Source: Mycolicibacterium helvum (GTDB taxonomy: Bacteria > Actinomycetota > Actinomycetes > Mycobacteriales > Mycobacteriaceae). Taken from it: 64,000 nucleotides of DNA. Location of the stretch: positions 3,782,001 through 3,846,000 of the forward strand of contig NZ_AP022596.1 in NCBI RefSeq assembly GCF_010731895.1, given 5' to 3'. A model generated the notes under the pieces. The model saw only the letters and a program-made list of their open reading frames with translations. It ran no database searches and was not told the origin of the DNA. Positions within the stretch are counted from its first letter, which is position 1. Every line of letters begins with the position of its first letter. The translations under genes were made by a program, and so were the position numbers. Positions 1 through 64,000 of the stretch are shown piece after piece.

Positions 1-98
1 ACTTACAGTCATATTAGAAGTTATACCTTGTTAGTCAGTGATCAAGTTCGCGTGAATCGTAGGTAACGCCCGAGAGAAAGCAAGGGCATACTTGATAT

Positions 99-1214
99 AT
101 GCGTTGGGCCTTGTTGGTGATCGTCACGATCGGGGTCACCGTGCCGCTGGACCGGCTCGATGTCCCGTCGGCGGCCTTGTTTGCTGCTCTGCTGGTCGGC
201 ATCGTGCTGGCGATTGCCCGGCTGGCGCCCGCCGGTGTGCCGCGCGTCGCGGGGCTGGCGGCCCAGGGGGTGCTCGGGGTCTACATCGGCACCATGGTGC
301 ATTCCGACGCGCTGTCCGCCCTGGGCCCGCACTGGCCGGTGGTGATCGGCGTCGGCGTGGTCACGCTACTGCTCAGCATCGGCGCCGGGGCACTGCTCGG
401 ATTGCACCGGAGCATCACTGCGCTCACCGGCGCGCTGGCGCTGGTGGCCGGTGGGGCGTCTGGTCTGGTGGCCATCGCGCGAGAACTCGGTGGTGACGAT
501 CGCGTCGTCGCCGTCGTGCAATACCTGCGAGTGGCGGTGATCACCGCGACGATGCCCGTCGTCGTCACCCTCGTCTACCACGCCGACAGGTCCTCGCATG
601 CGGCCGCTGCGTCGCCCCAATCTCATTCGGCTCCTTGGTATCTGAGCCTGATGTTGATGATCGCACTCGTGGTCGCCGGATCCGTGGTGGGCCGGCTGGC
701 GCGACTGCCCGGCTCCGGTCTGCTCGGCCCGATGGCGCTGACCATCATGGCCGAACTCGGCGGGTGGTCGTTCGGTGTGACCGTGCCCGCATTGCTGGTC
801 TCGGCGTCCTACATGCTGATCGGCTGGCAGGCCGGGGTGGCCTTCACCCGCGAATCGCTGCGCGCGATCGAACGGTTGCTGCCTGCTGCGCTCGGGCTGA
901 TCGTGCTGCTCAACGTCGCCACCGCCGGCCTGGGCGTGGCGCTGTCGAAGATCGCAGGGATCAGCATGCTCGACGGATACCTGGCCACCAGCCCGGGCGG
1001 CATCTATGCCGTGCTGGCCACTGCGGTAGAAACCGGCTCGAACGTCACGTTCATCATCGCTACCCAGGTGCTGCGGGTGCTGCTGATGTTGTTCGCCGCA
1101 CCTCTACTGGCCCGCGGTTTCGTGCGGCTGGCCTACAGGCGCGCCAGCACTGAGGCCAGCAGTGATCCCATTGCGGTGGCCGACGCCCGACCTGCGGCCA
1201 GCACCTCGTCGTGA
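99..1214 (+). CDS. AbrB-family (PF05145-type) membrane permease
   Basis: A 371-residue polytopic membrane protein with about ten hydrophobic segments. It shows the internal duplication typical of the AbrB/'ammonia monooxygenase' permease family: a first copy with [18 protein letters not shown] followed by VVQYLRV, and a second with [18 protein letters not shown] followed by ATQVLRV. Family members sit in the inner membrane and are poorly characterised; substrate unknown. The ATG at 99 is preceded by AAGG about 13 nt upstream, a weak ribosome site. The 3' end overlaps the convergent purine nucleoside phosphorylase gene by 82 bp. The last 30 or so residues (after FVRLAYRR) are low complexity and may be an extension into the neighbour. 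The family is recognised with good confidence; transport function is inference. Confidence 0.8.
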
Positions 1215-1918
1215 CTGAGCGGCTGGCCGGTCATCCCGGCTGCCAGGTTTGTCACCAGCGAGAACCCAAGGACTTCGGCGCCGGCAGCCCGCGCCGCGAT
1301 GGTTTCGTGCACCGTCGACATGCCCACCAGGTCGGCCCCGAGCGTGCGGAGCATCCTGATCTCCGCGGGCGTCTCGTAATGCGGGCCCGGCACGCCCGCG
1401 TACACACCCTCGGTCAGGCTCGGGTCGACGGAGCGGGCCAGTTCCCGCAGCCGGGGTGAGTACGCGTCGACAAGATCGACGAACTGTGCCCCGATCAGCG
1501 GCGAGCGGGCCGTCAGGTTGAGGTGGTCGCTGATCAGCACCGGCTGTCCGACCTGGTACTCGGGTCGCAGGCCGCCCGCTGCATTGGTCAACACCACGAT
1601 CTTGGCGCCGGCCGCCCGTGCGGTCCGTACCGGATGGACGACGGCCCGCAGGTCATGGCCCTCGTAGGCATGGATCCGGCCGAGCAGTACCAGCACGTTG
1701 TGCGACCCGAGCGGCACCGAAAGCACGCGTCCCCGATGCCCGAGTGCCGACGGGGGAGTGAAGCCGGGGATCGCCGACATCGGGATCTCGGCCACCGGCG
1801 TTCCCAGCGCCGCGGCCGCCGGCGCCCAACCCGACCCGAGGACCACGGCGACGTCGTGTCGCTCGACGCCGGTGTGCTCGGCGATCACCGCTGCGGCGTG
1901 CTCGGCGTCTGGACTCAC
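1133..1918 (-). CDS. deoD: Purine nucleoside phosphorylase
   Basis: 261 residues, trimeric-type purine nucleoside phosphorylase (phosphorolysis of inosine and guanosine to base plus ribose-1-phosphate; purine salvage, cytoplasm). Visible motifs include VVLGSGW (phosphate loop), [19 protein letters not shown], the purine-site motif [13 protein letters not shown], and VGMSTVHE followed by VTNLAAG. It matches the remembered M. tuberculosis Rv3307 protein almost throughout. The GTG at 1918 gives [17 protein letters not shown], the family's usual N-terminus; the frame stays open upstream but that part is the antisense of the amidohydrolase gene. Its start lies 37 bp from the divergent amiB1 start. 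Confidence 0.9.
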
Positions 1919-1926
1919 AGCCTGCG

Positions 1927-1932
1927 AGCCTA
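1927..1932 (-). promoter_or_regulatory. Possible leaderless -10 of deoD
   Basis: On the minus strand TAGGCT is followed by 8 nt and then the GTG at 1918. This is the spacing of mycobacterial leaderless promoters, and the short spacer has no strong Shine-Dalgarno. No clear -35. Confidence 0.4.
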
Positions 1933-1955
1933 TCTGGCAATGCGATACTTCGTGG

Positions 1956-3146
1956 ATGCCTACCGCCACCGCGTCGAGCCGCGTCGAGGACGTGGTGGCG
2001 GCGCGTCGGGGCGACTTGATCGAACTCTCCCACGCCATTCATGCCGAGCCGGAACTCGCGTTCGACGAGCACCGCAGCTGTGCCAAGACCCAAGCGCTGG
2101 TGGCTGAGCGTGGATTCGAGATCAGCGCGGCGCCCGGTGGTTTGGACACCGCGTTCCGGGCCGACTTCGGTTCGGGTCCGCTGGTGATCGGGATCTGCGC
2201 GGAGTACGACGCGCTGCCAGGTATCGGCCACGCGTGTGGGCACAACATCATTGCGGCCTCAGCGGTCGGCACCGCGCTGGCGCTGGCCGAGGTGGCCGAC
2301 GAACTCGGGCTCACGGTGGCCCTGATCGGCACGCCCGCCGAGGAATCCGGCGGCGGCAAGGCCCTGCTGATCGAGGCGGGGGTGTTCGATGACGTCGCGG
2401 CCGCCGTCATGCTGCACCCCGGGCCGGTCGACATCGCCGCGGCACGTTCGCTGGCGCTCTCCGAGGTGATCGTGACCTACACCGGCCGCGAATCGCATGC
2501 GGCCGTCGCCCCGTATCTGGGTGTCAACGCCGCCGACGCGGTGACCGTCGCGCAAGTGGCGGTCGGGTTGCTGCGCCAGCAGATGGCACCCGGCCAGCTG
2601 GCCCACGGCATCGTCACCGAGGGTGGCTCGGCGACCAACATCATCCCCGGCCGGGCGCGGCTGCAGTACACGATGCGGGCCGTCGATACCGGCTCGCTGC
2701 GGGGGCTGGAAGCCAAGATGCGCGGCTGCTTCGCGGCCGGGGCGATCGCGACCGGATGCGAGCACGAAATCGCCGAAGCCGCACCGCCCTACGCCGAGCT
2801 GACCCCCGATGCGTGGTTGGCTGAGGTGTTCCGCGATGAGATGACGAAGATGGGCCGCAACCCGGTTCCGGCCGAGGTGGAAGTCGCAATGCCGTTGGGG
2901 AGTACGGATATGGGCAATGTCACGCAGCTGCTGCCGGGCATTCACCCGGTGGTCGGCATCGAATCCCACGGCGCGGTGATCCACCAGCCCGGTTTCACTG
3001 TCGCTGCGGCGGGGCCCAGCGGCGACCGCGCGGTCACTGAAGGTGCAATCATGTTGGCCCGCACGGTTGTTCAGTTAGCGCAGACGGCCATCGAACGGGA
3101 CCGCGTGCTGGAGTTGAGGGACCGACGGGGGGAGGATCGCCGATGA
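1956..3146 (+). CDS. amiB1: M20-family amidohydrolase AmiB1-like
   Basis: 396 residues, metal-dependent amidohydrolase/peptidase of the M20D group (aminobenzoyl-glutamate hydrolase or N-acyl amino acid amidohydrolase type). The di-metal centre is visible as [15 protein letters not shown], and the acid pair as [13 protein letters not shown]; the dimerisation part follows [19 protein letters not shown] and the last metal ligand region is [14 protein letters not shown]. The ATG at 1956 ([14 protein letters not shown]) aligns with the known AmiB1 N-terminus; the frame is open farther upstream but runs antisense through deoD. It overlaps amiA1 by 4 bp (ATGA), so the two are translationally coupled. 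Substrate unknown. Confidence 0.88.
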
Positions 3147-4312
3147 GCATCGCCGACGCGTGCGAGTCCTGGCTGGCCGCGCATTTCGACGATCTTGTGC
3201 AGTGGCGCCGCCACATTCACCGCTATCCAGAGCTGGGCCGCCAAGAGTTCGCCACCACCCAGTTCGTCGCCGACCGATTGGTGGAGGCCGGGCTCAACCC
3301 CAAGGTGATGCCCGGCGGCACCGGGCTGACGTGCGACCTCGGCCCCGAGCACGCGCCGCGGATCGCGTTGCGCGCCGATATGGATGCGCTGCCGATGGCC
3401 GAGCGCACCGGTGCCCCGTACAGCTCGACGATGCCGAACGTCGCACACGCGTGCGGCCACGACGCCCACACCGCGATGCTGATCGGGGCCGCGACAGCGC
3501 TGGCGTCGGCGCCCGAACTGCCGGTCGGCGTCCGGCTGATCTTCCAGGCCGCCGAGGAATTGATGCCAGGCGGAGCGATCGACGCGATCGCGGCCGGCGC
3601 GCTGGTCGGGGTATCGCGGATCTTCGCGCTGCACTGTGATCCTCGGCTGGCAGTCGGCCAGGTCGCGATCATCCCAGGCCCGATCACCTCGGCGGCGGAC
3701 TCGATCGAAATCGCGCTCCACTCGCCTGGCGGCCACACGTCGAGGCCGCACTTGACGTCGGATCTGGTGTACGGGATGGGCACCCTGATCACCGGGCTGC
3801 CCGGTGTGCTGTCCCGCCGGATCGACCCGCGGCACAGCACCGTGATGGTGTGGGGAGCGGCCAACGCCGGTGTAGCGGCCAATGCGATCCCGCAGACCGG
3901 GACCCTGGCGGGCACCGTGCGAACAGCCAGCCGGGATGCTTGGGTCGGCATGGAAAGCCTTGTACGAGAGACGGTCTCAGGACTGCTCGCCCCCCTCGGT
4001 ATCGAGCACACCCTGCAGTACCATCGCGGTGTGCCGCCGGTGGTCAACGAGGAACGCTCGACGCAGATCATGACGCACGCCATTGAAGCGGTCGCTCCCG
4101 ACGCGCTGGCCGACACTCATCAGTCTGGTGGCGGCGAAGACTTCTCCTGGTATCTGGAAGAAGTGCCCGGCGCGATGGGGCGCCTCGGGGTGTGGAGCGG
4201 TCGCGGGCCGCAGCTCGACCTGCACCAGCCGACATTCGACCTCGACGAGCGGGCGCTCGCGGTCGGGGTTCGCGTTCTGGTCAATATCGTCGAGCAGTCG
4301 GCGGGGTACTGA
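3143..4312 (+). CDS. amiA1: M20-family amidohydrolase AmiA1-like
   Basis: 389 residues, paralogue of the preceding protein. M20 signatures in order: [36 protein letters not shown] (metal His), [12 protein letters not shown] (catalytic Glu pair), [12 protein letters not shown] (dimerisation/metal) and [11 protein letters not shown] near the C-terminus. It probably hydrolyses an N-acylated amino acid or hippurate-like amide in the cytoplasm. Start ATG 3143 overlaps the amiB1 stop; its own TGA overlaps the galE ATG by one base (TGATG at 4310-4314), so amiB1, amiA1 and galE form a tight transcription unit. Confidence 0.88.
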
Positions 4313-5268
4313 TGAAGCTTCTGGTGACCGGCGGCGCCGGGTACGTCGGCAGTGTCTGCGCCACGGTGCTGTTGGAGCAGGGGCACGAGGTTGTCGTCGT
4401 CGACGATCTGTCGACGGGCAACGCCGACGCTGTCCCGGCCGGGGCGCAGTTCGTTGAGGCGGACATGGTCGAGGTCGCACCGAAACTGCTCGGCGACGGA
4501 TCGTTTGATGGCGTGCTGCACTTCGCCGCGAAATCGCTGGTGGGGGAGTCGGTGGCGGAGCCGGAGAAGTACTGGCACGGCAACGTGGTCAAGACGCTGG
4601 CACTGCTGGAGGCGATGCGCGCGGCCGGCACATCGCGGTTGGTGTTCTCCTCGACCGCGGCGACCTACGGTGAGCCGGAATCGGTGCCCATCACCGAGGA
4701 CGCGCCGACCAGGCCGACGAATGCCTATGGTGCCAGCAAGCTCGCGATCGACCATGCGATCACCTCGTACGCCACCGCGCATGGCCTGGCGGCGACCAGC
4801 CTGCGCTACTTCAACGTCGCCGGTGCCTACGCCGACTGCGGTGAGCGTCACGCGACTGAGACGCATCTGATTCCGCTGGTGTTGCAGGTGGCCACCGGCC
4901 AGCGACGCGAGATCCTGGTGTTCGGCACCGACTGGCCCACCCCGGATGGCACGTGCATCCGCGACTACATCCACGTGCGTGATCTGGCCGATGCCCACCT
5001 GCTCGCACTGCAGACTTCGAAGCCGGGCGAACATCGAATCTACAACCTGGGCAACGGAACCGGCTTTTCGGTCCGCGAGGTGATCGCCTGCTGCGAGCGG
5101 ATCACCGGCGGGCCGATCGCGGTGCGTGATGTCGAGCGCCGGGCCGGTGATCCGGCTGTGCTGATCGCGTCGAGTGAGAAGGCCGTCACCGAACTCGGCT
5201 GGAAGCCGCAGCGCACAACCATCGACGAGATCGTCAGCGACGCTTGGGAGTTCACCCGCTCGCGTTGA
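4312..5268 (+). CDS. galE: UDP-glucose 4-epimerase-like extended SDR
   Basis: 318 residues, extended short-chain dehydrogenase. The N-terminal NAD-binding TGGAGYVG motif, the active-site [11 protein letters not shown], and NAYGASK (the YxxxK pair) match UDP-glucose 4-epimerases, as do NVAGAY and the [18 protein letters not shown] segment [20 protein letters not shown]. It interconverts UDP-glucose and UDP-galactose, supplying galactose for arabinogalactan or other glycans. The ATG at 4312 overlaps the amiA1 stop. This gene is not between amiA1 and the Rv3304-like gene in M. tuberculosis as I remember it, so it is a lineage difference. Exact sugar specificity is inferred from motifs. Confidence 0.82.
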
Positions 5269-5274
5269 CAGGTA

Positions 5275-5757
5275 CTAGCCGCCGCTGGTCCCAGGGCCGA
5301 CGTTGCTGGCTGGGCGGGTGCGCAGGTCGTGTACGTACTCCGCTGGGGCGCCGGCGATCTCGGCGGCATCGGCCATCACGCCGATGTAGCGCGCCGAGGG
5401 TAGTCCACCCTCCCAGGCGTCCAGTACGTAGAGCCAGGCGAGCACGGGATCGGTTGTGGTGTCAGTGGATTCACATTCGATGCGGCACCTGATCTTCTTG
5501 TGGAAGCCCAGCTCCGAACCTTCCCAGCGGTCCAGGTTCTGCTCGTCGGCAGGCGTCATGTCGTAGAGCACCACGAACACCTTTTCGTCGGGATCCTCGA
5601 CCAGGGTCGCCAGTGCGCCCTCCCAGCCGATGTCCTCACCGGCGAAGGTCAGCCGCCAACCGTGCAACCAGCCGGTTCCGGCCATCGGGGAATGCGGCGC
5701 GCGCTCCAGCATCTGTTCGGGATGCATGTTGGACCCGTAGGCGGCATAGAGCGGCAC
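5275..5757 (-). CDS. Rv3304-like conserved protein, gamma-glutamylcyclotransferase fold
   Basis: 160 residues, close to the remembered 159 of Rv3304. The N-terminus PLYAAYGSNMHPEQML is the YGSN signature of the gamma-glutamylcyclotransferase-like fold (BtrG/AIG2 type), and DRWEGSELG supplies the acidic region. These enzymes cyclise gamma-glutamyl amines; the native substrate here is unknown. GTG at 5757 is chosen because it gives the conserved start and lies 7 nt after a TAGGCT -10 box; the reading frame extends upstream into the lpdA promoter region but lacks conservation there. Divergent from lpdA. Confidence 0.82.
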   Translation of the reverse strand: MPLYAAYGSNMHPEQMLERAPHSPMAGTGWLHGWRLTFAGEDIGWEGALATLVEDPDEKVFVVLYDMTPADEQNLDRWEGSELGFHKKIRCRIECESTDTTTDPVLAWLYVLDAWEGGLPSARYIGVMADAAEIAGAPAEYVHDLRTRPASNVGPGTSGG

Positions 5758-5764
5758 GGAGGAA

Positions 5765-5770
5765 AGCCTA
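5765..5770 (-). promoter_or_regulatory. Leaderless -10 for the Rv3304-like gene
   Basis: Minus strand TAGGCT, then 7 nt, then the GTG at 5757. No Shine-Dalgarno lies in the 7-nt gap. Confidence 0.5.
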
Positions 5771-5808
5771 GAGCGTCCCCACAGCGGGAGCGCAGCGAGT
5801 CGGGCGAT

Positions 5809-5814
5809 TAGATT
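5809..5814 (+). promoter_or_regulatory. Leaderless -10 for lpdA
   Basis: TAGATT, then 7 nt, then GTG at 5822. It decides the lpdA start in favour of 5822 over the TTG at 5813. With the TAGGCT at 5765-5770 it forms a back-to-back leaderless promoter pair within about 65 bp. Confidence 0.5.
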
Positions 5815-5821
5815 GGTCGCT

Positions 5822-7225
5822 GTGGCGACGCGGATCGTGATCATCGGTGGGGGGCCGGCCGGCTACGAGGCCGCGCTGGTCGCAGCGGGGCGGGCCGAGG
5901 TGACCGTGGTGGACTCCGATGGCATCGGCGGTGCTTGCGTTCTCTTCGACTGCGTGCCGTCCAAGACGTTCATCGCCTCGACCGGGGTACGCACCGAGCT
6001 GCGCCGGGCCTCCGGCCTGGGCTTCGACATCGGCATCGATGACGCCAAGATCTCGTTGCCCCAGATCAACAACCGGGTGAAGACCCTGGCTCGCTCACAA
6101 TCCGCCGACATCGGCACGCAGCTGCTGCGCGAGAAGGTCAACGTCGTCGCGGGCCGCGGCGAGCTCATCGACGCCGTCCCAGGAATGGCGCACCACCGCG
6201 TGAAGGTCACCACGCCCAACGGCCAGGTCGGCGTCCTCAAGGCCGATGTGGTGCTGATCGCCACCGGCGCGAGTCCCCGCGTCTTGCCGAACGCGGCACC
6301 CGACGGCGAGCGGATCTTGACCTGGCGGCAGCTCTACGACCTTCCTGAGCTGCCCGAACACCTGGTGATCGTCGGGTCCGGGGTCACCGGAGCCGAGTTC
6401 TGCAACGCCTATACCGAGCTCGGCGTCACCGTCACCGTGGTGGCCAGCCGCGACCAGATCCTGCCGCATGAGGACAGCGACGCCGCCGCCGTCCTGGAAG
6501 AGGTCTTCGCCGAGCGCGGGGTGACGCTGGTCAAGAACGCCAGGGCTTCCTCGGTGCTCCGCACCGATGACGGGGTCAAGGTCACGATGGCCGACGGCCG
6601 CGTCGTCGAGGGCAGCCACGCGCTGATGACCGTTGGCTCGGTACCCAACACCGCTGGTCTGGGGCTTGAACGCGTCGGCGTCGAGCTCGGCGGAGGTAAC
6701 TACATCCCGGTCGACCGGGTCTCCCGGACGGCGGCCTCTGGCATCTACGCCGCCGGCGACTGCACGGGGCTGCTGCCGCTGGCGTCGGTAGCAGCGATGC
6801 AGGGCCGTATCGCGATGTACCACGCACTTGGCGAGGGGGTGGCCCCGATTCGGCTGCGTACGGTGGCCTCAGCCACCTTCACCAGGCCCGAGATCGCCGC
6901 CGTCGGTGTCCCGCAAACTGCCATCGACGATGGTTCGGTGCCTGCCCGCACGATCATGTTGCCGCTGAACACCAACGCCCGGGCCAAGATGTCGCTGCTG
7001 ACGCGTGGTTTCGTCAAGATCTTCTGCCGGCCGGCTACCGGTGTGGTCATCGGCGGCGTGGTGGTGGCCCCGATCGCCTCCGAGCTGATCCTGCCGATCG
7101 CTTTGGCGGTCCAAAACCGCATTTCGGTGACTGATCTGGCCCAGACGCTGTCGGTCTACCCGTCGTTGTCGGGGTCGATCGTCGAGGCTGCGCGCCGTCT
7201 GATGGCCCACGACGATCTCGACTAG
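5822..7225 (+). CDS. lpdA: LpdA-type flavoprotein, NAD(P)H quinone reductase
   Basis: 467 residues, flavoprotein disulfide reductase fold: FAD-binding IVIIGGGPAGYEAAL at the N-terminus, NAD(P)-binding VIVGSGVTGAEF mid-protein, YAAGDCTGLLPLASVA before the C-terminal dimerisation domain. It resembles M. tuberculosis LpdA (Rv3303c), which reduces quinones rather than lipoamide. Unlike that protein as I remember it (GGAAVLDDC), this one has both cysteines of a CX4C pair, C39 and C44, in GGACVLFDCVPSK. The catalytic His of true lipoamide dehydrogenases is replaced by Tyr in VYPSLSGS near the C-terminus, so lipoamide dehydrogenase activity is unlikely. glpD2 follows after 11 bp, suggesting electron transfer to the quinone pool. 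Confidence 0.9.
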   Translation: MATRIVIIGGGPAGYEAALVAAGRAEVTVVDSDGIGGACVLFDCVPSKTFIASTGVRTELRRASGLGFDIGIDDAKISLPQINNRVKTLARSQSADIGTQLLREKVNVVAGRGELIDAVPGMAHHRVKVTTPNGQVGVLKADVVLIATGASPRVLPNAAPDGERILTWRQLYDLPELPEHLVIVGSGVTGAEFCNAYTELGVTVTVVASRDQILPHEDSDAAAVLEEVFAERGVTLVKNARASSVLRTDDGVKVTMADGRVVEGSHALMTVGSVPNTAGLGLERVGVELGGGNYIPVDRVSRTAASGIYAAGDCTGLLPLASVAAMQGRIAMYHALGEGVAPIRLRTVASATFTRPEIAAVGVPQTAIDDGSVPARTIMLPLNTNARAKMSLLTRGFVKIFCRPATGVVIGGVVVAPIASELILPIALAVQNRISVTDLAQTLSVYPSLSGSIVEAARRLMAHDDLD

Positions 7226-7228
7226 CCT
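7223..7228 (+). promoter_or_regulatory. Possible leaderless -10 of glpD2, built on the lpdA stop codon
   Basis: TAGCCT, whose first three bases are the lpdA stop, is followed by 8 nt and the glpD2 ATG. The G-rich spacer could also act as a weak ribosome site, so this is uncertain. Confidence 0.35.
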
Positions 7229-7236
7229 GGGGCGTT

Positions 7237-8982
7237 ATGAGCGACCCGATCTCTAGACCGGGCACCGGTCAGACCTTTCTCGGACCCTTCGAACGTGCGC
7301 GCGCCTGGGAGCGACTGGGCAGCGAACAGTTCGACGTCGTCGTCGTGGGCGGCGGTGTGGTCGGTGCGGGCTGCGCACTGGATGCCGCGACCCGCGGGCT
7401 CAAAGTGGCCCTCGTCGAGGCACGAGACTTCGCATCGGGAACGTCGAGCCGTAGCTCGAAGATGTTCCACGGTGGGTTGCGCTACCTCGAGCAGCTGGAG
7501 TTCGGTCTGGTACGTGAGGCACTGCACGAACGCGAGCTGTCCCTGACCACCCTGGCGCCGCACCTGGTCAAACCGCTGCCGTTTCTGTTCCCGCTGACCA
7601 AGCGGGTGTGGGAGCGGCCGTACGTCGCGGCGGGCATTTTCCTCTACGACCAGCTCGGTGGCGCGAAATCCGTTCCAGCGCAAAAGCATTTGACGAAATC
7701 CGGTGCACTCCGGCTGGCGCCTGGTCTCAAGCGCAGTTCGCTGGTCGGCGGTATCCGCTACTACGACACCGTCGTCGACGACGCCCGGCACACCATGACC
7801 GTCGCACGAACCGCCGCCCATTATGGCGCGGTGGTGCGCACGTCGACTCAGGTGGTGAAGCTGCTACGCGAGGGCGACCGGGTCATTGGGGTGACGATCC
7901 GGGATTCCGAAGACGGCTCGATCACCGACGTTCGCGGCCACGTGGTGATCAACGCCACCGGGGTGTGGACCGACGAGATCCAGGCGCTGTCCAAGGAGCG
8001 CGGCCGGTTTCGGGTGCGGGCGTCCAAGGGTGTGCATGTCGTGGTGCCGCGGGATCGCATCGTGTCCGAGGTGGCGATCATCCTGCGTACCGAGAAGTCG
8101 GTGCTGTTCATCATCCCGTGGGGTACGCACTGGATCATCGGCACCACCGACACCGACTGGAACCTCGATCTGGCGCACCCGGCTGCGACCAAGGCAGACA
8201 TCGAGTACATCTTGAGCCACGTCAACACCGTGCTGGCCACGCCGCTGACCCACGATGACATCGACGGTGTGTACGCCGGGCTGCGGCCGCTGCTCGCGGG
8301 GGAGAGCGAGGAGACCTCCAAGCTGTCGCGCGAGCACGCGGTGGCGGTGCCCTCGCCGGGGCTGGTCGCGATCGCGGGTGGCAAGTACACGACATATCGG
8401 GTGATGGCCGAGGACGCGGTCGACGCGGCGGCGGAGTACATCCCGGCCCGGGTGGCACCATCGATCACCGAGAAGGTGCCGCTGATGGGCGCGGACGGAT
8501 ACTTCGCGCTGATCAACCAGACCCAGAGCGTGGGGGCGGGGTATGGCCTGCATCCCTACCGGGTGCGGCACCTGCTGGACCGGTATGGCTCGCTGATCGG
8601 CGAGGTGCTGGCGCTGGCCGCCGACAAGCCAGAACTGCTCGAGCCGATCACCGATGCGCCGGTGTATCTCAAGGTGGAGGCCGCCTACGCCGCCGCCGCC
8701 GAAGGGGCGCTGCATCTCGAGGACATCCTGGCCCGACGGATGCGGATCTCGATCGAATATCCACACCGCGGGGTGGACTGCGCTGCCGAGGTCGCAGGCG
8801 TGGTCGCGCCGATCCTGGGCTGGAGTGAGGCTGACTGTGCCCGCGAGGTCGCGACGTACATCGCGAGGGTGGAGGCCGAGGTGCTATCGCAGACCCAGCC
8901 CGACGACGAGTCGGCCGACGCATTGCGAGCGGCCGCACCGGAGGCGCGGGCCGAGATTCTCGAGCCGGTGCCGCTGAATTGA
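7237..8982 (+). CDS. glpD2: FAD-dependent glycerol-3-phosphate dehydrogenase
   Basis: 581 residues, membrane-associated enzyme oxidising sn-glycerol-3-phosphate to dihydroxyacetone phosphate and passing electrons to menaquinone. FAD-binding VVVVGGGVVGAGCALDAA, the family signature GTSSRSSKMFHGGLRYLE, substrate-region TDTDWNLDLAHP and GGKYTTYRVMAEDAVDAA are all present; length is normal for the family. ATG 7237 lies 11 bp after lpdA. The lpdA stop TAG starts a TAGCCT hexamer ending 8 nt before this ATG, so an additional leaderless promoter is possible. The stop overlaps the next gene's TTG start. Confidence 0.92.
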   Translation: MSDPISRPGTGQTFLGPFERARAWERLGSEQFDVVVVGGGVVGAGCALDAATRGLKVALVEARDFASGTSSRSSKMFHGGLRYLEQLEFGLVREALHERELSLTTLAPHLVKPLPFLFPLTKRVWERPYVAAGIFLYDQLGGAKSVPAQKHLTKSGALRLAPGLKRSSLVGGIRYYDTVVDDARHTMTVARTAAHYGAVVRTSTQVVKLLREGDRVIGVTIRDSEDGSITDVRGHVVINATGVWTDEIQALSKERGRFRVRASKGVHVVVPRDRIVSEVAIILRTEKSVLFIIPWGTHWIIGTTDTDWNLDLAHPAATKADIEYILSHVNTVLATPLTHDDIDGVYAGLRPLLAGESEETSKLSREHAVAVPSPGLVAIAGGKYTTYRVMAEDAVDAAAEYIPARVAPSITEKVPLMGADGYFALINQTQSVGAGYGLHPYRVRHLLDRYGSLIGEVLALAADKPELLEPITDAPVYLKVEAAYAAAAEGALHLEDILARRMRISIEYPHRGVDCAAEVAGVVAPILGWSEADCAREVATYIARVEAEVLSQTQPDDESADALRAAAPEARAEILEPVPLN

Positions 8983-9851
8983 GGCGACGGCGCCCGGCAC
9001 CACTCCCGGATCGCGACGGTGTGGGCCCGGCGCGGGTGCGTCTGCGCGGCGGGGCGGTGCTGGTGGAGCTGGCTGACCGGTTCGGTGATGGTGCCGCCGA
9101 AAAGGTGTTCGCCGGCGAGGTGGTCGACGCCGACGGGGCGGTGATCACCCCTTCCACCGTGCTACCGCCCGGCGCGCACGTCTACCTGTACCGAGAGCTG
9201 CCCGACGAGGTGGTGGTGCCGTATCCCATCCCGGTGCTCTGCCGAGACGACAACATCGTTGTGGTGGACAAGCCGCATTTCTTGGCGACTATGCCGCGCG
9301 GCGGGCATGTCGCCCAGACGGCCTTGGTGCGGTTGCGTCGCTCGCTCGACCTACCGGAGCTCAGCCCGGCGCATCGGCTGGACCGGCTGACCGCAGGGGT
9401 GCTGCTGTTCACGGTTCGCCGAGAGGTTCGGGGTGCCTACCAGACGCTGTTTGCCCGCGGGCTAGCGCGCAAGACGTACTTGGCTCGGTCGTCTGGTGTG
9501 ACTTCGGTGGCGTTGCCGACTGTCGTGCATAGTCGAATCATCAAGCAGCGCGGCCAGTTACAGGCCATTGAAGAGCCGGGTGAGCCGAACGCAGAGACAT
9601 TGGTGGAGGCGCTGGGCGACGGGTGTTATCGGCTGAGTCCGCGGACGGGACGTACGCATCAGCTGCGGGTGCACATGGCGTCGCTAGGTCTGCCGATCGA
9701 CAACGACCCGCTGTATCCGCGGGTGCTCGACGTCGCTGCTGACGATTTCTCCGCGCCGCTGCGGTTGGTGGCGCACCGGCTGGAGTTCGAGGATCCGTTC
9801 ACCGGGGAGCTGCGGTCGTTTGTCAGTCGGTCAGGTGCCATCGGGCCCTAG
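8979..9851 (+). CDS. RluA-family RNA pseudouridine synthase
   Basis: 290 residues. RluA-family signature HRLDRLTAGVLLF contains the catalytic aspartate; VVDKPHFLATMP and the C-terminal GRTHQLRVHMASLGLPI are also typical. It isomerises uridine to pseudouridine in rRNA or tRNA; which site is unknown. It corresponds to Rv3300c in position and sequence. The TTG at 8979 overlaps the glpD2 TGA (TTGA), consistent with coupled translation, and gives an N-terminus (RPAPLPDRDGVGPARVRL) that looks conserved. Confidence 0.88.
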   Translation: MRRRRPAPLPDRDGVGPARVRLRGGAVLVELADRFGDGAAEKVFAGEVVDADGAVITPSTVLPPGAHVYLYRELPDEVVVPYPIPVLCRDDNIVVVDKPHFLATMPRGGHVAQTALVRLRRSLDLPELSPAHRLDRLTAGVLLFTVRREVRGAYQTLFARGLARKTYLARSSGVTSVALPTVVHSRIIKQRGQLQAIEEPGEPNAETLVEALGDGCYRLSPRTGRTHQLRVHMASLGLPIDNDPLYPRVLDVAADDFSAPLRLVAHRLEFEDPFTGELRSFVSRSGAIGP

Positions 9852-9883
9852 TCGTCGTGTGTGAACTGCGTCACGCTGTTGGT

Positions 9884-10429
9884 ATGGACGATGATCATGA
9901 ACTGGTGTTGGTGGCCGCCTACACCGATCTCGACCGAGCCCGCGCCGATTTCCATGATCTCGGCAAGCGGATCAAGCACGGTATGGAGTTGCGCGCCGCC
10001 GCACTGGTCACCAAGGATGCCGACGGGCACCCAGAGGTCGTTGAGGCCGAGAATCGGCACGGCCGGGTCGCACTGGGGGTCGGCGCGAGCCTGGGACTGC
10101 TGGTTGGCATGTTGATCCCGCCGATCGGGCTGTCGGTACTGGTCGGCGGTGCTGCGGCAGCGTTGGTCGCGGCGGTCGCCGAGCACGAGCTGCGGATCGG
10201 GCTGCGGCACGAGGTCGGGGAGGCTCTGGAAGCTGGCACCGGTGTGGTCATCGCCGTCGTCTATCCGAACGGGCGGATCCCGGTTGAGATCACTCTGTCG
10301 CACGCGGCGAAGATCGCGGCGCTTCGGATGGACAAGTCCACGATCAACAGCATCGAGAAGACGGTCGCCGAGGCGATGGCCGGTGCCGACCATCCGATCA
10401 CCGCTGGCACGACGGGCACCAATACGTGA
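9884..10429 (+). CDS. DUF1269-like membrane-associated protein
   Basis: 181 residues. The central part ([19 protein letters not shown] followed by [19 protein letters not shown]) is a glycine/alanine-rich hydrophobic hairpin as in DUF1269 proteins; the flanks are soluble, and the C-terminal [16 protein letters not shown] is amphipathic. Function unknown. ATG 9884 gives [13 protein letters not shown]; a GTG at 9857 is an alternative start nine codons upstream, with no clear ribosome site for either. The 3' end overlaps convergent nei2 by 32 bp. Confidence 0.68.
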
Positions 10430-11165
10430 CGCGCTCTGAGTCGGAGGACTCGGCGCGAAGGATCGCTGTGCCGCAGCGGTGGCACGGCTCGCCGGCTCGG
10501 CCGTAGACCCAGAGTTCTTGCCCGCGTCGGCGGTTGCCGGTGGTGGTGCGGTCGAAGCGGGCACGATTGGCCCACAACATTTTTTGCGCCTGGTTCACGA
10601 CCCGCAGCGGATCGGTGAGGCTGCTGACCGGGCTGATCGGCAGCCGGCCGAACACGAAACACAGCTCGTTGGCGTAGACGTTCCCGACACCGGCCAGGTT
10701 CCGTTGATCGAGCAGTGCGGCGGCGATCTGCCGGTCGGGATCCTTGGTCAGATTGGCCGCAGCCAGCTCCGGATCCCAGTCGTCGCCGAGAAGGTCGGGC
10801 CCCAGGTGTGCGACGACGTCCATATCGTTGTCCCGGTCGAGTACCTCCAACACGCCCAGGTCGATACCGAGTGCCTGAATCATGGCGGTTTCCAAGATGA
10901 TTCGGATCTTGTGAGCCTGCCGCGCCGGTTTGCCCCGGGGTCCCACGCGCCAGGCGCCATCCATCTTCAGGTGTGAGTGGATGCTGGCCGGGCCCACCCG
11001 GATGAACAGGTGTTTGCCGCGACTGACTACCTCGTCGACGGTGTTGCCGCTGAGATCCACGGTGGCGTAACGCGGTACGCGGATATCGCAGCGGGTCAGC
11101 GCTTTACCGACCAGCGCGTCGCGCAGGTTGGCGGCGGTGTGGAAGACGGTGTCGCCCTCGGGCAT
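10398..11165 (-). CDS. nei2: Endonuclease VIII-type DNA glycosylase Nei2
   Basis: 255 residues, Fpg/Nei DNA glycosylase-AP lyase that excises oxidised bases. The N-terminal MPEGDTVF carries the catalytic proline and Glu3; SRGKHLFIR and SHLKMDG are conserved; [14 protein letters not shown] forms the helix-two-turn-helix; a zinc finger CHRCG ... CPSC ends the protein. It resembles Rv3297. It sits 9 bp downstream of the HNH endonuclease gene but has its own apparent leaderless promoter, so DNA damage control of the pair need not be identical. Confidence 0.92.
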
Positions 11166-11171
11166 GGTTCC

Positions 11172-11177
11172 AGCCTA
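11172..11177 (-). promoter_or_regulatory. Leaderless -10 of nei2, built on the HNH gene stop codon
   Basis: Minus strand TAGGCT followed by 6 nt and ATG at 11165. The TAG at 11177-11175 is the stop codon of the HNH endonuclease gene. Confidence 0.45.
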
Positions 11178-12581
11178 GAAGGGCGGTGGATGGGCAGCGG
11201 CTCTGGCTTCGTTGAGCCCACGTTCCCACCGGATTCGATACTCCCGCTCTTGGGTTCGAGTTCTCCGGCGGGCCGGCATCATCAATCCGCGCCCGGGCCC
11301 GCGTGCCTGGGGTGGCGGGTCCGGCAGGTTCAATTCTTCGCTGCGCGCGAAGAGCTGCGGAAAGAACAGTGCGCCGCCGGGTTTGGCGGTGTACGTACGA
11401 CCCGATGGGGACGTCCAGATGACCGTGCCGTCGGGCAGTTGACGGTCAGCCCAGCCACCCTGGCCTGCATAGAAGGTCTTCAAGAGATGATGCGCCCGGC
11501 AGAGCAGCTTGAGGTTCGATGGGTGCGTCGGTCCAACCGGGTAGGGCACCGTGTGGTCGATGTCGGCAATATCGGCCGGGCGGTCACACCCGGGGAACCG
11601 GCACGTCAGGTCGCGACAACGGATGAACTCCGCTAAGGCGGTCGACGGCCGGTAGTGCGGTTCGGCGCTCAACTCCTTGCCGCCGATCACGGGTCGCAAC
11701 GTGGCTCGTGCGGCCAAGGCTCGCACGGTTTCGGCGGGAATCGCGCCGTAGCCGGGCAAGAGTGCTGGGGCGTTGCCCTCGCCGGTGACAGTCTTCGCTT
11801 CGGCGACAAGGTGGATGACGATCTGTGCCGGCTCACATTGCGCACCCGATTGGGCGGGGCATTCGCCGGAGCCGCAATCACAGGTCATCGTCGAAGTGCC
11901 AGTTATCAACGAGCCCAGCGCATCGGCCCGGCGCTGGCGGGCAGTTCGGGAGTCGTCCCGGCACACCGTCGCAGCAAGTTGGTCTAGCCGCTGGTCGAAT
12001 GCTGCGCCGTCGGCCGCGCGAACCCGGGCCCAAATCTCGGCCATTCCGTCATTGCCGGGCATGACCTCGACATGCCGGTCTTCGTCGGCGTTGCGCGCGG
12101 TGCGCACGGCATGGGGATCGAGCTCGATGATGAACCAGTCGATGATCTCGGCGATTTTCTTCCGCGAGAACGCGTTCCACTGTTCGGCATTCCCTGTAAT
12201 TCGCTCGTCGATGGCGCCGAGAATGGCTGGGTCGCGAACCAGTCCGGTACGAAACGTAGCGGCCACCACGATGCGGAACTCAATCGCACCCGAGGCGAAC
12301 AGTGCGCCCAACTTCGGTAGCCGCTCAATGAGCTGCAGCCCATAGTCCATTTCATTTGATGCGCGGCCGCGGCTGACTCCCAGCTCGGCGGCCACTTCAG
12401 CGGCGACCGCCTCCCAATTGTCGATACACCACTGGGCACGCTCGGCCGCGTCGACTCGACTCATCCTGCGCTGACACAGCCGGCCTGCCGCCAGCACCCG
12501 ATGGGCGATCCCCAACCGTTCAGTGCGCTGCCCCTGGCGCATGGCGTCCAGGAGGTCGGCATCGTTCGATCGTTCGAACAT
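11175..12581 (-). CDS. DUF222/HNH endonuclease (13E12-repeat family)
   Basis: 468 residues. An N-terminal helical DUF222 region is followed by an HNH nuclease fold: CRFPGCDRPADIADIDHTVP and NLKLLCRAHHLLKTF supply the metal-binding cysteines and histidines. This is the family of M. tuberculosis 13E12-repeat proteins, several of which are LexA-regulated. The ATG at 12581 (MFERSNDADLLDAM) is chosen because a -10 element ends 7 nt upstream and a LexA-like box straddles this ATG; an ATG ten codons upstream exists at 12611. The cellular role is unknown; induction during DNA damage is inferred from the box. Confidence 0.85.
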   Translation of the reverse strand: MFERSNDADLLDAMRQGQRTERLGIAHRVLAAGRLCQRRMSRVDAAERAQWCIDNWEAVAAEVAAELGVSRGRASNEMDYGLQLIERLPKLGALFASGAIEFRIVVAATFRTGLVRDPAILGAIDERITGNAEQWNAFSRKKIAEIIDWFIIELDPHAVRTARNADEDRHVEVMPGNDGMAEIWARVRAADGAAFDQRLDQLAATVCRDDSRTARQRRADALGSLITGTSTMTCDCGSGECPAQSGAQCEPAQIVIHLVAEAKTVTGEGNAPALLPGYGAIPAETVRALAARATLRPVIGGKELSAEPHYRPSTALAEFIRCRDLTCRFPGCDRPADIADIDHTVPYPVGPTHPSNLKLLCRAHHLLKTFYAGQGGWADRQLPDGTVIWTSPSGRTYTAKPGGALFFPQLFARSEELNLPDPPPQARGPGRGLMMPARRRTRTQEREYRIRWERGLNEARAAAHPPPF

Positions 12582-12589
12582 GTGTTCTA
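12574..12589. promoter_or_regulatory. LexA (SOS) box overlapping the HNH gene start
   Basis: TCGAAC-ATGT-GTTCTA matches the mycobacterial SOS box TCGAAC-N4-GTTCGA at 11 of 12 fixed positions. The centre contains the gene's ATG (read on the minus strand) and the box abuts the TAGTGT -10 element, so bound LexA would block initiation. Confidence 0.7.
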
Positions 12590-12594
12590 CACTA
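12589..12594 (-). promoter_or_regulatory. Leaderless -10 of the HNH endonuclease gene
   Basis: Minus strand TAGTGT followed by 7 nt and the ATG at 12581; it shares one base with the SOS box. Confidence 0.5.
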
Positions 12595-12750
12595 CGCGTC
12601 GGGGGTGACAAGTTTCGACGACGTTTCTGGGTGCGTCACCTGTTGCAGTCCCGCAGGTCGATCATCGATCCCGGCGGGGCGCCGGCAATCTGACGGCGAT
12701 CCGGGCGGTCAACCTGGGGCCTAGTTCGGCCGGCTACCGATCCCAATATC

Positions 12751-15700
12751 TCAGCGCAGCCGGAGTCCCCGGGGCGTGCGGGAGAAACCGGCGTCGACCA
12801 GCGCGTCGGCTGTCGTCTTACGGCCGGGATGCGCGGCGGCCTCCAACACCGACACTCCATCGAGCTTTTCGACCAGCACGCCGCCAATGCGGCCGCTACT
12901 GACCAGCTCGGCCAGCGTTCCCGCCGCGGCACGCTGCGCCTGGCCATCGGCACTGAAGTTCACCAGCGATCGCCCACCCCGCTCCAGGAACCACACCAGC
13001 TCACCATCCACCAACACCACCAGCGCACCCGCCTTGCGCCCGGGCCGATGGCTGGCATCGGTATCGGCGCGAGCGGGCCACGGCAATGCCGCGCCATACG
13101 GATTGGCCGGGTCGGCCGCGGCCAGCACAACCGCGTGATAGTCCGGGCGTTCGGGATCCACCCCGTCGAGGTAGGTCCGCAGCCGGTCCACCGTCGATGC
13201 CACGGCGAACTGCGCCCCACCAAGAGATTCCACGAAATAGCCGCGCTGGCAGCGCCCCGCCTCTTCGAACCCGGTGAGTACCTTGTACAACGTCGCGAAT
13301 CCCCCCGGCACACCTTCGGCGGCCGTCGCGCCCTTGGTCAGCACACCGTGGCGGTTGAGTAAAAGATCAGCGGAGAAGTGCGCTCGCAGAGTCGAATCCG
13401 GCTCGCGGATCGGAAGTGCCGACCATCGGCCGGCGACGGTCGAATCCACCGCTCGAGTCTGCGGATGCGCCACCGAATACCGGCTCAGTCGCGGCGCGCG
13501 CCGCTGCCGATGCGCAGGCGCGGCCGGACGACGGGTGCCCGGCTTACGCCCACCGGCCAGCATCGCGCGCACTGGGGCGAACGTGTCACCGGTGACCCAG
13601 CCGGCCCAGATCAGATCCCACAGTGCAGCTTTGAATGCCTCTTCGGATCCGCCGACCAGCTGCCGGAAGAAGAACGCGCCACGGGCTTCGCCGGGCTCCC
13701 CGAGAACCTCGAGTATCGCCCGGTGGACATCAGTGAAATCGATTTCGGCCGGCGCCGCGAGCGTCAGCGGTGCGGTCTCTGCGTGATGGAACGCGATCCA
13801 ACCGTCGCTGCCCGAGATCGAGCCGGCCCCCGACCAGGTGACCTCACCAGAGGCCAGCAGCTCGTCGAGCATTGCCGGCTGGTAGTCGCGCACCCGCGGC
13901 CCGAACACCAGCGGTTCGACCGCGGAGGCCGGCAATGGCACCCCGGCCAACTGGTCGATCACCGCGGCCAACCCGTCGACCCCCGACGTAGCCGAGCTGC
14001 CGACCTGCTGCCACGCCGGCAGGAAGCGGGCATAGGCGGCCGTGCTCACCGGTTCTACCTGCGCACGCAGCGCGGCCAACGAGCGACGACGCAGGATGCG
14101 CAGCACCTCGACGTCGCACCACTGATCTGCGTCCGGACCGGCGACGAATTCGCCTCGAATAAGCTTGCCATCCACCGCCATTCGTCCCAGGACGTCGGCG
14201 GCGATCCGTAGCCCGAGCCCGAACCGGGTGGCGGCCTCGGTGGTGGTGAACGGTCCATGGGTACGGGCGAACCGGCCCATCAGCTCGCCGAGCGGATCGG
14301 CCACCGCCTCGGTGAAACTCGCCGGCACCCCGACCGGCACCGCGACGCCGACCGCGTCACGCAGCCGCCCGATGTCCTCGATGCTGGCCCACCACGACTG
14401 GCCGGCATAGGTCAGCGGTAGCGCGCGTTTGGCCGCGTACAGGCCCTCGAGCCACCCGCCGATATCGCTGGCGGTGCAACGCTGTGCGATCTCGGCTTCG
14501 GTCAGTGGGCCGAGCAGACGTAGCAGGTCGGCCACCCCCTCGGCGTCGCGGGCTTTGCGATCCTCGGAAAGGTGTTGCAGCTGGCGCGATGTGGCCGCGA
14601 TGACGTCGGGGTCGAGCAGTTCCCGCAGCTCGACGCGGCCCAACAGCTCGGCCAGCAGCGTGCTGTCCAGGGATAGCGCGGCCGCGCGCCGTTCGGCCAG
14701 CGGGCTGTCGCCCTCATACATGAAGGCCCCGACGTAGCCGAACATCAGCGACGCGGCGAATGGCGACGGCGTCGGCGTCTCGACTTCCACCAGCCGCACC
14801 CGTCGCTGCGCGATCCGGCCCATCAGCTCGGTCAGCGTCGGAACGTCATATACGTCCTGCAGGCATTCGCGCACCGCTTCCAGCACGATCGGGAAATCGG
14901 GGTATTTGCGTGCAACGTCGAGCAATTGGGCCGCCCGTTGACGCTGATGCCATAGCGGCGAGCGCTTACCGGGATTGCGCTTGGGCAGCAGCAGCGCGCG
15001 CGCCGCGCACTCCCGGAACCGCGACGCGAACAATGCCGAACCACCGACTTCGGTGGTGACCAGCGGCTCGATCTCGTCGGGGGAGAACACGAACAGGTCC
15101 GCCCCGGGCGGAGCGTCCTCGGTGTCGGGCAACCGCACCACGATTCCGTCGTCGGAAGCCGTCGGTTTCTCGTCGATTCCGTAGCGCTCCAACAGGCGGC
15201 GGCTCACCGCCAGAGCCAGCGGCCCGTGCACCTTCAAGCCGTACGGCGAGTGCAGCACCACCCGCCAGTCGCCCAGCTCGTCACGGAACCGTTCCACCAG
15301 CAGGGTGGTGTCGCTGGGCACCGTGGCGGTGGCGGTGCGCTGATCGTCGAGCAGCTTCCAGAGATTCTCAGTGGCATAGTCGGCGAAACCCAGATCACTG
15401 CAGCGCTTTTCGAAGTCATCGCGGCCCAGGCCGGCCAGCTCGCCGGTGAACTTGCCGATCGCCTGGCCCAGCTCGGCGGGCCGGCCGCTGTCATCACCGC
15501 GCCAGAACGGTAGCCGGGCCGGTTGCCCGGGCGCGGGGATGACCAACACCCGATCGTGGGTGATCTCGGTGATCCGCCAGCTGGTGGCGCCGAGCGAGAT
15601 GACATCGCCGGGCCGCGACTCGTACACCATCTCCTCATCGAGTTCACCCACCCGCGAGGGCTTTTCGGAATCAGTGGCCAGGTACACAGTGAACATGCCA

Positions 15701-17283
15701 CGGTCCGGGATCGCCCCGCCGGACGTCACGGCCAGCCGCTGCGCACCCGGGCGGGCGGTCAGCGTGCCGGTGTCCCGGTCGTAAATCAGCCGCGGGCGCA
15801 GCTCGGCGAAGTCGGTGGAGGGGTACTTGCCCGACAGCAGGTCCAGCGTCGCCTCGAACGCGCTGCGCGGCAACGTCGCAAACGGTGCGCTACGCCGGAC
15901 CACATCGAACCATTGCTCGGCGTTGATCGGCTCCAGGGCGCACGCGGCGACGGTGTGCTGGGCCAGAATATCGAGCGGATTGGTGGGCACCCGCATGGTC
16001 TCGATCTGTCCGGCAAGCATGCGTTGCACGCTGACCGCGCATCCGATCAAGTCGGTGCGGTGTTTGGGAAACAACACGCCACGCGATATTTCGCCGACCT
16101 GGTGTCCGGCGCGGCCGATGCGCTGCAATCCGCTGGCCACCGACGGCGGAGCCTCCACTTGGATCACCAGGTCGACGGCACCCATATCGATGCCGAGTTC
16201 CAGGCTCGACGTCGCCACCACCGATTTGAGCCGCCCGCTCTTGAGATCGTCCTCGACGAGAGCGCGCTGCTCCTTGGACACCGAGCCGTGGTGGGCGCGG
16301 GCCAACAGCGGCTCGGCGCCGTAGGTTTGGCCGCTGCCCATGATGTGGGCCGGCGGCCCGCCTGGCACCTGGCGGTTGGGTGGTGCGTCCAGTTCGATAC
16401 CCGAGCGCTCGGCGTGAATCTCGTTGATACGGGCAGTGAGTCGCTCGGCGAGCCGCCGGGAATTGGCGAACACGATGGTCGAGTTGTGGGCCTCGATGAG
16501 GTCGACGATGCGGGCTTCGACATCGGGCCAGATGGAATTGTTGTTCGGCGCGGCCATATCGGGTACGGGCACCTGCACGGCCAGCTCGAATGTCTTGGCC
16601 GCCGGCGGGGCGACGATGGTGGTCGGCCTGGTCGCGCCGGACAAGAACCGGGCCACCTCCTCGGGTGGGCGGACCGTCGCCGAGAGCCCGATGCGCTGGG
16701 CCGGGGTCTCCAGCAGCGCGTCGAGCCGCTCGAGCGACAGCGCCAGGTGTGCGCCGCGCTTGGTGCCCGCCACGGCATGCACCTCATCGACGATCACGGT
16801 CTGCACGCCGGTCAGCGTTTCGCGGGCTGCCGAGGTCAGCATCAGAAACAGTGACTCCGGCGTGGTGATCAGGATGTCGGGTGGCTTGGCGATCAACTCG
16901 CGGCGACGGGCCGGCGGGGTATCGCCGGAGCGCACCCCGACGCTGATCTGCGGGGCCGGCACACCGTCCCGTTCGGCGATGCGGGTGATACCGGTCAGCG
17001 GGGTGCGCAGGTTGCGCTCGACGTCGACGGCCAGCGCCTTGAGTGGGGAGATGTAGAGCACCCGGGTGCCCTTCACGTCGGGTTCGTGGGCTAGCCGGTC
17101 GATCGCCCACAGAAACGCCGCCAACGTCTTGCCGGACCCGGTCGGGGCGACGACCAGCGTGTTGTCGCCGTCAGCGATAGCCGACCAGGCGTTGGCCTGC
17201 GCCGCCGTCGGCTCAGCGAAGGTGCCCGTGAACCAGCGCCGGGTCAGCGGACTGAACCGGCCCATCGGATCGGCGGGGCTCAT
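12751..17283 (-). CDS. lhr: Large superfamily 2 DNA helicase Lhr
   Basis: 1510 residues, matching the length of mycobacterial Lhr, an ATP-dependent 3'-5' DNA/RNA:DNA translocase linked to the DNA damage response. Motif I APTGSGKT (residues 46-53), the DEVH box in VIVDEVHAVAGTKRGAHL, motif III LSATVRPPEEV and motif VI QRIGRAGH are present. The long C-terminal half holds the Lhr-specific winged-helix and Lhr-CTD domains, with FASRFRECAARALLLPKRNP near the junction. ATG 17283 is preceded by GGAG at 2-5 nt. Neighbour to nei2 and the HNH gene, forming a repair-themed block on the minus strand. Confidence 0.95.
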   Translation of the reverse strand: MSPADPMGRFSPLTRRWFTGTFAEPTAAQANAWSAIADGDNTLVVAPTGSGKTLAAFLWAIDRLAHEPDVKGTRVLYISPLKALAVDVERNLRTPLTGITRIAERDGVPAPQISVGVRSGDTPPARRRELIAKPPDILITTPESLFLMLTSAARETLTGVQTVIVDEVHAVAGTKRGAHLALSLERLDALLETPAQRIGLSATVRPPEEVARFLSGATRPTTIVAPPAAKTFELAVQVPVPDMAAPNNNSIWPDVEARIVDLIEAHNSTIVFANSRRLAERLTARINEIHAERSGIELDAPPNRQVPGGPPAHIMGSGQTYGAEPLLARAHHGSVSKEQRALVEDDLKSGRLKSVVATSSLELGIDMGAVDLVIQVEAPPSVASGLQRIGRAGHQVGEISRGVLFPKHRTDLIGCAVSVQRMLAGQIETMRVPTNPLDILAQHTVAACALEPINAEQWFDVVRRSAPFATLPRSAFEATLDLLSGKYPSTDFAELRPRLIYDRDTGTLTARPGAQRLAVTSGGAIPDRGMFTVYLATDSEKPSRVGELDEEMVYESRPGDVISLGATSWRITEITHDRVLVIPAPGQPARLPFWRGDDSGRPAELGQAIGKFTGELAGLGRDDFEKRCSDLGFADYATENLWKLLDDQRTATATVPSDTTLLVERFRDELGDWRVVLHSPYGLKVHGPLALAVSRRLLERYGIDEKPTASDDGIVVRLPDTEDAPPGADLFVFSPDEIEPLVTTEVGGSALFASRFRECAARALLLPKRNPGKRSPLWHQRQRAAQLLDVARKYPDFPIVLEAVRECLQDVYDVPTLTELMGRIAQRRVRLVEVETPTPSPFAASLMFGYVGAFMYEGDSPLAERRAAALSLDSTLLAELLGRVELRELLDPDVIAATSRQLQHLSEDRKARDAEGVADLLRLLGPLTEAEIAQRCTASDIGGWLEGLYAAKRALPLTYAGQSWWASIEDIGRLRDAVGVAVPVGVPASFTEAVADPLGELMGRFARTHGPFTTTEAATRFGLGLRIAADVLGRMAVDGKLIRGEFVAGPDADQWCDVEVLRILRRRSLAALRAQVEPVSTAAYARFLPAWQQVGSSATSGVDGLAAVIDQLAGVPLPASAVEPLVFGPRVRDYQPAMLDELLASGEVTWSGAGSISGSDGWIAFHHAETAPLTLAAPAEIDFTDVHRAILEVLGEPGEARGAFFFRQLVGGSEEAFKAALWDLIWAGWVTGDTFAPVRAMLAGGRKPGTRRPAAPAHRQRRAPRLSRYSVAHPQTRAVDSTVAGRWSALPIREPDSTLRAHFSADLLLNRHGVLTKGATAAEGVPGGFATLYKVLTGFEEAGRCQRGYFVESLGGAQFAVASTVDRLRTYLDGVDPERPDYHAVVLAAADPANPYGAALPWPARADTDASHRPGRKAGALVVLVDGELVWFLERGGRSLVNFSADGQAQRAAAGTLAELVSSGRIGGVLVEKLDGVSVLEAAAHPGRKTTADALVDAGFSRTPRGLRLR

Positions 17284-17406
17284 GTCTCCAGACTGCCAGG
17301 GGGCACCGACAACCAGGTCTGTGCTGCCTTCTTTTCCCGCAAAAGTCCTTGACCAGCCCTACCCTTTAGCTGATCGGGCCGCGAGGGCTGTGGGTTCGGG
17401 GGTGAA

Positions 17407-20400
17407 GTGACGTCGGCGACGGCAATGTGTCGGTCCTGCGGGACGAAGGCACCGGCAGGTGCCCGGTTCTGCGGTGCCTGCGGGGTGCGGCTGGCGACTG
17501 ACACCGATGCCGCGGAGTACAAGCACGTGACGGTGCTGTTCGCCGACGTCGAGCGGTCGATGGATATCGCGGCCGCCCTGGACATCGAGCGGTTGCGCGA
17601 GGTCATGACCGAGCTGGTGGAACGGTCGACGACGGTGCTGCGCCGCTACGGCGGGACCGTGGAGTTCAACGGCGACGGGGTCATGGCGCTGTTCGGCGCC
17701 CCGGTGGCGTTGGAGGACCATGCGTTCCGGGCCTGCATGGCCGCCCTGGAGGTCCAGGGCGAGGCGGCCCGGCTGGCGGCCGAGGTGAAGCAGCGGGACG
17801 ATATCGACTTCCGCGTGCGGGTGGGTCTGAATTCCGGGCGCGTGATCGCCGGGGAGATCGGGTCGGGGGCGTTCGGATACCGCGCGATCGGCGAGACGGT
17901 CGGGTTCGCGCAGCGGATGGAATCCGTGGCGCCGCCGGGTGGGGTGATGCTGTCAGAATCGACCGCCCGCCTCGTCGAGGACCTGGTGATGCTGGGCGGA
18001 CTCGATCAGGTGCGGATCAAGGGAGCCGATCAGCCTGTTGCGGTGCGGCAGCTGCTGGGCATCAGGCCACGCAGTGGTGGGATTGGCCGCGTCCAATCGA
18101 GCCTGGTCGGTCGCAGCGACGAGATGGCCGCCATCGAGGCGGCACTCGATTCCGCAACCGACGGGCGCGGCGGCGTCCTCAACGTCGTGGCGCCGCCCGG
18201 AATCGGAAAGTCCCGGTCGGCCCGAGAGGCAGCAGCACTGGCGACGGCGCGTGGATTCGAGGTGATCTGGGTCTTCTGCGAATCACATGCACGCGACATC
18301 TCGTTCGGGGTGATCGCGCGGTTGTTGCGGGCAGCCACCGGCGTCGCGGACCTCGACGGTCAAGACGCGCGTGCCCGAACACGGAGTGTCGTGCCCGAGG
18401 CCGACCCGCAGGATGTGCAGTTGCTCGACGACCTGCTCGGTATCGCTGATCCCGAAGCCGTGCTGCCGGTCATTGAGCCAGATGCCCGGCGGCGGCGTCT
18501 TACCGCACTGGTCCACAGTGCGTCGTTGACGCGTACTCGACCCGCGCTCGTGATCGTCGAGGACGTCCAGTGGATCGATGCGGTCAGCGAGTCGATGCTG
18601 TGCGACTTCCTCGCCGTCATCGACCAGTCACCCACGTTGGTGCTGATCACCTCCCGCCCCGAATATGCTGGAGCGCTGGTGGAAGCTCCCGGCTCTCGGG
18701 TGATACAGCTTGCCCCCCTGGGTGATTCGGATATTGCAGCGCTGCTGGACGAGCTGCTCGGACCGGATCCAGCGATGTCCGATCTGACGGCCATCATCGC
18801 GGATCGGGCGGCCGGCAACCCGTTCTTCGCCGAGGAGATAGTGCGCGAACTGGCGCAGCGCGGGGTTTTGGCCGGCGAACGCGGCGACTACCGCTGTCGT
18901 GGAGACGTTTCCGAGGTCACCGTGCCCGCGACGGTACAGGCGGCCATCGCCGCACGAATCGATCGGTTGGGCCCAGCGGCGCGATACACATTGAACGCGG
19001 CATCGGTGATCGGGGAGCGCTTCGGCGCAGACCTACTGGCCGCGCTCGACGTCGACGCTGAGTTCGCCGAACTGCTGAACACCGAGCTGATCGACCAGGT
19101 GCAGTTCACCCCGGCCGCTGAATACGCCTTCCACCATCCCCTGATCCGCGCCGTGGCCTACGAAGCGCAGCTGAAATCCGGTCGCAGCGAATGGCATCGG
19201 CGCTTGGCCGCTGCGATCGAGCGGTCTGCGCCAGACTCGGTGGACGAAAACGCGGCTCTGATCGCCGAACATCTTGACTCAGCAGGCGATCTGCACGCGG
19301 CCTACGGCTGGCAGATGCGGGCGGCCGCATGGTCAGTCAAGCGTGACATCACCGCCGCCCGGCTGCGCTGGGACCGGGCATACCGCATTGGCAAACGACT
19401 CCCCGAAGACCGACCGACAGAGCTGTCCATGCGCATCGCACCGCTCACAATGCTGTGCGCCACCGATTTTCACGCCAAAGCCGCTCACGAGAGTCGAGGG
19501 CGGTTCGCCGAGCTGAGGCAGTTGTGCGCTATCGCGGGAGACAAGGTCTCGCTGGCGATCGGTATGACGGGGCTGGTCACCGAGCACCTCTACGTTGGTC
19601 GTGGCGGCGAGGCCGCGAGGCTGGCATCCGAGCAGATGGCGCTGCTCGAGTCGATCGGTGATGCCAACCTGACGGTCGGCCTGGGATTTGTCGCATTCGC
19701 CACTTGGTTCGATCAGGGCGAATTCGATGAGATGTTGCGGTGGACGCAGACGGTCATCGACCTGGCGGCCGGTGATGCCACCAAGGGCAACGAATTCGGA
19801 TTCGGGTCACCACTGGCGGCCGCGATAACCTTCCGCGGCGTGGCCCGGTGGTGGCTGGGCCGTGCGGGATGGCGCGAGGACCTCGACGTTGCCCGTGCGA
19901 TGGCGCGGAACTCCGATCCGGCGACCTTTGGCTATGTTCTCGCCTGGACTTACTGCATCGAGATCGCCTACGGGGTACTCCTTGCCGACGACGTCGCCGT
20001 ACAGGCAAGCGACGACGCGGTGCAGACCGCAGAACGACTTGGCAACGACTACGTGCTGCTTCTCGCCGAGTACGGGTTGGGTGTCACCTTGGCGCATCGC
20101 GACGACCTGCCCGACCGGCAGCGTGGCCTGGAGCTGATGGAGAAGGCTCTCGCCCTGTTGCGGGTGCGCATCCCATCGTTGGTTCCCGTCACCGCGTTGT
20201 GGGTTGCCCGGGATCGCGCCAGGGTCGGCGACCGTGACACCGCCATCACGGTGATGCGAGAAGCCGTGGACGAGCTGTATCGGGAGTCTCGGCTCGGGTA
20301 TTTCGTTGCCGGCGTTGCGAATCTAGTCGAGACATTGATCGACCGTGGAGCCGACGGAGACTTGGCTGATGCCGAACTGGCGATCGATCAGATCGCTGGC

Positions 20401-20586
20401 ATGAAGCCGGACGACGTGTCGGCGATCCGTGAAGTCACGCTGCTGCGGTTGCGGGCACTGCTGGCCCGGGCACGCGCCGACCCGTCATACCGCGACTGGG
20501 TGCGTCGTTATCGTGCCATGGCCGAATCCCTCGGCTATGACGGTCATATCGCTTGGGCCACGGCAATGGACGTGGGTGAGCGCTAA
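17407..20586 (+). CDS. Class III cyclase domain fused to AAA/STAND ATPase regulator
   Basis: 1059 residues. N-terminal zinc ribbon (C8, C11, C22, C25); class III nucleotide cyclase domain from about residue 37 with both metal aspartates (D47 in FADVE, D90 in NGDG); AAA/STAND ATPase with Walker A APPGIGKS near residue 262 and Walker B VIVEDVQW; then a helical TPR-like C-terminal half. In the cyclase domain the transition-state Asn expected in the TVNxAxR motif is Gly (ETVGFAQRM), so cyclase activity may be weak or absent. GTG 17407 follows the GGGGGTGAA stretch. Similar multi-domain proteins are abundant in mycobacteria; the signal sensed is unknown. Convergent with the LuxR-type ATPase. Confidence 0.85.
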   Translation: MTSATAMCRSCGTKAPAGARFCGACGVRLATDTDAAEYKHVTVLFADVERSMDIAAALDIERLREVMTELVERSTTVLRRYGGTVEFNGDGVMALFGAPVALEDHAFRACMAALEVQGEAARLAAEVKQRDDIDFRVRVGLNSGRVIAGEIGSGAFGYRAIGETVGFAQRMESVAPPGGVMLSESTARLVEDLVMLGGLDQVRIKGADQPVAVRQLLGIRPRSGGIGRVQSSLVGRSDEMAAIEAALDSATDGRGGVLNVVAPPGIGKSRSAREAAALATARGFEVIWVFCESHARDISFGVIARLLRAATGVADLDGQDARARTRSVVPEADPQDVQLLDDLLGIADPEAVLPVIEPDARRRRLTALVHSASLTRTRPALVIVEDVQWIDAVSESMLCDFLAVIDQSPTLVLITSRPEYAGALVEAPGSRVIQLAPLGDSDIAALLDELLGPDPAMSDLTAIIADRAAGNPFFAEEIVRELAQRGVLAGERGDYRCRGDVSEVTVPATVQAAIAARIDRLGPAARYTLNAASVIGERFGADLLAALDVDAEFAELLNTELIDQVQFTPAAEYAFHHPLIRAVAYEAQLKSGRSEWHRRLAAAIERSAPDSVDENAALIAEHLDSAGDLHAAYGWQMRAAAWSVKRDITAARLRWDRAYRIGKRLPEDRPTELSMRIAPLTMLCATDFHAKAAHESRGRFAELRQLCAIAGDKVSLAIGMTGLVTEHLYVGRGGEAARLASEQMALLESIGDANLTVGLGFVAFATWFDQGEFDEMLRWTQTVIDLAAGDATKGNEFGFGSPLAAAITFRGVARWWLGRAGWREDLDVARAMARNSDPATFGYVLAWTYCIEIAYGVLLADDVAVQASDDAVQTAERLGNDYVLLLAEYGLGVTLAHRDDLPDRQRGLELMEKALALLRVRIPSLVPVTALWVARDRARVGDRDTAITVMREAVDELYRESRLGYFVAGVANLVETLIDRGADGDLADAELAIDQIAGMKPDDVSAIREVTLLRLRALLARARADPSYRDWVRRYRAMAESLGYDGHIAWATAMDVGER

Positions 20587-20681
20587 CTCCAGCCGGTCCC
20601 CCCAGCGGGCCGGAGTCAGCGCTCACCGGCTCTCCCGATGCAGCTCTGAGATACATCATTGCCCGGACCGGTGCGGATGCG

Positions 20682-20701
20682 TGCAGTAGTGCACTACTGC
20701 A
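20682..20701. repeat. Perfect 20-bp palindrome at a convergent gene junction
   Basis: Arms TGCAGTAGTG and CACTACTGCA join without spacer. It covers the stop codon of the LuxR-type regulator (TAG, minus strand 20696-20694). As RNA it would form an 8-bp stem with a 4-nt loop in either direction, but no U-tract follows, so it is a weak bidirectional terminator or a protein-binding site. An imperfect GC-rich stem also lies at about 20586-20617, directly after the cyclase gene's stop. Confidence 0.5.
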
Positions 20702-23318
20702 ATTTACGGGGTGAGCGGCCCACCAATGCGGCGAGCTCCTCGCGGCTGCTGGTTCCGGTCTTGGCCATGGCCCGCAGGACGTGACTTTCGACGGTGCGCA
20801 CCGACAGCGTCAGCCGCTCGGCGATCGCGCGGTTGGACAACCCTTGACCGATCAGCATCGCGATCTCTCGCTCCCGGTCGGTCAGCGGCAGCGGTTCGGC
20901 GGCCTGGCGCAGCGCCGGAGTGACCAACCCACCGCAGCGCTCGGCCACCGCCGCAGCGCGGGTCGAACACCCAAGAGCTGACCCGCGCTGGTCGTGACGA
21001 CGGTATGCCAGCGCGGCGTGCGCAGCGGCGTCGACGGCGGTGACCAGATCGCCCAGCTCTTCGAAACCCTCTGAAACCGAGGATAGTTCGCTGCCATCGC
21101 CATCTCGTAGAGCCGCAGCGAAGCGGGCGGCCAGTCCGGCCCTCGGACCGGAGACAATCGACTCCAATTCCGCCAGCCGCGAGGCGCTGGTCCGATCCCC
21201 GAACTGGGTGGCTGTTTGCAGACAGAGCACCTCGGCGCCGAATTGACCATTCTGCGAAGCCCTTTCGGCCGCCGACAAGCAGTTGCCGATCGCTTCGCTG
21301 ACCGCGCCCTGGCTCGCCACCACCCACGCCCGGGCCAGGCTCCGCTCATAGTCCAGCGACCTGAACGGGCGCCGAATGTGGTCGAGGTCGGCGAGCCGTG
21401 CGGCCGCCTCGTCGGTGTCGCCGTGCATCGCGAGTGCGGTCACGAGTACGACGCTGTAGCGGAACCCCCAGCCCATCACATGGCCGGCGGCGGACAGCCC
21501 GACGGTTCCCTGCTTCAGCAGTCGGCACGCGGAGTCGAGCTGTCCCGCGCCGAGCGCCGCCCGGCCGGCCACCGCGGCGCCCAATAAGTGAGCGTCGCCG
21601 GGAAGGTCGTCGCCTTGCCGGCGCACGCCGTCGGCCACCGCAACGGCCTCGCGCACACGACCGGCCAGCAACAGTGCGGTCAGGTGTGCGTCGGCGATGT
21701 TGAACCGCATCTGGGGGGCGTCGAACCGGCGCGTGGCGGCTTGGTATCCGGCCTCCGCGTGGGCCTCGGCCTCGGCGGTCTGTCCTGCCTCGCCCGAGAT
21801 GACGGTGAGTGCCCAGCCGATCTCCGCACCCACAACCGGGGGCAAGTCGGCGAGCGCAAGCTTGTTCGCCGCCCGCTTGGCGGCCTGCGGGTTGTCGGTG
21901 GCGAACCAGTGCACCATGCGAAAGGCGTCCAGGTAGCTGTGTGCTTGCGGTGTCGTGATGCCGGATGCCTGGTCGACGATCTCGATCGCCCGTCCCGAGT
22001 TGCCGAGTGCCCACAGCATGTTGCTGGCGCGCAGGAAGGTGAGGCGGGCCTGGTCGACGTCGGTGAGCTCGCCGGTGGTCACAGCGTCGAGTACGGCGTC
22101 GGCTTCTTCGCCGCGGGATAGCCAGGAAAGTGCGTGTGCTCGAACGAAATTGGGCTCGGGTCCGGCTCCGACGGCAACTGCTGCCTCGGCAAGTCGATCG
22201 GCGAGTCGTAGGTCCGCCATCCACACCGCGCCGTGAGCCGCCCGAACGAGAAGGCTTGGGTCGGGGGCCAGATCGGACTCCATGCCCAACGCCGCCCGCT
22301 TCACTACGGACCGAATATCATCGGCGTCAACAGCTTTGGATAGTTCGGTGGCGACGAGACCGCGAAGTCGCCGTAGCCGGTACAGCGAGGCACGCCGCCG
22401 CCGCACCTCGCTGTAGATCGGGTGGGCCACCCGAACCTGGACTCTGCCGCCGCTAGGCTCGAGTGTGACGAGGTTGCGGATCTCGGCCTCTTCGATCGCT
22501 GCCGGGTCGGTGATTCCCATGAGCGTGTCCAGATCCATCGGTTCGGCAACGGCCAGTACGTCGATCACGTCGCCGACGGGGGCAGGTAGCGTGCCGATCC
22601 GGGACTCTACCAACCCGATCAGGTCGGCGGGCAGCGCAGGATCGCCGCTCCAATGCCAGGTGTCGCGCTGCAGTGCGAGTCGACCGTCTGCCACCTCCTG
22701 CTCGACGATATTGCGCAGGTATAGGGCGTTGCCGCCCGTCAACTTCCAAAGTCGTTGCGATGAAATGGTTTCCACTGGTCCGGTAAGAGCCGCGGTGAGA
22801 ACCGCCGTGGTCTCGTCAAGTGACAGCGGCTGGACGTCGAGGCGATCGAACTGGGCTGACGTCCACAGCTCCTGGAGTGGGGAGGGGACCGGCTCACCAT
22901 CCCGCACGGTCAAGACCACCGTGGCGGCGTTGCGCTGTACCAGCTGATGGACGACGAAAATGGACAGATCGTCCAGCAGATGCGCGTCATCGACCGCCAG
23001 CACTACGCGAGCGTTCTTCCCCGGGGAGACCAACGAATCGATGACCCCGCGCACCAACTGGACGGTCTCAGTTGCACCGGGCTTGGTCCAGGCCGTGAAG
23101 GCGCCTAACGGAATCGACCGGGCTGAGGACGCGCCGACGACCCATCTGACCTCGAATCCCCGCGACTGAGCAAAACCCAGTGCCTCCCGGGCGATCCGGG
23201 TCTTTCCGACCCCGGCGGCACCCGACACGACGACACCCGCAACGTCGGGGGTCGCGATCGCGGACTCGATGGTTCTCATCTGCCCGGTGCGGCCGATCAG
23301 TGGCCACGACAAGCGCAT
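20694..23318 (-). CDS. LuxR-family (LAL-type) ATPase transcription regulator
   Basis: 874 residues. N-terminal AAA/STAND ATPase: LIGRTGQM start, Walker A GAAGVGKT at residues 33-40, Walker B VVLAVDDAHLLDD; a long helical middle; C-terminal LuxR-type helix-turn-helix with LTDREREIAMLIGQGLSNRA and LTLSVRTVESHV. Such MalT-like regulators bind DNA when an inducer drives ATP-dependent oligomerisation. The ATG at 23318 (MRLSWPLIGRTGQ) is the domain boundary; the open frame upstream belongs to the antiphase of the P450 gene. It lies 20 bp after the P450 stop, suggesting it controls or is co-expressed with the ferredoxin-reductase-P450 genes. Confidence 0.88.
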   Translation of the reverse strand: MRLSWPLIGRTGQMRTIESAIATPDVAGVVVSGAAGVGKTRIAREALGFAQSRGFEVRWVVGASSARSIPLGAFTAWTKPGATETVQLVRGVIDSLVSPGKNARVVLAVDDAHLLDDLSIFVVHQLVQRNAATVVLTVRDGEPVPSPLQELWTSAQFDRLDVQPLSLDETTAVLTAALTGPVETISSQRLWKLTGGNALYLRNIVEQEVADGRLALQRDTWHWSGDPALPADLIGLVESRIGTLPAPVGDVIDVLAVAEPMDLDTLMGITDPAAIEEAEIRNLVTLEPSGGRVQVRVAHPIYSEVRRRRASLYRLRRLRGLVATELSKAVDADDIRSVVKRAALGMESDLAPDPSLLVRAAHGAVWMADLRLADRLAEAAVAVGAGPEPNFVRAHALSWLSRGEEADAVLDAVTTGELTDVDQARLTFLRASNMLWALGNSGRAIEIVDQASGITTPQAHSYLDAFRMVHWFATDNPQAAKRAANKLALADLPPVVGAEIGWALTVISGEAGQTAEAEAHAEAGYQAATRRFDAPQMRFNIADAHLTALLLAGRVREAVAVADGVRRQGDDLPGDAHLLGAAVAGRAALGAGQLDSACRLLKQGTVGLSAAGHVMGWGFRYSVVLVTALAMHGDTDEAAARLADLDHIRRPFRSLDYERSLARAWVVASQGAVSEAIGNCLSAAERASQNGQFGAEVLCLQTATQFGDRTSASRLAELESIVSGPRAGLAARFAAALRDGDGSELSSVSEGFEELGDLVTAVDAAAHAALAYRRHDQRGSALGCSTRAAAVAERCGGLVTPALRQAAEPLPLTDREREIAMLIGQGLSNRAIAERLTLSVRTVESHVLRAMAKTGTSSREELAALVGRSPRKLQ

Positions 23319-23324
23319 TCGAGA

Positions 23325-23330
23325 AGGGTA
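23325..23330 (-). promoter_or_regulatory. Possible leaderless -10 of the LuxR-type regulator
   Basis: Minus strand TACCCT followed by 6 nt and the ATG at 23318. It would allow expression independent of the P450 operon. Confidence 0.35.
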
Positions 23331-23338
23331 TCTCTCTG

Positions 23339-24613
23339 CTACGGGTCGATCGACGCGAAATCCACCCATAGATGCTGCGGCCCCCGGAACACCTGATTGT
23401 GCCGATAGGGCGGCGGGTCGACGACCAGTCGTGGGGAGCGCACCCGGCGCAGGAAGATCTCTAGAGCGACGTTGATCTCCAGCCTGGCCAGCGGTCCGCC
23501 AAAGCAGGTGTGGATTCCGCTGCCGAAGCCGAGGTGCTCGTTGTCCTCCCGGGTCGGGTCGAAACGGTCTGGGTTCTCGAACCGGCGCGGGTCGCGGTTG
23601 GCCGCCGCCCAGACCAGGAATACCGCCGACCCGGCCGGGATCCGCGTCCCGCCAATCTCGATGTCCGCGGTCGCCCACCGGCTCGGGAAGAACTGCACCG
23701 CGCCCTGGAGACGCTGTACCTCCTCGATGGTGCGCGGGATCAATTCGGGGTTGTTTGCCACCAGCTCCCACGAACCCTGATTGCGCAGCAACGTCATCAC
23801 GCAGTTGCTGATGGTGTTGACCGTCGAATCGTGCCCGGCGATCAGGAGCAGCGACGCGTTGGCTTCCGCCACCGACTTCGACACCGGACCGTCGGGTCCG
23901 TCGTCATGCAGGGCGGCCGATAGCAAGCCTGGGGCCGGCTCACGGCTCAGACGCTCGACGAGATCATGAAGGTAGGAACTCAATTCGGCCATGCTCGCGG
24001 CGGCCTTCGCCGCCGCGGCCCGGCCGACTTCGGTGTCGCGCTCCGGTCCCAGGTCGGCGCCTTGCATGAAATCCGTCACGAGTGTGTGGAACATCGCTTC
24101 GTCGGCCATTGGCGCCCCGAGCACCCGGAATATCACCGAGACCGGGATCGGGTAGGAAAAGTCCTCCACGACATCCATCCGGTTGCCGCCGCCGACTCTG
24201 GCCCTTTCAGCGACCTTGTCCAGCAGGCCGTTGGCCAGGTCGGCGACCATACCTTCCATGCTCGGGATCAGGTCGGGGGAGTGCGGCGGACCGAAGTGAC
24301 GCATGAACTGCCGGCGCATGCGGTCGTGGTCGGGCGGGTCGGACACGAGCATGCTCATGTCGCGGGCCTGGACGGCTTCCTCAGGCTCGAGTTGGGCCGG
24401 CTTCTCACCGAACAGACCCGATGGGCTGCGGCTGATGTCGGAGCTGATCCGCGGATCATGGGACAGCGCAACCGCTTCCGGATAGCCGGTCACGACGTAG
24501 GTCCTGTCCGAGACCTTGGCCACCGGTGTCTTGCGCAACTCCTCGAAGTACGGGTAGGGGTTCGGCCGGTTCTCGAACTTCATCGCCTCGGCCCAGGCGG
24601 TTGCGGCATCCAT
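23339..24613 (-). CDS. Cytochrome P450 monooxygenase
   Basis: 424 residues, soluble bacterial P450. I-helix LLLIAGHDSTVNT (oxygen activation), ExxR in IEEVQRLQG, and the haem loop FGSGIHTCFGG with the cysteine thiolate ligand. ATG 24613 is chosen over GTG 24619 because AAGGAG lies 5-6 nt upstream of it. The gene follows the reductase gene by 9 bp, making a complete class I system (ferredoxin, ferredoxin reductase, P450). The substrate cannot be read from sequence; I do not assign a CYP family number. Confidence 0.93.
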   Translation of the reverse strand: MDAATAWAEAMKFENRPNPYPYFEELRKTPVAKVSDRTYVVTGYPEAVALSHDPRISSDISRSPSGLFGEKPAQLEPEEAVQARDMSMLVSDPPDHDRMRRQFMRHFGPPHSPDLIPSMEGMVADLANGLLDKVAERARVGGGNRMDVVEDFSYPIPVSVIFRVLGAPMADEAMFHTLVTDFMQGADLGPERDTEVGRAAAAKAAASMAELSSYLHDLVERLSREPAPGLLSAALHDDGPDGPVSKSVAEANASLLLIAGHDSTVNTISNCVMTLLRNQGSWELVANNPELIPRTIEEVQRLQGAVQFFPSRWATADIEIGGTRIPAGSAVFLVWAAANRDPRRFENPDRFDPTREDNEHLGFGSGIHTCFGGPLARLEINVALEIFLRRVRSPRLVVDPPPYRHNQVFRGPQHLWVDFASIDP

Positions 24614-24622
24614 GCGCACTCC

Positions 24623-26035
24623 TTAAACGCGCGGCCGGTATTCGGCGCCACGCGAGGTCGGGTCGTGTCCGGTCAGCACGACATCGGGATTGCCCGCGGG
24701 CTCTCGCGGATCGGGGAAACGCGCCGGCATCACCTCGGTATCCGCGGGCCGGTCGTAGCCGGGGGGCGGGGGAGGGAACGGTGCGGACTTCTCGATCAGC
24801 GAGGCGTAGTAGGGCAACCACTTTCCGTGGTTGAACGTGACCGCGCCGACGATGCGGCCGCGTCTGCCGTATGCGGCGGCAAAGCGGCGCTCCGACGGCG
24901 ACCCCTGGGTGAAGACGATCTCATCACCGTAGGAGCACACCCCGACACTCTTGATGTTGACGCCGAACTGGCCGGACCAGAACGACGGTAGCGGCAGGTG
25001 CGGCACCCGGCCGACTTCGAGGTTGATCATGTTGTTGGCGGCCACTTGGGCGCCGAAAACAGCATTGTCCCAATGCTCTTGGCACATGAATTCGTAGTCG
25101 TAGAGCACGTGCGGGGCGCGCGCGACATCGCCGGCGACGAAGATGTGATCGGTGACGACGCCGTTGATGTCGAACGCCCGGCAACCGGCGTCGCAGCCGA
25201 CACCCCACTGGCCGGCGGCAAGCCCGGCACCGTCGAGCCACTCGACGTTGCGGATGGAGCCGAGTGAGGCCACCACGACGTCGACGTCGATGGCGGTGCC
25301 ATCAGACAAATGGGCCTGACGCACGTGTCCGGCGTTGTCGCCCGAGAGACTTTCCACCGCCACGCCCGTGCGCAGATCGACTCCCGCGTCGCGCATCATG
25401 CCCGCGGCGATCTCGCTGATCACCCCGCCCAGCGCTCCCATCAGCGGGCCCCTGCCGCGCTCGGCCACGGTCACCGCAAGGTCGAGGTCGCGGCACACCG
25501 AGGCGATCTCCGAGCCGACGAACCCGGAGCCCACGATCAGCACCCGCTTGGGGCGGGCCTTGAGCGCCGCGGCAAGACCCGCGGCGTCCTCCACGGTGCG
25601 CACGGTGAAGACGCCCTGTAATGCACCCTCCGCGGGGTTGGGCCAGGGCCGCGCACGGGTTCCGGTGGCGATCAACAGCCGGTCGTACTCGACGTTCTCC
25701 CCGTTGGCCAGCTTGACGACGTGGTTGATCCGGTCCAGGCCGACCGCAGCCACCCCCAGTTTCCAGTCGGCGTCCACCGGCCGCAGTCGGGGCAGCTTGG
25801 TGTGGTTGGCGGGGACCCAGCCCTTGAGTACCTGTTTGGACAGCGGGGGGCGATCGTAGGGTTCGTGCGGTTCGTCGCCGACAATGGTGAGCGAACCGTT
25901 GAAACCCTTCTCCCGCAAGGCCTCCGCCGCACGCAGGCCGGTCAGAGATGCGCCTACGATGGCGATTCGACCTTCGGCCCGGAACTTCGTGACGATCTCG
26001 TCGAAGGAATAGGTGCCCCGCGCCCCGGGATTCAT
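24623..26035 (-). CDS. FAD-dependent ferredoxin reductase of the P450 operon
   Basis: 470 residues. FAD-binding RIAIVGASLTGLRAAEAL, NAD(P)H-binding VLIVGSGFVGSEIAS, LLIATGTRARP and FVAGDVARAP before a C-terminal reductase domain (PSFWSGQFGVNIKSVG). It transfers electrons from NAD(P)H to the [3Fe-4S] ferredoxin encoded just upstream. The ATG at 26035 overlaps the ferredoxin stop (ATGA), which sets the start although the frame remains open upstream. C-terminal tail after about residue 420 is proline-rich (SAPFPPPPPGYDRP) and longer than in typical family members. Confidence 0.9.
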   Translation of the reverse strand: MNPGARGTYSFDEIVTKFRAEGRIAIVGASLTGLRAAEALREKGFNGSLTIVGDEPHEPYDRPPLSKQVLKGWVPANHTKLPRLRPVDADWKLGVAAVGLDRINHVVKLANGENVEYDRLLIATGTRARPWPNPAEGALQGVFTVRTVEDAAGLAAALKARPKRVLIVGSGFVGSEIASVCRDLDLAVTVAERGRGPLMGALGGVISEIAAGMMRDAGVDLRTGVAVESLSGDNAGHVRQAHLSDGTAIDVDVVVASLGSIRNVEWLDGAGLAAGQWGVGCDAGCRAFDINGVVTDHIFVAGDVARAPHVLYDYEFMCQEHWDNAVFGAQVAANNMINLEVGRVPHLPLPSFWSGQFGVNIKSVGVCSYGDEIVFTQGSPSERRFAAAYGRRGRIVGAVTFNHGKWLPYYASLIEKSAPFPPPPPGYDRPADTEVMPARFPDPREPAGNPDVVLTGHDPTSRGAEYRPRV

Positions 26036-26247
26036 TTCGCGTCCCGATCCGACGGCGGCTCCACCTCGACGATGATGGCCTGCACGGGGCAGGACGCCGC
26101 CGCCCGCAGAACGCGCTGACGTTGCGAGTCGTCGGGGTTGGGGTCGTAGGCCAGGGCCTCCTCGCCGACCAGCTCGAGGACTTCTGGCGCCAGCGGGACG
26201 CACTGGGCATACCCCTGGCACTTGTTGAGATCGACCACCAACCGCAT
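26032..26247 (-). CDS. [3Fe-4S] ferredoxin of the P450 operon
   Basis: 71 residues. The single-cluster P450-type ferredoxin pattern is visible: CQGYAQC near residue 11 and a C-terminal CPVQAI; the C-X5-C spacing fits a [3Fe-4S] cluster rather than [4Fe-4S]. It carries electrons from the adjacent reductase to the P450. ATG 26247 (MRLVVDLNKC) is preferred because a TAGTGT -10 box ends 8 nt upstream; a GTG four codons upstream would lie inside that box. First gene of the operon. Confidence 0.9.
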   Translation of the reverse strand: MRLVVDLNKCQGYAQCVPLAPEVLELVGEEALAYDPNPDDSQRQRVLRAAASCPVQAIIVEVEPPSDRDAK

Positions 26248-26255
26248 GAGCGCAG

Positions 26256-26261
26256 ACACTA
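26256..26261 (-). promoter_or_regulatory. Leaderless -10 of the ferredoxin-reductase-P450 operon
   Basis: Minus strand TAGTGT followed by 8 nt and ATG 26247. Confidence 0.5.
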
Positions 26262-26271
26262 GCCGCGCTCG

Positions 26272-26290
26272 AAGCGTCGAAGTGACGCTT
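26272..26290. promoter_or_regulatory. Palindromic operator candidate of the P450 operon
   Basis: AAGCGTC-GAAGT-GACGCTT, perfect 7-bp arms with a 5-bp spacer, 10 bp upstream of the -10 box, i.e. over the -35 region. Its size and position fit a dimeric repressor site. The cognate regulator is unknown; the LuxR-type protein or the TetR at 28.4 kb are candidates only by proximity. Confidence 0.55.
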
Positions 26291-26308
26291 TGGATCGACG
26301 CGCGGTAG

Positions 26309-26677
26309 TTAGATAACCCCGGCGATGTCGGCCTTCAACGGAATGTTGCACCGGTTGCGCAGATCGACACCGGGCTGGCGAATCGCGGTGAGCTCATCCC
26401 GCACCTGTGGGTTGGCGGCAAGGTAGTCGTGGGTCTGCTGCTTGGCAGCGGATTTCGACAGTCCCTGCAGGCCGGTGAAGAAGTCGTTGACGTCGGGATG
26501 CGTGAACAGATACGTCGTCATCGAGGCCGAAACGCCGGTCATCACTGCCGTCACATCACCAGCGCTGCAGCCCGGGATCGGGTCTGCGGCCGCGGTTCCC
26601 GCCGTGCCGAAGAAGAGCCCGCCGGAGCCCGCAACCGCTACGGCGGCGTGAACAAGAGAACGAGTAGCAGACTTCAT
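26309..26677 (-). CDS. Exported haem-binding (haemophore-type) protein
   Basis: 122 residues. Signal peptide MKSATRSLVHAAVAVAGSGG... with an alanine-rich end (TAAADP) for cleavage after about residue 33. The mature part has two cysteines (PGCSAGD and NRCNIPL) and FTHPDVNDFFTGL plus DYLAANPQVRDEL, typical of the mycobacterial haemophore-related (MHB, PF16525-like) family that binds haem in the envelope. ATG 26677 follows AGGAG at 4-8 nt. It ends 30-60 bp from the P450 operon promoter but points toward it, so readthrough into that operon is possible. Confidence 0.8.
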   Translation of the reverse strand: MKSATRSLVHAAVAVAGSGGLFFGTAGTAAADPIPGCSAGDVTAVMTGVSASMTTYLFTHPDVNDFFTGLQGLSKSAAKQQTHDYLAANPQVRDELTAIRQPGVDLRNRCNIPLKADIAGVI

Positions 26678-26786
26678 GCGGCTCCTATGTTGTGACTTTC
26701 GGATAGGTGGCAGTGTAGACAACTCACAGCTGTCACCATGCGGTAGCGACTGGGTACGATCAGCGAAACGACGATAAGGACATCTC

Positions 26787-27050
26787 ATGCCACAGCTACG
26801 TCAGCTTCTGCTTCTGCCCGTCGCCGGCATCGGCGCCGCGGCCGCGATCCTGTCTGCCCCGGTCGCTGCAGCGGACGTGACGGGCACCAACTCGCAGCTT
26901 CCGCAGTGCGAAACGGTCAACGGTGACTCCATCAGCGGCGGCCAGACCACGGAATGTGCCACGCCGGGCAACACCGAGTTGAACGCGACGCCTCAGCAGT
27001 TCCCGGGTGAGGACGAGTTCTACGGGTTCCCCGCATTCGGCTTTTGGTGA
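26787..27050 (+). CDS. Small exported mycobacterial protein
   Basis: 87 residues with a clear signal peptide (MPQLRQLLLLPVAGIGAAAA, cleavage near VAAADV) and a short mature chain of about 58 residues containing two cysteines (LPQCETV, TECATPG) that may pair, and an aromatic tail (FYGFPAFGFW). Similar small 'ADVTGTNSQLPxC' exported proteins occur in mycobacteria; function unknown. AAGGA lies 8-12 nt before ATG 26787. The stop overlaps the epoxide hydrolase start (GTGA), so the pair is coupled. Confidence 0.72.
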   Translation: MPQLRQLLLLPVAGIGAAAAILSAPVAAADVTGTNSQLPQCETVNGDSISGGQTTECATPGNTELNATPQQFPGEDEFYGFPAFGFW

Positions 27051-28147
27051 CCGATATCCGCCCGTTCCGGATCGCGGTCTCCGATGAGGTGCTTGCCGAT
27101 CTGCATGACCGGCTCGCCCGCACCCGGTGGCCCGAGCGGGAATGCGTGGACGACTGGTCTCAGGGCATCCCGTTGGACTACACCCGCGAGCTGGCCACCT
27201 ACTGGGCCGATGGATACGACTGGCGCCAGCGCGAGGCCGCGCTCAACCGGTTCGATCAGTTCGTCACCGAAATCGACGGACTGGACCTCCATTTCATTCA
27301 CCAACGCTCCTCGAACCCCGATGCGCTGCCGCTGATCATCACCCACGGCTGGCCCGGTTCGGTGGTCGAATTCAGCAAGGTGATCGAACCGCTGACCGCG
27401 GACTTCCATGTGGTGTGCCCGTCGCTGCCGGGCTACGGATTCTCCGGCAAGCCGAGCTCGACCGGCTGGGGGATCGAGAAGATCGCGCACGCGTGGGACA
27501 CCCTGATGACGCGGTTGGGCTATCAGCGCTACGGCGCCCAGGGCGGTGACTGGGGTGCGGCGGTGACCACGCAGATCGGCCGCAACGGTGGTAACTGCAT
27601 CGGCATCCACACCAACATGCCGGTGGCTTTTCCGAGCGGCGGTCTGGACAATCCCACGCCGGAAGAGCAAGACGCGCTTGCGGCGGGGCAGTACTACGCC
27701 AACTGGGATTCCGGATACTCCAAACAGCAGTCCACTCGTCCGCAGACCCTTGGCTATGGATTGGCCGACTCCCCGGTGGGCCAGCTGGCCTGGATCATCG
27801 AGAAGTTCTGGGCGTGGACGGACTGCGACGGGCATCCCGAGAACGCGCTCACCCGGGACGAACTGCTCGACAATGTGATGATCTATTGGGTCACCAATGC
27901 CGCGACCTCCTCGGCCCGCCTGTACTGGGAGAGCTTCCGGTTCTTCGGCGCCCAGGGCAAGGTCGAGCTGCCCACCGGGATAGCGCGATTCCCGAAGGAG
28001 ATCATGCGTCCCCCGCGGAGCTGGTGCGAGAACAGTTACAACGTGACCCGCTGGACGGACATGCCGCGCGGCGGGCACTTCGGCGCGTTCGAACAGCCGG
28101 AGTTGTACGTCGAGGACGTTCGGGCCTTCTTCGCCACGCTGCGCTGA
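27047..28147 (+). CDS. Epoxide hydrolase (microsomal type, alpha/beta hydrolase)
   Basis: 366 residues. N-terminal epoxide hydrolase EHN region (FRIAVSDEVLADLHDRLART), oxyanion motif HGWPGSVVEF, nucleophile elbow QGGDWGAAV with the catalytic Asp, and the catalytic His in MPRGGHFGAFEQPE close to the C-terminus. It opens epoxides to diols via an ester intermediate. GTG 27047 overlaps the preceding stop; the TTG one codon upstream is an alternative. Proximity to a P450 system suggests a P450-made epoxide as a possible substrate, but the genes are divergently oriented and the link is inference. Confidence 0.88.
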   Translation: MTDIRPFRIAVSDEVLADLHDRLARTRWPERECVDDWSQGIPLDYTRELATYWADGYDWRQREAALNRFDQFVTEIDGLDLHFIHQRSSNPDALPLIITHGWPGSVVEFSKVIEPLTADFHVVCPSLPGYGFSGKPSSTGWGIEKIAHAWDTLMTRLGYQRYGAQGGDWGAAVTTQIGRNGGNCIGIHTNMPVAFPSGGLDNPTPEEQDALAAGQYYANWDSGYSKQQSTRPQTLGYGLADSPVGQLAWIIEKFWAWTDCDGHPENALTRDELLDNVMIYWVTNAATSSARLYWESFRFFGAQGKVELPTGIARFPKEIMRPPRSWCENSYNVTRWTDMPRGGHFGAFEQPELYVEDVRAFFATLR

Positions 28148-28151
28148 CCAA

Positions 28152-28406
28152 TCAGGCCGTGTCGACCAGCTCGAATTCCTGCTCGAAGCGCACGTGGGCA
28201 AGTCCGCCGCGGGCTCGTCGGCCCGAGGGCAGCGACGGGTGTTCCAACCAGATGGAGACACCAGGCGAATTCCCGTCCTCGCGGCGCTCGATCCGAACCA
28301 TCTTGGCCGCGTAGACGTAGCCCGACTCGGGGTCGTGGATGCTCACGAACTTCCCGACGTGTTCCTGGGTCAGGTCGCCGGCTTTGATCCTGGTGTTCGC
28401 GGTCAT
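28152..28406 (-). CDS. Small conserved protein of unknown function
   Basis: 84 residues (MTANTRIKAGDLTQEHVGKF...), acidic to neutral with a beta-rich look (VSIHDPESGYVYAAKMVRIE, GVSIWLEHPSLPSG). No family recognised. ATG 28406 overlaps the TetR stop (ATGA), so it is translated with the regulator. The 3' end is 4 bp from the convergent epoxide hydrolase stop. Confidence 0.6.
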   Translation of the reverse strand: MTANTRIKAGDLTQEHVGKFVSIHDPESGYVYAAKMVRIERREDGNSPGVSIWLEHPSLPSGRRARGGLAHVRFEQEFELVDTA

Positions 28407-29050
28407 GCGTTGACGGCCTCGACGAGTGCGGCCGGGATGCTCGGCACCCGTTTGATCGCGTCGAGCAGGGCGTGGGCGCCGGAGTCGGCCAGGTGGTCGG
28501 CGTCGACCGACGGATCGAGTACCCGCTGGCGACACAGTTCGAAGGTGAACGCCAGCCAGGCGTACACGACCACCCGCAGGTCGCGTTCGACCTTGGAGTC
28601 CAGATCCCCGTGTACCACGCCGGTGATCGCGGCCATGATGCGCTGCATCTGGCGCTCGTTGTCGACGTCGTCGATACCGCGCAGCACCGGGTCGGTGCGG
28701 CCCATCCCGATGTAGGCCGCCCACGCGCCGTGCGGATGCTCCTCGTCGTAGCGGATATAGGCCAGCACGCCGGTACGCAGCCGATCGAACAAGGTCTGGC
28801 CCGCGGTCGCCGGGGTGTTGGTGGCCTGGAACAGGCGCTCACTTTCGGCCCGGACGACGGCGGCGAAGAACGCCCGTTTCTCGGGGAAGTAGTGGTACAT
28901 CAGCGCCCGCGAGACCCCGGCGCGCTCGGCAATTTCGTCGATGCGGACCTCGTCGTACGGGCGCTGGCCGAACACCTCAGCGCCCAGGGCGAGCAGCTCG
29001 TTGCGCCGGTCATCCGGCGACAGGCGGCGACGGGCGGGTGGTTCCGACAT
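28403..29050 (-). CDS. TetR-family transcriptional regulator
   Basis: 215 residues. N-terminal helix-turn-helix: IDEIAERAGVSRALMYHYF with the usual YHYFPEKRAFF after it; C-terminal ligand-binding helices. It corresponds in position to Rv3295 near pcd. ATG 29050 gives MSEPPARRRLSPDD; an ATG at 29068 is an alternative. Located 41 bp downstream of pcd on the same strand, so it may be co-transcribed with the lysine catabolic genes and regulate them or itself. Confidence 0.85.
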   Translation of the reverse strand: MSEPPARRRLSPDDRRNELLALGAEVFGQRPYDEVRIDEIAERAGVSRALMYHYFPEKRAFFAAVVRAESERLFQATNTPATAGQTLFDRLRTGVLAYIRYDEEHPHGAWAAYIGMGRTDPVLRGIDDVDNERQMQRIMAAITGVVHGDLDSKVERDLRVVVYAWLAFTFELCRQRVLDPSVDADHLADSGAHALLDAIKRVPSIPAALVEAVNA

Positions 29051-29091
29051 GCGGACATTTTGACACATGTACAACAGCGTCGCTGCCACGA

Positions 29092-30639
29092 TCAGCCGAA
29101 GTGCACGCCCTGAGCCAGCGGTAGCTCCGAGGAGTAGTTGACCGTGTTCGTGGCGCGGCGCATGTAGGCCTTCCACGAATCCGAGCCGGATTCGCGGCCG
29201 CCGCCGGTCTGCTTCTCGCCACCGAATGCCCCGCCGATCTCCGCGCCGGACGTGCCGATGTTGACGTTGGCGATCCCGCAGTCCGAGCCGTCGGCGGCCA
29301 GGAACCGCTCAGCCTCCCGAACGTCGGTGGTGAAGATCGCCGATGAGAGACCCTGCGGCACAGCATTGTTCAGTGCGATCGCCTCGTCGAGCGTATCGTA
29401 GGTCAGCACGTAGAGGATGGGTGCGAACGTCTCGTGGTGCACGATGTCGGTCTGGGCGGGCATCCGCACCACGGCGGGTTCGACGTAGAAGGCCTCGCTT
29501 GCCCCGTCGACGTGATGGCGCTGGCCGCCGATGACCTCACCGCCGTCGGCCTCGGCCTGCTCCAGGGCGCCGACCATGTCGCGGTAGGCGGTCTCGTGAA
29601 TGAGCGGTCCGACGAGCGTTCCGTCGGCCGCCGGATCGCCGATCGGCAGCGTGCGGTACGCGGCGGCGATCCGCTCGACCAGCGCATCGGCCACCGAGGA
29701 GTGCGCAATCAGCCGCCGCAGTGTGGTGCAGCGCTGGCCAGCGGTGCCTGCTGCCGAGAACACGATGGCGCGCACAGCCAAATCCAAGTCGGCAGAAGGT
29801 GTTACGACGGCAGCGTTGTTGCCACCGAGCTCCAGCAGCACCCGGCCGAACCGCTCGGCGACACGGGGACCGACCTGCCGGCCCATCCGCACCGAACCGG
29901 TCGCCGACACCAACGCCACCCGCGGATCGTCGACCAGGGCCTCGCCCACCTCGCGGCCGCCGAGCACCAGCCGGCTCACGTGCGCCGGCGCCCCGACATC
30001 AGTTGCGGCCCGCTCGATAAGCGCCTGGCAAGCGATCGCGGTCAGCGGGGTGAGCTCGGAGGGTTTCCACACCACCGTGTCCCCGCATACCAGCGCCACC
30101 GCGGTGTTCCACGCCCACACCGCGACCGGGAAGTTGAACGCCGTTACCACCCCGACCACCCCGAGCGGATGCCAGGTTTCCATCAGCCGGTGCCCGGGGC
30201 GTTCCGATGCGATGGTGCGCCCGTACAGCTGACGCGACAATCCGACCGCGAACTCGCAGATGTCGATCATCTCCTGGACTTCGCCGAGGGCCTCCGAGGT
30301 GATCTTGCCGGCCTCGACGGTCACCGGGGTGGCCAGGTCGGCCTTGTGCTCGCGCAGTAATTCACCCAGTCGCGCGACCAGCTGGCCCCGAACCGGGGCG
30401 GGGGTGGTGCGCCAGGTTGAAAATGCCTGTGCAGCTTCGGCGATCGCACCCCTCGTCTGCTCGGGTGTGGTCTCGGCGACGGTGAACAGGATGTCACCGG
30501 TCACCGGTGTACTCGCCTGCAGGCCGTGCCCGCCGGGCTCGGCGAGGTCGGTGCGGGCACCGATCGCCTCGAATGCGGCGCGCACGGCGGCGCGCAGGTC
30601 CGCGGCGGTGGGCAGCGAGGTGGCGGTGGTGGTGCTCAT
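29092..30639 (-). CDS. pcd: Piperideine-6-carboxylate (aminoadipate semialdehyde) dehydrogenase
   Basis: 515 residues, aldehyde dehydrogenase superfamily. Active-site Glu in LLELGGNNAAVV, catalytic Cys in AGTAGQRCTTLRR, cofactor region TAFNFPVAVWAWN. It oxidises L-2-aminoadipate 6-semialdehyde (cyclic form piperideine-6-carboxylate), the product of lysine 6-aminotransferase, to 2-aminoadipate. Matches Rv3293 by content and neighbours. ATG 30639 overlaps the stop of the DUF1338 gene (ATGA). Confidence 0.9.
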   Translation of the reverse strand: MSTTTATSLPTAADLRAAVRAAFEAIGARTDLAEPGGHGLQASTPVTGDILFTVAETTPEQTRGAIAEAAQAFSTWRTTPAPVRGQLVARLGELLREHKADLATPVTVEAGKITSEALGEVQEMIDICEFAVGLSRQLYGRTIASERPGHRLMETWHPLGVVGVVTAFNFPVAVWAWNTAVALVCGDTVVWKPSELTPLTAIACQALIERAATDVGAPAHVSRLVLGGREVGEALVDDPRVALVSATGSVRMGRQVGPRVAERFGRVLLELGGNNAAVVTPSADLDLAVRAIVFSAAGTAGQRCTTLRRLIAHSSVADALVERIAAAYRTLPIGDPAADGTLVGPLIHETAYRDMVGALEQAEADGGEVIGGQRHHVDGASEAFYVEPAVVRMPAQTDIVHHETFAPILYVLTYDTLDEAIALNNAVPQGLSSAIFTTDVREAERFLAADGSDCGIANVNIGTSGAEIGGAFGGEKQTGGGRESGSDSWKAYMRRATNTVNYSSELPLAQGVHFG

Positions 30640-31880
30640 GCGGGGGCCTCCTGGGCGGTCGCGTCGTAGAGGTCGTACGGGTCGTGGATTCGGCGGCCGA
30701 TCGTGCCGGCCATCCAGTCGATGTCATAGCCGGAATCGTCTGCCACGGCGGCGGCTTCGGTGTCGGCGTCGAGATTGGACCGGAAGATCCCGGCCGCCGA
30801 CGCGGGCAGGAAGTCCTCGTAGACCACCGGTGCGTTCGCGTCGCCGCGATGGTAGTAGGCCAGCCCTGCCGAAGCCATCTCGTCGTCGGAAGCGGGGAAG
30901 TAGTCGCCCCACTCGGCGGCCGGATCGGCGCTCGCCATCGCGGCGTCGTAGCGCTCGCGGCCCTTGCGGGTCAGTGCGACACCGCGGGCCTCCACCTCCC
31001 CGAAACGGACTCGCAGGGTGCCGTCGACGACGGTGCCGTCGGCTTCGCGGAAGCGGCGCGGCTCGGCAAGCGCGCGAAACGACGTCTGACGCAACAAGAC
31101 AGCGGGGCCCTCGCAGGGCGGCGGTCCCTGAATCGCCTCGATCATCGTGACCCCGCGTTCGCTCATCCGCCGGTACAGGCCATCGATGTCGAGCACCCGC
31201 GGGGTGAGGTGGTTGATGTGGGTGGTGGGCACCCCGGCGATATCCGCGGCGACGGCAGAAACCGCGGTCAGTTCGGCATACCAGGCCCGGTCGACCGGTT
31301 CTGTGGACAAGGCGAACGCGGCTACCGCCCGTGGTACAAAGTCCGCCGCGGCATCGGCGTTGCAGCCGCCGTCGGCCGCGATCCGGCGGGCGTCAGCGAT
31401 CAGGCCGGGGTCGAACAGTGTTCGGCTGCGCAAGCATTCGTCGACTCGTCGGCGCAAGTCGGTGTCGAAGAACCGGCCGTCTCTGGTGGCCAGCATCGAG
31501 GTGAACACCCGGAACGGGTTGCGTGCCAACTCCGCGGCGTCCACCGGCCGGAACGCGGTGGATACCACCGGTACTGGCGATGCGGCCTCGCGCAGGTCGT
31601 AGTAGCCCACCGGGTACATGCCGAACGCCGCGAAAAGGTCTGCGACGTCGGTCAATTCGCCCGGTGTGCCGACCCGGATCGCCCCGTGGCGTTCCGCGGT
31701 GACCCGCTCGATCGATCCGAGTCGCTGCGCCTGCGGGTGGCAAGCCACATAGTCGCGGTTGACGGCCTCGGCGACCTCGACGAGCGTGGTGTATGCCGGA
31801 ACCTCGATGCCGTACATCGTCGATAACGCCGCGGCGAAGCGGGCCCGCAGTTGCCAGATCGCCACGTCAGGTGCGTTCAT
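30636..31880 (-). CDS. DUF1338 protein, candidate 2-oxoadipate dioxygenase/decarboxylase
   Basis: 414 residues, Rv3292-like DUF1338 (PF07063) protein. The family includes the Fe(II) enzyme HglS, which converts 2-oxoadipate to D-2-hydroxyglutarate. Visible candidate metal-ligand region: THINHLTPRVLDID (two His) and the acidic VRFGEVEARGVALT. Its fit with Lat and Pcd is strong: Lat and Pcd give 2-aminoadipate, an aminotransferase not seen here would give 2-oxoadipate, and this enzyme would continue. ATG 31880 is taken as start (MNAPDVAIWQL); divergent from lrpA with only 27 bp between starts. Confidence 0.82.
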   Translation of the reverse strand: MNAPDVAIWQLRARFAAALSTMYGIEVPAYTTLVEVAEAVNRDYVACHPQAQRLGSIERVTAERHGAIRVGTPGELTDVADLFAAFGMYPVGYYDLREAASPVPVVSTAFRPVDAAELARNPFRVFTSMLATRDGRFFDTDLRRRVDECLRSRTLFDPGLIADARRIAADGGCNADAAADFVPRAVAAFALSTEPVDRAWYAELTAVSAVAADIAGVPTTHINHLTPRVLDIDGLYRRMSERGVTMIEAIQGPPPCEGPAVLLRQTSFRALAEPRRFREADGTVVDGTLRVRFGEVEARGVALTRKGRERYDAAMASADPAAEWGDYFPASDDEMASAGLAYYHRGDANAPVVYEDFLPASAAGIFRSNLDADTEAAAVADDSGYDIDWMAGTIGRRIHDPYDLYDATAQEAPA

Positions 31881-31895
31881 GAAATGCCGCCGGGA

Positions 31896-31901
31896 TAGTC
31901 T
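31896..31901 (+). promoter_or_regulatory. Leaderless -10 of lrpA
   Basis: TAGTCT followed by 6 nt and ATG 31908, inside the 27-bp divergent region shared with the DUF1338 gene. Confidence 0.45.
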
Positions 31902-31907
31902 GCGGCG

Positions 31908-32381
31908 ATGGCGGACAGCACAGAGCCGGCGCACGATCTCGACGAGATCGATCGCACGCTGGTACGTGAACTCGTCGCTGATGGCAGGGCCACACTCGCC
32001 GAGCTGGCCGCCGCAACCGGGCTATCGGTCTCGGCGGTGCAATCGAGGGTGCGTCGGCTGGAGTCCCGGGGGGTGGTGACCGGGTACAGCGCCCGGGTGG
32101 ACCCCGAGGCATTCGGGCACCTGCTGTCGGCGTTCGTGGCGATCACCCCTCTCGATCCTTCCCAACCCGATGATGCCCCCGCCCGACTGGAACACATCGC
32201 CGAAATCGAGGCGTGTTATTCGGTGGCCGGCGAGGAGAGCTACGTCCTGTTCGTGCGTGTGACGTCGCCGCGGGCGCTGGAGGGCCTGCTGCAACAGATC
32301 CGGACCGCCGCGAACGTGCGTACCCGAAGCACCATCATTCTCAATACATTTTACAGTGAGAGGGTCTCACTGCTGGAATAA
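31908..32381 (+). CDS. lrpA: Lrp/AsnC-family regulator LrpA
   Basis: 157 residues. N-terminal helix-turn-helix (LDEIDRTLVRELVADGRATL, LSVSAVQSRVRRLESRGVV) and C-terminal RAM/AsnC effector domain (CYSVAGEESYVLFVRV). In M. tuberculosis LrpA (Rv3291c) binds amino acids and controls the adjacent lat gene. Two perfect 8-3-8 palindromes lie at its 3' end and in front of lat and are candidate binding sites. Start ATG 31908 is supported by the leaderless -10. Confidence 0.9.
   Translation: MADSTEPAHDLDEIDRTLVRELVADGRATLAELAAATGLSVSAVQSRVRRLESRGVVTGYSARVDPEAFGHLLSAFVAITPLDPSQPDDAPARLEHIAEIEACYSVAGEESYVLFVRVTSPRALEGLLQQIRTAANVRTRSTIILNTFYSERVSLLE
32354..32372. promoter_or_regulatory. Perfect 8-3-8 palindrome at the lrpA 3' end
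   Basis: CAGTGAGA-GGG-TCTCACTG, within the last lrpA codons and 47 bp (centre to centre) upstream of a second 8-3-8 palindrome. Could be an LrpA site or an RNA hairpin; no U-tract follows. Confidence 0.5.
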
Positions 32382-32400
32382 TTCAACCACAGCGCTAGGA

Positions 32401-32419
32401 TATCGTAAAAATTACGATA
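32401..32419. promoter_or_regulatory. Perfect 8-3-8 palindrome, candidate LrpA operator before lat
   Basis: TATCGTAA-AAA-TTACGATA. It is AT-rich as expected for Lrp sites and reaches into the lat -10 box, ending 10 bp before the lat ATG. Bound regulator would contact or exclude RNA polymerase. Confidence 0.6.
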
Positions 32420-32423
32420 CGAT
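32418..32423 (+). promoter_or_regulatory. Leaderless -10 of lat
   Basis: TACGAT followed by 6 nt and ATG 32430, overlapping the palindrome by two bases. Confidence 0.45.
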
Positions 32424-32429
32424 CGCCTC

Positions 32430-33791
32430 ATGACGGAACTCTTGTCGCGAGACGACGTGGTGTCGGTGTCCACTGCCGGCCGGCACAGCGCCGTCGAACC
32501 TGCGAATGTGCGTACCGTTCTGGCCCGCAGCATCCTGGCCGACGGGTTTGATCTGGTCCTCGATCTGGAGCGGTCGTCGGGCTCGTGTCTGGTCGACGCC
32601 CGCGACGGCGCGCGATACCTCGACATGTTCACCTTCTTCGCTTCCTCGGCGCTGGGCATGAACCATCCCGCGCTGGCAGACGATGTGGCGTTCCGCGCCG
32701 AGCTGGCCCAAGCCGCGATCAACAAGCCGTCGAACTCCGACGTCTACACCGTGCCGATGGCACGCTTCGTCGACACGTTCGCCCGGGTGCTCGGCGATCC
32801 CGACCTGCCGCACCTGTTCTTCGTCGACGGCGGCGCACTGGCGGTGGAGAACGCCCTCAAGGTGGCGTTCGACTGGAAGAGCAGGCACAACGAGGTCCGC
32901 GGGATCGACCCCGCGCTCGGCACCAGAGTCCTGCACCTGCACGGCGCCTTCCACGGGCGCAGCGGCTACACCCTGTCGCTGACCAACACCGACCCGGTCA
33001 AGGTTGCGCGGTTCCCCAAGTTCGACTGGCCGCGCATCGACGCCCCGTACCTGCGTCCGGACGCGAACATGGCTGCGCTGGAGGCCGACTCGCTGCGCCA
33101 GGCCCGTGCGGCGTTCGATGCTCACCCGCACGACATCGCCTGCTTCCTCGTCGAACCCATCCAGGGCGAGGGCGGCGACCGGCACTTCCGACCGCAGTTC
33201 TTCGCGGCGATGCGCGCGCTGTGCGACGAGCACGACGCACTGATGATCGCCGACGAGGTGCAGACCGGGTGCGGCATCACCGGCACCGCGTGGGCCTACC
33301 AACAGCTCGGCTTCGCCCCGGACGTCGTCGCATTCGGGAAGAAGACGCAGGTGTGCGGCGTCATGGCCGGCCGGCGCGTCGACGACGTCGCCGACAACGT
33401 CTTCGCGGTCAGTTCCCGGATCAACTCGACCTGGGGCGGCAACCTCGTCGACATGGTGCGCTCGCGCCGGATCCTCGAGGTGATCGAGGCCGATGGGCTG
33501 CTCGCCAACGCCACCGAGATGGGCGCCCACCTGCTCGCCGGACTCGGCGACCTCGCCCGCCGGCTACCCGATGAGGTCCGCGACGTGCGGGGCCGGGGAC
33601 TGATGTGCGCTTTCAGCCTGCCCAGCACGAAGCGGCGCGACGCCGTGCTGAGCGCGCTGTGGGAGCGCGGTGTGATCATGCTCGGCAGCGGTCCGGACAG
33701 CGTGCGATTCCGGCCCGCGCTCACTGTGACACGTGCGGAGATCGACCGCGCGCTGGCCGCCTTGAGAGAGGTATTGCTCGCAGCGGTCTAG
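32430..33791 (+). CDS. lat: L-lysine 6-aminotransferase
   Basis: 453 residues, PLP-dependent class III aminotransferase. FVDGGALAVENALKVAFDWK, HGAFHGRSGYTLSLTN, EPIQGEGGD, IADEVQTGCGITG and the Schiff-base lysine in FGKKTQVCG identify Lat, which moves the epsilon-amino group of lysine to 2-oxoglutarate. The M. tuberculosis enzyme (Rv3290c, 449 residues) is strongly induced in persistence. Supplies the substrate of Pcd encoded on the other side of lrpA. Confidence 0.93.
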   Translation: MTELLSRDDVVSVSTAGRHSAVEPANVRTVLARSILADGFDLVLDLERSSGSCLVDARDGARYLDMFTFFASSALGMNHPALADDVAFRAELAQAAINKPSNSDVYTVPMARFVDTFARVLGDPDLPHLFFVDGGALAVENALKVAFDWKSRHNEVRGIDPALGTRVLHLHGAFHGRSGYTLSLTNTDPVKVARFPKFDWPRIDAPYLRPDANMAALEADSLRQARAAFDAHPHDIACFLVEPIQGEGGDRHFRPQFFAAMRALCDEHDALMIADEVQTGCGITGTAWAYQQLGFAPDVVAFGKKTQVCGVMAGRRVDDVADNVFAVSSRINSTWGGNLVDMVRSRRILEVIEADGLLANATEMGAHLLAGLGDLARRLPDEVRDVRGRGLMCAFSLPSTKRRDAVLSALWERGVIMLGSGPDSVRFRPALTVTRAEIDRALAALREVLLAAV

Positions 33792-33794
33792 CAT
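33789..33794 (+). promoter_or_regulatory. Leaderless -10 of the lipoprotein gene, built on the lat stop codon
   Basis: TAGCAT, whose TAG is the lat stop, then 7 nt and ATG 33802. GGGGA just before the ATG could instead serve as a ribosome site. Confidence 0.35.
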
Positions 33795-33801
33795 TCGGGG
33801 A

Positions 33802-34485
33802 ATGCGGCTGCCCCCGGTCCTCGGTGTCCTCGGCGCGGCGGCGGTGGTGCTCGCCGGATGCGCGCAGACCGTCGCCGGAACGGCGGTGTCCAACCCCGCC
33901 CAGGGCATCAAGCCGTTGCGTGCCGACGACACCGACCAGGTGATGATCGGCCCCGCGCAGCTCCATGACATTGTCGGGGTCAAACTTCAGATCGATGCCG
34001 ACCAGACCCGGCCCATCCCCGGATCCTCTGCGGTACCCGCCTGTTCGGCGCTCGACGCCGCCGGTATGGCCGCGTTCCTCGGCGACAAGTGGCTGGGGCT
34101 ACACGTCCTGTTGTTCACCGATGGCGACCGGCACGACCACGTCGTGGCCGAGGCGGTCGCGGTCTATCCCGACACGAAGTCGGCGGCAGCACAGTTCGCG
34201 ACCGGCACCAAGAACGCCAAGGCCTGTGACGGTCAACGGGCCTTGAGCACCGGCGGGGATGCCGCGTGGAAGTTCACTGTTCCCGAGATCAGCTCAGACA
34301 CCGTGCGCTGGAACAAGCAGCAAATCGGCATTCCACTCGACTGGACCTGCTACGCCGAAGCCAGGCTGCGCAACAATGCCATCGTGCAAGCAATGGCCTG
34401 CCAGGGCGACGATGGCGGCCAGGTCACCGTGACGAGGATGACCGACCAGATGTCGGCGAGCGTGTGGGAGCTATCCGGCCGCTGA
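33802..34485 (+). CDS. Lipoprotein with PknH-like sensor domain
   Basis: 227 residues. Signal peptide with lipobox VVLAGC (Cys20 would be lipidated), so the protein is anchored outside the membrane. The body (GPAQLHDIVGVKLQIDADQT, CSALDAAGMAAFLGDKW, CYAEARLRNNAIVQAMACQG) resembles the mycobacterial PknH extracellular/'sensor domain' family (PF14032-like) with four mature cysteines that could form two disulfides. Ligand unknown. It lies 10 bp after lat and may be co-transcribed. Confidence 0.75.
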   Translation: MRLPPVLGVLGAAAVVLAGCAQTVAGTAVSNPAQGIKPLRADDTDQVMIGPAQLHDIVGVKLQIDADQTRPIPGSSAVPACSALDAAGMAAFLGDKWLGLHVLLFTDGDRHDHVVAEAVAVYPDTKSAAAQFATGTKNAKACDGQRALSTGGDAAWKFTVPEISSDTVRWNKQQIGIPLDWTCYAEARLRNNAIVQAMACQGDDGGQVTVTRMTDQMSASVWELSGR

Positions 34486-34552
34486 CCCGTTGCCCTTGGT
34501 CCTCTGCCGATCCGCTGTTCCCATGGTCGTCGGACATGAAATGTCCCTTCCG

Positions 34553-34735
34553 TCAATAACTTCGGATCAGTGAGATCAGATTTTCCTTGCTCAGTCCGGA
34601 ATAGCCCGAAATTCCAAGCTGCTTAGCTCTCTTCTTGAGCTCAGCGACGGTCCAGCCCTCGTAGGCGCAGGACCGACTGGGCCGAAAGAACCGAATGTCA
34701 TCGACATCGGATCTTGCCGCAGTGGCACTCGACAT
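34553..34735 (-). CDS. Small Rho N-terminal-domain-like protein
   Basis: 60 residues; the C-terminal half WTVAELKKRAKQLGISGYS then LSKENLISLI is the helix-extended-loop-helix of the Rho N-terminal (SAP-like) domain, which binds single-stranded nucleic acids. Free-standing versions occur in actinobacteria. A sequence matching the SigF promoter consensus lies upstream, so it is likely a general-stress gene. ATG 34735 is immediately preceded by TAGGAG, with GGGGG 6-11 nt upstream. Confidence 0.72.
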   Translation of the reverse strand: MSSATAARSDVDDIRFFRPSRSCAYEGWTVAELKKRAKQLGISGYSGLSKENLISLIRSY

Positions 34736-34778
34736 CTCCTACCCCCTTTGCTGAGGTTCCGTTTCCCCGGTGGGGTTT

Positions 34779-34805
34779 GTACCCAGGGGAGCCATCGGGT
34801 CAAAC
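34779..34805 (-). promoter_or_regulatory. SigF-type promoter for the Rho_N-like gene
   Basis: On the minus strand GTTT (34805-34802), a 17-nt spacer, then GGGTAC (34784-34779), matching the mycobacterial SigF consensus GTTT-N15-17-GGGTAY. The -35 lies over the last codons of the upstream 45-codon gene. Confidence 0.65.
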
Positions 34806-34937
34806 ATTGGCTAATTCCCGGAATTCATTCTGATCGCGGTCGGCACTGTCCGGGTCGGCTGCCTCGGCCGCCGGCAGATGTTGCTCGATGGCATCGGTGA
34901 CGGGCACGTCGTCCAAGAATGATTGGCGATCGGTCAT
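34800..34937 (-). CDS. Small acidic protein, 45 residues, unknown
   Basis: MTDRQSFLDDVPVTDAIEQH and an acidic C-terminus. The 'DDVPVxDAxEQ' motif recalls short actinobacterial proteins of unknown function, from memory only. ATG 34937 has GGCGGGA directly upstream and a TAAATT -10 box 7 nt upstream. The frame is open farther 5' but that part has no coding character. Same strand as the Rho_N-like gene, 64 bp apart. Confidence 0.55.
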   Translation of the reverse strand: MTDRQSFLDDVPVTDAIEQHLPAAEAADPDSADRDQNEFRELANV

Positions 34938-35356
34938 TCCCGCCAATTTACTCGGGGGCACAACCCGATTCTGATTCGGCGAGGTTCGCCAAAACCGAAA
35001 TTTACGGTGGCGCAAGCTTTGACGCCCGCTGACCAAGATCGCCAACGGGGTAGGCGTTGTCCCACAGGGACATTGACGATTCGAGATCTGTCGATACGGA
35101 GCCGCTCCGCCAGTGCCCGGGCGTGGACCGTCCATTCGCGCCAACCGCGGGCGGTCGCCACTCGAGCGCCGCACGTCGGAGGCACTCGAGCGCGGCAGGT
35201 GTGGCGTCAGCTACCTGTGATCTGCCGCACCGCGTTCCCGTCGGCGAGCATGCGCAGGGTGGGGCGGGACGACTTCGAGCCCTGCGAATCACGGGCTCGC
35301 CGGTCGGGTCGTGAGCACCCTCACAACTCGGCCGAACGAGAATTTGCGACCGGCAG
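34938..35356. other. Non-coding stretch upstream of the SigF operon
   Basis: About 420 bp between the 45-codon gene and the SigF promoter. No recognisable gene; open frames here have no conserved look. Two direct copies of CACTCGAGCGC occur at 35159-35169 and 35183-35193. M. tuberculosis has usfY near this position; I see no usfY remnant. Confidence 0.4.
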
Positions 35357-35383
35357 GTTTGGCGTATGCCGTTGGCTGGGTAT
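35357..35383 (+). promoter_or_regulatory. SigF-dependent autoregulatory promoter of rsbW-sigF
   Basis: GTTT (35357-35360), 17-nt spacer, GGGTAT (35378-35383): an exact match to the SigF consensus, as found upstream of rsbW (usfX) in other mycobacteria. Transcription would start near 35390, leaving about a 110-nt leader before rsbW. A 20-codon frame (ATG 35396 to TAG 35458) lies in that leader; I do not call it a gene. Confidence 0.8.
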
Positions 35384-35498
35384 GAGGTGGCCACCATGAC
35401 GACGACTTCCTGGGCAGTGCTGTGCACGCCAACCCGGTCAGTACACGACCGTGGCTAGCACCTGGAGTAATGTCGGGTCGACATTGCCGGGAGGCCAC

Positions 35499-35936
35499 AT
35501 GAACGATGCCGAAAGCCGAGGTAGCGCGACACAACGGGGTGTCGGCGCTGTCGAATTGAGGGTTGCTGCCAGGTTGGAAAACCTTGCCGTACTGCGCACC
35601 GTGGTCGGTGCAGTCGGCACGTTTGAAGACCTGGATTTCGACGCCGTCGCAGATTTGCGGCTGGCCGTCGACGAGGCCTGCACCAGGCTGATCCGCTCAG
35701 CGTCGCCCAAGGCGACGCTGGTGGTGATAGTCGATGCGCACGACGACGTGGTCGTCGTGGAGGCCTCGACCACCTGCGACACCTCTGACGTTGTCACCCC
35801 CGGCAGCTTCAGCTGGCACGTGCTGAGCTCGCTGACCGATGATGTGCAGACGTTCCACAACGGTCACGAGCCCGGCGGCGAGGGGCAGGTTTTCGGCATC
35901 ACCCTGACCACGAGGCGGGCGGGCTCCGGGCGGTGA
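35499..35936 (+). CDS. rsbW: Anti-sigma-F factor RsbW (UsfX)
   Basis: 145 residues, the same length as M. tuberculosis UsfX. GHKL-type anti-sigma protein that holds SigF inactive: LENLAVLRTVVGAVGTFEDL, DLRLAVDEACTRLIRSA, FSWHVLSSLTDDVQTF. The N-box Asn of anti-sigma kinases is Arg here (DEACTR), as in UsfX from memory, so kinase activity may differ from the Bacillus RsbW model. ATG 35499 follows GGGAGG at 7-11 nt. Stop overlaps the sigF GTG. Confidence 0.92.
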   Translation: MNDAESRGSATQRGVGAVELRVAARLENLAVLRTVVGAVGTFEDLDFDAVADLRLAVDEACTRLIRSASPKATLVVIVDAHDDVVVVEASTTCDTSDVVTPGSFSWHVLSSLTDDVQTFHNGHEPGGEGQVFGITLTTRRAGSGR

Positions 35937-36724
35937 CTTCCCGAGCCACGGACAGTTCGTCGAGACGGACGAACTCGGAGTACGCCGACGTCCCGGACAT
36001 GTTCCGGGACTTGGCGAAACTCGATCCTGACTCCCCAGAGCGCCAGCGCCACCGTGACCGCATCGTGGAGCGCTGCCTTCCGCTGGCTGACCACATCGCG
36101 CGTCGATTCGACGGCCGCGGTGAACCCCGTGACGATCTGGTGCAGGTGGCCCGCGTCGGTCTGGTCAACGCCGTCATTCGCTACGACGTCGAGACCGGTT
36201 CGGACTTCGTGTCGTTCGCGGTGCCCACGATCATGGGCGAAGTGCGCCGTCACTTCCGTGACAACAGCTGGTCGGTGAAGGTGCCGCGCCGGCTCAAGGA
36301 GTTACACCTGCGGCTGGGTGCGGCGACCTCGGAGCTGTCCCAGCGGCTGGGGCGGGCACCGACCGCATCCGAACTCGCCGAGGAACTGGAGATGGAGCGC
36401 GAAGAGGTCATCGAGGGCCTGGTCGCCGGCAGTTCCTACAACACGCTGTCAATCGACAGCGGTGGTAGCGGTAGCGACGAGGACGCGCCGGCAATCATGG
36501 ACACCCTCGGTGATGTCGACCTGAGCCTGGACCAGATCGAAAACCGCGAAGCGTTGCGCCCGCTGCTCGAACAATTGCCAGAGCGGGAACGCACCGTACT
36601 TCTGCTGCGGTTCTTCGAGTCACTCACCCAGACCCAGATCGCCGAGCGCGTGGGCATCTCACAAATGCACGTCTCCCGCCTGCTGGCCAAGTCGCTAGCT
36701 CGGCTCCGCGACCAACTGGAGTAG
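35933..36724 (+). CDS. sigF: RNA polymerase sigma factor SigF
   Basis: 263 residues, group 3 sigma factor (SigB/SigF/SigG type) for stationary phase and general stress. Region 2 with RRFDGRGEPRDDLVQVARVG and YDVETGSDFVSFAVPTIMGE, region 3 VPRRLKELHLRLG, region 4 LPERERTVLLLRFFESLTQT and GISQMHVSRLLAKSL. Nearly identical in the conserved regions to M. tuberculosis SigF. GTG 35933 overlaps the rsbW stop (GTGA), coupling synthesis with its antagonist. The 3' end overlaps the convergent STAS gene by 30 bp. Confidence 0.96.
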   Translation: MTSRATDSSSRRTNSEYADVPDMFRDLAKLDPDSPERQRHRDRIVERCLPLADHIARRFDGRGEPRDDLVQVARVGLVNAVIRYDVETGSDFVSFAVPTIMGEVRRHFRDNSWSVKVPRRLKELHLRLGAATSELSQRLGRAPTASELAEELEMEREEVIEGLVAGSSYNTLSIDSGGSGSDEDAPAIMDTLGDVDLSLDQIENREALRPLLEQLPERERTVLLLRFFESLTQTQIAERVGISQMHVSRLLAKSLARLRDQLE

Positions 36725-37090
36725 GCGACGGGGTTCGCCGTCGAGGAGTTCGATCGCCTCGGGGATCGAATCGACGACCGGCAACGTGTGGTCTGGATCG
36801 CAGACCCGCATCAGCCGCGACACGGCTTCGCCGGTCACCATCGCCCATCGTGCCGAGGCATTGGCGCACCGGACGTTGATGGTGTGCAACGCGGAGAACC
36901 CCGCTGTTCCAAAGAACTCCAGTGAGCTCAGGTCCACGACCAGTTGCGTGCCGGCGGCGGCGGATTCGTCGACACGGTCGGCGAAGGCGGCGGAGTTGGA
37001 TGCATCGAGCTCACCGTGAACTGTGATGATTCCGACGGTGTCGTCGATCCAGCGGGTGTGCAAGCGTGCGGTGGTATGAGTGACAGACAT
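36695..37090 (-). CDS. STAS-domain anti-anti-sigma-like protein
   Basis: 131 residues. STAS fold: IITVHGELDASNSAAF, then LVVDLSSLEFFGTAGFSAL. The residue equivalent to the phosphoserine of SpoIIAA/RsbV is Thr in GTAG. Such proteins free sigma factors by binding the anti-sigma factor, so this may act on RsbW next door; that is inference. ATG 37090 has GGAG 6-9 nt upstream. It overlaps sigF tail-to-tail. Confidence 0.8.
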   Translation of the reverse strand: MSVTHTTARLHTRWIDDTVGIITVHGELDASNSAAFADRVDESAAAGTQLVVDLSSLEFFGTAGFSALHTINVRCANASARWAMVTGEAVSRLMRVCDPDHTLPVVDSIPEAIELLDGEPRRLLQLVAEPS

Positions 37091-37324
37091 AGTGACTCCA
37101 TCAGTGAACGAGTATTCGTACTGTGGATCACGCCAAGCAGGGTCAAGTGGGAAGGCCCGTGATGTGTGGGAGCTCGCGCGCCTCACACGTCTTTGACGTA
37201 GTTCCGGGCGGCTGTGAACTCAACCTGTTGTGAACAGTACGCCCTGGCGTGCTGGTGTGACAGCGGTAGCTGCGGGTTCTAATGATCCTTACAGACTCGC
37301 AGGCGCAGCAGTCACACTGGTTGT

Positions 37325-37882
37325 ATGTCCACCCGCGACCAGATAGCCGGCGTACTGCTGGCTGCCGGCGCAGGTGTCCGCTATGGGATGCCGAAAGTCC
37401 TTGCTGCCCAGGGTCAATGGCTGCGATCGGCGGTGGAGGCCCTGTCTGAGGGGGGTTGCGGCGAGGTAGTGGTCGTGCTCGGCGCGGCAGTCGTGAACGT
37501 CCCGGCGCCGGCACGCGCGGTGGTCGCCGAAGATTGGCAACAGGGGATGGGCGCCTCGCTGCGGGCCGGCCTGGCGGCAATACCCGATGTCGACTACGCC
37601 GTTGTCCTCACCGTGGACACCCCCGACATCCGAGCTGACGTGGTCGGCCGACTGGTCGATGCGGGTTGCTCATCGCAATCCGGCATTGCCCGCGCCACCT
37701 ACGCCGGGCGGCCCGGCCACCCGGTCGTTCTCGCTCGACGGCACTGGCCCGCGTTACTCGAAACGCTGCATGGCGACGAGGGTGCGCGCCGATTCCTGGC
37801 CGGCCGGTCGGACGTGCTGGCGATCGACTGCGCCGACCTGGCCACCGGCCTGGATATCGATACGCCTATACCGTCAGATTGA
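37325..37882 (+). CDS. MobA/MocA-like nucleotidyltransferase
   Basis: 185 residues. GVLLAAGAGVRYGMPK is the nucleotide-binding signature of molybdenum-cofactor cytidylyl/guanylyltransferases (MobA-like NTP transferase 3); VVLTVDTPDI and YAGRPGHPVVLARRHW also fit. It could prepare the cytosine-dinucleotide Mo cofactor. No molybdoenzyme genes are adjacent, so the target is unknown. ATG 37325; 3' end overlaps the convergent small gene by 17 bp. Confidence 0.78.
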   Translation: MSTRDQIAGVLLAAGAGVRYGMPKVLAAQGQWLRSAVEALSEGGCGEVVVVLGAAVVNVPAPARAVVAEDWQQGMGASLRAGLAAIPDVDYAVVLTVDTPDIRADVVGRLVDAGCSSQSGIARATYAGRPGHPVVLARRHWPALLETLHGDEGARRFLAGRSDVLAIDCADLATGLDIDTPIPSD

Positions 37883-38192
37883 GCGCCGCTGCGGCAAAGC
37901 GGCGCACGGCGGTGGCGGCCACAGCAGCCGCCTCGTCATGCCCCGGCCGGGCCCGCGTCGACAGCGTGGCAGTGCGCGGGTCGATCGTGACCTCGGCCAG
38001 CAGTTCGCCGGTGGTCGGCTCGCACACCGCCCACGAATATCCGGATTCGGCTGCCCACTGCGCTGTACATCTGGTCACGTAGTCGGGATCGCTCTCGCCG
38101 AGGTCGGCCAGCGCCGGGCGGTCATCGATGCGTTCGTCGGCCCGCAGCGCACGCAGATACCAAGTGCCAGCGTTGATTTCGACGGGATCCAT
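37866..38192 (-). CDS. Conserved hypothetical protein, possibly GNAT-like
   Basis: 108 residues. The segment SGYSWAVCEPTTGELLAEVTID resembles the central strands of RimJ-type GNAT acetyltransferases, but the acetyl-CoA binding Q/RxxGxG/A loop is not visible, so this may be a short or degenerate relative. ATG 38192. Function unknown. Confidence 0.5.
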   Translation of the reverse strand: MDPVEINAGTWYLRALRADERIDDRPALADLGESDPDYVTRCTAQWAAESGYSWAVCEPTTGELLAEVTIDPRTATLSTRARPGHDEAAAVAATAVRRFAAAALNLTV

Positions 38193-38269
38193 GTCAGCGG
38201 CTCCGATGGCCCTCGGAGAACTGCCGGCGGAGCTTCGTCATCGCCTCGTCATCAGTCACGGCATCCATC

Positions 38270-40916
<2,647 letters not shown>

Positions 40917-42101
40917 CTAGCGGAGTAATCGAAGCGGGTCGGTGCGGATTGCCTCGGCCGCTTCCTGCAGTAGCCGCCGGTCGTGCACGTCGTCGTGGTA
41001 GCTGAGGGTCACGCTGCGTTCGTGGCCGATCGTGCCGCTGAACACCGAAATATCCGCCGGTGCCCACGGCTGCAACGCCGCGTTGATCGACCGCGGACGG
41101 TCCGGGACCCACGGCAGGTTCTCGAACGGGGACAACCGGCCGACATCGGAATAGGCGAGCTCCACGGGGGTATCCGCAGGCGCCTGGTGTGCGCGTGTCG
41201 CGCTGAGCGGGCCGGCCAGGTTGCGCGCTGATGCCGACGTGAGGGCAAGCAGGGGCAGGGCCGCATCCAGGCGCGCTTTCACCGCGGCGTCGAGCGCTCC
41301 AACGGGCGTCTCCAGCGCGGCCTGGACGCTCAAACCTGAGATGAAGTTGGCGTTGACGCGATCACCGGGTGGCAGGTAGCGACGGCAGTCGACGACGAGT
41401 CGGAGGGCCTCGGTCAGGGGCAGGCCGGCCTGGGCCAGCGCGGTGCGGATGATGACCAGCCAGGTGACCGCTCTGCTGACACCGGGGGCGTCGGCAGAGC
41501 GCCAGCTGTCGACTTCGCGTTCGATGGCCGCGTCGATGTGGATCACCTCCACCGCGGCCGAGGGCAGGGTGGTCGCCGGTGCGCGCGAGGAGGACCGGTG
41601 CCGGCCGGGTGCGCGGTGTCGCCTGGCTTCGCTCCAGGTGCTGCGCAGTCGGGCCGGGTTGGCGAAGGTGTGGGTGAGAGCGTGAACGACCGGGATCGAG
41701 GTGTCCGGGTCCCGCAACCAGTTCGAGCTTTTCCCCTGGATGAGATCGAAAAGCGTTGTTATGCAATCGATGTAGAGGCGCGCGTCGCCGAGCCCATGAT
41801 CGATGTCGAATGCGATGTGACGATCGGAGAGGTAGACGTCGACCGGGCTGCGCGGGACGGCAAGGGTGCGGATGTAGTCGAGCACCGCGGTGGTGCCGCG
41901 GTCGGCGACCTCGGAGGGCACCTCACGAATCGTGGGTGTGGACTCGGCTTTCCAGCTCCACAGCCACGCCCGCGAGTCGGGGGTCAGCCCAAGGCGGGTG
42001 TGCGGACCAGATCGGGTGATCGTGTCCAGCGCGTCGACCACCTGCTCGCGGGGCGGAACGATGACGTTTTCCAGGCAGCCCACATACCGCGTTCCCGCCA
42101 T
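40917..42101 (-). CDS. Condensation-superfamily acyltransferase-like protein
   Basis: 394 residues. The segment HIAFDIDHGLGDARLY resembles the HHxxxDG active-site motif of condensation, PapA and WS/DGAT acyltransferases with changes (DHGLGDA: second His and Asp kept, first His replaced, Gly to Ala). The C-terminal GTIGHERSVTLSYHDDVHDR also fits that fold. It may transfer acyl groups from CoA, or be inactive. ATG 42101 chosen; TTG 42140 with GGGGGTCGGA upstream is an alternative. It sits between sufE-like and accA3, where M. tuberculosis has no gene as I recall. Confidence 0.6.
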   Translation of the reverse strand: MAGTRYVGCLENVIVPPREQVVDALDTITRSGPHTRLGLTPDSRAWLWSWKAESTPTIREVPSEVADRGTTAVLDYIRTLAVPRSPVDVYLSDRHIAFDIDHGLGDARLYIDCITTLFDLIQGKSSNWLRDPDTSIPVVHALTHTFANPARLRSTWSEARRHRAPGRHRSSSRAPATTLPSAAVEVIHIDAAIEREVDSWRSADAPGVSRAVTWLVIIRTALAQAGLPLTEALRLVVDCRRYLPPGDRVNANFISGLSVQAALETPVGALDAAVKARLDAALPLLALTSASARNLAGPLSATRAHQAPADTPVELAYSDVGRLSPFENLPWVPDRPRSINAALQPWAPADISVFSGTIGHERSVTLSYHDDVHDRRLLQEAAEAIRTDPLRLLR

Positions 42102-42151
42102 CAGCCGATTCAGGCCACTGGTGTTACTACGGCGAAGCAATCCGACCCCCG

Positions 42152-42571
42152 CTACGTCGTGGCCCGCAGACGGCGCTTGATCCGCGCCAGCATCGCCGAC
42201 ATACCGCGCAGCCGCAGTGGACTGATCAGCGCCGCAAGGCCCAACTCGGAGTAGAAGTCGTCGGGCACGGCCAGGATGTCGGCGGCCGACTGGCCGTCGA
42301 GCCCGGCCGCCAGAATCGAGGCGAAGCCACGGGTGGTCGGCGCCTCGGCGGGTGCGCTGAAGAACAGCCGCACATGGTCGGTATCGGAGGCGTCGACATG
42401 CAGGAACAGTGGCGACTGGCATTCCGGTACCGGTTCCATGGCCGCCTCTTCCAATGTGGGCGGCAGCGCCGGTAACTCGTCGGCGAACTCCAGCAGCAGC
42501 TTGAGCTTGTCCTGGCCCTGCACCTCGCCGAAGTCGGACACGACCTCAGCCAGCGGCGCGGGCATCGTCAT
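42152..42571 (-). CDS. SufE-like sulfur acceptor protein
   Basis: 139 residues, matching Rv3284. SufE fold with the persulfide-accepting Cys51 in [12 protein letters not shown]. It takes sulfur from a cysteine desulfurase or possibly from the thiosulfate sulfurtransferase encoded immediately upstream. ATG 42571 overlaps the sseA stop (ATGA). Confidence 0.88.
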
Positions 42572-43464
42572 GACGCTCCGGGCACGGATCCCGGGTCGCT
42601 GCCGGCGACGACGGGCACGCGCACGGTATTACCCCATTCCGTCCAGGAGCCGTCGTAGTTGCGCACGCCGGGGATGCCGAGCAGATAAGTGAGCACGAAC
42701 CAGGTATGGCTGGACCGCTCACCGATGCGGCAGTAGGCGATGATGTCGTCACCGGGCTCGACGAACGAGTAGACCTCTTCCAGCTCGGCGCGGTTGCGGA
42801 ACCGGCCGCTGTCGTCGGCGGCCTTGGCCCACGGCACCGATACCGCGGTGGGAATGTGGCCGCCGCGCAGTGCCCCCTCTTCGGGGTAGTCCGGCATGTG
42901 GGTGCGCTCGCCGGTGTACTCCTGGGGTGAGCGCACGTCGATCAGCGTCGAATGGCCAAGCGAGCCAAGCACATCGTCCTTGTAGGCCCGGATGGCGGCA
43001 TCGTTGCGCTCGACGACCGGGTAACCGGAACCGGTCTTGCTCGGTACGTCGAGTGTGGTGTCGCGGCCGTCGGAGATCCACAGATCCCGTCCGCCGTTGA
43101 GTAGCCGGACATCCTGGTGGCCGAACAGTGTGAACACCCACAGCGCGTAGGCGGCCCACCAGTTGCTCTTGTCGCCGTAGATCACGACGGTGTCGTCGCG
43201 GGAGATGCCCTTGCGGTTCATCAGTTCGGCGAACTGCGCGCCGTTGATGTAGTCACGCACATGCGGGTCGTTGAGGTCGGTATGCCAGTCGACCTTGACC
43301 GCGCCGGGGATGTGGCCGATGTCGTAGAGCAACACGTCTTCGTCGGACTCCACGATGGCCAGTCCGGGGGTGCCCAGGTGCGCCGACAGCCAGTCGGCGG
43401 TGACCAGGCGCTCCGGGTGGGCGTAGTCCTTGAGGACAGGGCTGGGATCTGCGGGAAGCGGCAC
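42568..43464 (-). CDS. sseA: Thiosulfate sulfurtransferase SseA (tandem rhodanese)
   Basis: 298 residues, two rhodanese domains; the second carries the active-site loop [14 protein letters not shown] with Cys at about residue 245, and [11 protein letters not shown]. Transfers sulfane sulfur; in M. tuberculosis SseA (Rv3283) is linked to redox defence with membrane partners. GTG 43464 is set by a TAGGCT -10 element 7 nt upstream. Coupled to the SufE-like gene. Confidence 0.9.
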
Positions 43465-43471
43465 GATGATG

Positions 43472-43477
43472 AGCCTA
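43472..43477 (-). promoter_or_regulatory. Leaderless -10 of sseA
   Basis: Minus strand TAGGCT, 7 nt, GTG 43464, in the 20-bp gap after maf. Confidence 0.5.
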
Positions 43478-43484
43478 CCGTCGA

Positions 43485-44126
43485 TCAGCGGACCGGATTA
43501 GCCCCCCACAGATCCCCGATCGCCAGCCCGACGTCGTTGAACAGCCGATGCGTCACCGACAGGCCCAACCCCACCACGTTGGCCGGGTCGCCGTCGACAC
43601 CGTCGACGAACCAGCCGCCGAACCCGTCGAGGGTGAACGCACCGGCGACCTGCAGCGGCTCACCAGTTGCGAGGTAGGCCGCGAGATCGGCGGGTGTGGG
43701 CGCGGCGAACCGCACCCGGGTGACCGCCGCCTGGGTAGCGGTGTGCACGGCGGCTCCGCGCAGCACCCGGATCACGCAGTGCCCGGTGTAGAGCAGTCCG
43801 TCCCGGCCGGCCATCGAATCCCATTGCAGCGCAGCCTGTTCGGGAGTTCCCGGTTTTCCAGACAGCCGACCGTCGACGTAGAGCATCGAATCACAGCCGA
43901 TCACAACGCAATCCGCGGCGACATCGCGGTCCAGGACCTGACAGACGGCGTCGGCCTTGGCCTGCGCCAACGCGGTCACGACGGTATCGGGTTCGGAGTC
44001 CGACCCGAGCTGCGTGACGATCGCGTCTTCGTCCACTCCCGACACGACGACCAGCGGGTCGATCCCGGCGTTACGCAGTACGCGTAGCCGGCCCGACGAC
44101 GCCGAGCCCAGAACGACCCTCGTCAT
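43485..44126 (-). CDS. maf: Maf-like nucleoside triphosphate pyrophosphatase
   Basis: 213 residues, Maf/HAM1-type enzyme that hydrolyses non-canonical or surplus nucleotides. [18 protein letters not shown] at the N-terminus, [18 protein letters not shown] and YTGHCVIRV are family signatures; [18 protein letters not shown] near the end is also typical. ATG 44126 ([10 protein letters not shown]) matches the family start; an in-frame ATG at 44186, overlapping the accE5 stop (TGATG), would add 20 residues encoded by a tandem repeat. Confidence 0.88.
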
Positions 44127-44130
44127 AGTC

Positions 44131-44188
44131 GATGTTCTTCGCGCAAGCGGCTCATCAGGCAGATGTTCTTCGCGCAAGCGGCTCATCA
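44131..44188. repeat. 27-bp direct repeat at the accE5-maf junction
   Basis: Two identical 27-bp copies at 44131-44157 and 44162-44188, offset 31 bp. Each copy contains, on the minus strand, the TGATGA that forms the accE5 stop and an overlapping ATG. The 31-bp period is not a multiple of three, so the second copy is read in another frame within the possible Maf N-terminal extension. Confidence 0.8.
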
Positions 44189-44464
44189 ACGCCGCAGATG
44201 CAGCCGTTCCTGCAACGTCACCCGCTGCCAGCTGGAGATGCCGTAGCGCAGTTTGTCGACCGGGTGGCCCCACAGGTTGAGCTCCTGCGGACCCGGCGCC
44301 GGGGTGCCACCGCTTGCGGCGGCCAGCACGGTGACCAGAGCGGCGATGTCCACGTCGCTCGGGTTGCCCTTCTCGATGCGGATCTCCGGCGTCGGCGGTT
44401 CCGGGTTGTCCAGCGTGATGTCCCGGGGGTCGCTGAGCTCGGTGATGTCCTCGTGCTTGCTCAC
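44186..44464 (-). CDS. accE5: Acyl-CoA carboxylase epsilon subunit AccE5
   Basis: 92 residues. The conserved C-terminal core [20 protein letters not shown] and [21 protein letters not shown] is that of actinobacterial epsilon subunits, which bind AccA3 and AccD5 and stimulate propionyl-CoA carboxylase. The N-terminal part is shorter than in M. tuberculosis, which has repeats there as I recall. GTG 44464 has AAAGG upstream, 16 bp after accD5. Confidence 0.85.
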
Positions 44465-44480
44465 AGGCGGAAGCCTTTCA

Positions 44481-46307
<1,827 letters not shown>

Positions 46308-46396
46308 CTACGCCATGCTGCAATGATGGCAAATTCATAGAAGGCGATGTGAATCTCTGTGAACTGCATTGATGGCCATCAAACGGACCAATAAAC

Positions 46397-46410
46397 GTAA
46401 CCACAGTTAC
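46397..46410. promoter_or_regulatory. GTAAC-N4-GTTAC palindrome
   Basis: Perfect 5-bp arms around CACA, about 60 bp upstream of the candidate -35 of the polysaccharide locus. Could bind an activator or silencer; unassigned. Confidence 0.35.
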
Positions 46411-46469
46411 TTTCGCCAGGGTAAGTTTATGTTTTGGGTCACATCGGGCTGTTAAGGAGCTGTTATCTG

Positions 46470-46499
46470 TTGCCGTAGTTGCATGAAAGTAGCTACAGT
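46470..46499 (+). promoter_or_regulatory. Promoter candidate of the polysaccharide locus
   Basis: TTGCCG (46470-46475), 18-nt spacer, TACAGT (46494-46499). It would start transcription near 46506, about 105 nt before the first gene. Confidence 0.35.
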
Positions 46500-46609
46500 A
46501 CGTCTGGGCGAACAGATCCTGATTTCTATGACGCGGTACGAGCCGTCATTACCGCGGAATCCGAAGGTGCGTTCACCAACTCGATGCGTTCTCGCCGTGG
46601 GGAGCGGGG

Positions 46610-47893
46610 GTGACGAGTGAAGAGAATCGAGGGTGCGTGCGTTGTCGTTTGTGCGGTTCATCTCGCCTGGTCAGCGTTCTCGATCTGGGGGCGACACCCC
46701 CGTGTGAGCGGTTCCTTCGCGGGGATGAACTCGATGCTCCTGAGCCGACTTTCCCATTGCACCTGCGGCTCTGTGAAACATGCCTGCTGCTGCAAATCCC
46801 GGCGTTGATCACGCCCGAGGACACCTTCACCGAATACGCGTACTTCTCCTCCTACTCCGATAGTTGGGTTCAGCACGCCAAGACGTTCGTAGACGACGCC
46901 GTTACGCGGTTTGGCCTCGGACCAGACTCGTTCGTCGTCGAAGTGGCCAGCAATGACGGATACCTACTCCAGCACGTGGTGGCCGCAGGTATCCCATGCT
47001 TGGGAATCGAGCCGTCCCACAACGTAGGGGCTGCGGCCCGCGACCGTGCTGTGCCGACCCGGACGGATTTCCTCGACCCAGGTGTGGCGCAGGCCGTGGT
47101 GGCCGAGCATGGGCCGGCCGATCTGGTGATCGCGAACAATGTGTACGCACATGTTCCCGACATCATCGGTTTCGGTCTGGCCCTGCGGGCCCTCCTCGCC
47201 GACGACGGCTGGCTGAGCATCGAGGTTCACCACGCACTCAACCTGGTGACGCTCGGTCAGTTCGACACCATCTATCACGAGCACTTCCAGTACTACACGG
47301 TGCTCGCGGCGACCAGAGCGCTGTCGGTCGCCGGGCTCAGCGTGGTCGACGCCGAGCTGATCCCGACCCACGGCGGGTCGATCCGATTGTGGGCTCAGCC
47401 CGAAGAGGTTGGGGCCCAGCCGAGTTCGCGGCTCCGCGAGATCTTGCACGCGGAGCAACTCGCAGGTTTACACGAGGTCGCGGGGTATCTCAATCTGCGG
47501 ACTCACACCGAGTCGCTGCGACACGAACTCCTGAGATTCCTCCTCGACTGCAAGGCGAACAACCAGCGGGTGGTTGCCTACGGCGCGCCGGGCAAGGGCA
47601 ACACCCTGCTGAACTACTGCGGGATTCGCAGCGACCTTGTCGAGTACGCCGTTGATCGCAATCCCTATAAGCACGGCCGGTTCACCCCGGGCACGCGCAT
47701 TCCCATCCGGGAACCGGCGGCGATCGCGCAGGACCGCCCCGACGTCGTACTCGTCCTGCCGTGGAATCTCGAAACCGAGCTGACCAGTCAGCTTTCGTAT
47801 GTCGCGGACTGGGGCGGGCGGCTGGTCTACCCGCTACCGACGTTGCATGAGGTCAGCTGGCAACCCGAAGTCGTAAGGAGTCACGCCGGATGA
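46610..47893 (+). CDS. NDP-hexose C-methyltransferase family protein
   Basis: 427 residues in the three-part layout of TylCIII/NovU-type sugar C-methyltransferases: N-terminal zinc-binding domain (CRLCGSSRLVSVLDLG ... LCETC), central SAM-binding domain (VVEVASNDGYLLQHVVAAG, LVIANNVYAHVPDI) and C-terminal domain (VAYGAPGKGNTLLNYCGI). These add a methyl group to carbon 3 of a 4-keto-6-deoxy sugar nucleotide. Start GTG 46610 follows GGGGAG. First gene of the locus; its stop overlaps the next ATG (ATGA). Confidence 0.85.
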   Translation: MTSEENRGCVRCRLCGSSRLVSVLDLGATPPCERFLRGDELDAPEPTFPLHLRLCETCLLLQIPALITPEDTFTEYAYFSSYSDSWVQHAKTFVDDAVTRFGLGPDSFVVEVASNDGYLLQHVVAAGIPCLGIEPSHNVGAAARDRAVPTRTDFLDPGVAQAVVAEHGPADLVIANNVYAHVPDIIGFGLALRALLADDGWLSIEVHHALNLVTLGQFDTIYHEHFQYYTVLAATRALSVAGLSVVDAELIPTHGGSIRLWAQPEEVGAQPSSRLREILHAEQLAGLHEVAGYLNLRTHTESLRHELLRFLLDCKANNQRVVAYGAPGKGNTLLNYCGIRSDLVEYAVDRNPYKHGRFTPGTRIPIREPAAIAQDRPDVVLVLPWNLETELTSQLSYVADWGGRLVYPLPTLHEVSWQPEVVRSHAG

Positions 47894-48672
47894 AGGTGGT
47901 CTTGTTCTGCGGCGGCTACGGCATGAGGATGCGCAACTCCGTCCACGACGACATCCCCAAACCGATGCAGATGGTCGGTCCCCGACCGTTGTTGTGGCAT
48001 GTGATGCGCTACTACGCGCACTTCGGGCACAAGGAGTTCATCTTGTGCCTCGGCTACGGCGCCTCCCACATCAAGGACTTCTTCCTGGAGTATCGGGAGA
48101 CCGCGTCGAACGATTTTGTTATGCGCGACGGCCAAGTTCAGTTGCTGGACAACGACATCAGCGACTGGAAGATCACATTCGTCGACACCGGGCTGGAGTC
48201 GCCGCTCGGTGAGCGGCTCCGCCGAGTGCGCGATTACCTCGACGGGGACGAGTACTTCCTGGCCAACTACGCCGACGTCCTGACCGATGCGCGGCTTGAT
48301 GACGTCATCGACCGATTCCACGCGTCCGGAGCGGTGGCTTCGATGATGCTGGTGCCGCCGCAGCAGTCGTTCCACTGTGTTGAAGTGAAAGACTCCGGCG
48401 AGGTCAAGGAGATCATCCCGGTCGCCGACTTGCCGATCTGGGTCAATGGTGGCTTCTTCGTCCTCTCCCAGGAGATCTTCGACTACCTGCCGCCGGGCGG
48501 GGATCTGGTCGGCGACGCATGTCAGACGCTGGCGGGTCAGGGTCGGCTGTTCGGCTACCAGCACACAGGATTCTGGAAGCCGGCCGACACCTTCAAAGAG
48601 CGAGCCGAACTCGATGACGGCTACCGCCATGGCAACCGCCCGTGGGCGCTGTGGGAGTTATCGGATGCGTGA
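47890..48672 (+). CDS. Glucose-1-phosphate cytidylyltransferase-like protein
   Basis: 260 residues. MKVVLFCGGYGMRMRNS and PKPMQMVGPRPLLWHVMRYY fit the nucleotide-binding loop of RfbF-type cytidylyltransferases; WKITFVDTGLESPLGERLRR, WVNGGFFVLSQEIFDYL and YQHTGFWKPADT match that family more than the RmlA type. It would activate a hexose-1-phosphate with CTP. No CDP-glucose 4,6-dehydratase gene is obvious next to it. The expected GGxGTR loop is GGYGMR. Confidence 0.8.
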   Translation: MKVVLFCGGYGMRMRNSVHDDIPKPMQMVGPRPLLWHVMRYYAHFGHKEFILCLGYGASHIKDFFLEYRETASNDFVMRDGQVQLLDNDISDWKITFVDTGLESPLGERLRRVRDYLDGDEYFLANYADVLTDARLDDVIDRFHASGAVASMMLVPPQQSFHCVEVKDSGEVKEIIPVADLPIWVNGGFFVLSQEIFDYLPPGGDLVGDACQTLAGQGRLFGYQHTGFWKPADTFKERAELDDGYRHGNRPWALWELSDA

Positions 48673-49315
48673 ACTGTCGACCGGCGCCGTGGGTGAGATC
48701 GCGGTCGTCGGTGCCCACTGCGACGACATCGCCATCGGGATGGGCGGCACCCTGCTCTCGCTGTGCGCTGACGAGCCCGGCCTTGTTGTTCATGCGCTGG
48801 TGTTGTCTGGTGGTGGTACCGAGCGCGGGGCGGAGGAGCGCGCGGCGCTCGACGCATTCTGCCCGGGGGCCACAACGCACGTGACCGTGCTGAACATCCC
48901 GGATGGCCGGACGCCGGCACACTGGCAGGCGGTGAAGACCGCGTTGCACGACTTTCGCCAAACATGCCATCCGACAATCGTGTTCGGCCCTCAACGGCAC
49001 GATGCGCACCAGGACCATCGGCTGATCGCCGAGCTGCTGCCCACGGAATTTCGTGACCACCTGACCCTCGGTTACGAGATCGTGAAGTGGGAGACCGACA
49101 CTCCCCAGCCGAATGTGTTCGTCCCGCTGACCGTCGAGACCGCCGAGGAGAAGGCGCGGTTGCTGTGCAAGCACTACCCGTCACAGGTGATGCACGACTG
49201 GTTCGATGAAGAGGTTTTCTTGGGCTTGTCGCGGTTGCGTGGGGTGCAGTGCCGGAGTCGGTATGCGGAAGCCTTCGCGGTAGAAAAGCTCTCCCTCAAA
49301 CTCGGAGGCTGCTGA
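48665..49315 (+). CDS. PIG-L (LmbE) family deacetylase
   Basis: 216 residues. The zinc motif AHCDDIAIGMGGTL (AHPDD in most members) and RHDAHQDHRLIAELL identify the PIG-L fold, whose enzymes remove N-acetyl groups from GlcNAc-type sugars, as MshB does. Here it likely deacetylates a sugar of the cluster's product, leaving a free amine. ATG 48665 overlaps the preceding gene by 8 bp; the next ATG follows its stop directly. Confidence 0.85.
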   Translation: MRELSTGAVGEIAVVGAHCDDIAIGMGGTLLSLCADEPGLVVHALVLSGGGTERGAEERAALDAFCPGATTHVTVLNIPDGRTPAHWQAVKTALHDFRQTCHPTIVFGPQRHDAHQDHRLIAELLPTEFRDHLTLGYEIVKWETDTPQPNVFVPLTVETAEEKARLLCKHYPSQVMHDWFDEEVFLGLSRLRGVQCRSRYAEAFAVEKLSLKLGGC

Positions 49316-50356
49316 ATGCGCGTACTCGTCACCGGCCATCAGGGCTACCTCGGCACCGTGATGGTCCCGGTTCTGCGCGAAGCAGGGCACGAGGTAATCG
49401 GCTTGGACACAGGGTATTTCGCCGATTGCGTGCTCGGCCCGGCGCCGGCGGATCCACCACAGTTGGGCGACGGCCGACCTGTGGACCTGCGCGACGTCAC
49501 TGCTGAGCAACTGAACGGGGTGGAGGCCATCGTCCACCTGGCGGCATTGTCCAACGACCCGCTCGGCGATCTCGCCCCCGACGTGACCTACGAGATCAAC
49601 CACCGCGCATCGGTGCAGCTGGCCCGGGCCGCCAAGGCGGCCGGGGTGTCCCGCTTTCTCTACGCATCGACGTGCTCGGTATATGGATCGGCCGGCGATG
49701 GTCTCGTTGACGAGGACGCGCCGCTGCGGCCGTTGACGCCATACGCGGAAAGCAAGGTCTGGGTGGAAGACGATCTTGCAGCGATCGCCGATTCGGGTTT
49801 CGTGCCGGTATTCCTGCGGAATGCAACGGCTTTCGGGTTCTCGCCACGGCTGCGGGCGGACATCGTGCTGAACAACCTGGTGGGGCATGCCGTGCTCAGT
49901 GGCGTGGTCAAGGTGTTGTCCGACGGGACGCCGTGGCGGCCCCTGGTGCACGCCGAGGACATCGCCCGAGCATTCGCCCTGTGCCTGACCGCGCCCGCCG
50001 AGGCGATTCAGTGTCAGGCATTCAACGTCGGAACCGAGGCCAACAACGTCACGGTGGCCGAGATCGCCCGCGCGGTGGCCGAGGTTGTCCCGGGTGCCGA
50101 GTTGCGCATTACCGGTGAAACCGGCGCTGATCCACGGTCCTACCGGGTCGACTTCGCCAAGGCGCGTGAGCGCCTGGGATATCAGGCGCAGTGGTCGGTG
50201 GCCGACGGTGCCGCGGAACTGTACGCCAAGTACACCGGCTATGGGCTGACCGAAGCGGCGTTCAGCGGTCAGTTCACTCGGCTGGCGCGTCTGAAGGCCC
50301 TGCGCCAATCAGGCGTGCTGGACGAGGCGATGTCTCGGGGAGACCGAGTTGGTTGA
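49316..50356 (+). CDS. Extended SDR sugar-nucleotide epimerase/dehydratase
   Basis: 346 residues. NAD-binding VLVTGHQGYLGTVMVPVL, active-site ASTCSVYGSAGDG and TPYAESK (YxxxK), and NATAFGFSPRLRADIVLNN, typical of NAD-dependent epimerases in C-methyl sugar pathways. It probably acts on the same nucleotide sugar as the methyltransferase. ATG 49316 abuts the deacetylase stop. Its last 83 bp overlap the convergent RmlC-like gene. Confidence 0.85.
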   Translation: MRVLVTGHQGYLGTVMVPVLREAGHEVIGLDTGYFADCVLGPAPADPPQLGDGRPVDLRDVTAEQLNGVEAIVHLAALSNDPLGDLAPDVTYEINHRASVQLARAAKAAGVSRFLYASTCSVYGSAGDGLVDEDAPLRPLTPYAESKVWVEDDLAAIADSGFVPVFLRNATAFGFSPRLRADIVLNNLVGHAVLSGVVKVLSDGTPWRPLVHAEDIARAFALCLTAPAEAIQCQAFNVGTEANNVTVAEIARAVAEVVPGAELRITGETGADPRSYRVDFAKARERLGYQAQWSVADGAAELYAKYTGYGLTEAAFSGQFTRLARLKALRQSGVLDEAMSRGDRVG

Positions 50357-50894
50357 CCAGCTGACGCCAGTTTCCGGCGGAACGGTCGCGTGCCGAGACC
50401 GTCGTCGGCGGCAGCGGCCACGCGATGGCGAGATCGGTGTCATCGAATGCGACGGCCAGATCTTCACTCGGGTCGTGTGCGCGGTCGATGCGGTAACAAA
50501 CATCGGCGGTCGGCGTGATGGCTTGAAAGCCATGCAGAAACCCCTGCGGCACATAGAGGTGCAGGAAATCGGTGTCATCGAGCCGGATGCACAGCTGATG
50601 GCCGAAGGTCGGGGAGTCAGGCCGGATGTCGACGATGACATCGTGTACCGCTCCGTTCGCGCATCGGACGAGTTTGGCTTCGCCCGGTCCCGACCGGCCG
50701 TGCATTCCGCGGATGGTTCCCTGCACCGACCGGGACTGCGAATCCTGCACAAACGACGCGCTGAGACCGGGCGTGCCGAAGTAGTCATCGAAGATGTCGG
50801 CATCGAAGGTTCGGGTGAACAGGCCGCGGTCGTCGGTGAACGGCTGGGGAACGAGAACGACGACGCCGGGAACTCCGGTTTGTCTGATCCGCAC
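50274..50894 (-). CDS. RmlC-like dTDP-sugar 3(,5)-epimerase
   Basis: 206 residues, cupin-type epimerase: GTIRGMHGRSGPGEAKLVRC with the catalytic His, VDIRPDSPTFG, YVPQGFLHGFQAIT and FDDTDLAIAWPLP. The catalytic Tyr region usually reading DYYDP is RAHDP here, so it may epimerise only one carbon. It is the only minus-strand gene among the sugar-pathway genes, overlapping the epimerase gene at its 3' end and starting (GTG 50894) 14 bp from the divergent methyltransferase-like gene. Confidence 0.8.
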   Translation of the reverse strand: MRIRQTGVPGVVVLVPQPFTDDRGLFTRTFDADIFDDYFGTPGLSASFVQDSQSRSVQGTIRGMHGRSGPGEAKLVRCANGAVHDVIVDIRPDSPTFGHQLCIRLDDTDFLHLYVPQGFLHGFQAITPTADVCYRIDRAHDPSEDLAVAFDDTDLAIAWPLPPTTVSARDRSAGNWRQLVNQLGLPETSPRPARLIGAGPSDAPAE

Positions 50895-50908
50895 GGAGCC
50901 ATGCTGCC

Positions 50909-52039
50909 ATGAGTGGCTGCCGAGGATGCCGAAGCCGCGCCTTGGCCCGAGTGTTGGACTTGGGTTGCGTGCCCGCGCAGGATTTCTTCCCCGCTGCCGG
51001 TGACCCCGTAGTGCCGGCGGAGTCGTCGCACCCGCTCGCGATGGATCTGTGTGGTGATTGCGGTTTGGCGCAGTTGGCAGAGGACGACACGGTGACCGAC
51101 GAGCCCCGGGCCGTCGAACCGCAGGCGCTGCAACGCCAGGCGGCCGACGCGGTCGGCCGGGTGGCGGCGGCGCAGTTGTTGCGCGGATCTACGGTGCGCG
51201 AGTTCGGTAGTCCGCACGGGGGCAGCTGGCTACCTTTGCTCGCCGCCCGCGGATTCACCGAGGCCGAGGTGGCCGATGTCGTCCTGGACTGCTTCGGGGT
51301 GATGCACGAGCCCGACCAGCAAACCGCGTTCGAGAGGCGTGCCGCCGTGACGGCCACCGGTGGAGTGCTGCTCGTCCAATACCACTCGTTGGCGACGATC
51401 GTCGCCAAGAAGCAGTGGAACTGCCTGCGGCACGGCCACTACGCCTACTACTCGACAGCCGCGATACTCGGTCTGCTGGAACGGGCGGGAATGAGTGCGG
51501 TCGATGCGTGGGAATTCGACCTGTACGGCGGCACGGTGTTGCTGGCCGCGGCGCACGGGCAAATGCGTCCGCCCAACTCGGTGCGCCGGATACTGGCCAA
51601 CGAGGAAGGGATCACCCAACCGGCCGTCGTCGGGACGCTGCAGCAAGCCGCCGACAGCCACTGTCGGGCGCTGCGGGAGTGGCTCGAGCGGCAAGCCGAT
51701 GCTGGGCATCGGGTCTATGGCTACGGCGCCGCATCCCGTGCAGTCGCCTTGTTCGCGCTCGCAGGTATCGACCGCAGGCTCCTGGCCGCGGTCGCAGATG
51801 CATCCACCTCGAAGCAAGGCCGTCGGATGCCCGGCACCGATATCCCGATCATCACACCGGACGAGCTGATCGCGGCCGATCCTGACCGGGTTCTTCTGAC
51901 CCTGCCCGACTTGCTCCCGGAGGTTTCGGTTACCTACCCCCAACTCGCCGGACGATGGATCACCGACGAGGGCATGTCTGCGGAGTGCGGGCCAGGTAAC
52001 TCATTCTCCTGCGTCGCCACAGCAAAGTTTCATGCGTAG
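50909..52039 (+). CDS. Degenerate C-methyltransferase paralogue
   Basis: 376 residues, same layout as the 46.6-kb protein: zinc-binding CRGCRSRALARVLDLG with CGDCGLAQ, and C-terminal RVYGYGAASRAVALFALAGI. The central SAM domain is shortened and its glycine-rich motif is altered (REFGSPHGGSWLPLL instead of VEVASNDGYLL), although ADVVLDCFGVMHEP keeps the later motif. It may not bind SAM and could act as a partner subunit or with a changed reaction. ATG 50909. Confidence 0.72.
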   Translation: MSGCRGCRSRALARVLDLGCVPAQDFFPAAGDPVVPAESSHPLAMDLCGDCGLAQLAEDDTVTDEPRAVEPQALQRQAADAVGRVAAAQLLRGSTVREFGSPHGGSWLPLLAARGFTEAEVADVVLDCFGVMHEPDQQTAFERRAAVTATGGVLLVQYHSLATIVAKKQWNCLRHGHYAYYSTAAILGLLERAGMSAVDAWEFDLYGGTVLLAAAHGQMRPPNSVRRILANEEGITQPAVVGTLQQAADSHCRALREWLERQADAGHRVYGYGAASRAVALFALAGIDRRLLAAVADASTSKQGRRMPGTDIPIITPDELIAADPDRVLLTLPDLLPEVSVTYPQLAGRWITDEGMSAECGPGNSFSCVATAKFHA

Positions 52040-52297
52040 CGATCCGTCATCCGGCGAAGTCTGGATTGGCTCCCTGTTGCCGGTGCGTCGCAGCCGCACA
52101 GAAAACCTTCCTGTCTGGAGTGATGCGGTTTGGAGTGCTCCGCCGAGAGGTCGTGAGGTACACGTGTTGGATATTTCACTGTCCGCCGTCGTGCAAATTT
52201 GGCGAATTTTTGTTAGTTTGCCAATAGTCTTCCAAGCGGATGGTGCGACGACGTTGCGTCTCGTGGGAGCGCTGCAGCGTTTTGATGATGAGGAGAG
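52040..52297. other. AT-richer intergenic region inside the polysaccharide locus
   Basis: 258 bp separating sugar-activation genes from glycosyltransferase genes. Contains a TAGTCT hexamer (52225-52230) about 70 bp before the GT start and GCAAA/TTTGC arms around it, consistent with an internal promoter, but no clear -35. Confidence 0.35.
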
Positions 52298-53167
52298 ATG
52301 GTCGTGAGCAACGTCATCGGCATATGGGATGCGATGTCACACGCGGTGCGCCGGCCGAAGATTTCGGTCGTCATACCCGCACTGAACGAGGAGCGCAATC
52401 TCTCCTATATCGCCTCGCGTCTGCCCCACGATGTCGACGAGGTCGTGTTCGTCGACGGGGGCTCGCTGGACAACACCGTGGCGGTCGCCCGCGAACTGTG
52501 GCCCGCCGGTGTCCACCTCGTGCAGACCCGCAAGGGCAAAGGCAATGCCTTGGCGTGCGGCTTCGCCGCTGCCTCCGGCGACATCATCGTGATGATCGAC
52601 GCCGATGGCAGCACCGACCCCGCGGAGATTCCCCGTTTCGTTGGGGCGCTGATTTCGGGCAAGGACTTCGCCAAGGGGTCACGCTTCGTCCAGGGTGGCG
52701 GGAGCAGCGACATCACCCGCACCCGGCGCCTCGGCAACTGGGGACTGAACACGTTGGTCAACGTGCTGTTCGCGACCAAATACACGGACCTGTGCTACGG
52801 GTACAACGCCTTCTGGAGCGATTGCCTCGACGTGATGGACTTGCCAGATCCGGGGATCGAACGTCCGCAGTGGGGCGACGGGTTCGAGATCGAGTCACTG
52901 ATCAACGTTCGCGTCGCGGCCAGCGGAATGCAGATCGCCGAAGTCAGCAGCTACGAGCTCGACCGGATCCACGGCGCCAGCAACTTGAACGCGGTCAGCG
53001 ACGGCCTGCGGATCTTGTGGACCATCTTGCAAGAGTTCAAGCAGGCGCGTCGGCGTGGGTGGAAGCGCGGCGTGGGCGGACGCAGCCTGAACGTGACCGC
53101 AGCCGGGCGGTACCGATTCGACGCCGACCTGCAGGCTCAATCCCTGCCTGATGTGCGGCATGCCTGA
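52298..53167 (+). CDS. GT2 glycosyltransferase, polyprenyl-phosphate transferase type
   Basis: 289 residues. GT-A fold: KISVVIPALNEERNLSYI, EVVFVDGGSLDNTV, KGKGNALACGFAAASGDIIV, IDADGSTDPAEI (metal-binding DxD), then TDLCYGYNAFW. This resembles dolichol/decaprenyl-phosphate sugar transferases. It may load the first sugar onto a lipid carrier, a role otherwise missing in this locus. AGGAG precedes ATG 52298 closely; GTG 52304 has better spacing and is an alternative. Confidence 0.82.
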   Translation: MVVSNVIGIWDAMSHAVRRPKISVVIPALNEERNLSYIASRLPHDVDEVVFVDGGSLDNTVAVARELWPAGVHLVQTRKGKGNALACGFAAASGDIIVMIDADGSTDPAEIPRFVGALISGKDFAKGSRFVQGGGSSDITRTRRLGNWGLNTLVNVLFATKYTDLCYGYNAFWSDCLDVMDLPDPGIERPQWGDGFEIESLINVRVAASGMQIAEVSSYELDRIHGASNLNAVSDGLRILWTILQEFKQARRRGWKRGVGGRSLNVTAAGRYRFDADLQAQSLPDVRHA

Positions 53168-53186
53168 AAACCGGGGGTAATCAGCT

Positions 53187-54089
53187 GTGGGGCAAACAAT
53201 CTCGCCAGCGGCAGAAGTCACGCAAGGGGTGGAGGTCAAAGGGCCTAAAGTCTCCCTGTGCATCCCGGCCTTTCAGGCGGGCCAGTTCTTGCGCGCCACG
53301 CTGGACAGCGTGCTGGCGCAGGATTTCCCCGACATGGAGATCGTCGTCGTCGATAACAACAGCACTGACGAAACGCGAACGATCCTCGACGCCGTCACCG
53401 ATGACCGCGTTCGCGTGATCACCAATCGCACCACCCTGTCGGCCGAGGACAACCACAACCTCGTGGTCAAGCTCAGCCGCGGCGAATTCGTCAAAGTCGT
53501 CAGCGCCGACGACACACTCAGACGCAATTGCGTGACTGCGCAGGCAGCAGTCCTCGACAGCAACCCGGACATCGCTTTGGTTGCCAGCCGAACCGATTTC
53601 ATCGATGACGCCGGCGCGCTGCTGTTCGCGGGCAGGGGTCTGCGGGGCATCCTGGGCCGTCAAACCGGCGAGCAGGTGATCCGCAAGATTGTGCGCAGCG
53701 CCAAGAACCCCGTCGGTGCTCCCGTGTCAGTGATGTTCCGGCGGGCCGATTTTGACCGCTGTGGCGGCTTCCGCGGGCCCTCGCTCTTCACGCTTGACAT
53801 GGACCTGTGGGCCCGGTTGTTGCGACAGGGCCACTTCTACGGCATGCCGGAGACGTTGGCGGCGTATCGAATCCAGGGTGGCTCACTGACGGCGTCGATA
53901 TCTGCGCGATCACAATTGGCGCAGCAGGACAAACTCACCCGCAGGATCGTCGATGATCCCCACTGGAAAGTTCCCCACATTGATCGCCTCGTGGGCAAGA
54001 TCAACCGCTACGACGTTCTTGTGAAGCGGACGGTGCTGTTCAAACTGAGCAGCCTGCGTTCGTTCATGCGACAGCCGCGAATTGGCTGA
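53187..54089 (+). CDS. GT2 family glycosyltransferase
   Basis: 300 residues. KVSLCIPAFQAGQFLRATLD, MEIVVVDNNSTDETRTIL, VVSADDTLRR (DD metal site) and FTLDMDLWARLLRQGHFYG are typical of family 2 transferases using nucleotide sugars at the inner membrane face. Acceptor and donor unknown. GTG 53187 lies 19 bp after the preceding gene with GGGGG upstream. Confidence 0.85.
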   Translation: MGQTISPAAEVTQGVEVKGPKVSLCIPAFQAGQFLRATLDSVLAQDFPDMEIVVVDNNSTDETRTILDAVTDDRVRVITNRTTLSAEDNHNLVVKLSRGEFVKVVSADDTLRRNCVTAQAAVLDSNPDIALVASRTDFIDDAGALLFAGRGLRGILGRQTGEQVIRKIVRSAKNPVGAPVSVMFRRADFDRCGGFRGPSLFTLDMDLWARLLRQGHFYGMPETLAAYRIQGGSLTASISARSQLAQQDKLTRRIVDDPHWKVPHIDRLVGKINRYDVLVKRTVLFKLSSLRSFMRQPRIG

Positions 54090-54090
54090 A

Positions 54091-55080
54091 ATGGCACACG
54101 AACTGAGTCTCACTTCAGATGAGCACAACCCGGTCGCCGCGCCGACCGATGTGCTCTCGGTGGTCATTTGTGCATACACGCAGGCCCGATGGACATGGCT
54201 GTGCGAAGCCGTGGAATCGGTGCTGGCCGGCAGCAATGCCCCCGTGGAAGTGATCGTCGTGATCGATCATTGCGACGAGCTCCTCGAGTCCGCCGCCCAC
54301 CATTTTGCCGCTGATCGACGGGTGCAGGTGATAGCGAACCGCGATGTGCGCGGGTTGTCCGGGGCACGTAATACCGGAGTTCGCAACGCACGCGGCGATG
54401 TGGTCGCATTCCTCGACGACGACGCCGCGGCACAGCCCGGCTGGGCGGACAAACTGATGGACCACTATCGAGACGACACGGTGGCGGGGGTGGGCGGATA
54501 TGCCCGTCCGGTGTGGCCGGGTAGCCGGCCAGCCTGGCTGCCCGCTGAATTCGATTGGGTGGTCGGCTGCAGCTACATCGGGCAACCGACGCGACTTGCG
54601 CAGGTACGTAACCCTATTGGGTGCAATATGTCGCTACGCCGGTCGGTTGTCGAAAAAGTCGGTGGATTCAGATCGGAAGTAGGCCGGGTGGGAACCACTC
54701 CGGTCGGCTGTGAAGAGACCGAATTGTTCATCCGGGTCCGGGCCGACAGGGCAGCCAACCGGGTGCTGTTTGATCCAGACATCCGCGTCGAACACCACGT
54801 CTCCGAAGACCGCACGACCCTCAAGTACTTCGTTCGCCGGTGCTACCACGAGGGCTTGTCGAAGGCTGTTGTGACCGAGCTTGCCGGTGCTGCAGACGGA
54901 TTGAGCAGCGAACGCTCCTACGTCGGTCGTGTGCTCCCGATTGCGATCGCGCGCGAGTTGGCGTCGATGACATCCGATGGGCTGGCCCGCGCCGCCGTGA
55001 TCTGCCTCGGCCTCGCCGCCACGACGATTGGCTTCGTTCGGGCCAAGGTCGGCCGCCGATTGTCCGGGAGGGCAACGTGA
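54091..55080 (+). CDS. GT2 family glycosyltransferase with C-terminal membrane segment
   Basis: 329 residues. LSVVICAYTQARWTWLCEAV, GLSGARNTGVRNARGDVVAF, LDDDAAAQPGW (DDD metal site), NPIGCNMSLRRSVVEKVGGF and CEETELFIRV fit GT2 enzymes; the end RAAVICLGLAATTIGFVRAK is hydrophobic and may anchor it. ATG 54091 is one base after the preceding stop. Confidence 0.85.
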   Translation: MAHELSLTSDEHNPVAAPTDVLSVVICAYTQARWTWLCEAVESVLAGSNAPVEVIVVIDHCDELLESAAHHFAADRRVQVIANRDVRGLSGARNTGVRNARGDVVAFLDDDAAAQPGWADKLMDHYRDDTVAGVGGYARPVWPGSRPAWLPAEFDWVVGCSYIGQPTRLAQVRNPIGCNMSLRRSVVEKVGGFRSEVGRVGTTPVGCEETELFIRVRADRAANRVLFDPDIRVEHHVSEDRTTLKYFVRRCYHEGLSKAVVTELAGAADGLSSERSYVGRVLPIAIARELASMTSDGLARAAVICLGLAATTIGFVRAKVGRRLSGRAT

Positions 55081-56396
55081 GCGGCAATGACTTCCCTTGC
55101 CTGACGCTGGCTCCGGTCTTGCACAACCCGCTGCGGCCGAGTTGGAGTGGGGCTATCTGGATCGGCGAAGTGTGGCTTGACGCCGTCGATTCCGCGACTC
55201 AGGCTAGCGTCAACTCTGGGGTGCCCGCGGTGTGCCGACTCCAGAACGCCGAGGGATTCTCCCGGGCGCGCCTGCTGGTTCGTGACCGTGAGCGGGCGGT
55301 GGGATTTGTCGATCTTGCGGTCAACGACGGCGAAGTCGCGTTCAGTGATCTGCGGGATCAGGTTGTTGCCCAGCAATATTCGCTACCACAGGCGGTGCCG
55401 GCCCGAGCCGAGAGAGGTCCTAACGAGACGACGCATATCACGGTGATCGTGTGCACCCGCGATCGCACCGAAATGCTCGAATCGGCGTTGACGTCGATTC
55501 TCGCCTCCGACCATCCTGATTTCGGGGTGTTGGTCGTCGACAATGCGCCAAGCAGCGACACCACCCACCAGTTCGTCACCGGACTTGCTGACCCACGGGT
55601 GCGATTGATCACCGAACCCTTGCCGGGTCTCTCGCGGGCAAGGAATGCGGGACTGCTGGCAGCAGACGGGGACATCGTCGCCTTCGTCGACGATGACGTG
55701 ATCGTTGACCGGGACTGGTTGAACATCCTGGTAAGGGGCTTTGGCTACGGCAATGCCGTCGCGTGTGTGTCCGGGATGGTTCCCGCCGGTGAACTGAGGA
55801 CACCGGCGCAGGCCTACTTCGAAAATCGGGTTGGCTGGTCGGAGTCTGCCCACGTGCGGGTCTTCGAGTGGTCGCAGGTACCCAAGGACGTTCCGCTGTT
55901 TCCCTTCGAGGTTCGGCACTATGGAACCGGCGCTAACTTTGCTGTCGATCGTCGAGTCGCGTTGAGCATCGGAGGATTTGACGAACGTCTCGGTGCCGGC
56001 ACCCCCGCCAGTGGTGGTGAGGACATCGACATGTTCTTCCGGATCTTGCGTTCCGGACGGCAGCTCGTTCACGAGCCTGCGGCGATCGCCTGGCATCGGC
56101 ATCGTTCCACCGCCGACGACCTGCGCGCGCAAACTCGGGGCTACGGGCTGGGTTTGGGTGCGTGGCTGGCGAAGATCGCCTCTGATCCGGCAATGGCGAT
56201 GCTTGCGGCCAAGACTGTCGTCCGACGCGGAGCGGCGCTCGTTCGCCACGTGCGATCGGCATCGCGAAGCGCCTCGCCGTCGCCCTCAGTAGAAGCTGAC
56301 TTGCCGTCGGACATCGGCAGTGGAACGTGGCGTTTCGTGGCCAAGGGCGCTTGGGCGTACCTCATCGCGTCGGGCGCTCGAGGCGCCGCGCGGTGA
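55077..56396 (+). CDS. GT2 family glycosyltransferase with N-terminal extra domain
   Basis: 439 residues. About 115 N-terminal residues of unknown role precede the GT-A domain: HITVIVCTRDRTEMLESALT, GLSRARNAGLLAADGDIVAF, VDDDVIVDRDWL, YGTGANFAVDRRVALSIGGF and SGGEDIDMFFRILRSG. GTG 55077 overlaps the previous stop (GTGA); the frame is open farther upstream but antiphase to the previous gene. Its own stop overlaps the flippase GTG. Confidence 0.83.
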   Translation: MSGNDFPCLTLAPVLHNPLRPSWSGAIWIGEVWLDAVDSATQASVNSGVPAVCRLQNAEGFSRARLLVRDRERAVGFVDLAVNDGEVAFSDLRDQVVAQQYSLPQAVPARAERGPNETTHITVIVCTRDRTEMLESALTSILASDHPDFGVLVVDNAPSSDTTHQFVTGLADPRVRLITEPLPGLSRARNAGLLAADGDIVAFVDDDVIVDRDWLNILVRGFGYGNAVACVSGMVPAGELRTPAQAYFENRVGWSESAHVRVFEWSQVPKDVPLFPFEVRHYGTGANFAVDRRVALSIGGFDERLGAGTPASGGEDIDMFFRILRSGRQLVHEPAAIAWHRHRSTADDLRAQTRGYGLGLGAWLAKIASDPAMAMLAAKTVVRRGAALVRHVRSASRSASPSPSVEADLPSDIGSGTWRFVAKGAWAYLIASGARGAAR

Positions 56397-57697
56397 CCGC
56401 CAATCTTGCCTCCCCCGAGCAGGCTGGAGCACCTACATCGCCCGCCGCCGGCCGCAACATGACGGTCAACTCCATCTCGCTCATCATCTCGAGTCTGCTG
56501 ACCGGCGTCCTGGGTCTGGTTTTCTGGGGCGCGGCCGGCCGGCTATATCCCGCAAGCGAAGTCGGCGTGGCCGCCGCGTTGATCACCTCGGCCCTGATGT
56601 TGTCGATGTTGTCGATGTTGTCGATCGACACGATCTACGAACGCTTCCTGCCGCTGGCCGGCGAGCGGACCGGCTCGCTGATCAAGTGGGGCTATCTGAC
56701 CGTTGCCGGCACCGCTTTGCTCGCGGGAGCCGCGTTGGTGGCGTTCGGCCCACGTGAAGAACTCTTCGAGTCCAAGTGGGCGATGTTCTGCTACCCGCTG
56801 CTGGTGATGGTGCTGGCGGTGTTCACCCTGCTGGACAAGACCGCGGTTGGCCTCGGGGTGACGAAGTGGTCGGCGGTGAAGAACCTCGTCCACGCTGTCG
56901 TGAAACTGGGGATCCTGTTCTGCCTGGTATGGACGGGCAGCGGGGCCTCGATCGTGCTGGCCTGGGGAGCGACCGCGGCAGTCGGAACCCTGTTCGTGCT
57001 GGCCGCAATGCGACGGCGCTGGCGCACCCACGAGCAGTTCCGTCAGAGTGCTGCCCTGCCCGTCCGGTCGGAACTGTTGTCGTATGTCGGGTCGTCTTTC
57101 GGGATCACCAGCCTCTGGATTATCGGACCGCTGGTCGTACCGCTGATCATCGTCAGCCGGTTCGGTGCCGCGGCCAACGCGCATTTCGCGGTGACGTGGG
57201 CGATCATCAACGCACTTTATTTCGCGGTGCACCTGGTGATGAGTCCGTTCGTTGCTGAGGTGGCGGCCCATCCCGACAAGGTCGGGTCGCTATCGGTCCG
57301 GATGGTCCAGATGATGGTGGTGGTATCCATCGCCGGCGCGCTCGGGCTGGTTCTGGTGGGGCCGTTTGTGCTCGGCATCATCGGACCCGACTACCAGGCG
57401 CAGGGCAGCGGATTGCTCACCTTGGCGGCGGTCTTCGTGCCGCTGTCGGCGATCAGCGCGATCTACGAAGGCTTCGCGCGGGTGCGTCGCAAGCTCACGC
57501 TGATGGTCGTCACCCGTTGCATTGCCGCGGTGGCCATCGTCGCCGGGACATTGTTGATCACACCGCATCTGGGCTTGATCGGTGTCGGCTGGGCGTACCT
57601 GGCGGCGGAGGCGATTCCGGCGGCCATCCTGCTACCCCTGGTGATCAGCTGGCTTCGACACGTCCGAGTCGACGCTGCAGCAGCTGCAGTCGGCTAG
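56393..57697 (+). CDS. Wzx-like polysaccharide flippase (MOP superfamily)
   Basis: 434 residues, 12 or more predicted membrane helices (ISLIISSLLTGVLGLVFWGA, then AMFCYPLLVMVLAVFTLL, VLAWGATAAVGTLFVLAAM, VVVSIAGALGLVLVGPFVLG). MOP-superfamily exporters flip lipid-linked repeat units across the membrane. GTG 56393 overlaps the GT stop. A 9-bp triplication encodes LSMLSMLS in the second hydrophobic stretch. Convergent with the GH16 gene, overlapping by 4 bp. Confidence 0.8.
   Translation: MTANLASPEQAGAPTSPAAGRNMTVNSISLIISSLLTGVLGLVFWGAAGRLYPASEVGVAAALITSALMLSMLSMLSIDTIYERFLPLAGERTGSLIKWGYLTVAGTALLAGAALVAFGPREELFESKWAMFCYPLLVMVLAVFTLLDKTAVGLGVTKWSAVKNLVHAVVKLGILFCLVWTGSGASIVLAWGATAAVGTLFVLAAMRRRWRTHEQFRQSAALPVRSELLSYVGSSFGITSLWIIGPLVVPLIIVSRFGAAANAHFAVTWAIINALYFAVHLVMSPFVAEVAAHPDKVGSLSVRMVQMMVVVSIAGALGLVLVGPFVLGIIGPDYQAQGSGLLTLAAVFVPLSAISAIYEGFARVRRKLTLMVVTRCIAAVAIVAGTLLITPHLGLIGVGWAYLAAEAIPAAILLPLVISWLRHVRVDAAAAAVG
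56596..56622 (+). repeat. Triplicated 9-bp unit in the flippase gene
   Basis: GATGTTGTC three times in tandem, in frame, adding or removing SML-type tripeptides in a membrane helix if it slips. Confidence 0.85.
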
Positions 57698-58467
57698 AGG
57701 GAATACTCGCGCACCCAGTTAACCGCCATATCGGCGCCACCGCCCAGGTCGCCGCCGAAGTTGTCCAGCTGGATGCACAAATGCATCGGCCCCGGCGGTA
57801 GATGCGCAGGATCGGTGCTCTCCCACCATTGGACGCCATCGACGAACATTGCGATCCGCTCGGGTGTCCACTCGACTGCCCAGCTGTGCCACTGGGTCGA
57901 ATCTATTTGGACCACCCCTGATTCGCGGTCGTCATTGGGGCCGAAGTGCAGCCAGCCTTCGACGGACTGGCGGGTGGGATCGGCAATCTCCATGAAGTCG
58001 ACCTCGCCACCGACAGGCCAATTCTCGGCGTCCGGCCACAACAGTAGGAGGGCGTGATACCCCGGACCCGACGGCGACGACTTCACACACGCCTCCCACC
58101 GGCCGTGCATTTGTCCGGGTAACCAGGCCATGCCGCCCGAGTTCCCCTCGGCGTCTGCGGTGATGATCAGGTTCCCGTTAACGATGGAAACCGCGGCGGG
58201 CGTACGACGACCGTTGTCATTGTGACCTGGACCGTCATAGATCGACCATTGGTTCAGCGCCGCGGGGTCAGTGAATTCGTCGGTGCGACTGGGTTCGCCC
58301 CAGCCGTGCGCGGCGGCGGCGGTGTGCGGGCAGTTGCCGTCCCCGGTGGCGGCGGCGGCGATCGGGTGGATGTGGGTGGCTGAGGCCACGGTCAGCCCCA
58401 GCGTCACCGAAACGACACTCGTCAACGAGGTTAGAACGTGAGCGGCGCGTGGCATGGGGAGTGGCAT
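57694..58467 (-). CDS. Secreted GH16 family glycoside hydrolase
   Basis: 257 residues. N-terminal signal-like segment (VLTSLTSVVSVTLGLTVASA), then a GH16 jelly-roll with the catalytic GGEVDFMEIAD (ExDxxE, about residue 155) and HALLLLWPDAENWP. GH16 enzymes cut beta-1,3 or beta-1,4 glucans and galactans. It could trim or release the cluster's polymer. ATG 58467 chosen, with AAGAAAG upstream; ATG 58455 is an alternative. Opposite strand to the biosynthetic genes. Confidence 0.88.
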   Translation of the reverse strand: MPLPMPRAAHVLTSLTSVVSVTLGLTVASATHIHPIAAAATGDGNCPHTAAAAHGWGEPSRTDEFTDPAALNQWSIYDGPGHNDNGRRTPAAVSIVNGNLIITADAEGNSGGMAWLPGQMHGRWEACVKSSPSGPGYHALLLLWPDAENWPVGGEVDFMEIADPTRQSVEGWLHFGPNDDRESGVVQIDSTQWHSWAVEWTPERIAMFVDGVQWWESTDPAHLPPGPMHLCIQLDNFGGDLGGGADMAVNWVREYSL

Positions 58468-58579
58468 CTGCTTTCTTGGTCACTCGAACCGCGGTACTCG
58501 ACCAAGGCCTGGGGCACATCCCGTCGCGGTGTCGAACGGGTTCAGTCTACCCAAACGCCCGCGCGGTCCAGGCGGGCTA

Positions 58580-58846
58580 CTACTTGGGCTTCCCACCGCG
58601 TCGCAGCACAGTGATCCATTGCTGCAAGAGGCCGGTTGGGCGTTCTCGTCGGTAGCGGTTGCACTGGCACAAGCCGCAGTCCGTCCCGCGTCGGTAATGT
58701 TCATGCGCCGGACGGCCGTGGCCACACCTGCAGTTCCGGTTTTGCATACCACTCGAACCATACGCGGCCACCGGAATCAAACCCCCCGTTCGATCTTCAG
58801 AACCGGCCATCTTACGCGGCGCCGCGACGGCTGAATTCGACGTCAT
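58580..58846 (-). CDS. Small Cys/His-rich actinobacterial protein
   Basis: 88 residues. The C-terminal CRCGHGRPAHEHYRRGTDCG followed by LCQCNRYR has five cysteines and histidines spaced as in a small zinc site. Similar proteins occur in actinobacteria, sometimes near exopolysaccharide genes, from memory; function unknown. ATG 58846 with GGGACCGGA upstream. Possibly co-transcribed with the downstream GH16 gene. Confidence 0.6.
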   Translation of the reverse strand: MTSNSAVAAPRKMAGSEDRTGGLIPVAAYGSSGMQNRNCRCGHGRPAHEHYRRGTDCGLCQCNRYRRERPTGLLQQWITVLRRGGKPK

Positions 58847-59062
58847 AATTCCGGTCCCTTGTTTGTGCCCAGTCTGCTCGCAGCGCAATTGCCGAGAAAT
58901 TGTGGTGTGTACATCGTCCGGCCTCGCAGCGATCGTGTAGCCCCTCACCATGGAGTTGTTACCAAAGTGATAGATGAGCTCTATGTGATAAATGAGGTCC
59001 TTGGGAATATTGTGACTTCGCCCGGCCTCGACTAAAAGGTGCCTTTATCGCGATGGAGAGAC

Positions 59063-60289
59063 ATGTTCCGGTCCTGCTCGGCAATTGTTTCAGCCGTCGC
59101 AGTGGTCTGGGGTGCGGTCCTGGTCGTGGTGGCGCCGTCGGCCCACGCCGCCGAAGCCACGGCGATCGATGCCGACTCGATGACCCTCACGGCAGGCAAG
59201 GGGACCACGGTCTACTCCGACGCCAAGGCATCAGGGGGCAGAGCGATCGCTCTGACCGGTGCGGTGACAATTGCCAGCACCCTGACCATTCCGGACTCAG
59301 TCCGAGTGGTGGTTCGGGCCAAGGGGAGACCGTGTTTTGGCGCACCGGTTGGGCGAGTGTCAGTGGACGGAGTGAACATCGGCACCAGCCCCGTGACGGC
59401 ATCCACCTGGACGGATTACACCGCCACCGCCCCGATCGCGGCGGGGTCTCACACGATCGGGGTCTCATTCATCAACCCGTTGTGGTTCGGCTGCTCACGG
59501 GTGCTCTACGTCGACACCATCAGTATCGTTGCGGCCACGGTGAGCACCAGCCCGGACACCCTGACCACAGCTCCCGTCGGCAACCTTCCCGGGTGGACAC
59601 ACATCTTCGCCGACGACTTCACTCGCGATGCAGCACTTGGCAGTTGGGCCAATCCGTCGGATCCGACCAAGGTGGTCTACGTCGGTTCCGGCGGGCAGCG
59701 GTGGCTCACCTATCCGCAGACCTTTACCGACACCTATCAGCACCGTCCCTATCGGGCGGATCAGGTGCTCAGCGTTTCCAACGGCACCTTGAACTTCTTT
59801 CTGCACAACGTCGACGGCAAACCCGCCGGTGCCAATCCCTCCCCGGTGCTGCCCGACGGTACCCAGTATCAGACGTACGGACGCTACTCGGCGCGGTTGA
59901 AGGTGGACACCCCCACGCTGAGCGAGTACCACATCGCCTTCCTGCTGTGGCCGAAGTCCGAGCTGTGGCCGAACGACGGCGAAATAGATTTCCCGGAAGG
60001 CGCACTGTCGTCGACGTCGCACGCGTACGCCCACTACGCCCGATCCACCGGCGGTCAGGACGGCGTCGACACCGGGGTGTCATTCACAGACTGGCATGTG
60101 TACACCCTCGAATGGCTTCCCGGTCACGTCCGGTTCTATCTCGACGACGATCTTGTGCTGGACAGCACCAAGTACGTACCGAGCAAGCCCATGCGCTGGC
60201 AACTGCAAACCGAAACCGACGGGAATGGGACAAACACCGGTCATCTGCTGGTCGATTGGGTTTCGATATGGTCATACGCGGGTGGCTAG
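59063..60289 (+). CDS. Secreted GH16 hydrolase with N-terminal carbohydrate-binding domain
   Basis: 408 residues. Signal peptide MFRSCSAIVSAVAVVWGAVL with cleavage after AHA. Residues about 28-155 form a beta-rich module (TLTAGKGTTVYSDAKASGGR, RVVVRAKGRPCFGAPVG, SRVLYVDTISI) like xylan-binding CBM60-type domains. The GH16 domain follows, catalytic NDGEIDFPEG (Glu about residue 307). ATG 59063 is chosen because GGAGAG lies just upstream; a GTG at 59039 is in frame. The pair of GH16 genes points to a beta-glucan- or galactan-like polymer. Confidence 0.88.
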   Translation: MFRSCSAIVSAVAVVWGAVLVVVAPSAHAAEATAIDADSMTLTAGKGTTVYSDAKASGGRAIALTGAVTIASTLTIPDSVRVVVRAKGRPCFGAPVGRVSVDGVNIGTSPVTASTWTDYTATAPIAAGSHTIGVSFINPLWFGCSRVLYVDTISIVAATVSTSPDTLTTAPVGNLPGWTHIFADDFTRDAALGSWANPSDPTKVVYVGSGGQRWLTYPQTFTDTYQHRPYRADQVLSVSNGTLNFFLHNVDGKPAGANPSPVLPDGTQYQTYGRYSARLKVDTPTLSEYHIAFLLWPKSELWPNDGEIDFPEGALSSTSHAYAHYARSTGGQDGVDTGVSFTDWHVYTLEWLPGHVRFYLDDDLVLDSTKYVPSKPMRWQLQTETDGNGTNTGHLLVDWVSIWSYAGG

Positions 60290-60318
60290 CGCCACAAGAA
60301 CTCGCGTCAGCTAATCGG

Positions 60319-60324
60319 TAGGCT
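60319..60324 (+). promoter_or_regulatory. Leaderless -10 of the large membrane protein gene
   Basis: TAGGCT, 6 nt, ATG 60331, no ribosome site in the gap. Confidence 0.45.
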
Positions 60325-60330
60325 GGCTCG

Positions 60331-62607
60331 ATGTTACAACGCCTCGAAAGTTCCCCGGCGCCGCCGGGGAGCTCCAGACGGCGTGCCGCGCGACACCTCC
60401 TCGCCAGCCGAAATCTCCCGGTCTGGACTCCGCTGATAGTCGCGGCCTCGGCAGCGGTGGTCGCCGCATCGTTCACGGTGACCGTGCTGTCCTCCTACGG
60501 CGCCGCGGAGGTGCTGCCCCCGGCGATACGCGCCGTTGTCGGCGTGCTCGCGGTCCTGACAATGCCCGGCCTCCCTATCGTCGCGCTGCTGAGACTGCCG
60601 ACTAACGGGGTTTTCGCCAGCGTTGCGATATCGCTGTCGCTAGCTGTCAATGTGCTTCTGGCCCAATTGAACTACGCCGGATCTTTGCATCAGCCCTACC
60701 TGGTGCAGTACACGGTTCTGGCGATCGGCGGTGTCGCCGCCGGCGCGTTGGCGCGCCGATGGCGTCGCGAGAACCAGGAACGTGACGGCCCGCCGAACTC
60801 GACGAGGGCCGCCATGTCGGCGGTGCTGCGCTGGACGCGACGCCAACTGGCGTCGACCGGCGGCCGCAGGGTCAGCGTGAGCCTGCTGGTCGCCGCGGCG
60901 CTGCTGTTCTTCTCCGCGGTCCACCGGCTCGACGTCGACGCGGCGGGCAGCCTTGGGCTAGTCGGCGTGCTCGGAATGGACTATTTCGCGGGATTAGCGG
61001 TGCTGTCCGCGCTGCTGGTGCTCGAGTACCGGCGCGCAGCGCTCGATCGGCCCGTGATTGCGCTCTCCAACGTCGCCCTGACCACCTACATCACCATGCC
61101 TGTCGCATGGTCGATGGGCACCGCACCGTTCGTGACGGCCTACGTGCACCGCATGATCACGAACTGGCTGGTGCAGCTGGGCGGTCTACCGCCGCCGGTC
61201 GATGCCCGGATCAGTTGGGCGGGGTTCTTCTCGGCAGGAGCGAACCTGGCGACGACCACCGGCGTGAACGATTCCGCAATCTTCCTCGTCAGCGCGTCGT
61301 TGGTGATGGGCATTTGCCTCATGTTTCCGGTTCATGCGGTTGGGCTGGCCATCACCGGAAGCCGGCGCATCGCCTGGCTGGGCGTCACGATGCTCACCCT
61401 GTTCAACTGGTACCAGCAGGACTACTTCGCGCCCCAGGCCGTCGCGATGCAGTTCTACGCAACGATTTTGGCCGTATTGTTCTGGCAGTTACGGGTTTCC
61501 AATGTTCCGCAGCTTTGCGGCGGCCGCCTGAGGCGACTGAGGACCGCATGGATGCGGATACCGGGCCGGGTGCCCGGGCGGGACGCGTCCTCCACGCTGG
61601 CCATCGAGCTCGTGCTGGTGGTGATCCTGGCCGCGATGGTGGTCGCCCACCAGCTGACCCCATTGGCCTCGATCGGGGCACTGCTGATCTTTGCGATCTG
61701 CGGGCTGACTCGCTACAACCTGCTGTGGCTGGCCGCGGCGGTGCTGTTCATCGCGTGGTTCTGCTACGGCGCCTACCCCTACTGGCAGGGTCACCTCGGT
61801 CAGGTCATCGCCGACATCGGTGGCGTCGATCAGAATCTGAATTCCAGTGTGTCGGAAAAGATCACCGGCGATCCCGTCTACAGCCGAATGCAACTGCTCC
61901 GCATTGTCGCCGCGCTGGTGCTGATGGGTATGGCCGGTATCGGGTGGCTCCGATTGCGTCGAATAAGCGGAAGCAGGCCGATATTGGCGGTGGCCGTCGC
62001 GTTGGCTCCGTTCGGCCTCGTCTTGCTGCAAAGCTACGGCGGGGAGGTGGCGATTCGGGCCTTCCTGTACGCCTCGCCGGTGCTCTCACCGCTGGCGGCG
62101 CTATCCGTCATGCCGCTCCTGCGTCCACGCACCGCACGAATCACGTGGCGTCGGCTGACCGGTGCGGCTTCCTGGTGTGTGCTGTTCGCGTTGGCCTTGT
62201 TGGTGATCGCCAACCGCGGCCTGAACATCTCGTTTGAACGAACGATGCCGCACGAGGAGAAGATTGCCAGCGAGCTCGTTGCCCAAATTCACGACTACGG
62301 GTTGGGGTACTGGGGACAGGGCGCGCTCTACGGGGTGCCGAGAACCTTCGAACTGGAGGACCGGTGCTTTGTCTCAGCCGAGGAACTGGCCAATTGCACG
62401 GCAACGCCTGATGTGGAGTTCTTTTCCAACACCGAACAAGACGAGAATTTCATCCATTACAGCCTCGGAGTCAGTCGTGCGATGGCCGACAAGGCGATCG
62501 ACCTTCTTCGGACGGAGAAGGGGTATCAGACCATCTATGACTCAGGCGGCATCGTGGTGCTCAAGCGGCCCGAAGCCCCATTCGTCAGGTTGGGAGTCGA
62601 CGGATGA
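60331..62607 (+). CDS. Large polytopic membrane protein, candidate polymerase or GT-C transferase
   Basis: 758 residues with about 12-14 hydrophobic segments and a long extracytoplasmic loop region near the middle (SMGTAPFVTAYVHRMITNWL, NWYQQDYFAPQAVAMQFYAT). The last 120 residues are soluble (IHDYGLGYWGQGALYG, TFELEDRCFVSAEELANCTA). No family recognised; size and context fit a Wzy-like polymerase or a membrane glycosyltransferase using lipid-linked donors. No Lys-rich or Wzy signature proves this. The stop overlaps the next ATG (ATGA). Confidence 0.7.
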   Translation: MLQRLESSPAPPGSSRRRAARHLLASRNLPVWTPLIVAASAAVVAASFTVTVLSSYGAAEVLPPAIRAVVGVLAVLTMPGLPIVALLRLPTNGVFASVAISLSLAVNVLLAQLNYAGSLHQPYLVQYTVLAIGGVAAGALARRWRRENQERDGPPNSTRAAMSAVLRWTRRQLASTGGRRVSVSLLVAAALLFFSAVHRLDVDAAGSLGLVGVLGMDYFAGLAVLSALLVLEYRRAALDRPVIALSNVALTTYITMPVAWSMGTAPFVTAYVHRMITNWLVQLGGLPPPVDARISWAGFFSAGANLATTTGVNDSAIFLVSASLVMGICLMFPVHAVGLAITGSRRIAWLGVTMLTLFNWYQQDYFAPQAVAMQFYATILAVLFWQLRVSNVPQLCGGRLRRLRTAWMRIPGRVPGRDASSTLAIELVLVVILAAMVVAHQLTPLASIGALLIFAICGLTRYNLLWLAAAVLFIAWFCYGAYPYWQGHLGQVIADIGGVDQNLNSSVSEKITGDPVYSRMQLLRIVAALVLMGMAGIGWLRLRRISGSRPILAVAVALAPFGLVLLQSYGGEVAIRAFLYASPVLSPLAALSVMPLLRPRTARITWRRLTGAASWCVLFALALLVIANRGLNISFERTMPHEEKIASELVAQIHDYGLGYWGQGALYGVPRTFELEDRCFVSAEELANCTATPDVEFFSNTEQDENFIHYSLGVSRAMADKAIDLLRTEKGYQTIYDSGGIVVLKRPEAPFVRLGVDG

Positions 62608-62798
62608 TTGCGATCGCGTTGTTCGTCACCTCAGGCGTGCTGTTCCTGTTGGCCGCATACCGGCGCGAACAGGGGATCCCTGAAGCTGGGGCTCGGCGAC
62701 CCGACCACACCACCGCATTCCTGCGACTGCAGGCATTGTGCGCGGCCGTGGGTGCGATCGCGGTCTCGGTCGTCCATATGATCACTGTCGTCTCCTAA
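62604..62798 (+). CDS. Small two-helix membrane protein
   Basis: 64 residues: helix IAIALFVTSGVLFLLAAY, a short loop, then ALCAAVGAIAVSVVHMITVV. ATG 62604 overlaps the preceding stop, so it is co-translated with the large membrane protein and may stabilise it. Function unknown. Confidence 0.7.
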   Translation: MIAIALFVTSGVLFLLAAYRREQGIPEAGARRPDHTTAFLRLQALCAAVGAIAVSVVHMITVVS

Positions 62799-62998
62799 GG
62801 CCCGCCCGCCGCGGCATCCGGATTAGCTACGTTGCGCGATTAAGAGGCCGACACGATGCGTGGCATCGGCCCACACGCGGTTTGTTCAGGTAACTTTTTG
62901 ATTGCAAGTGCGGGATTAGCGATCGCAGTGACGGCCAGATCGAAGGCCACGCTAAGCCGCTGTTTTTGCCGAAATTTTCGGGAAAGGGCAATCGGGAC

Positions 62999-63838
62999 AT
63001 GGGTGCTCATGCCCGTGACAGCAGATCCGAGGTTATCTGCGTCAACGGCCATGGGAATCCCGACGGCAATTACTTTTGCGGCGAATGCGGTGTGCTCGTT
63101 GAATCGGGAGTCGTCGTCTGCCTGGCCGGCCACGCCAACGCCGACTATCAGCGATTCTGCGGAGAGTGTGGTGCGCCGCTGGCGGCACCGCCCGGGGTCG
63201 AGCCGGTGGCGTCGACCGCACGCTGGTCCTTCGATCCCACCGGGCGGCACCAATGCCGTTACTGGGACGGGGTCAAATGGACCAACAACATCGCCGACGT
63301 CGGTGGGCTCGGCACTGATCCGTACAGCAGGGGAGCGAACCGGCTCGCCGAGACGTGGGTAGGGCTGGCCGCGGGATTGGTCACCGTGGCGCTGCTCGCC
63401 GGCGCGGGTGCCGACGTCTGGGTGCAGCTGTCCCGGGACGCAGCGAAACAGACCGCAACCACGCAGGTCTCCACGACGACATCGACGCCCACGACCACTG
63501 ACTCCGCTGCGGCATCGTCGTCCGCCGCGCCCCCGCTGCCCCCGCCCCCGGAACCCCCACCCGTCGTGCGTGGAACGGCTGTCATTGCGACCCCGTGTCT
63601 GGCAGGCAGCACCAACGGCACTACCGCTGACAATTCGGTCGCCTATTGCGAGCGTCTCCAAGGCACCGAGACGTTCATGTGGTCGCTGAATCCTGGTGAG
63701 ATTCCGACTCCCGCGATCGGCCAGGGCCAGGATCCGGCAGTGGCGGTGTGCATGGTGCAGACCGAGCGCACCGAGTTGGACTGCATCGAGTACCTCAAAC
63801 GCCCCAGTGACCCCGGAGAGCCTGGTCCGCCCGCGTGA
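62999..63838 (+). CDS. Zinc-ribbon/DUF2510 single-pass membrane protein
   Basis: 279 residues. Two zinc ribbons (CVNGHGNPDGNYFCGECG and CLAGHANADYQRFCGECG), a DUF2510-type WSFDPTGRHQCRYWDGVKWT motif, one transmembrane helix (WVGLAAGLVTVALLAGAGAD), a Ser/Thr/Pro-rich linker, and an exported C-terminal domain with cysteines. Such proteins are common in actinobacteria; function unknown. ATG 62999 gives MGAHARDS; a TTG at 62966 is in frame. Confidence 0.75.
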   Translation: MGAHARDSRSEVICVNGHGNPDGNYFCGECGVLVESGVVVCLAGHANADYQRFCGECGAPLAAPPGVEPVASTARWSFDPTGRHQCRYWDGVKWTNNIADVGGLGTDPYSRGANRLAETWVGLAAGLVTVALLAGAGADVWVQLSRDAAKQTATTQVSTTTSTPTTTDSAAASSSAAPPLPPPPEPPPVVRGTAVIATPCLAGSTNGTTADNSVAYCERLQGTETFMWSLNPGEIPTPAIGQGQDPAVAVCMVQTERTELDCIEYLKRPSDPGEPGPPA

Positions 63839-63853
63839 CCACGAGCTAGTCGA

Positions 63854-63859
63854 TAGGGT
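63854..63859 (+). promoter_or_regulatory. Leaderless -10 of the PH-domain gene
   Basis: TAGGGT, 7 nt, ATG 63867. Confidence 0.45.
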
Positions 63860-63866
63860 TTGCGGC

Positions 63867-64000
63867 ATGGGCTATCCCGAAAACGTGCTGGCCGCCAACG
63901 AGCAGGTCGTGTTGCATCGCCACCCGCACTGGAAGCGCTTGGTCGGCCCGATCCTCGTGCTGCTGATCGCCACCGTCGTTGCGTCATTCGTGGCCGCACT
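63867..64000 (+). CDS. PH-domain membrane protein (Rv3278c-like), 5' part
   Basis: Only the first 44 codons are in the window. MGYPENVLAANEQVVLHRHP closely matches the start of Rv3278c, a small membrane protein with a bacterial PH domain, and a transmembrane helix begins (GPILVLLIATVVASFVAA). In M. tuberculosis it lies next to birA and accD5; here the polysaccharide locus lies between it and accD5. Confidence 0.85.
   Translation, partial: MGYPENVLAANEQVVLHRHPHWKRLVGPILVLLIATVVASFVAA

Follow-up and report, generated by a model that had tools for sequence, protein, structure and literature searches.

Deletion of single genes of the imp cluster of Actinoplanes missouriensis gives misshapen sporangia (PMC12691653, PMC13390465). 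In the accessible portions of these papers, the cluster contains four glycosyltransferases, a flippase-type protein and a membrane protein of GT-C-like type (Alg6_Alg8) for which the role of Wzy is proposed; the adjacent gimB encodes a hydrolase that cuts the product; within the literature examined, a GT-C protein as polymerase was proposed only for this protein, ImpE (PMC12691653, PMC13390465). The GT136 system, according to the available part of its description, combines a polyprenyl-phosphate sugar synthase, a MATE-family flippase and a GT-C enzyme (PMC11127046). The succinoglycan exo cluster of Sinorhizobium meliloti holds secreted-polysaccharide genes including that of the endoglycanase ExoK (PMC1403797, accessible text), and the lipooligosaccharide (LOS) cluster of M. 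kansasii, as tabulated in the accessible part of the source, lists a glucose-1-phosphate cytidyltransferase, an SDR, epimerases, a rhamnose epimerase and a methyltransferase near DPM-like glycosyltransferases (PMC4403928). The locus of Mycolicibacterium helvum described here resembles each of these in part, and no account of it in mycobacteria was found among the titles and abstract openings listed for open-licence papers. We read it, with a probability of roughly 0.55, as a flippase-dependent extracytoplasmic glycan pathway in which a GT-C enzyme takes the place of a classical Wzy.

An accessory block between accD5 and the PH gene

The window, i.e., the whole stretch of 64,000 nucleotides that was analysed, covers positions 3,782,001-3,846,000 of a 6.40-Mb single-contig genome. 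An earlier sequence-only reading had seen an accessory block between core genes, accD5 and a PH-domain gene, at 46610..62798. Indeed, four relatives have an empty site where the block is inserted, with 66 to 79 bases between the homologous flanks, and sequence comparison with these genomes (L099-L102) revealed that flank homology ends at 46,128 and restarts at 63,866. Thus, the placement was right and the limits were too narrow: the block spans about 46129..63865, and therefore the gene of a zinc-ribbon/DUF2510 membrane protein (62999..63838, plus strand, by Pfam; in 8 of the best 80 of 85 loci, the closest group) belongs to it and separates the rest from the PH gene, whose ATG is at 63,867. 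Since homology stops at 46,128, the annotated accD5 start at 46,259 should probably be moved downstream within the gene. The GC content of the block is 0.636, compared to 0.671 for window positions 1-44480 (0.664-0.678 in windows of the same size within that region). A mobile-element origin was considered and set aside: no integrase or transposase was found among the block genes scanned with Pfam. Rfam gave no match in the window at gathering thresholds.

The comparison of this interval across species that had been proposed was run on accD5 neighbourhoods from 16 genomes of the genus, hand-picked from 118. The block, zinc-ribbon gene included, was present at accD5 in three (L105-L107) and absent from 13. 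At four of the block-free sites (L099-L102), accD5 adjoins the PH gene, followed by GtrA, purE, fadE25 and birA as in the window genome; at two, accD5 and the PH gene are separated by unrelated sequence of about 1.6 kb; at three, birA lies between them; and at the remaining four, the PH gene was not found in the accD5 stretch examined. The position of birA thus varies: in L111-L113 it separates accD5 from the PH gene, and in the window genome and nearer relatives (L098-L102) it lies past fadE25. AccD5 of the window is 96% identical to that of two empty-site genomes, whereas identity to block carriers (G004, G024, G067 and G117) is 91-94%, over slightly unequal ranges. Because these empty-site genomes match better than the carriers do, presence of the accessory block looks patchy, a pattern that fits loss or transfer alike. 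A related cluster of Mycolicibacterium sp. CR10 lies on the opposite side of a Maf-accD5 pair (L059:20106-21248).

Sugar-nucleotide genes, glycosyltransferases and flippase

All gene classes named from the sequence alone were present by Pfam: C-methyltransferase, NTP transferase, PIG-L, SDR, RmlC-like, four GT2 and two GH16. The first gene of the series encodes CMT1 (46610..47893, plus strand; Methyltransf_13/_14), a sugar 3-C-methyltransferase with intact SNDG and YHEH sequences, which we take to be the SAM and the Glu-His active-site motifs. Its best PDB relatives are mycarose 3-C-methyltransferase (4rv9, 6.7e-76) and TcaB9 (9e-67), with nearly full-length matches, which supports the C-methyl sugar chemistry suggested earlier. 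Kansosamine is a 3-C-methylated sugar. The paralogue CMT2 (50909..52039, plus strand), formerly taken for a second methyltransferase, has a degenerate SAM motif and no Glu-His motif and is probably not a methyltransferase; matches to it occur in 23 of the best 80 of 85 loci, the motif check applying to the window copy.

The RfbF-like gene (47890..48672, plus strand) encodes a relative of glucose-1-phosphate cytidylyltransferase (PDB 1tzf, 1.2e-46), with an NTP transferase score 0.4 bit below the Pfam cut-off and 195 bits for TIGR02623, below the cut-off of 300. It is followed on the plus strand by a PIG-L family deacetylase-like gene (48665..49315; Pfam) and an SDR gene of the epimerase/reductase type (49316..50356; Pfam; STCSVYG...YAESK) whose product lacks TDE, presumably the dehydratase motif of such proteins. 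The gene for the RmlC-like sugar 3,5-epimerase (50274..50894), matched in Pfam/NCBIfam-type searches, is on the minus strand, antisense to its neighbours and overlapping the end of the SDR gene; it is antisense to the SDR gene in all 21 loci that possess it among the best 80 of 85. The RmlC-like protein and the SDR, which lacks the dehydratase motif, would be suited to 5-epimerise and 4-reduce a 4-keto-6-deoxy sugar; a 4,6-dehydratase was not recognised within the block. PIG-L accompanies close-type RfbF (at least 60% identity) in 19 of 20 loci and distant-type RfbF in none of eight, so that both proteins may act together, although this co-occurrence is not independent evidence because the loci are related. 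A free amine on the sugar, as had been suggested, is a weak possibility: PIG-L alone points that way, and no aminotransferase was recognised within the block.

Four GT2 glycosyltransferases had been read from the sequence, and Pfam agreed: GT_A (52298..53167), GT_B (53187..54089), GT_C (54082..55080) and GT_D (55077..56396), all on the plus strand. Among solved structures, GT_A is closest to DPM synthase, followed by GpgS and next by ArnC. By tblastn, GT_A was matched in 64, GT_C in 60, GT_D in 59 and GT_B in 29 of the best 80 of 85 loci, counts in which GT2 cross-matching is possible. WZX (56393..57697, plus strand) had been called a MOP-type flippase, and its predicted model has the MOP fold. 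WZX itself gave no Pfam match, and neither its sequence profile nor that of POLY (see below) matched the PDB at an E value of 1 or lower. The model is nearest to WzxE (PDB 9g9n), the lipid III flippase (see PMC11706664), with similarity over 389 residues at 13% identity. The coupling of the biosynthetic genes by overlapping starts and stops was also confirmed: between CMT1 and WZX there are nine successive plus-strand junctions, of which five are overlaps of 4 or 8 bases and one joins abutting genes, and the POLY gene overlaps that of its small partner by 4 bases.

Two M. sphagni strains hold the nearest named relatives of WZX (92% identical; the search may omit the own genome), and their loci have two extra ORFs (574-586 and 406-412 amino acids) between flippase and GH16a (L018:11408-14706, L019:11387-14638). 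Apart from these ORFs, gene content and order at L019, the locus of M. sphagni ATCC 33027, are those of the block. Within the genus (297 species genomes), relatives of the flippase were found in 80 at an E value of 0.001, the weakest being generic MOP proteins, and in 37 at 1e-60 or lower; ten, the window's own included, have one with at least 81% identity.

POLY and a proposed step outside the membrane

The large polytopic protein with a two-helix partner noted before was confirmed by a simple hydropathy scan, with 14 and 2 transmembrane-like segments, respectively. POLY (60331..62607, plus strand; 758 amino acids) is predicted from its structure model to be a GT-C-fold membrane glycosyltransferase. 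The partner of 64 amino acids (62604..62798, plus strand) was found in 7 of the best 80 of 85 loci, all of the closest group. The model of POLY has the GT-C core, and the leading Foldseek matches are GT-C proteins, the highest being OST, AglB and PglB; it is also like the GT-C enzymes ArnT, AftA and Emb. A search against viral structures gave nothing at an E value of 0.001. Three acids, D291, D364 and E572, are conserved in the alignment of POLY relatives and may resemble D56, D154 and E319 of PglB. From helix limits and charged loops (positive-inside rule), judged by eye, they would sit on the outer side. With the single sequence as query, 11 of 61 genomes, the own included, gave a match at an E value of 0.001, and 3 of 36 other genomes of the genus gave one with at least 56% identity. 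The relatives P0011, P0045 and P0076 are publicly named serine/threonine protein kinase, apparently in error, since Pfam found no kinase domain in POLY, P0011 or P0076, the three proteins considered.

In the proposed pathway, CMT1, the RmlC-like epimerase, the SDR reductase and a 4,6-dehydratase encoded elsewhere would produce a nucleotide 6-deoxy-3-C-methyl-hexose. GT_A would load the first sugar onto decaprenyl phosphate, GT_B to GT_D would lengthen the lipid-linked sugar and WZX would flip the oligosaccharide, which POLY, as an oligosaccharyltransferase-like GT-C enzyme, would then transfer outside to a growing chain or another acceptor. Finally, the secreted GH16 enzymes would act on the product close to the flippase exit, cutting or re-joining it. 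The gene content, the Wzx and GT-C folds of the predicted models, the linkage of the modules, the fusions and the empty sites come from the analysis itself; the substrates, the order of steps and a polymer as the product are what we infer from them. A secreted or surface glycan, as supposed earlier, is the likely product.

The main uncertainty is whether GT_A charges the carrier or makes a monosaccharide donor for POLY. If the latter, the block might add side chains: GT_A would make a polyprenyl-phosphate monosaccharide, WZX would flip it and POLY would attach this one sugar to an envelope polymer already in place, in the manner of ArnC/ArnT or GT136. All three component types are likely present, judged from the sequence of GT_A, which is related to polyprenyl-phosphate sugar synthases, and from the models of WZX and POLY, the latter resembling ArnT, AftA and Emb; a polyprenyl-phosphoribose synthase with a MATE-family flippase and a GT-C enzyme is a precedent in the accessible text (PMC11127046). 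However, this would leave GT_B to GT_D and the GH16 enzymes without a role, WzxE, to which the flippase model is nearest, flips an oligosaccharide lipid, and the best GT-C rows for POLY are oligosaccharyltransferases. We consider side-chain addition unlikely, although it is the most probable of the alternatives.

The sequence-only reading had labelled the locus Wzx/Wzy-like, with POLY as a divergent Wzy. Wzy proteins are very divergent and Pfam covers just part of their diversity; a Wzx-like flippase, several GT2 enzymes and a polytopic partner would suit such a pathway, and WaaL is in the Foldseek list of POLY (rank 44, E value 0.33, probability 0.09). The top of that list is, however, GT-C, and neither POLY nor any of 23 relatives matched Wzy_C at an E value of 0.1; among these 24 proteins, Pfam matched only TRAM_2 (0.018) and DUF4131 (0.069), in one member each. 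Moreover, the block is without phosphoglycosyltransferase or Wzz, which occur together at 1.37-1.39 Mb. Genome-wide, Wzy_C was found at 1.38 and 1.71 Mb only, PF02397 at 1.39, 1.57 and 3.15 Mb and PF02706 at 1.37 Mb, the block being at 3.83-3.85 Mb. The label is thus not supported, and a classical pathway has a low probability. The own genome has a separate canonical-looking polysaccharide cluster (G000:C1:1366000-1392000; L121, L122) with a Wzz/kinase, a MurJ-type flippase, GT4s, UDP-GlcNAc 2-epimerase, a UDP-sugar dehydrogenase, Wzy_C and a phosphoglycosyltransferase.

En bloc transfer of the flipped oligosaccharide by POLY onto secreted proteins is very unlikely. OST, AglB and PglB lead its structural list, and the best NCBIfam row of GT_A is AglJ, an S-layer glycoprotein N-glycosyltransferase (115 bits; cut-off 325), but the WWD motif is absent from the POLY sequence, WWDxG being the motif of oligosaccharyltransferases (STT3/AglB/PglB); besides, the acceptor does not follow from the fold alone and GH16 would be an odd partner. 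That the block decorates a glycolipid of the lipooligosaccharide type with a kansosamine-like C-methyl sugar is least probable of all. The sugar genes listed for the M. kansasii LOS cluster are comparable, but they are accompanied in that table by a polyketide synthase, an acyltransferase and MmpL, none of which was among the block genes scanned, and PIG-L is missing from the table in the accessible text (PMC4403928).

Linkage, fusions and comparison with known systems

Two secreted GH16 enzymes had been claimed. The domain and the ExDxxE motif were verified in both (PF00722 at 4.1e-09 and 2.9e-10; EVDFME and EIDFPE), and secretion is a by-eye reading of their hydrophobic N-termini. GH16a (57694..58467) is on the minus strand; GH16b (59063..60289, plus strand; Pfam scan started at 59039) has a CBM60-GH16 architecture. 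Genome-wide, there are five GH16 matches, of which the block accounts for two. ExoK is a GH16 member, too.

The flippase loci compared were the best 80 of 85 confirmed stretches, several genomes supplying two. Among them, a GH16 ORF is present in 62 (60 with ExDxxE) and a POLY ORF in 62, both in 59 and neither in 15; with full flanks, 56 of 70 loci carry both. The same profiles found none at the 13 block-free accD5 sites or in window positions 1-44000. GH16 and POLY genes lie on the same strand in 56 cases, and in 15 of these they overlap, by 8 or 17 bases. Moreover, flippase and GH16 form a single ORF in 6 of the best 80 of 85 loci and in 5 of 221 among the homologues listed, and flippase and POLY a single protein in 10 of these 221. 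In fusion P0166, the GH16 part comes after a hydrophobic stretch, an order consistent with an outward-facing GH16. The linkage of GH16, flippase and GT-C across species and the fusions are not part of the sequence-only account. In 11 of the best 80 of 85 loci, the flippase is fused to an NRPS-like module of adenylation, carrier and thioesterase domains, identified by Pfam in L073:9944-13816 and by blastp to the C-terminal part of L073 in L072, L074, L080, L084-L088, L090 and L094; the fusion suggests that export is linked to the addition of acyl or aminoacyl groups.

A tentative extension, to which we give less credence than to the pathway itself, is a recurring Mycobacteriales machine in which an OST-like GT-C enzyme would polymerise flipped repeats instead of Wzy and a flippase-coupled GH16 would release or re-join the nascent chain at the exit. 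Work on envelope glycans of mycobacteria has so far dealt mostly with arabinogalactan, lipoarabinomannan and glycolipids. If the reading is true, many mycobacteria and relatives bear a further glycan, at the surface or secreted and patchy in its distribution, that is made with a flippase and a GT-C enzyme. Natural fusions point to proteins working together, and therefore the idea of a GT-C enzyme as polymerase becomes testable in a harmless species.

Compared to the block, the exo cluster polymerises and exports with ExoP, ExoQ and ExoT, and the accessible text mentions no GT-C enzyme (PMC1403797). The GT136 system adds side-chain pentofuranoses after polymerisation, whereas the block has three more GT2 and two GH16 enzymes (PMC11127046, accessible part). 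The imp cluster has three GT4 and one GT2, a GH5 instead of GH16 and an extra 5-TM protein, ImpD; the available portions mention no sugar-nucleotide cassette, and ImpE and POLY are likened by description only (PMC12691653, PMC13390465). The families of the parts are known, and what is new is their combination, spread and fusions. The GT136 systems are the precedent for side-chain addition by three components, and the imp cluster is the nearest precedent for a flippase, a GT-C-like protein and a hydrolase together.
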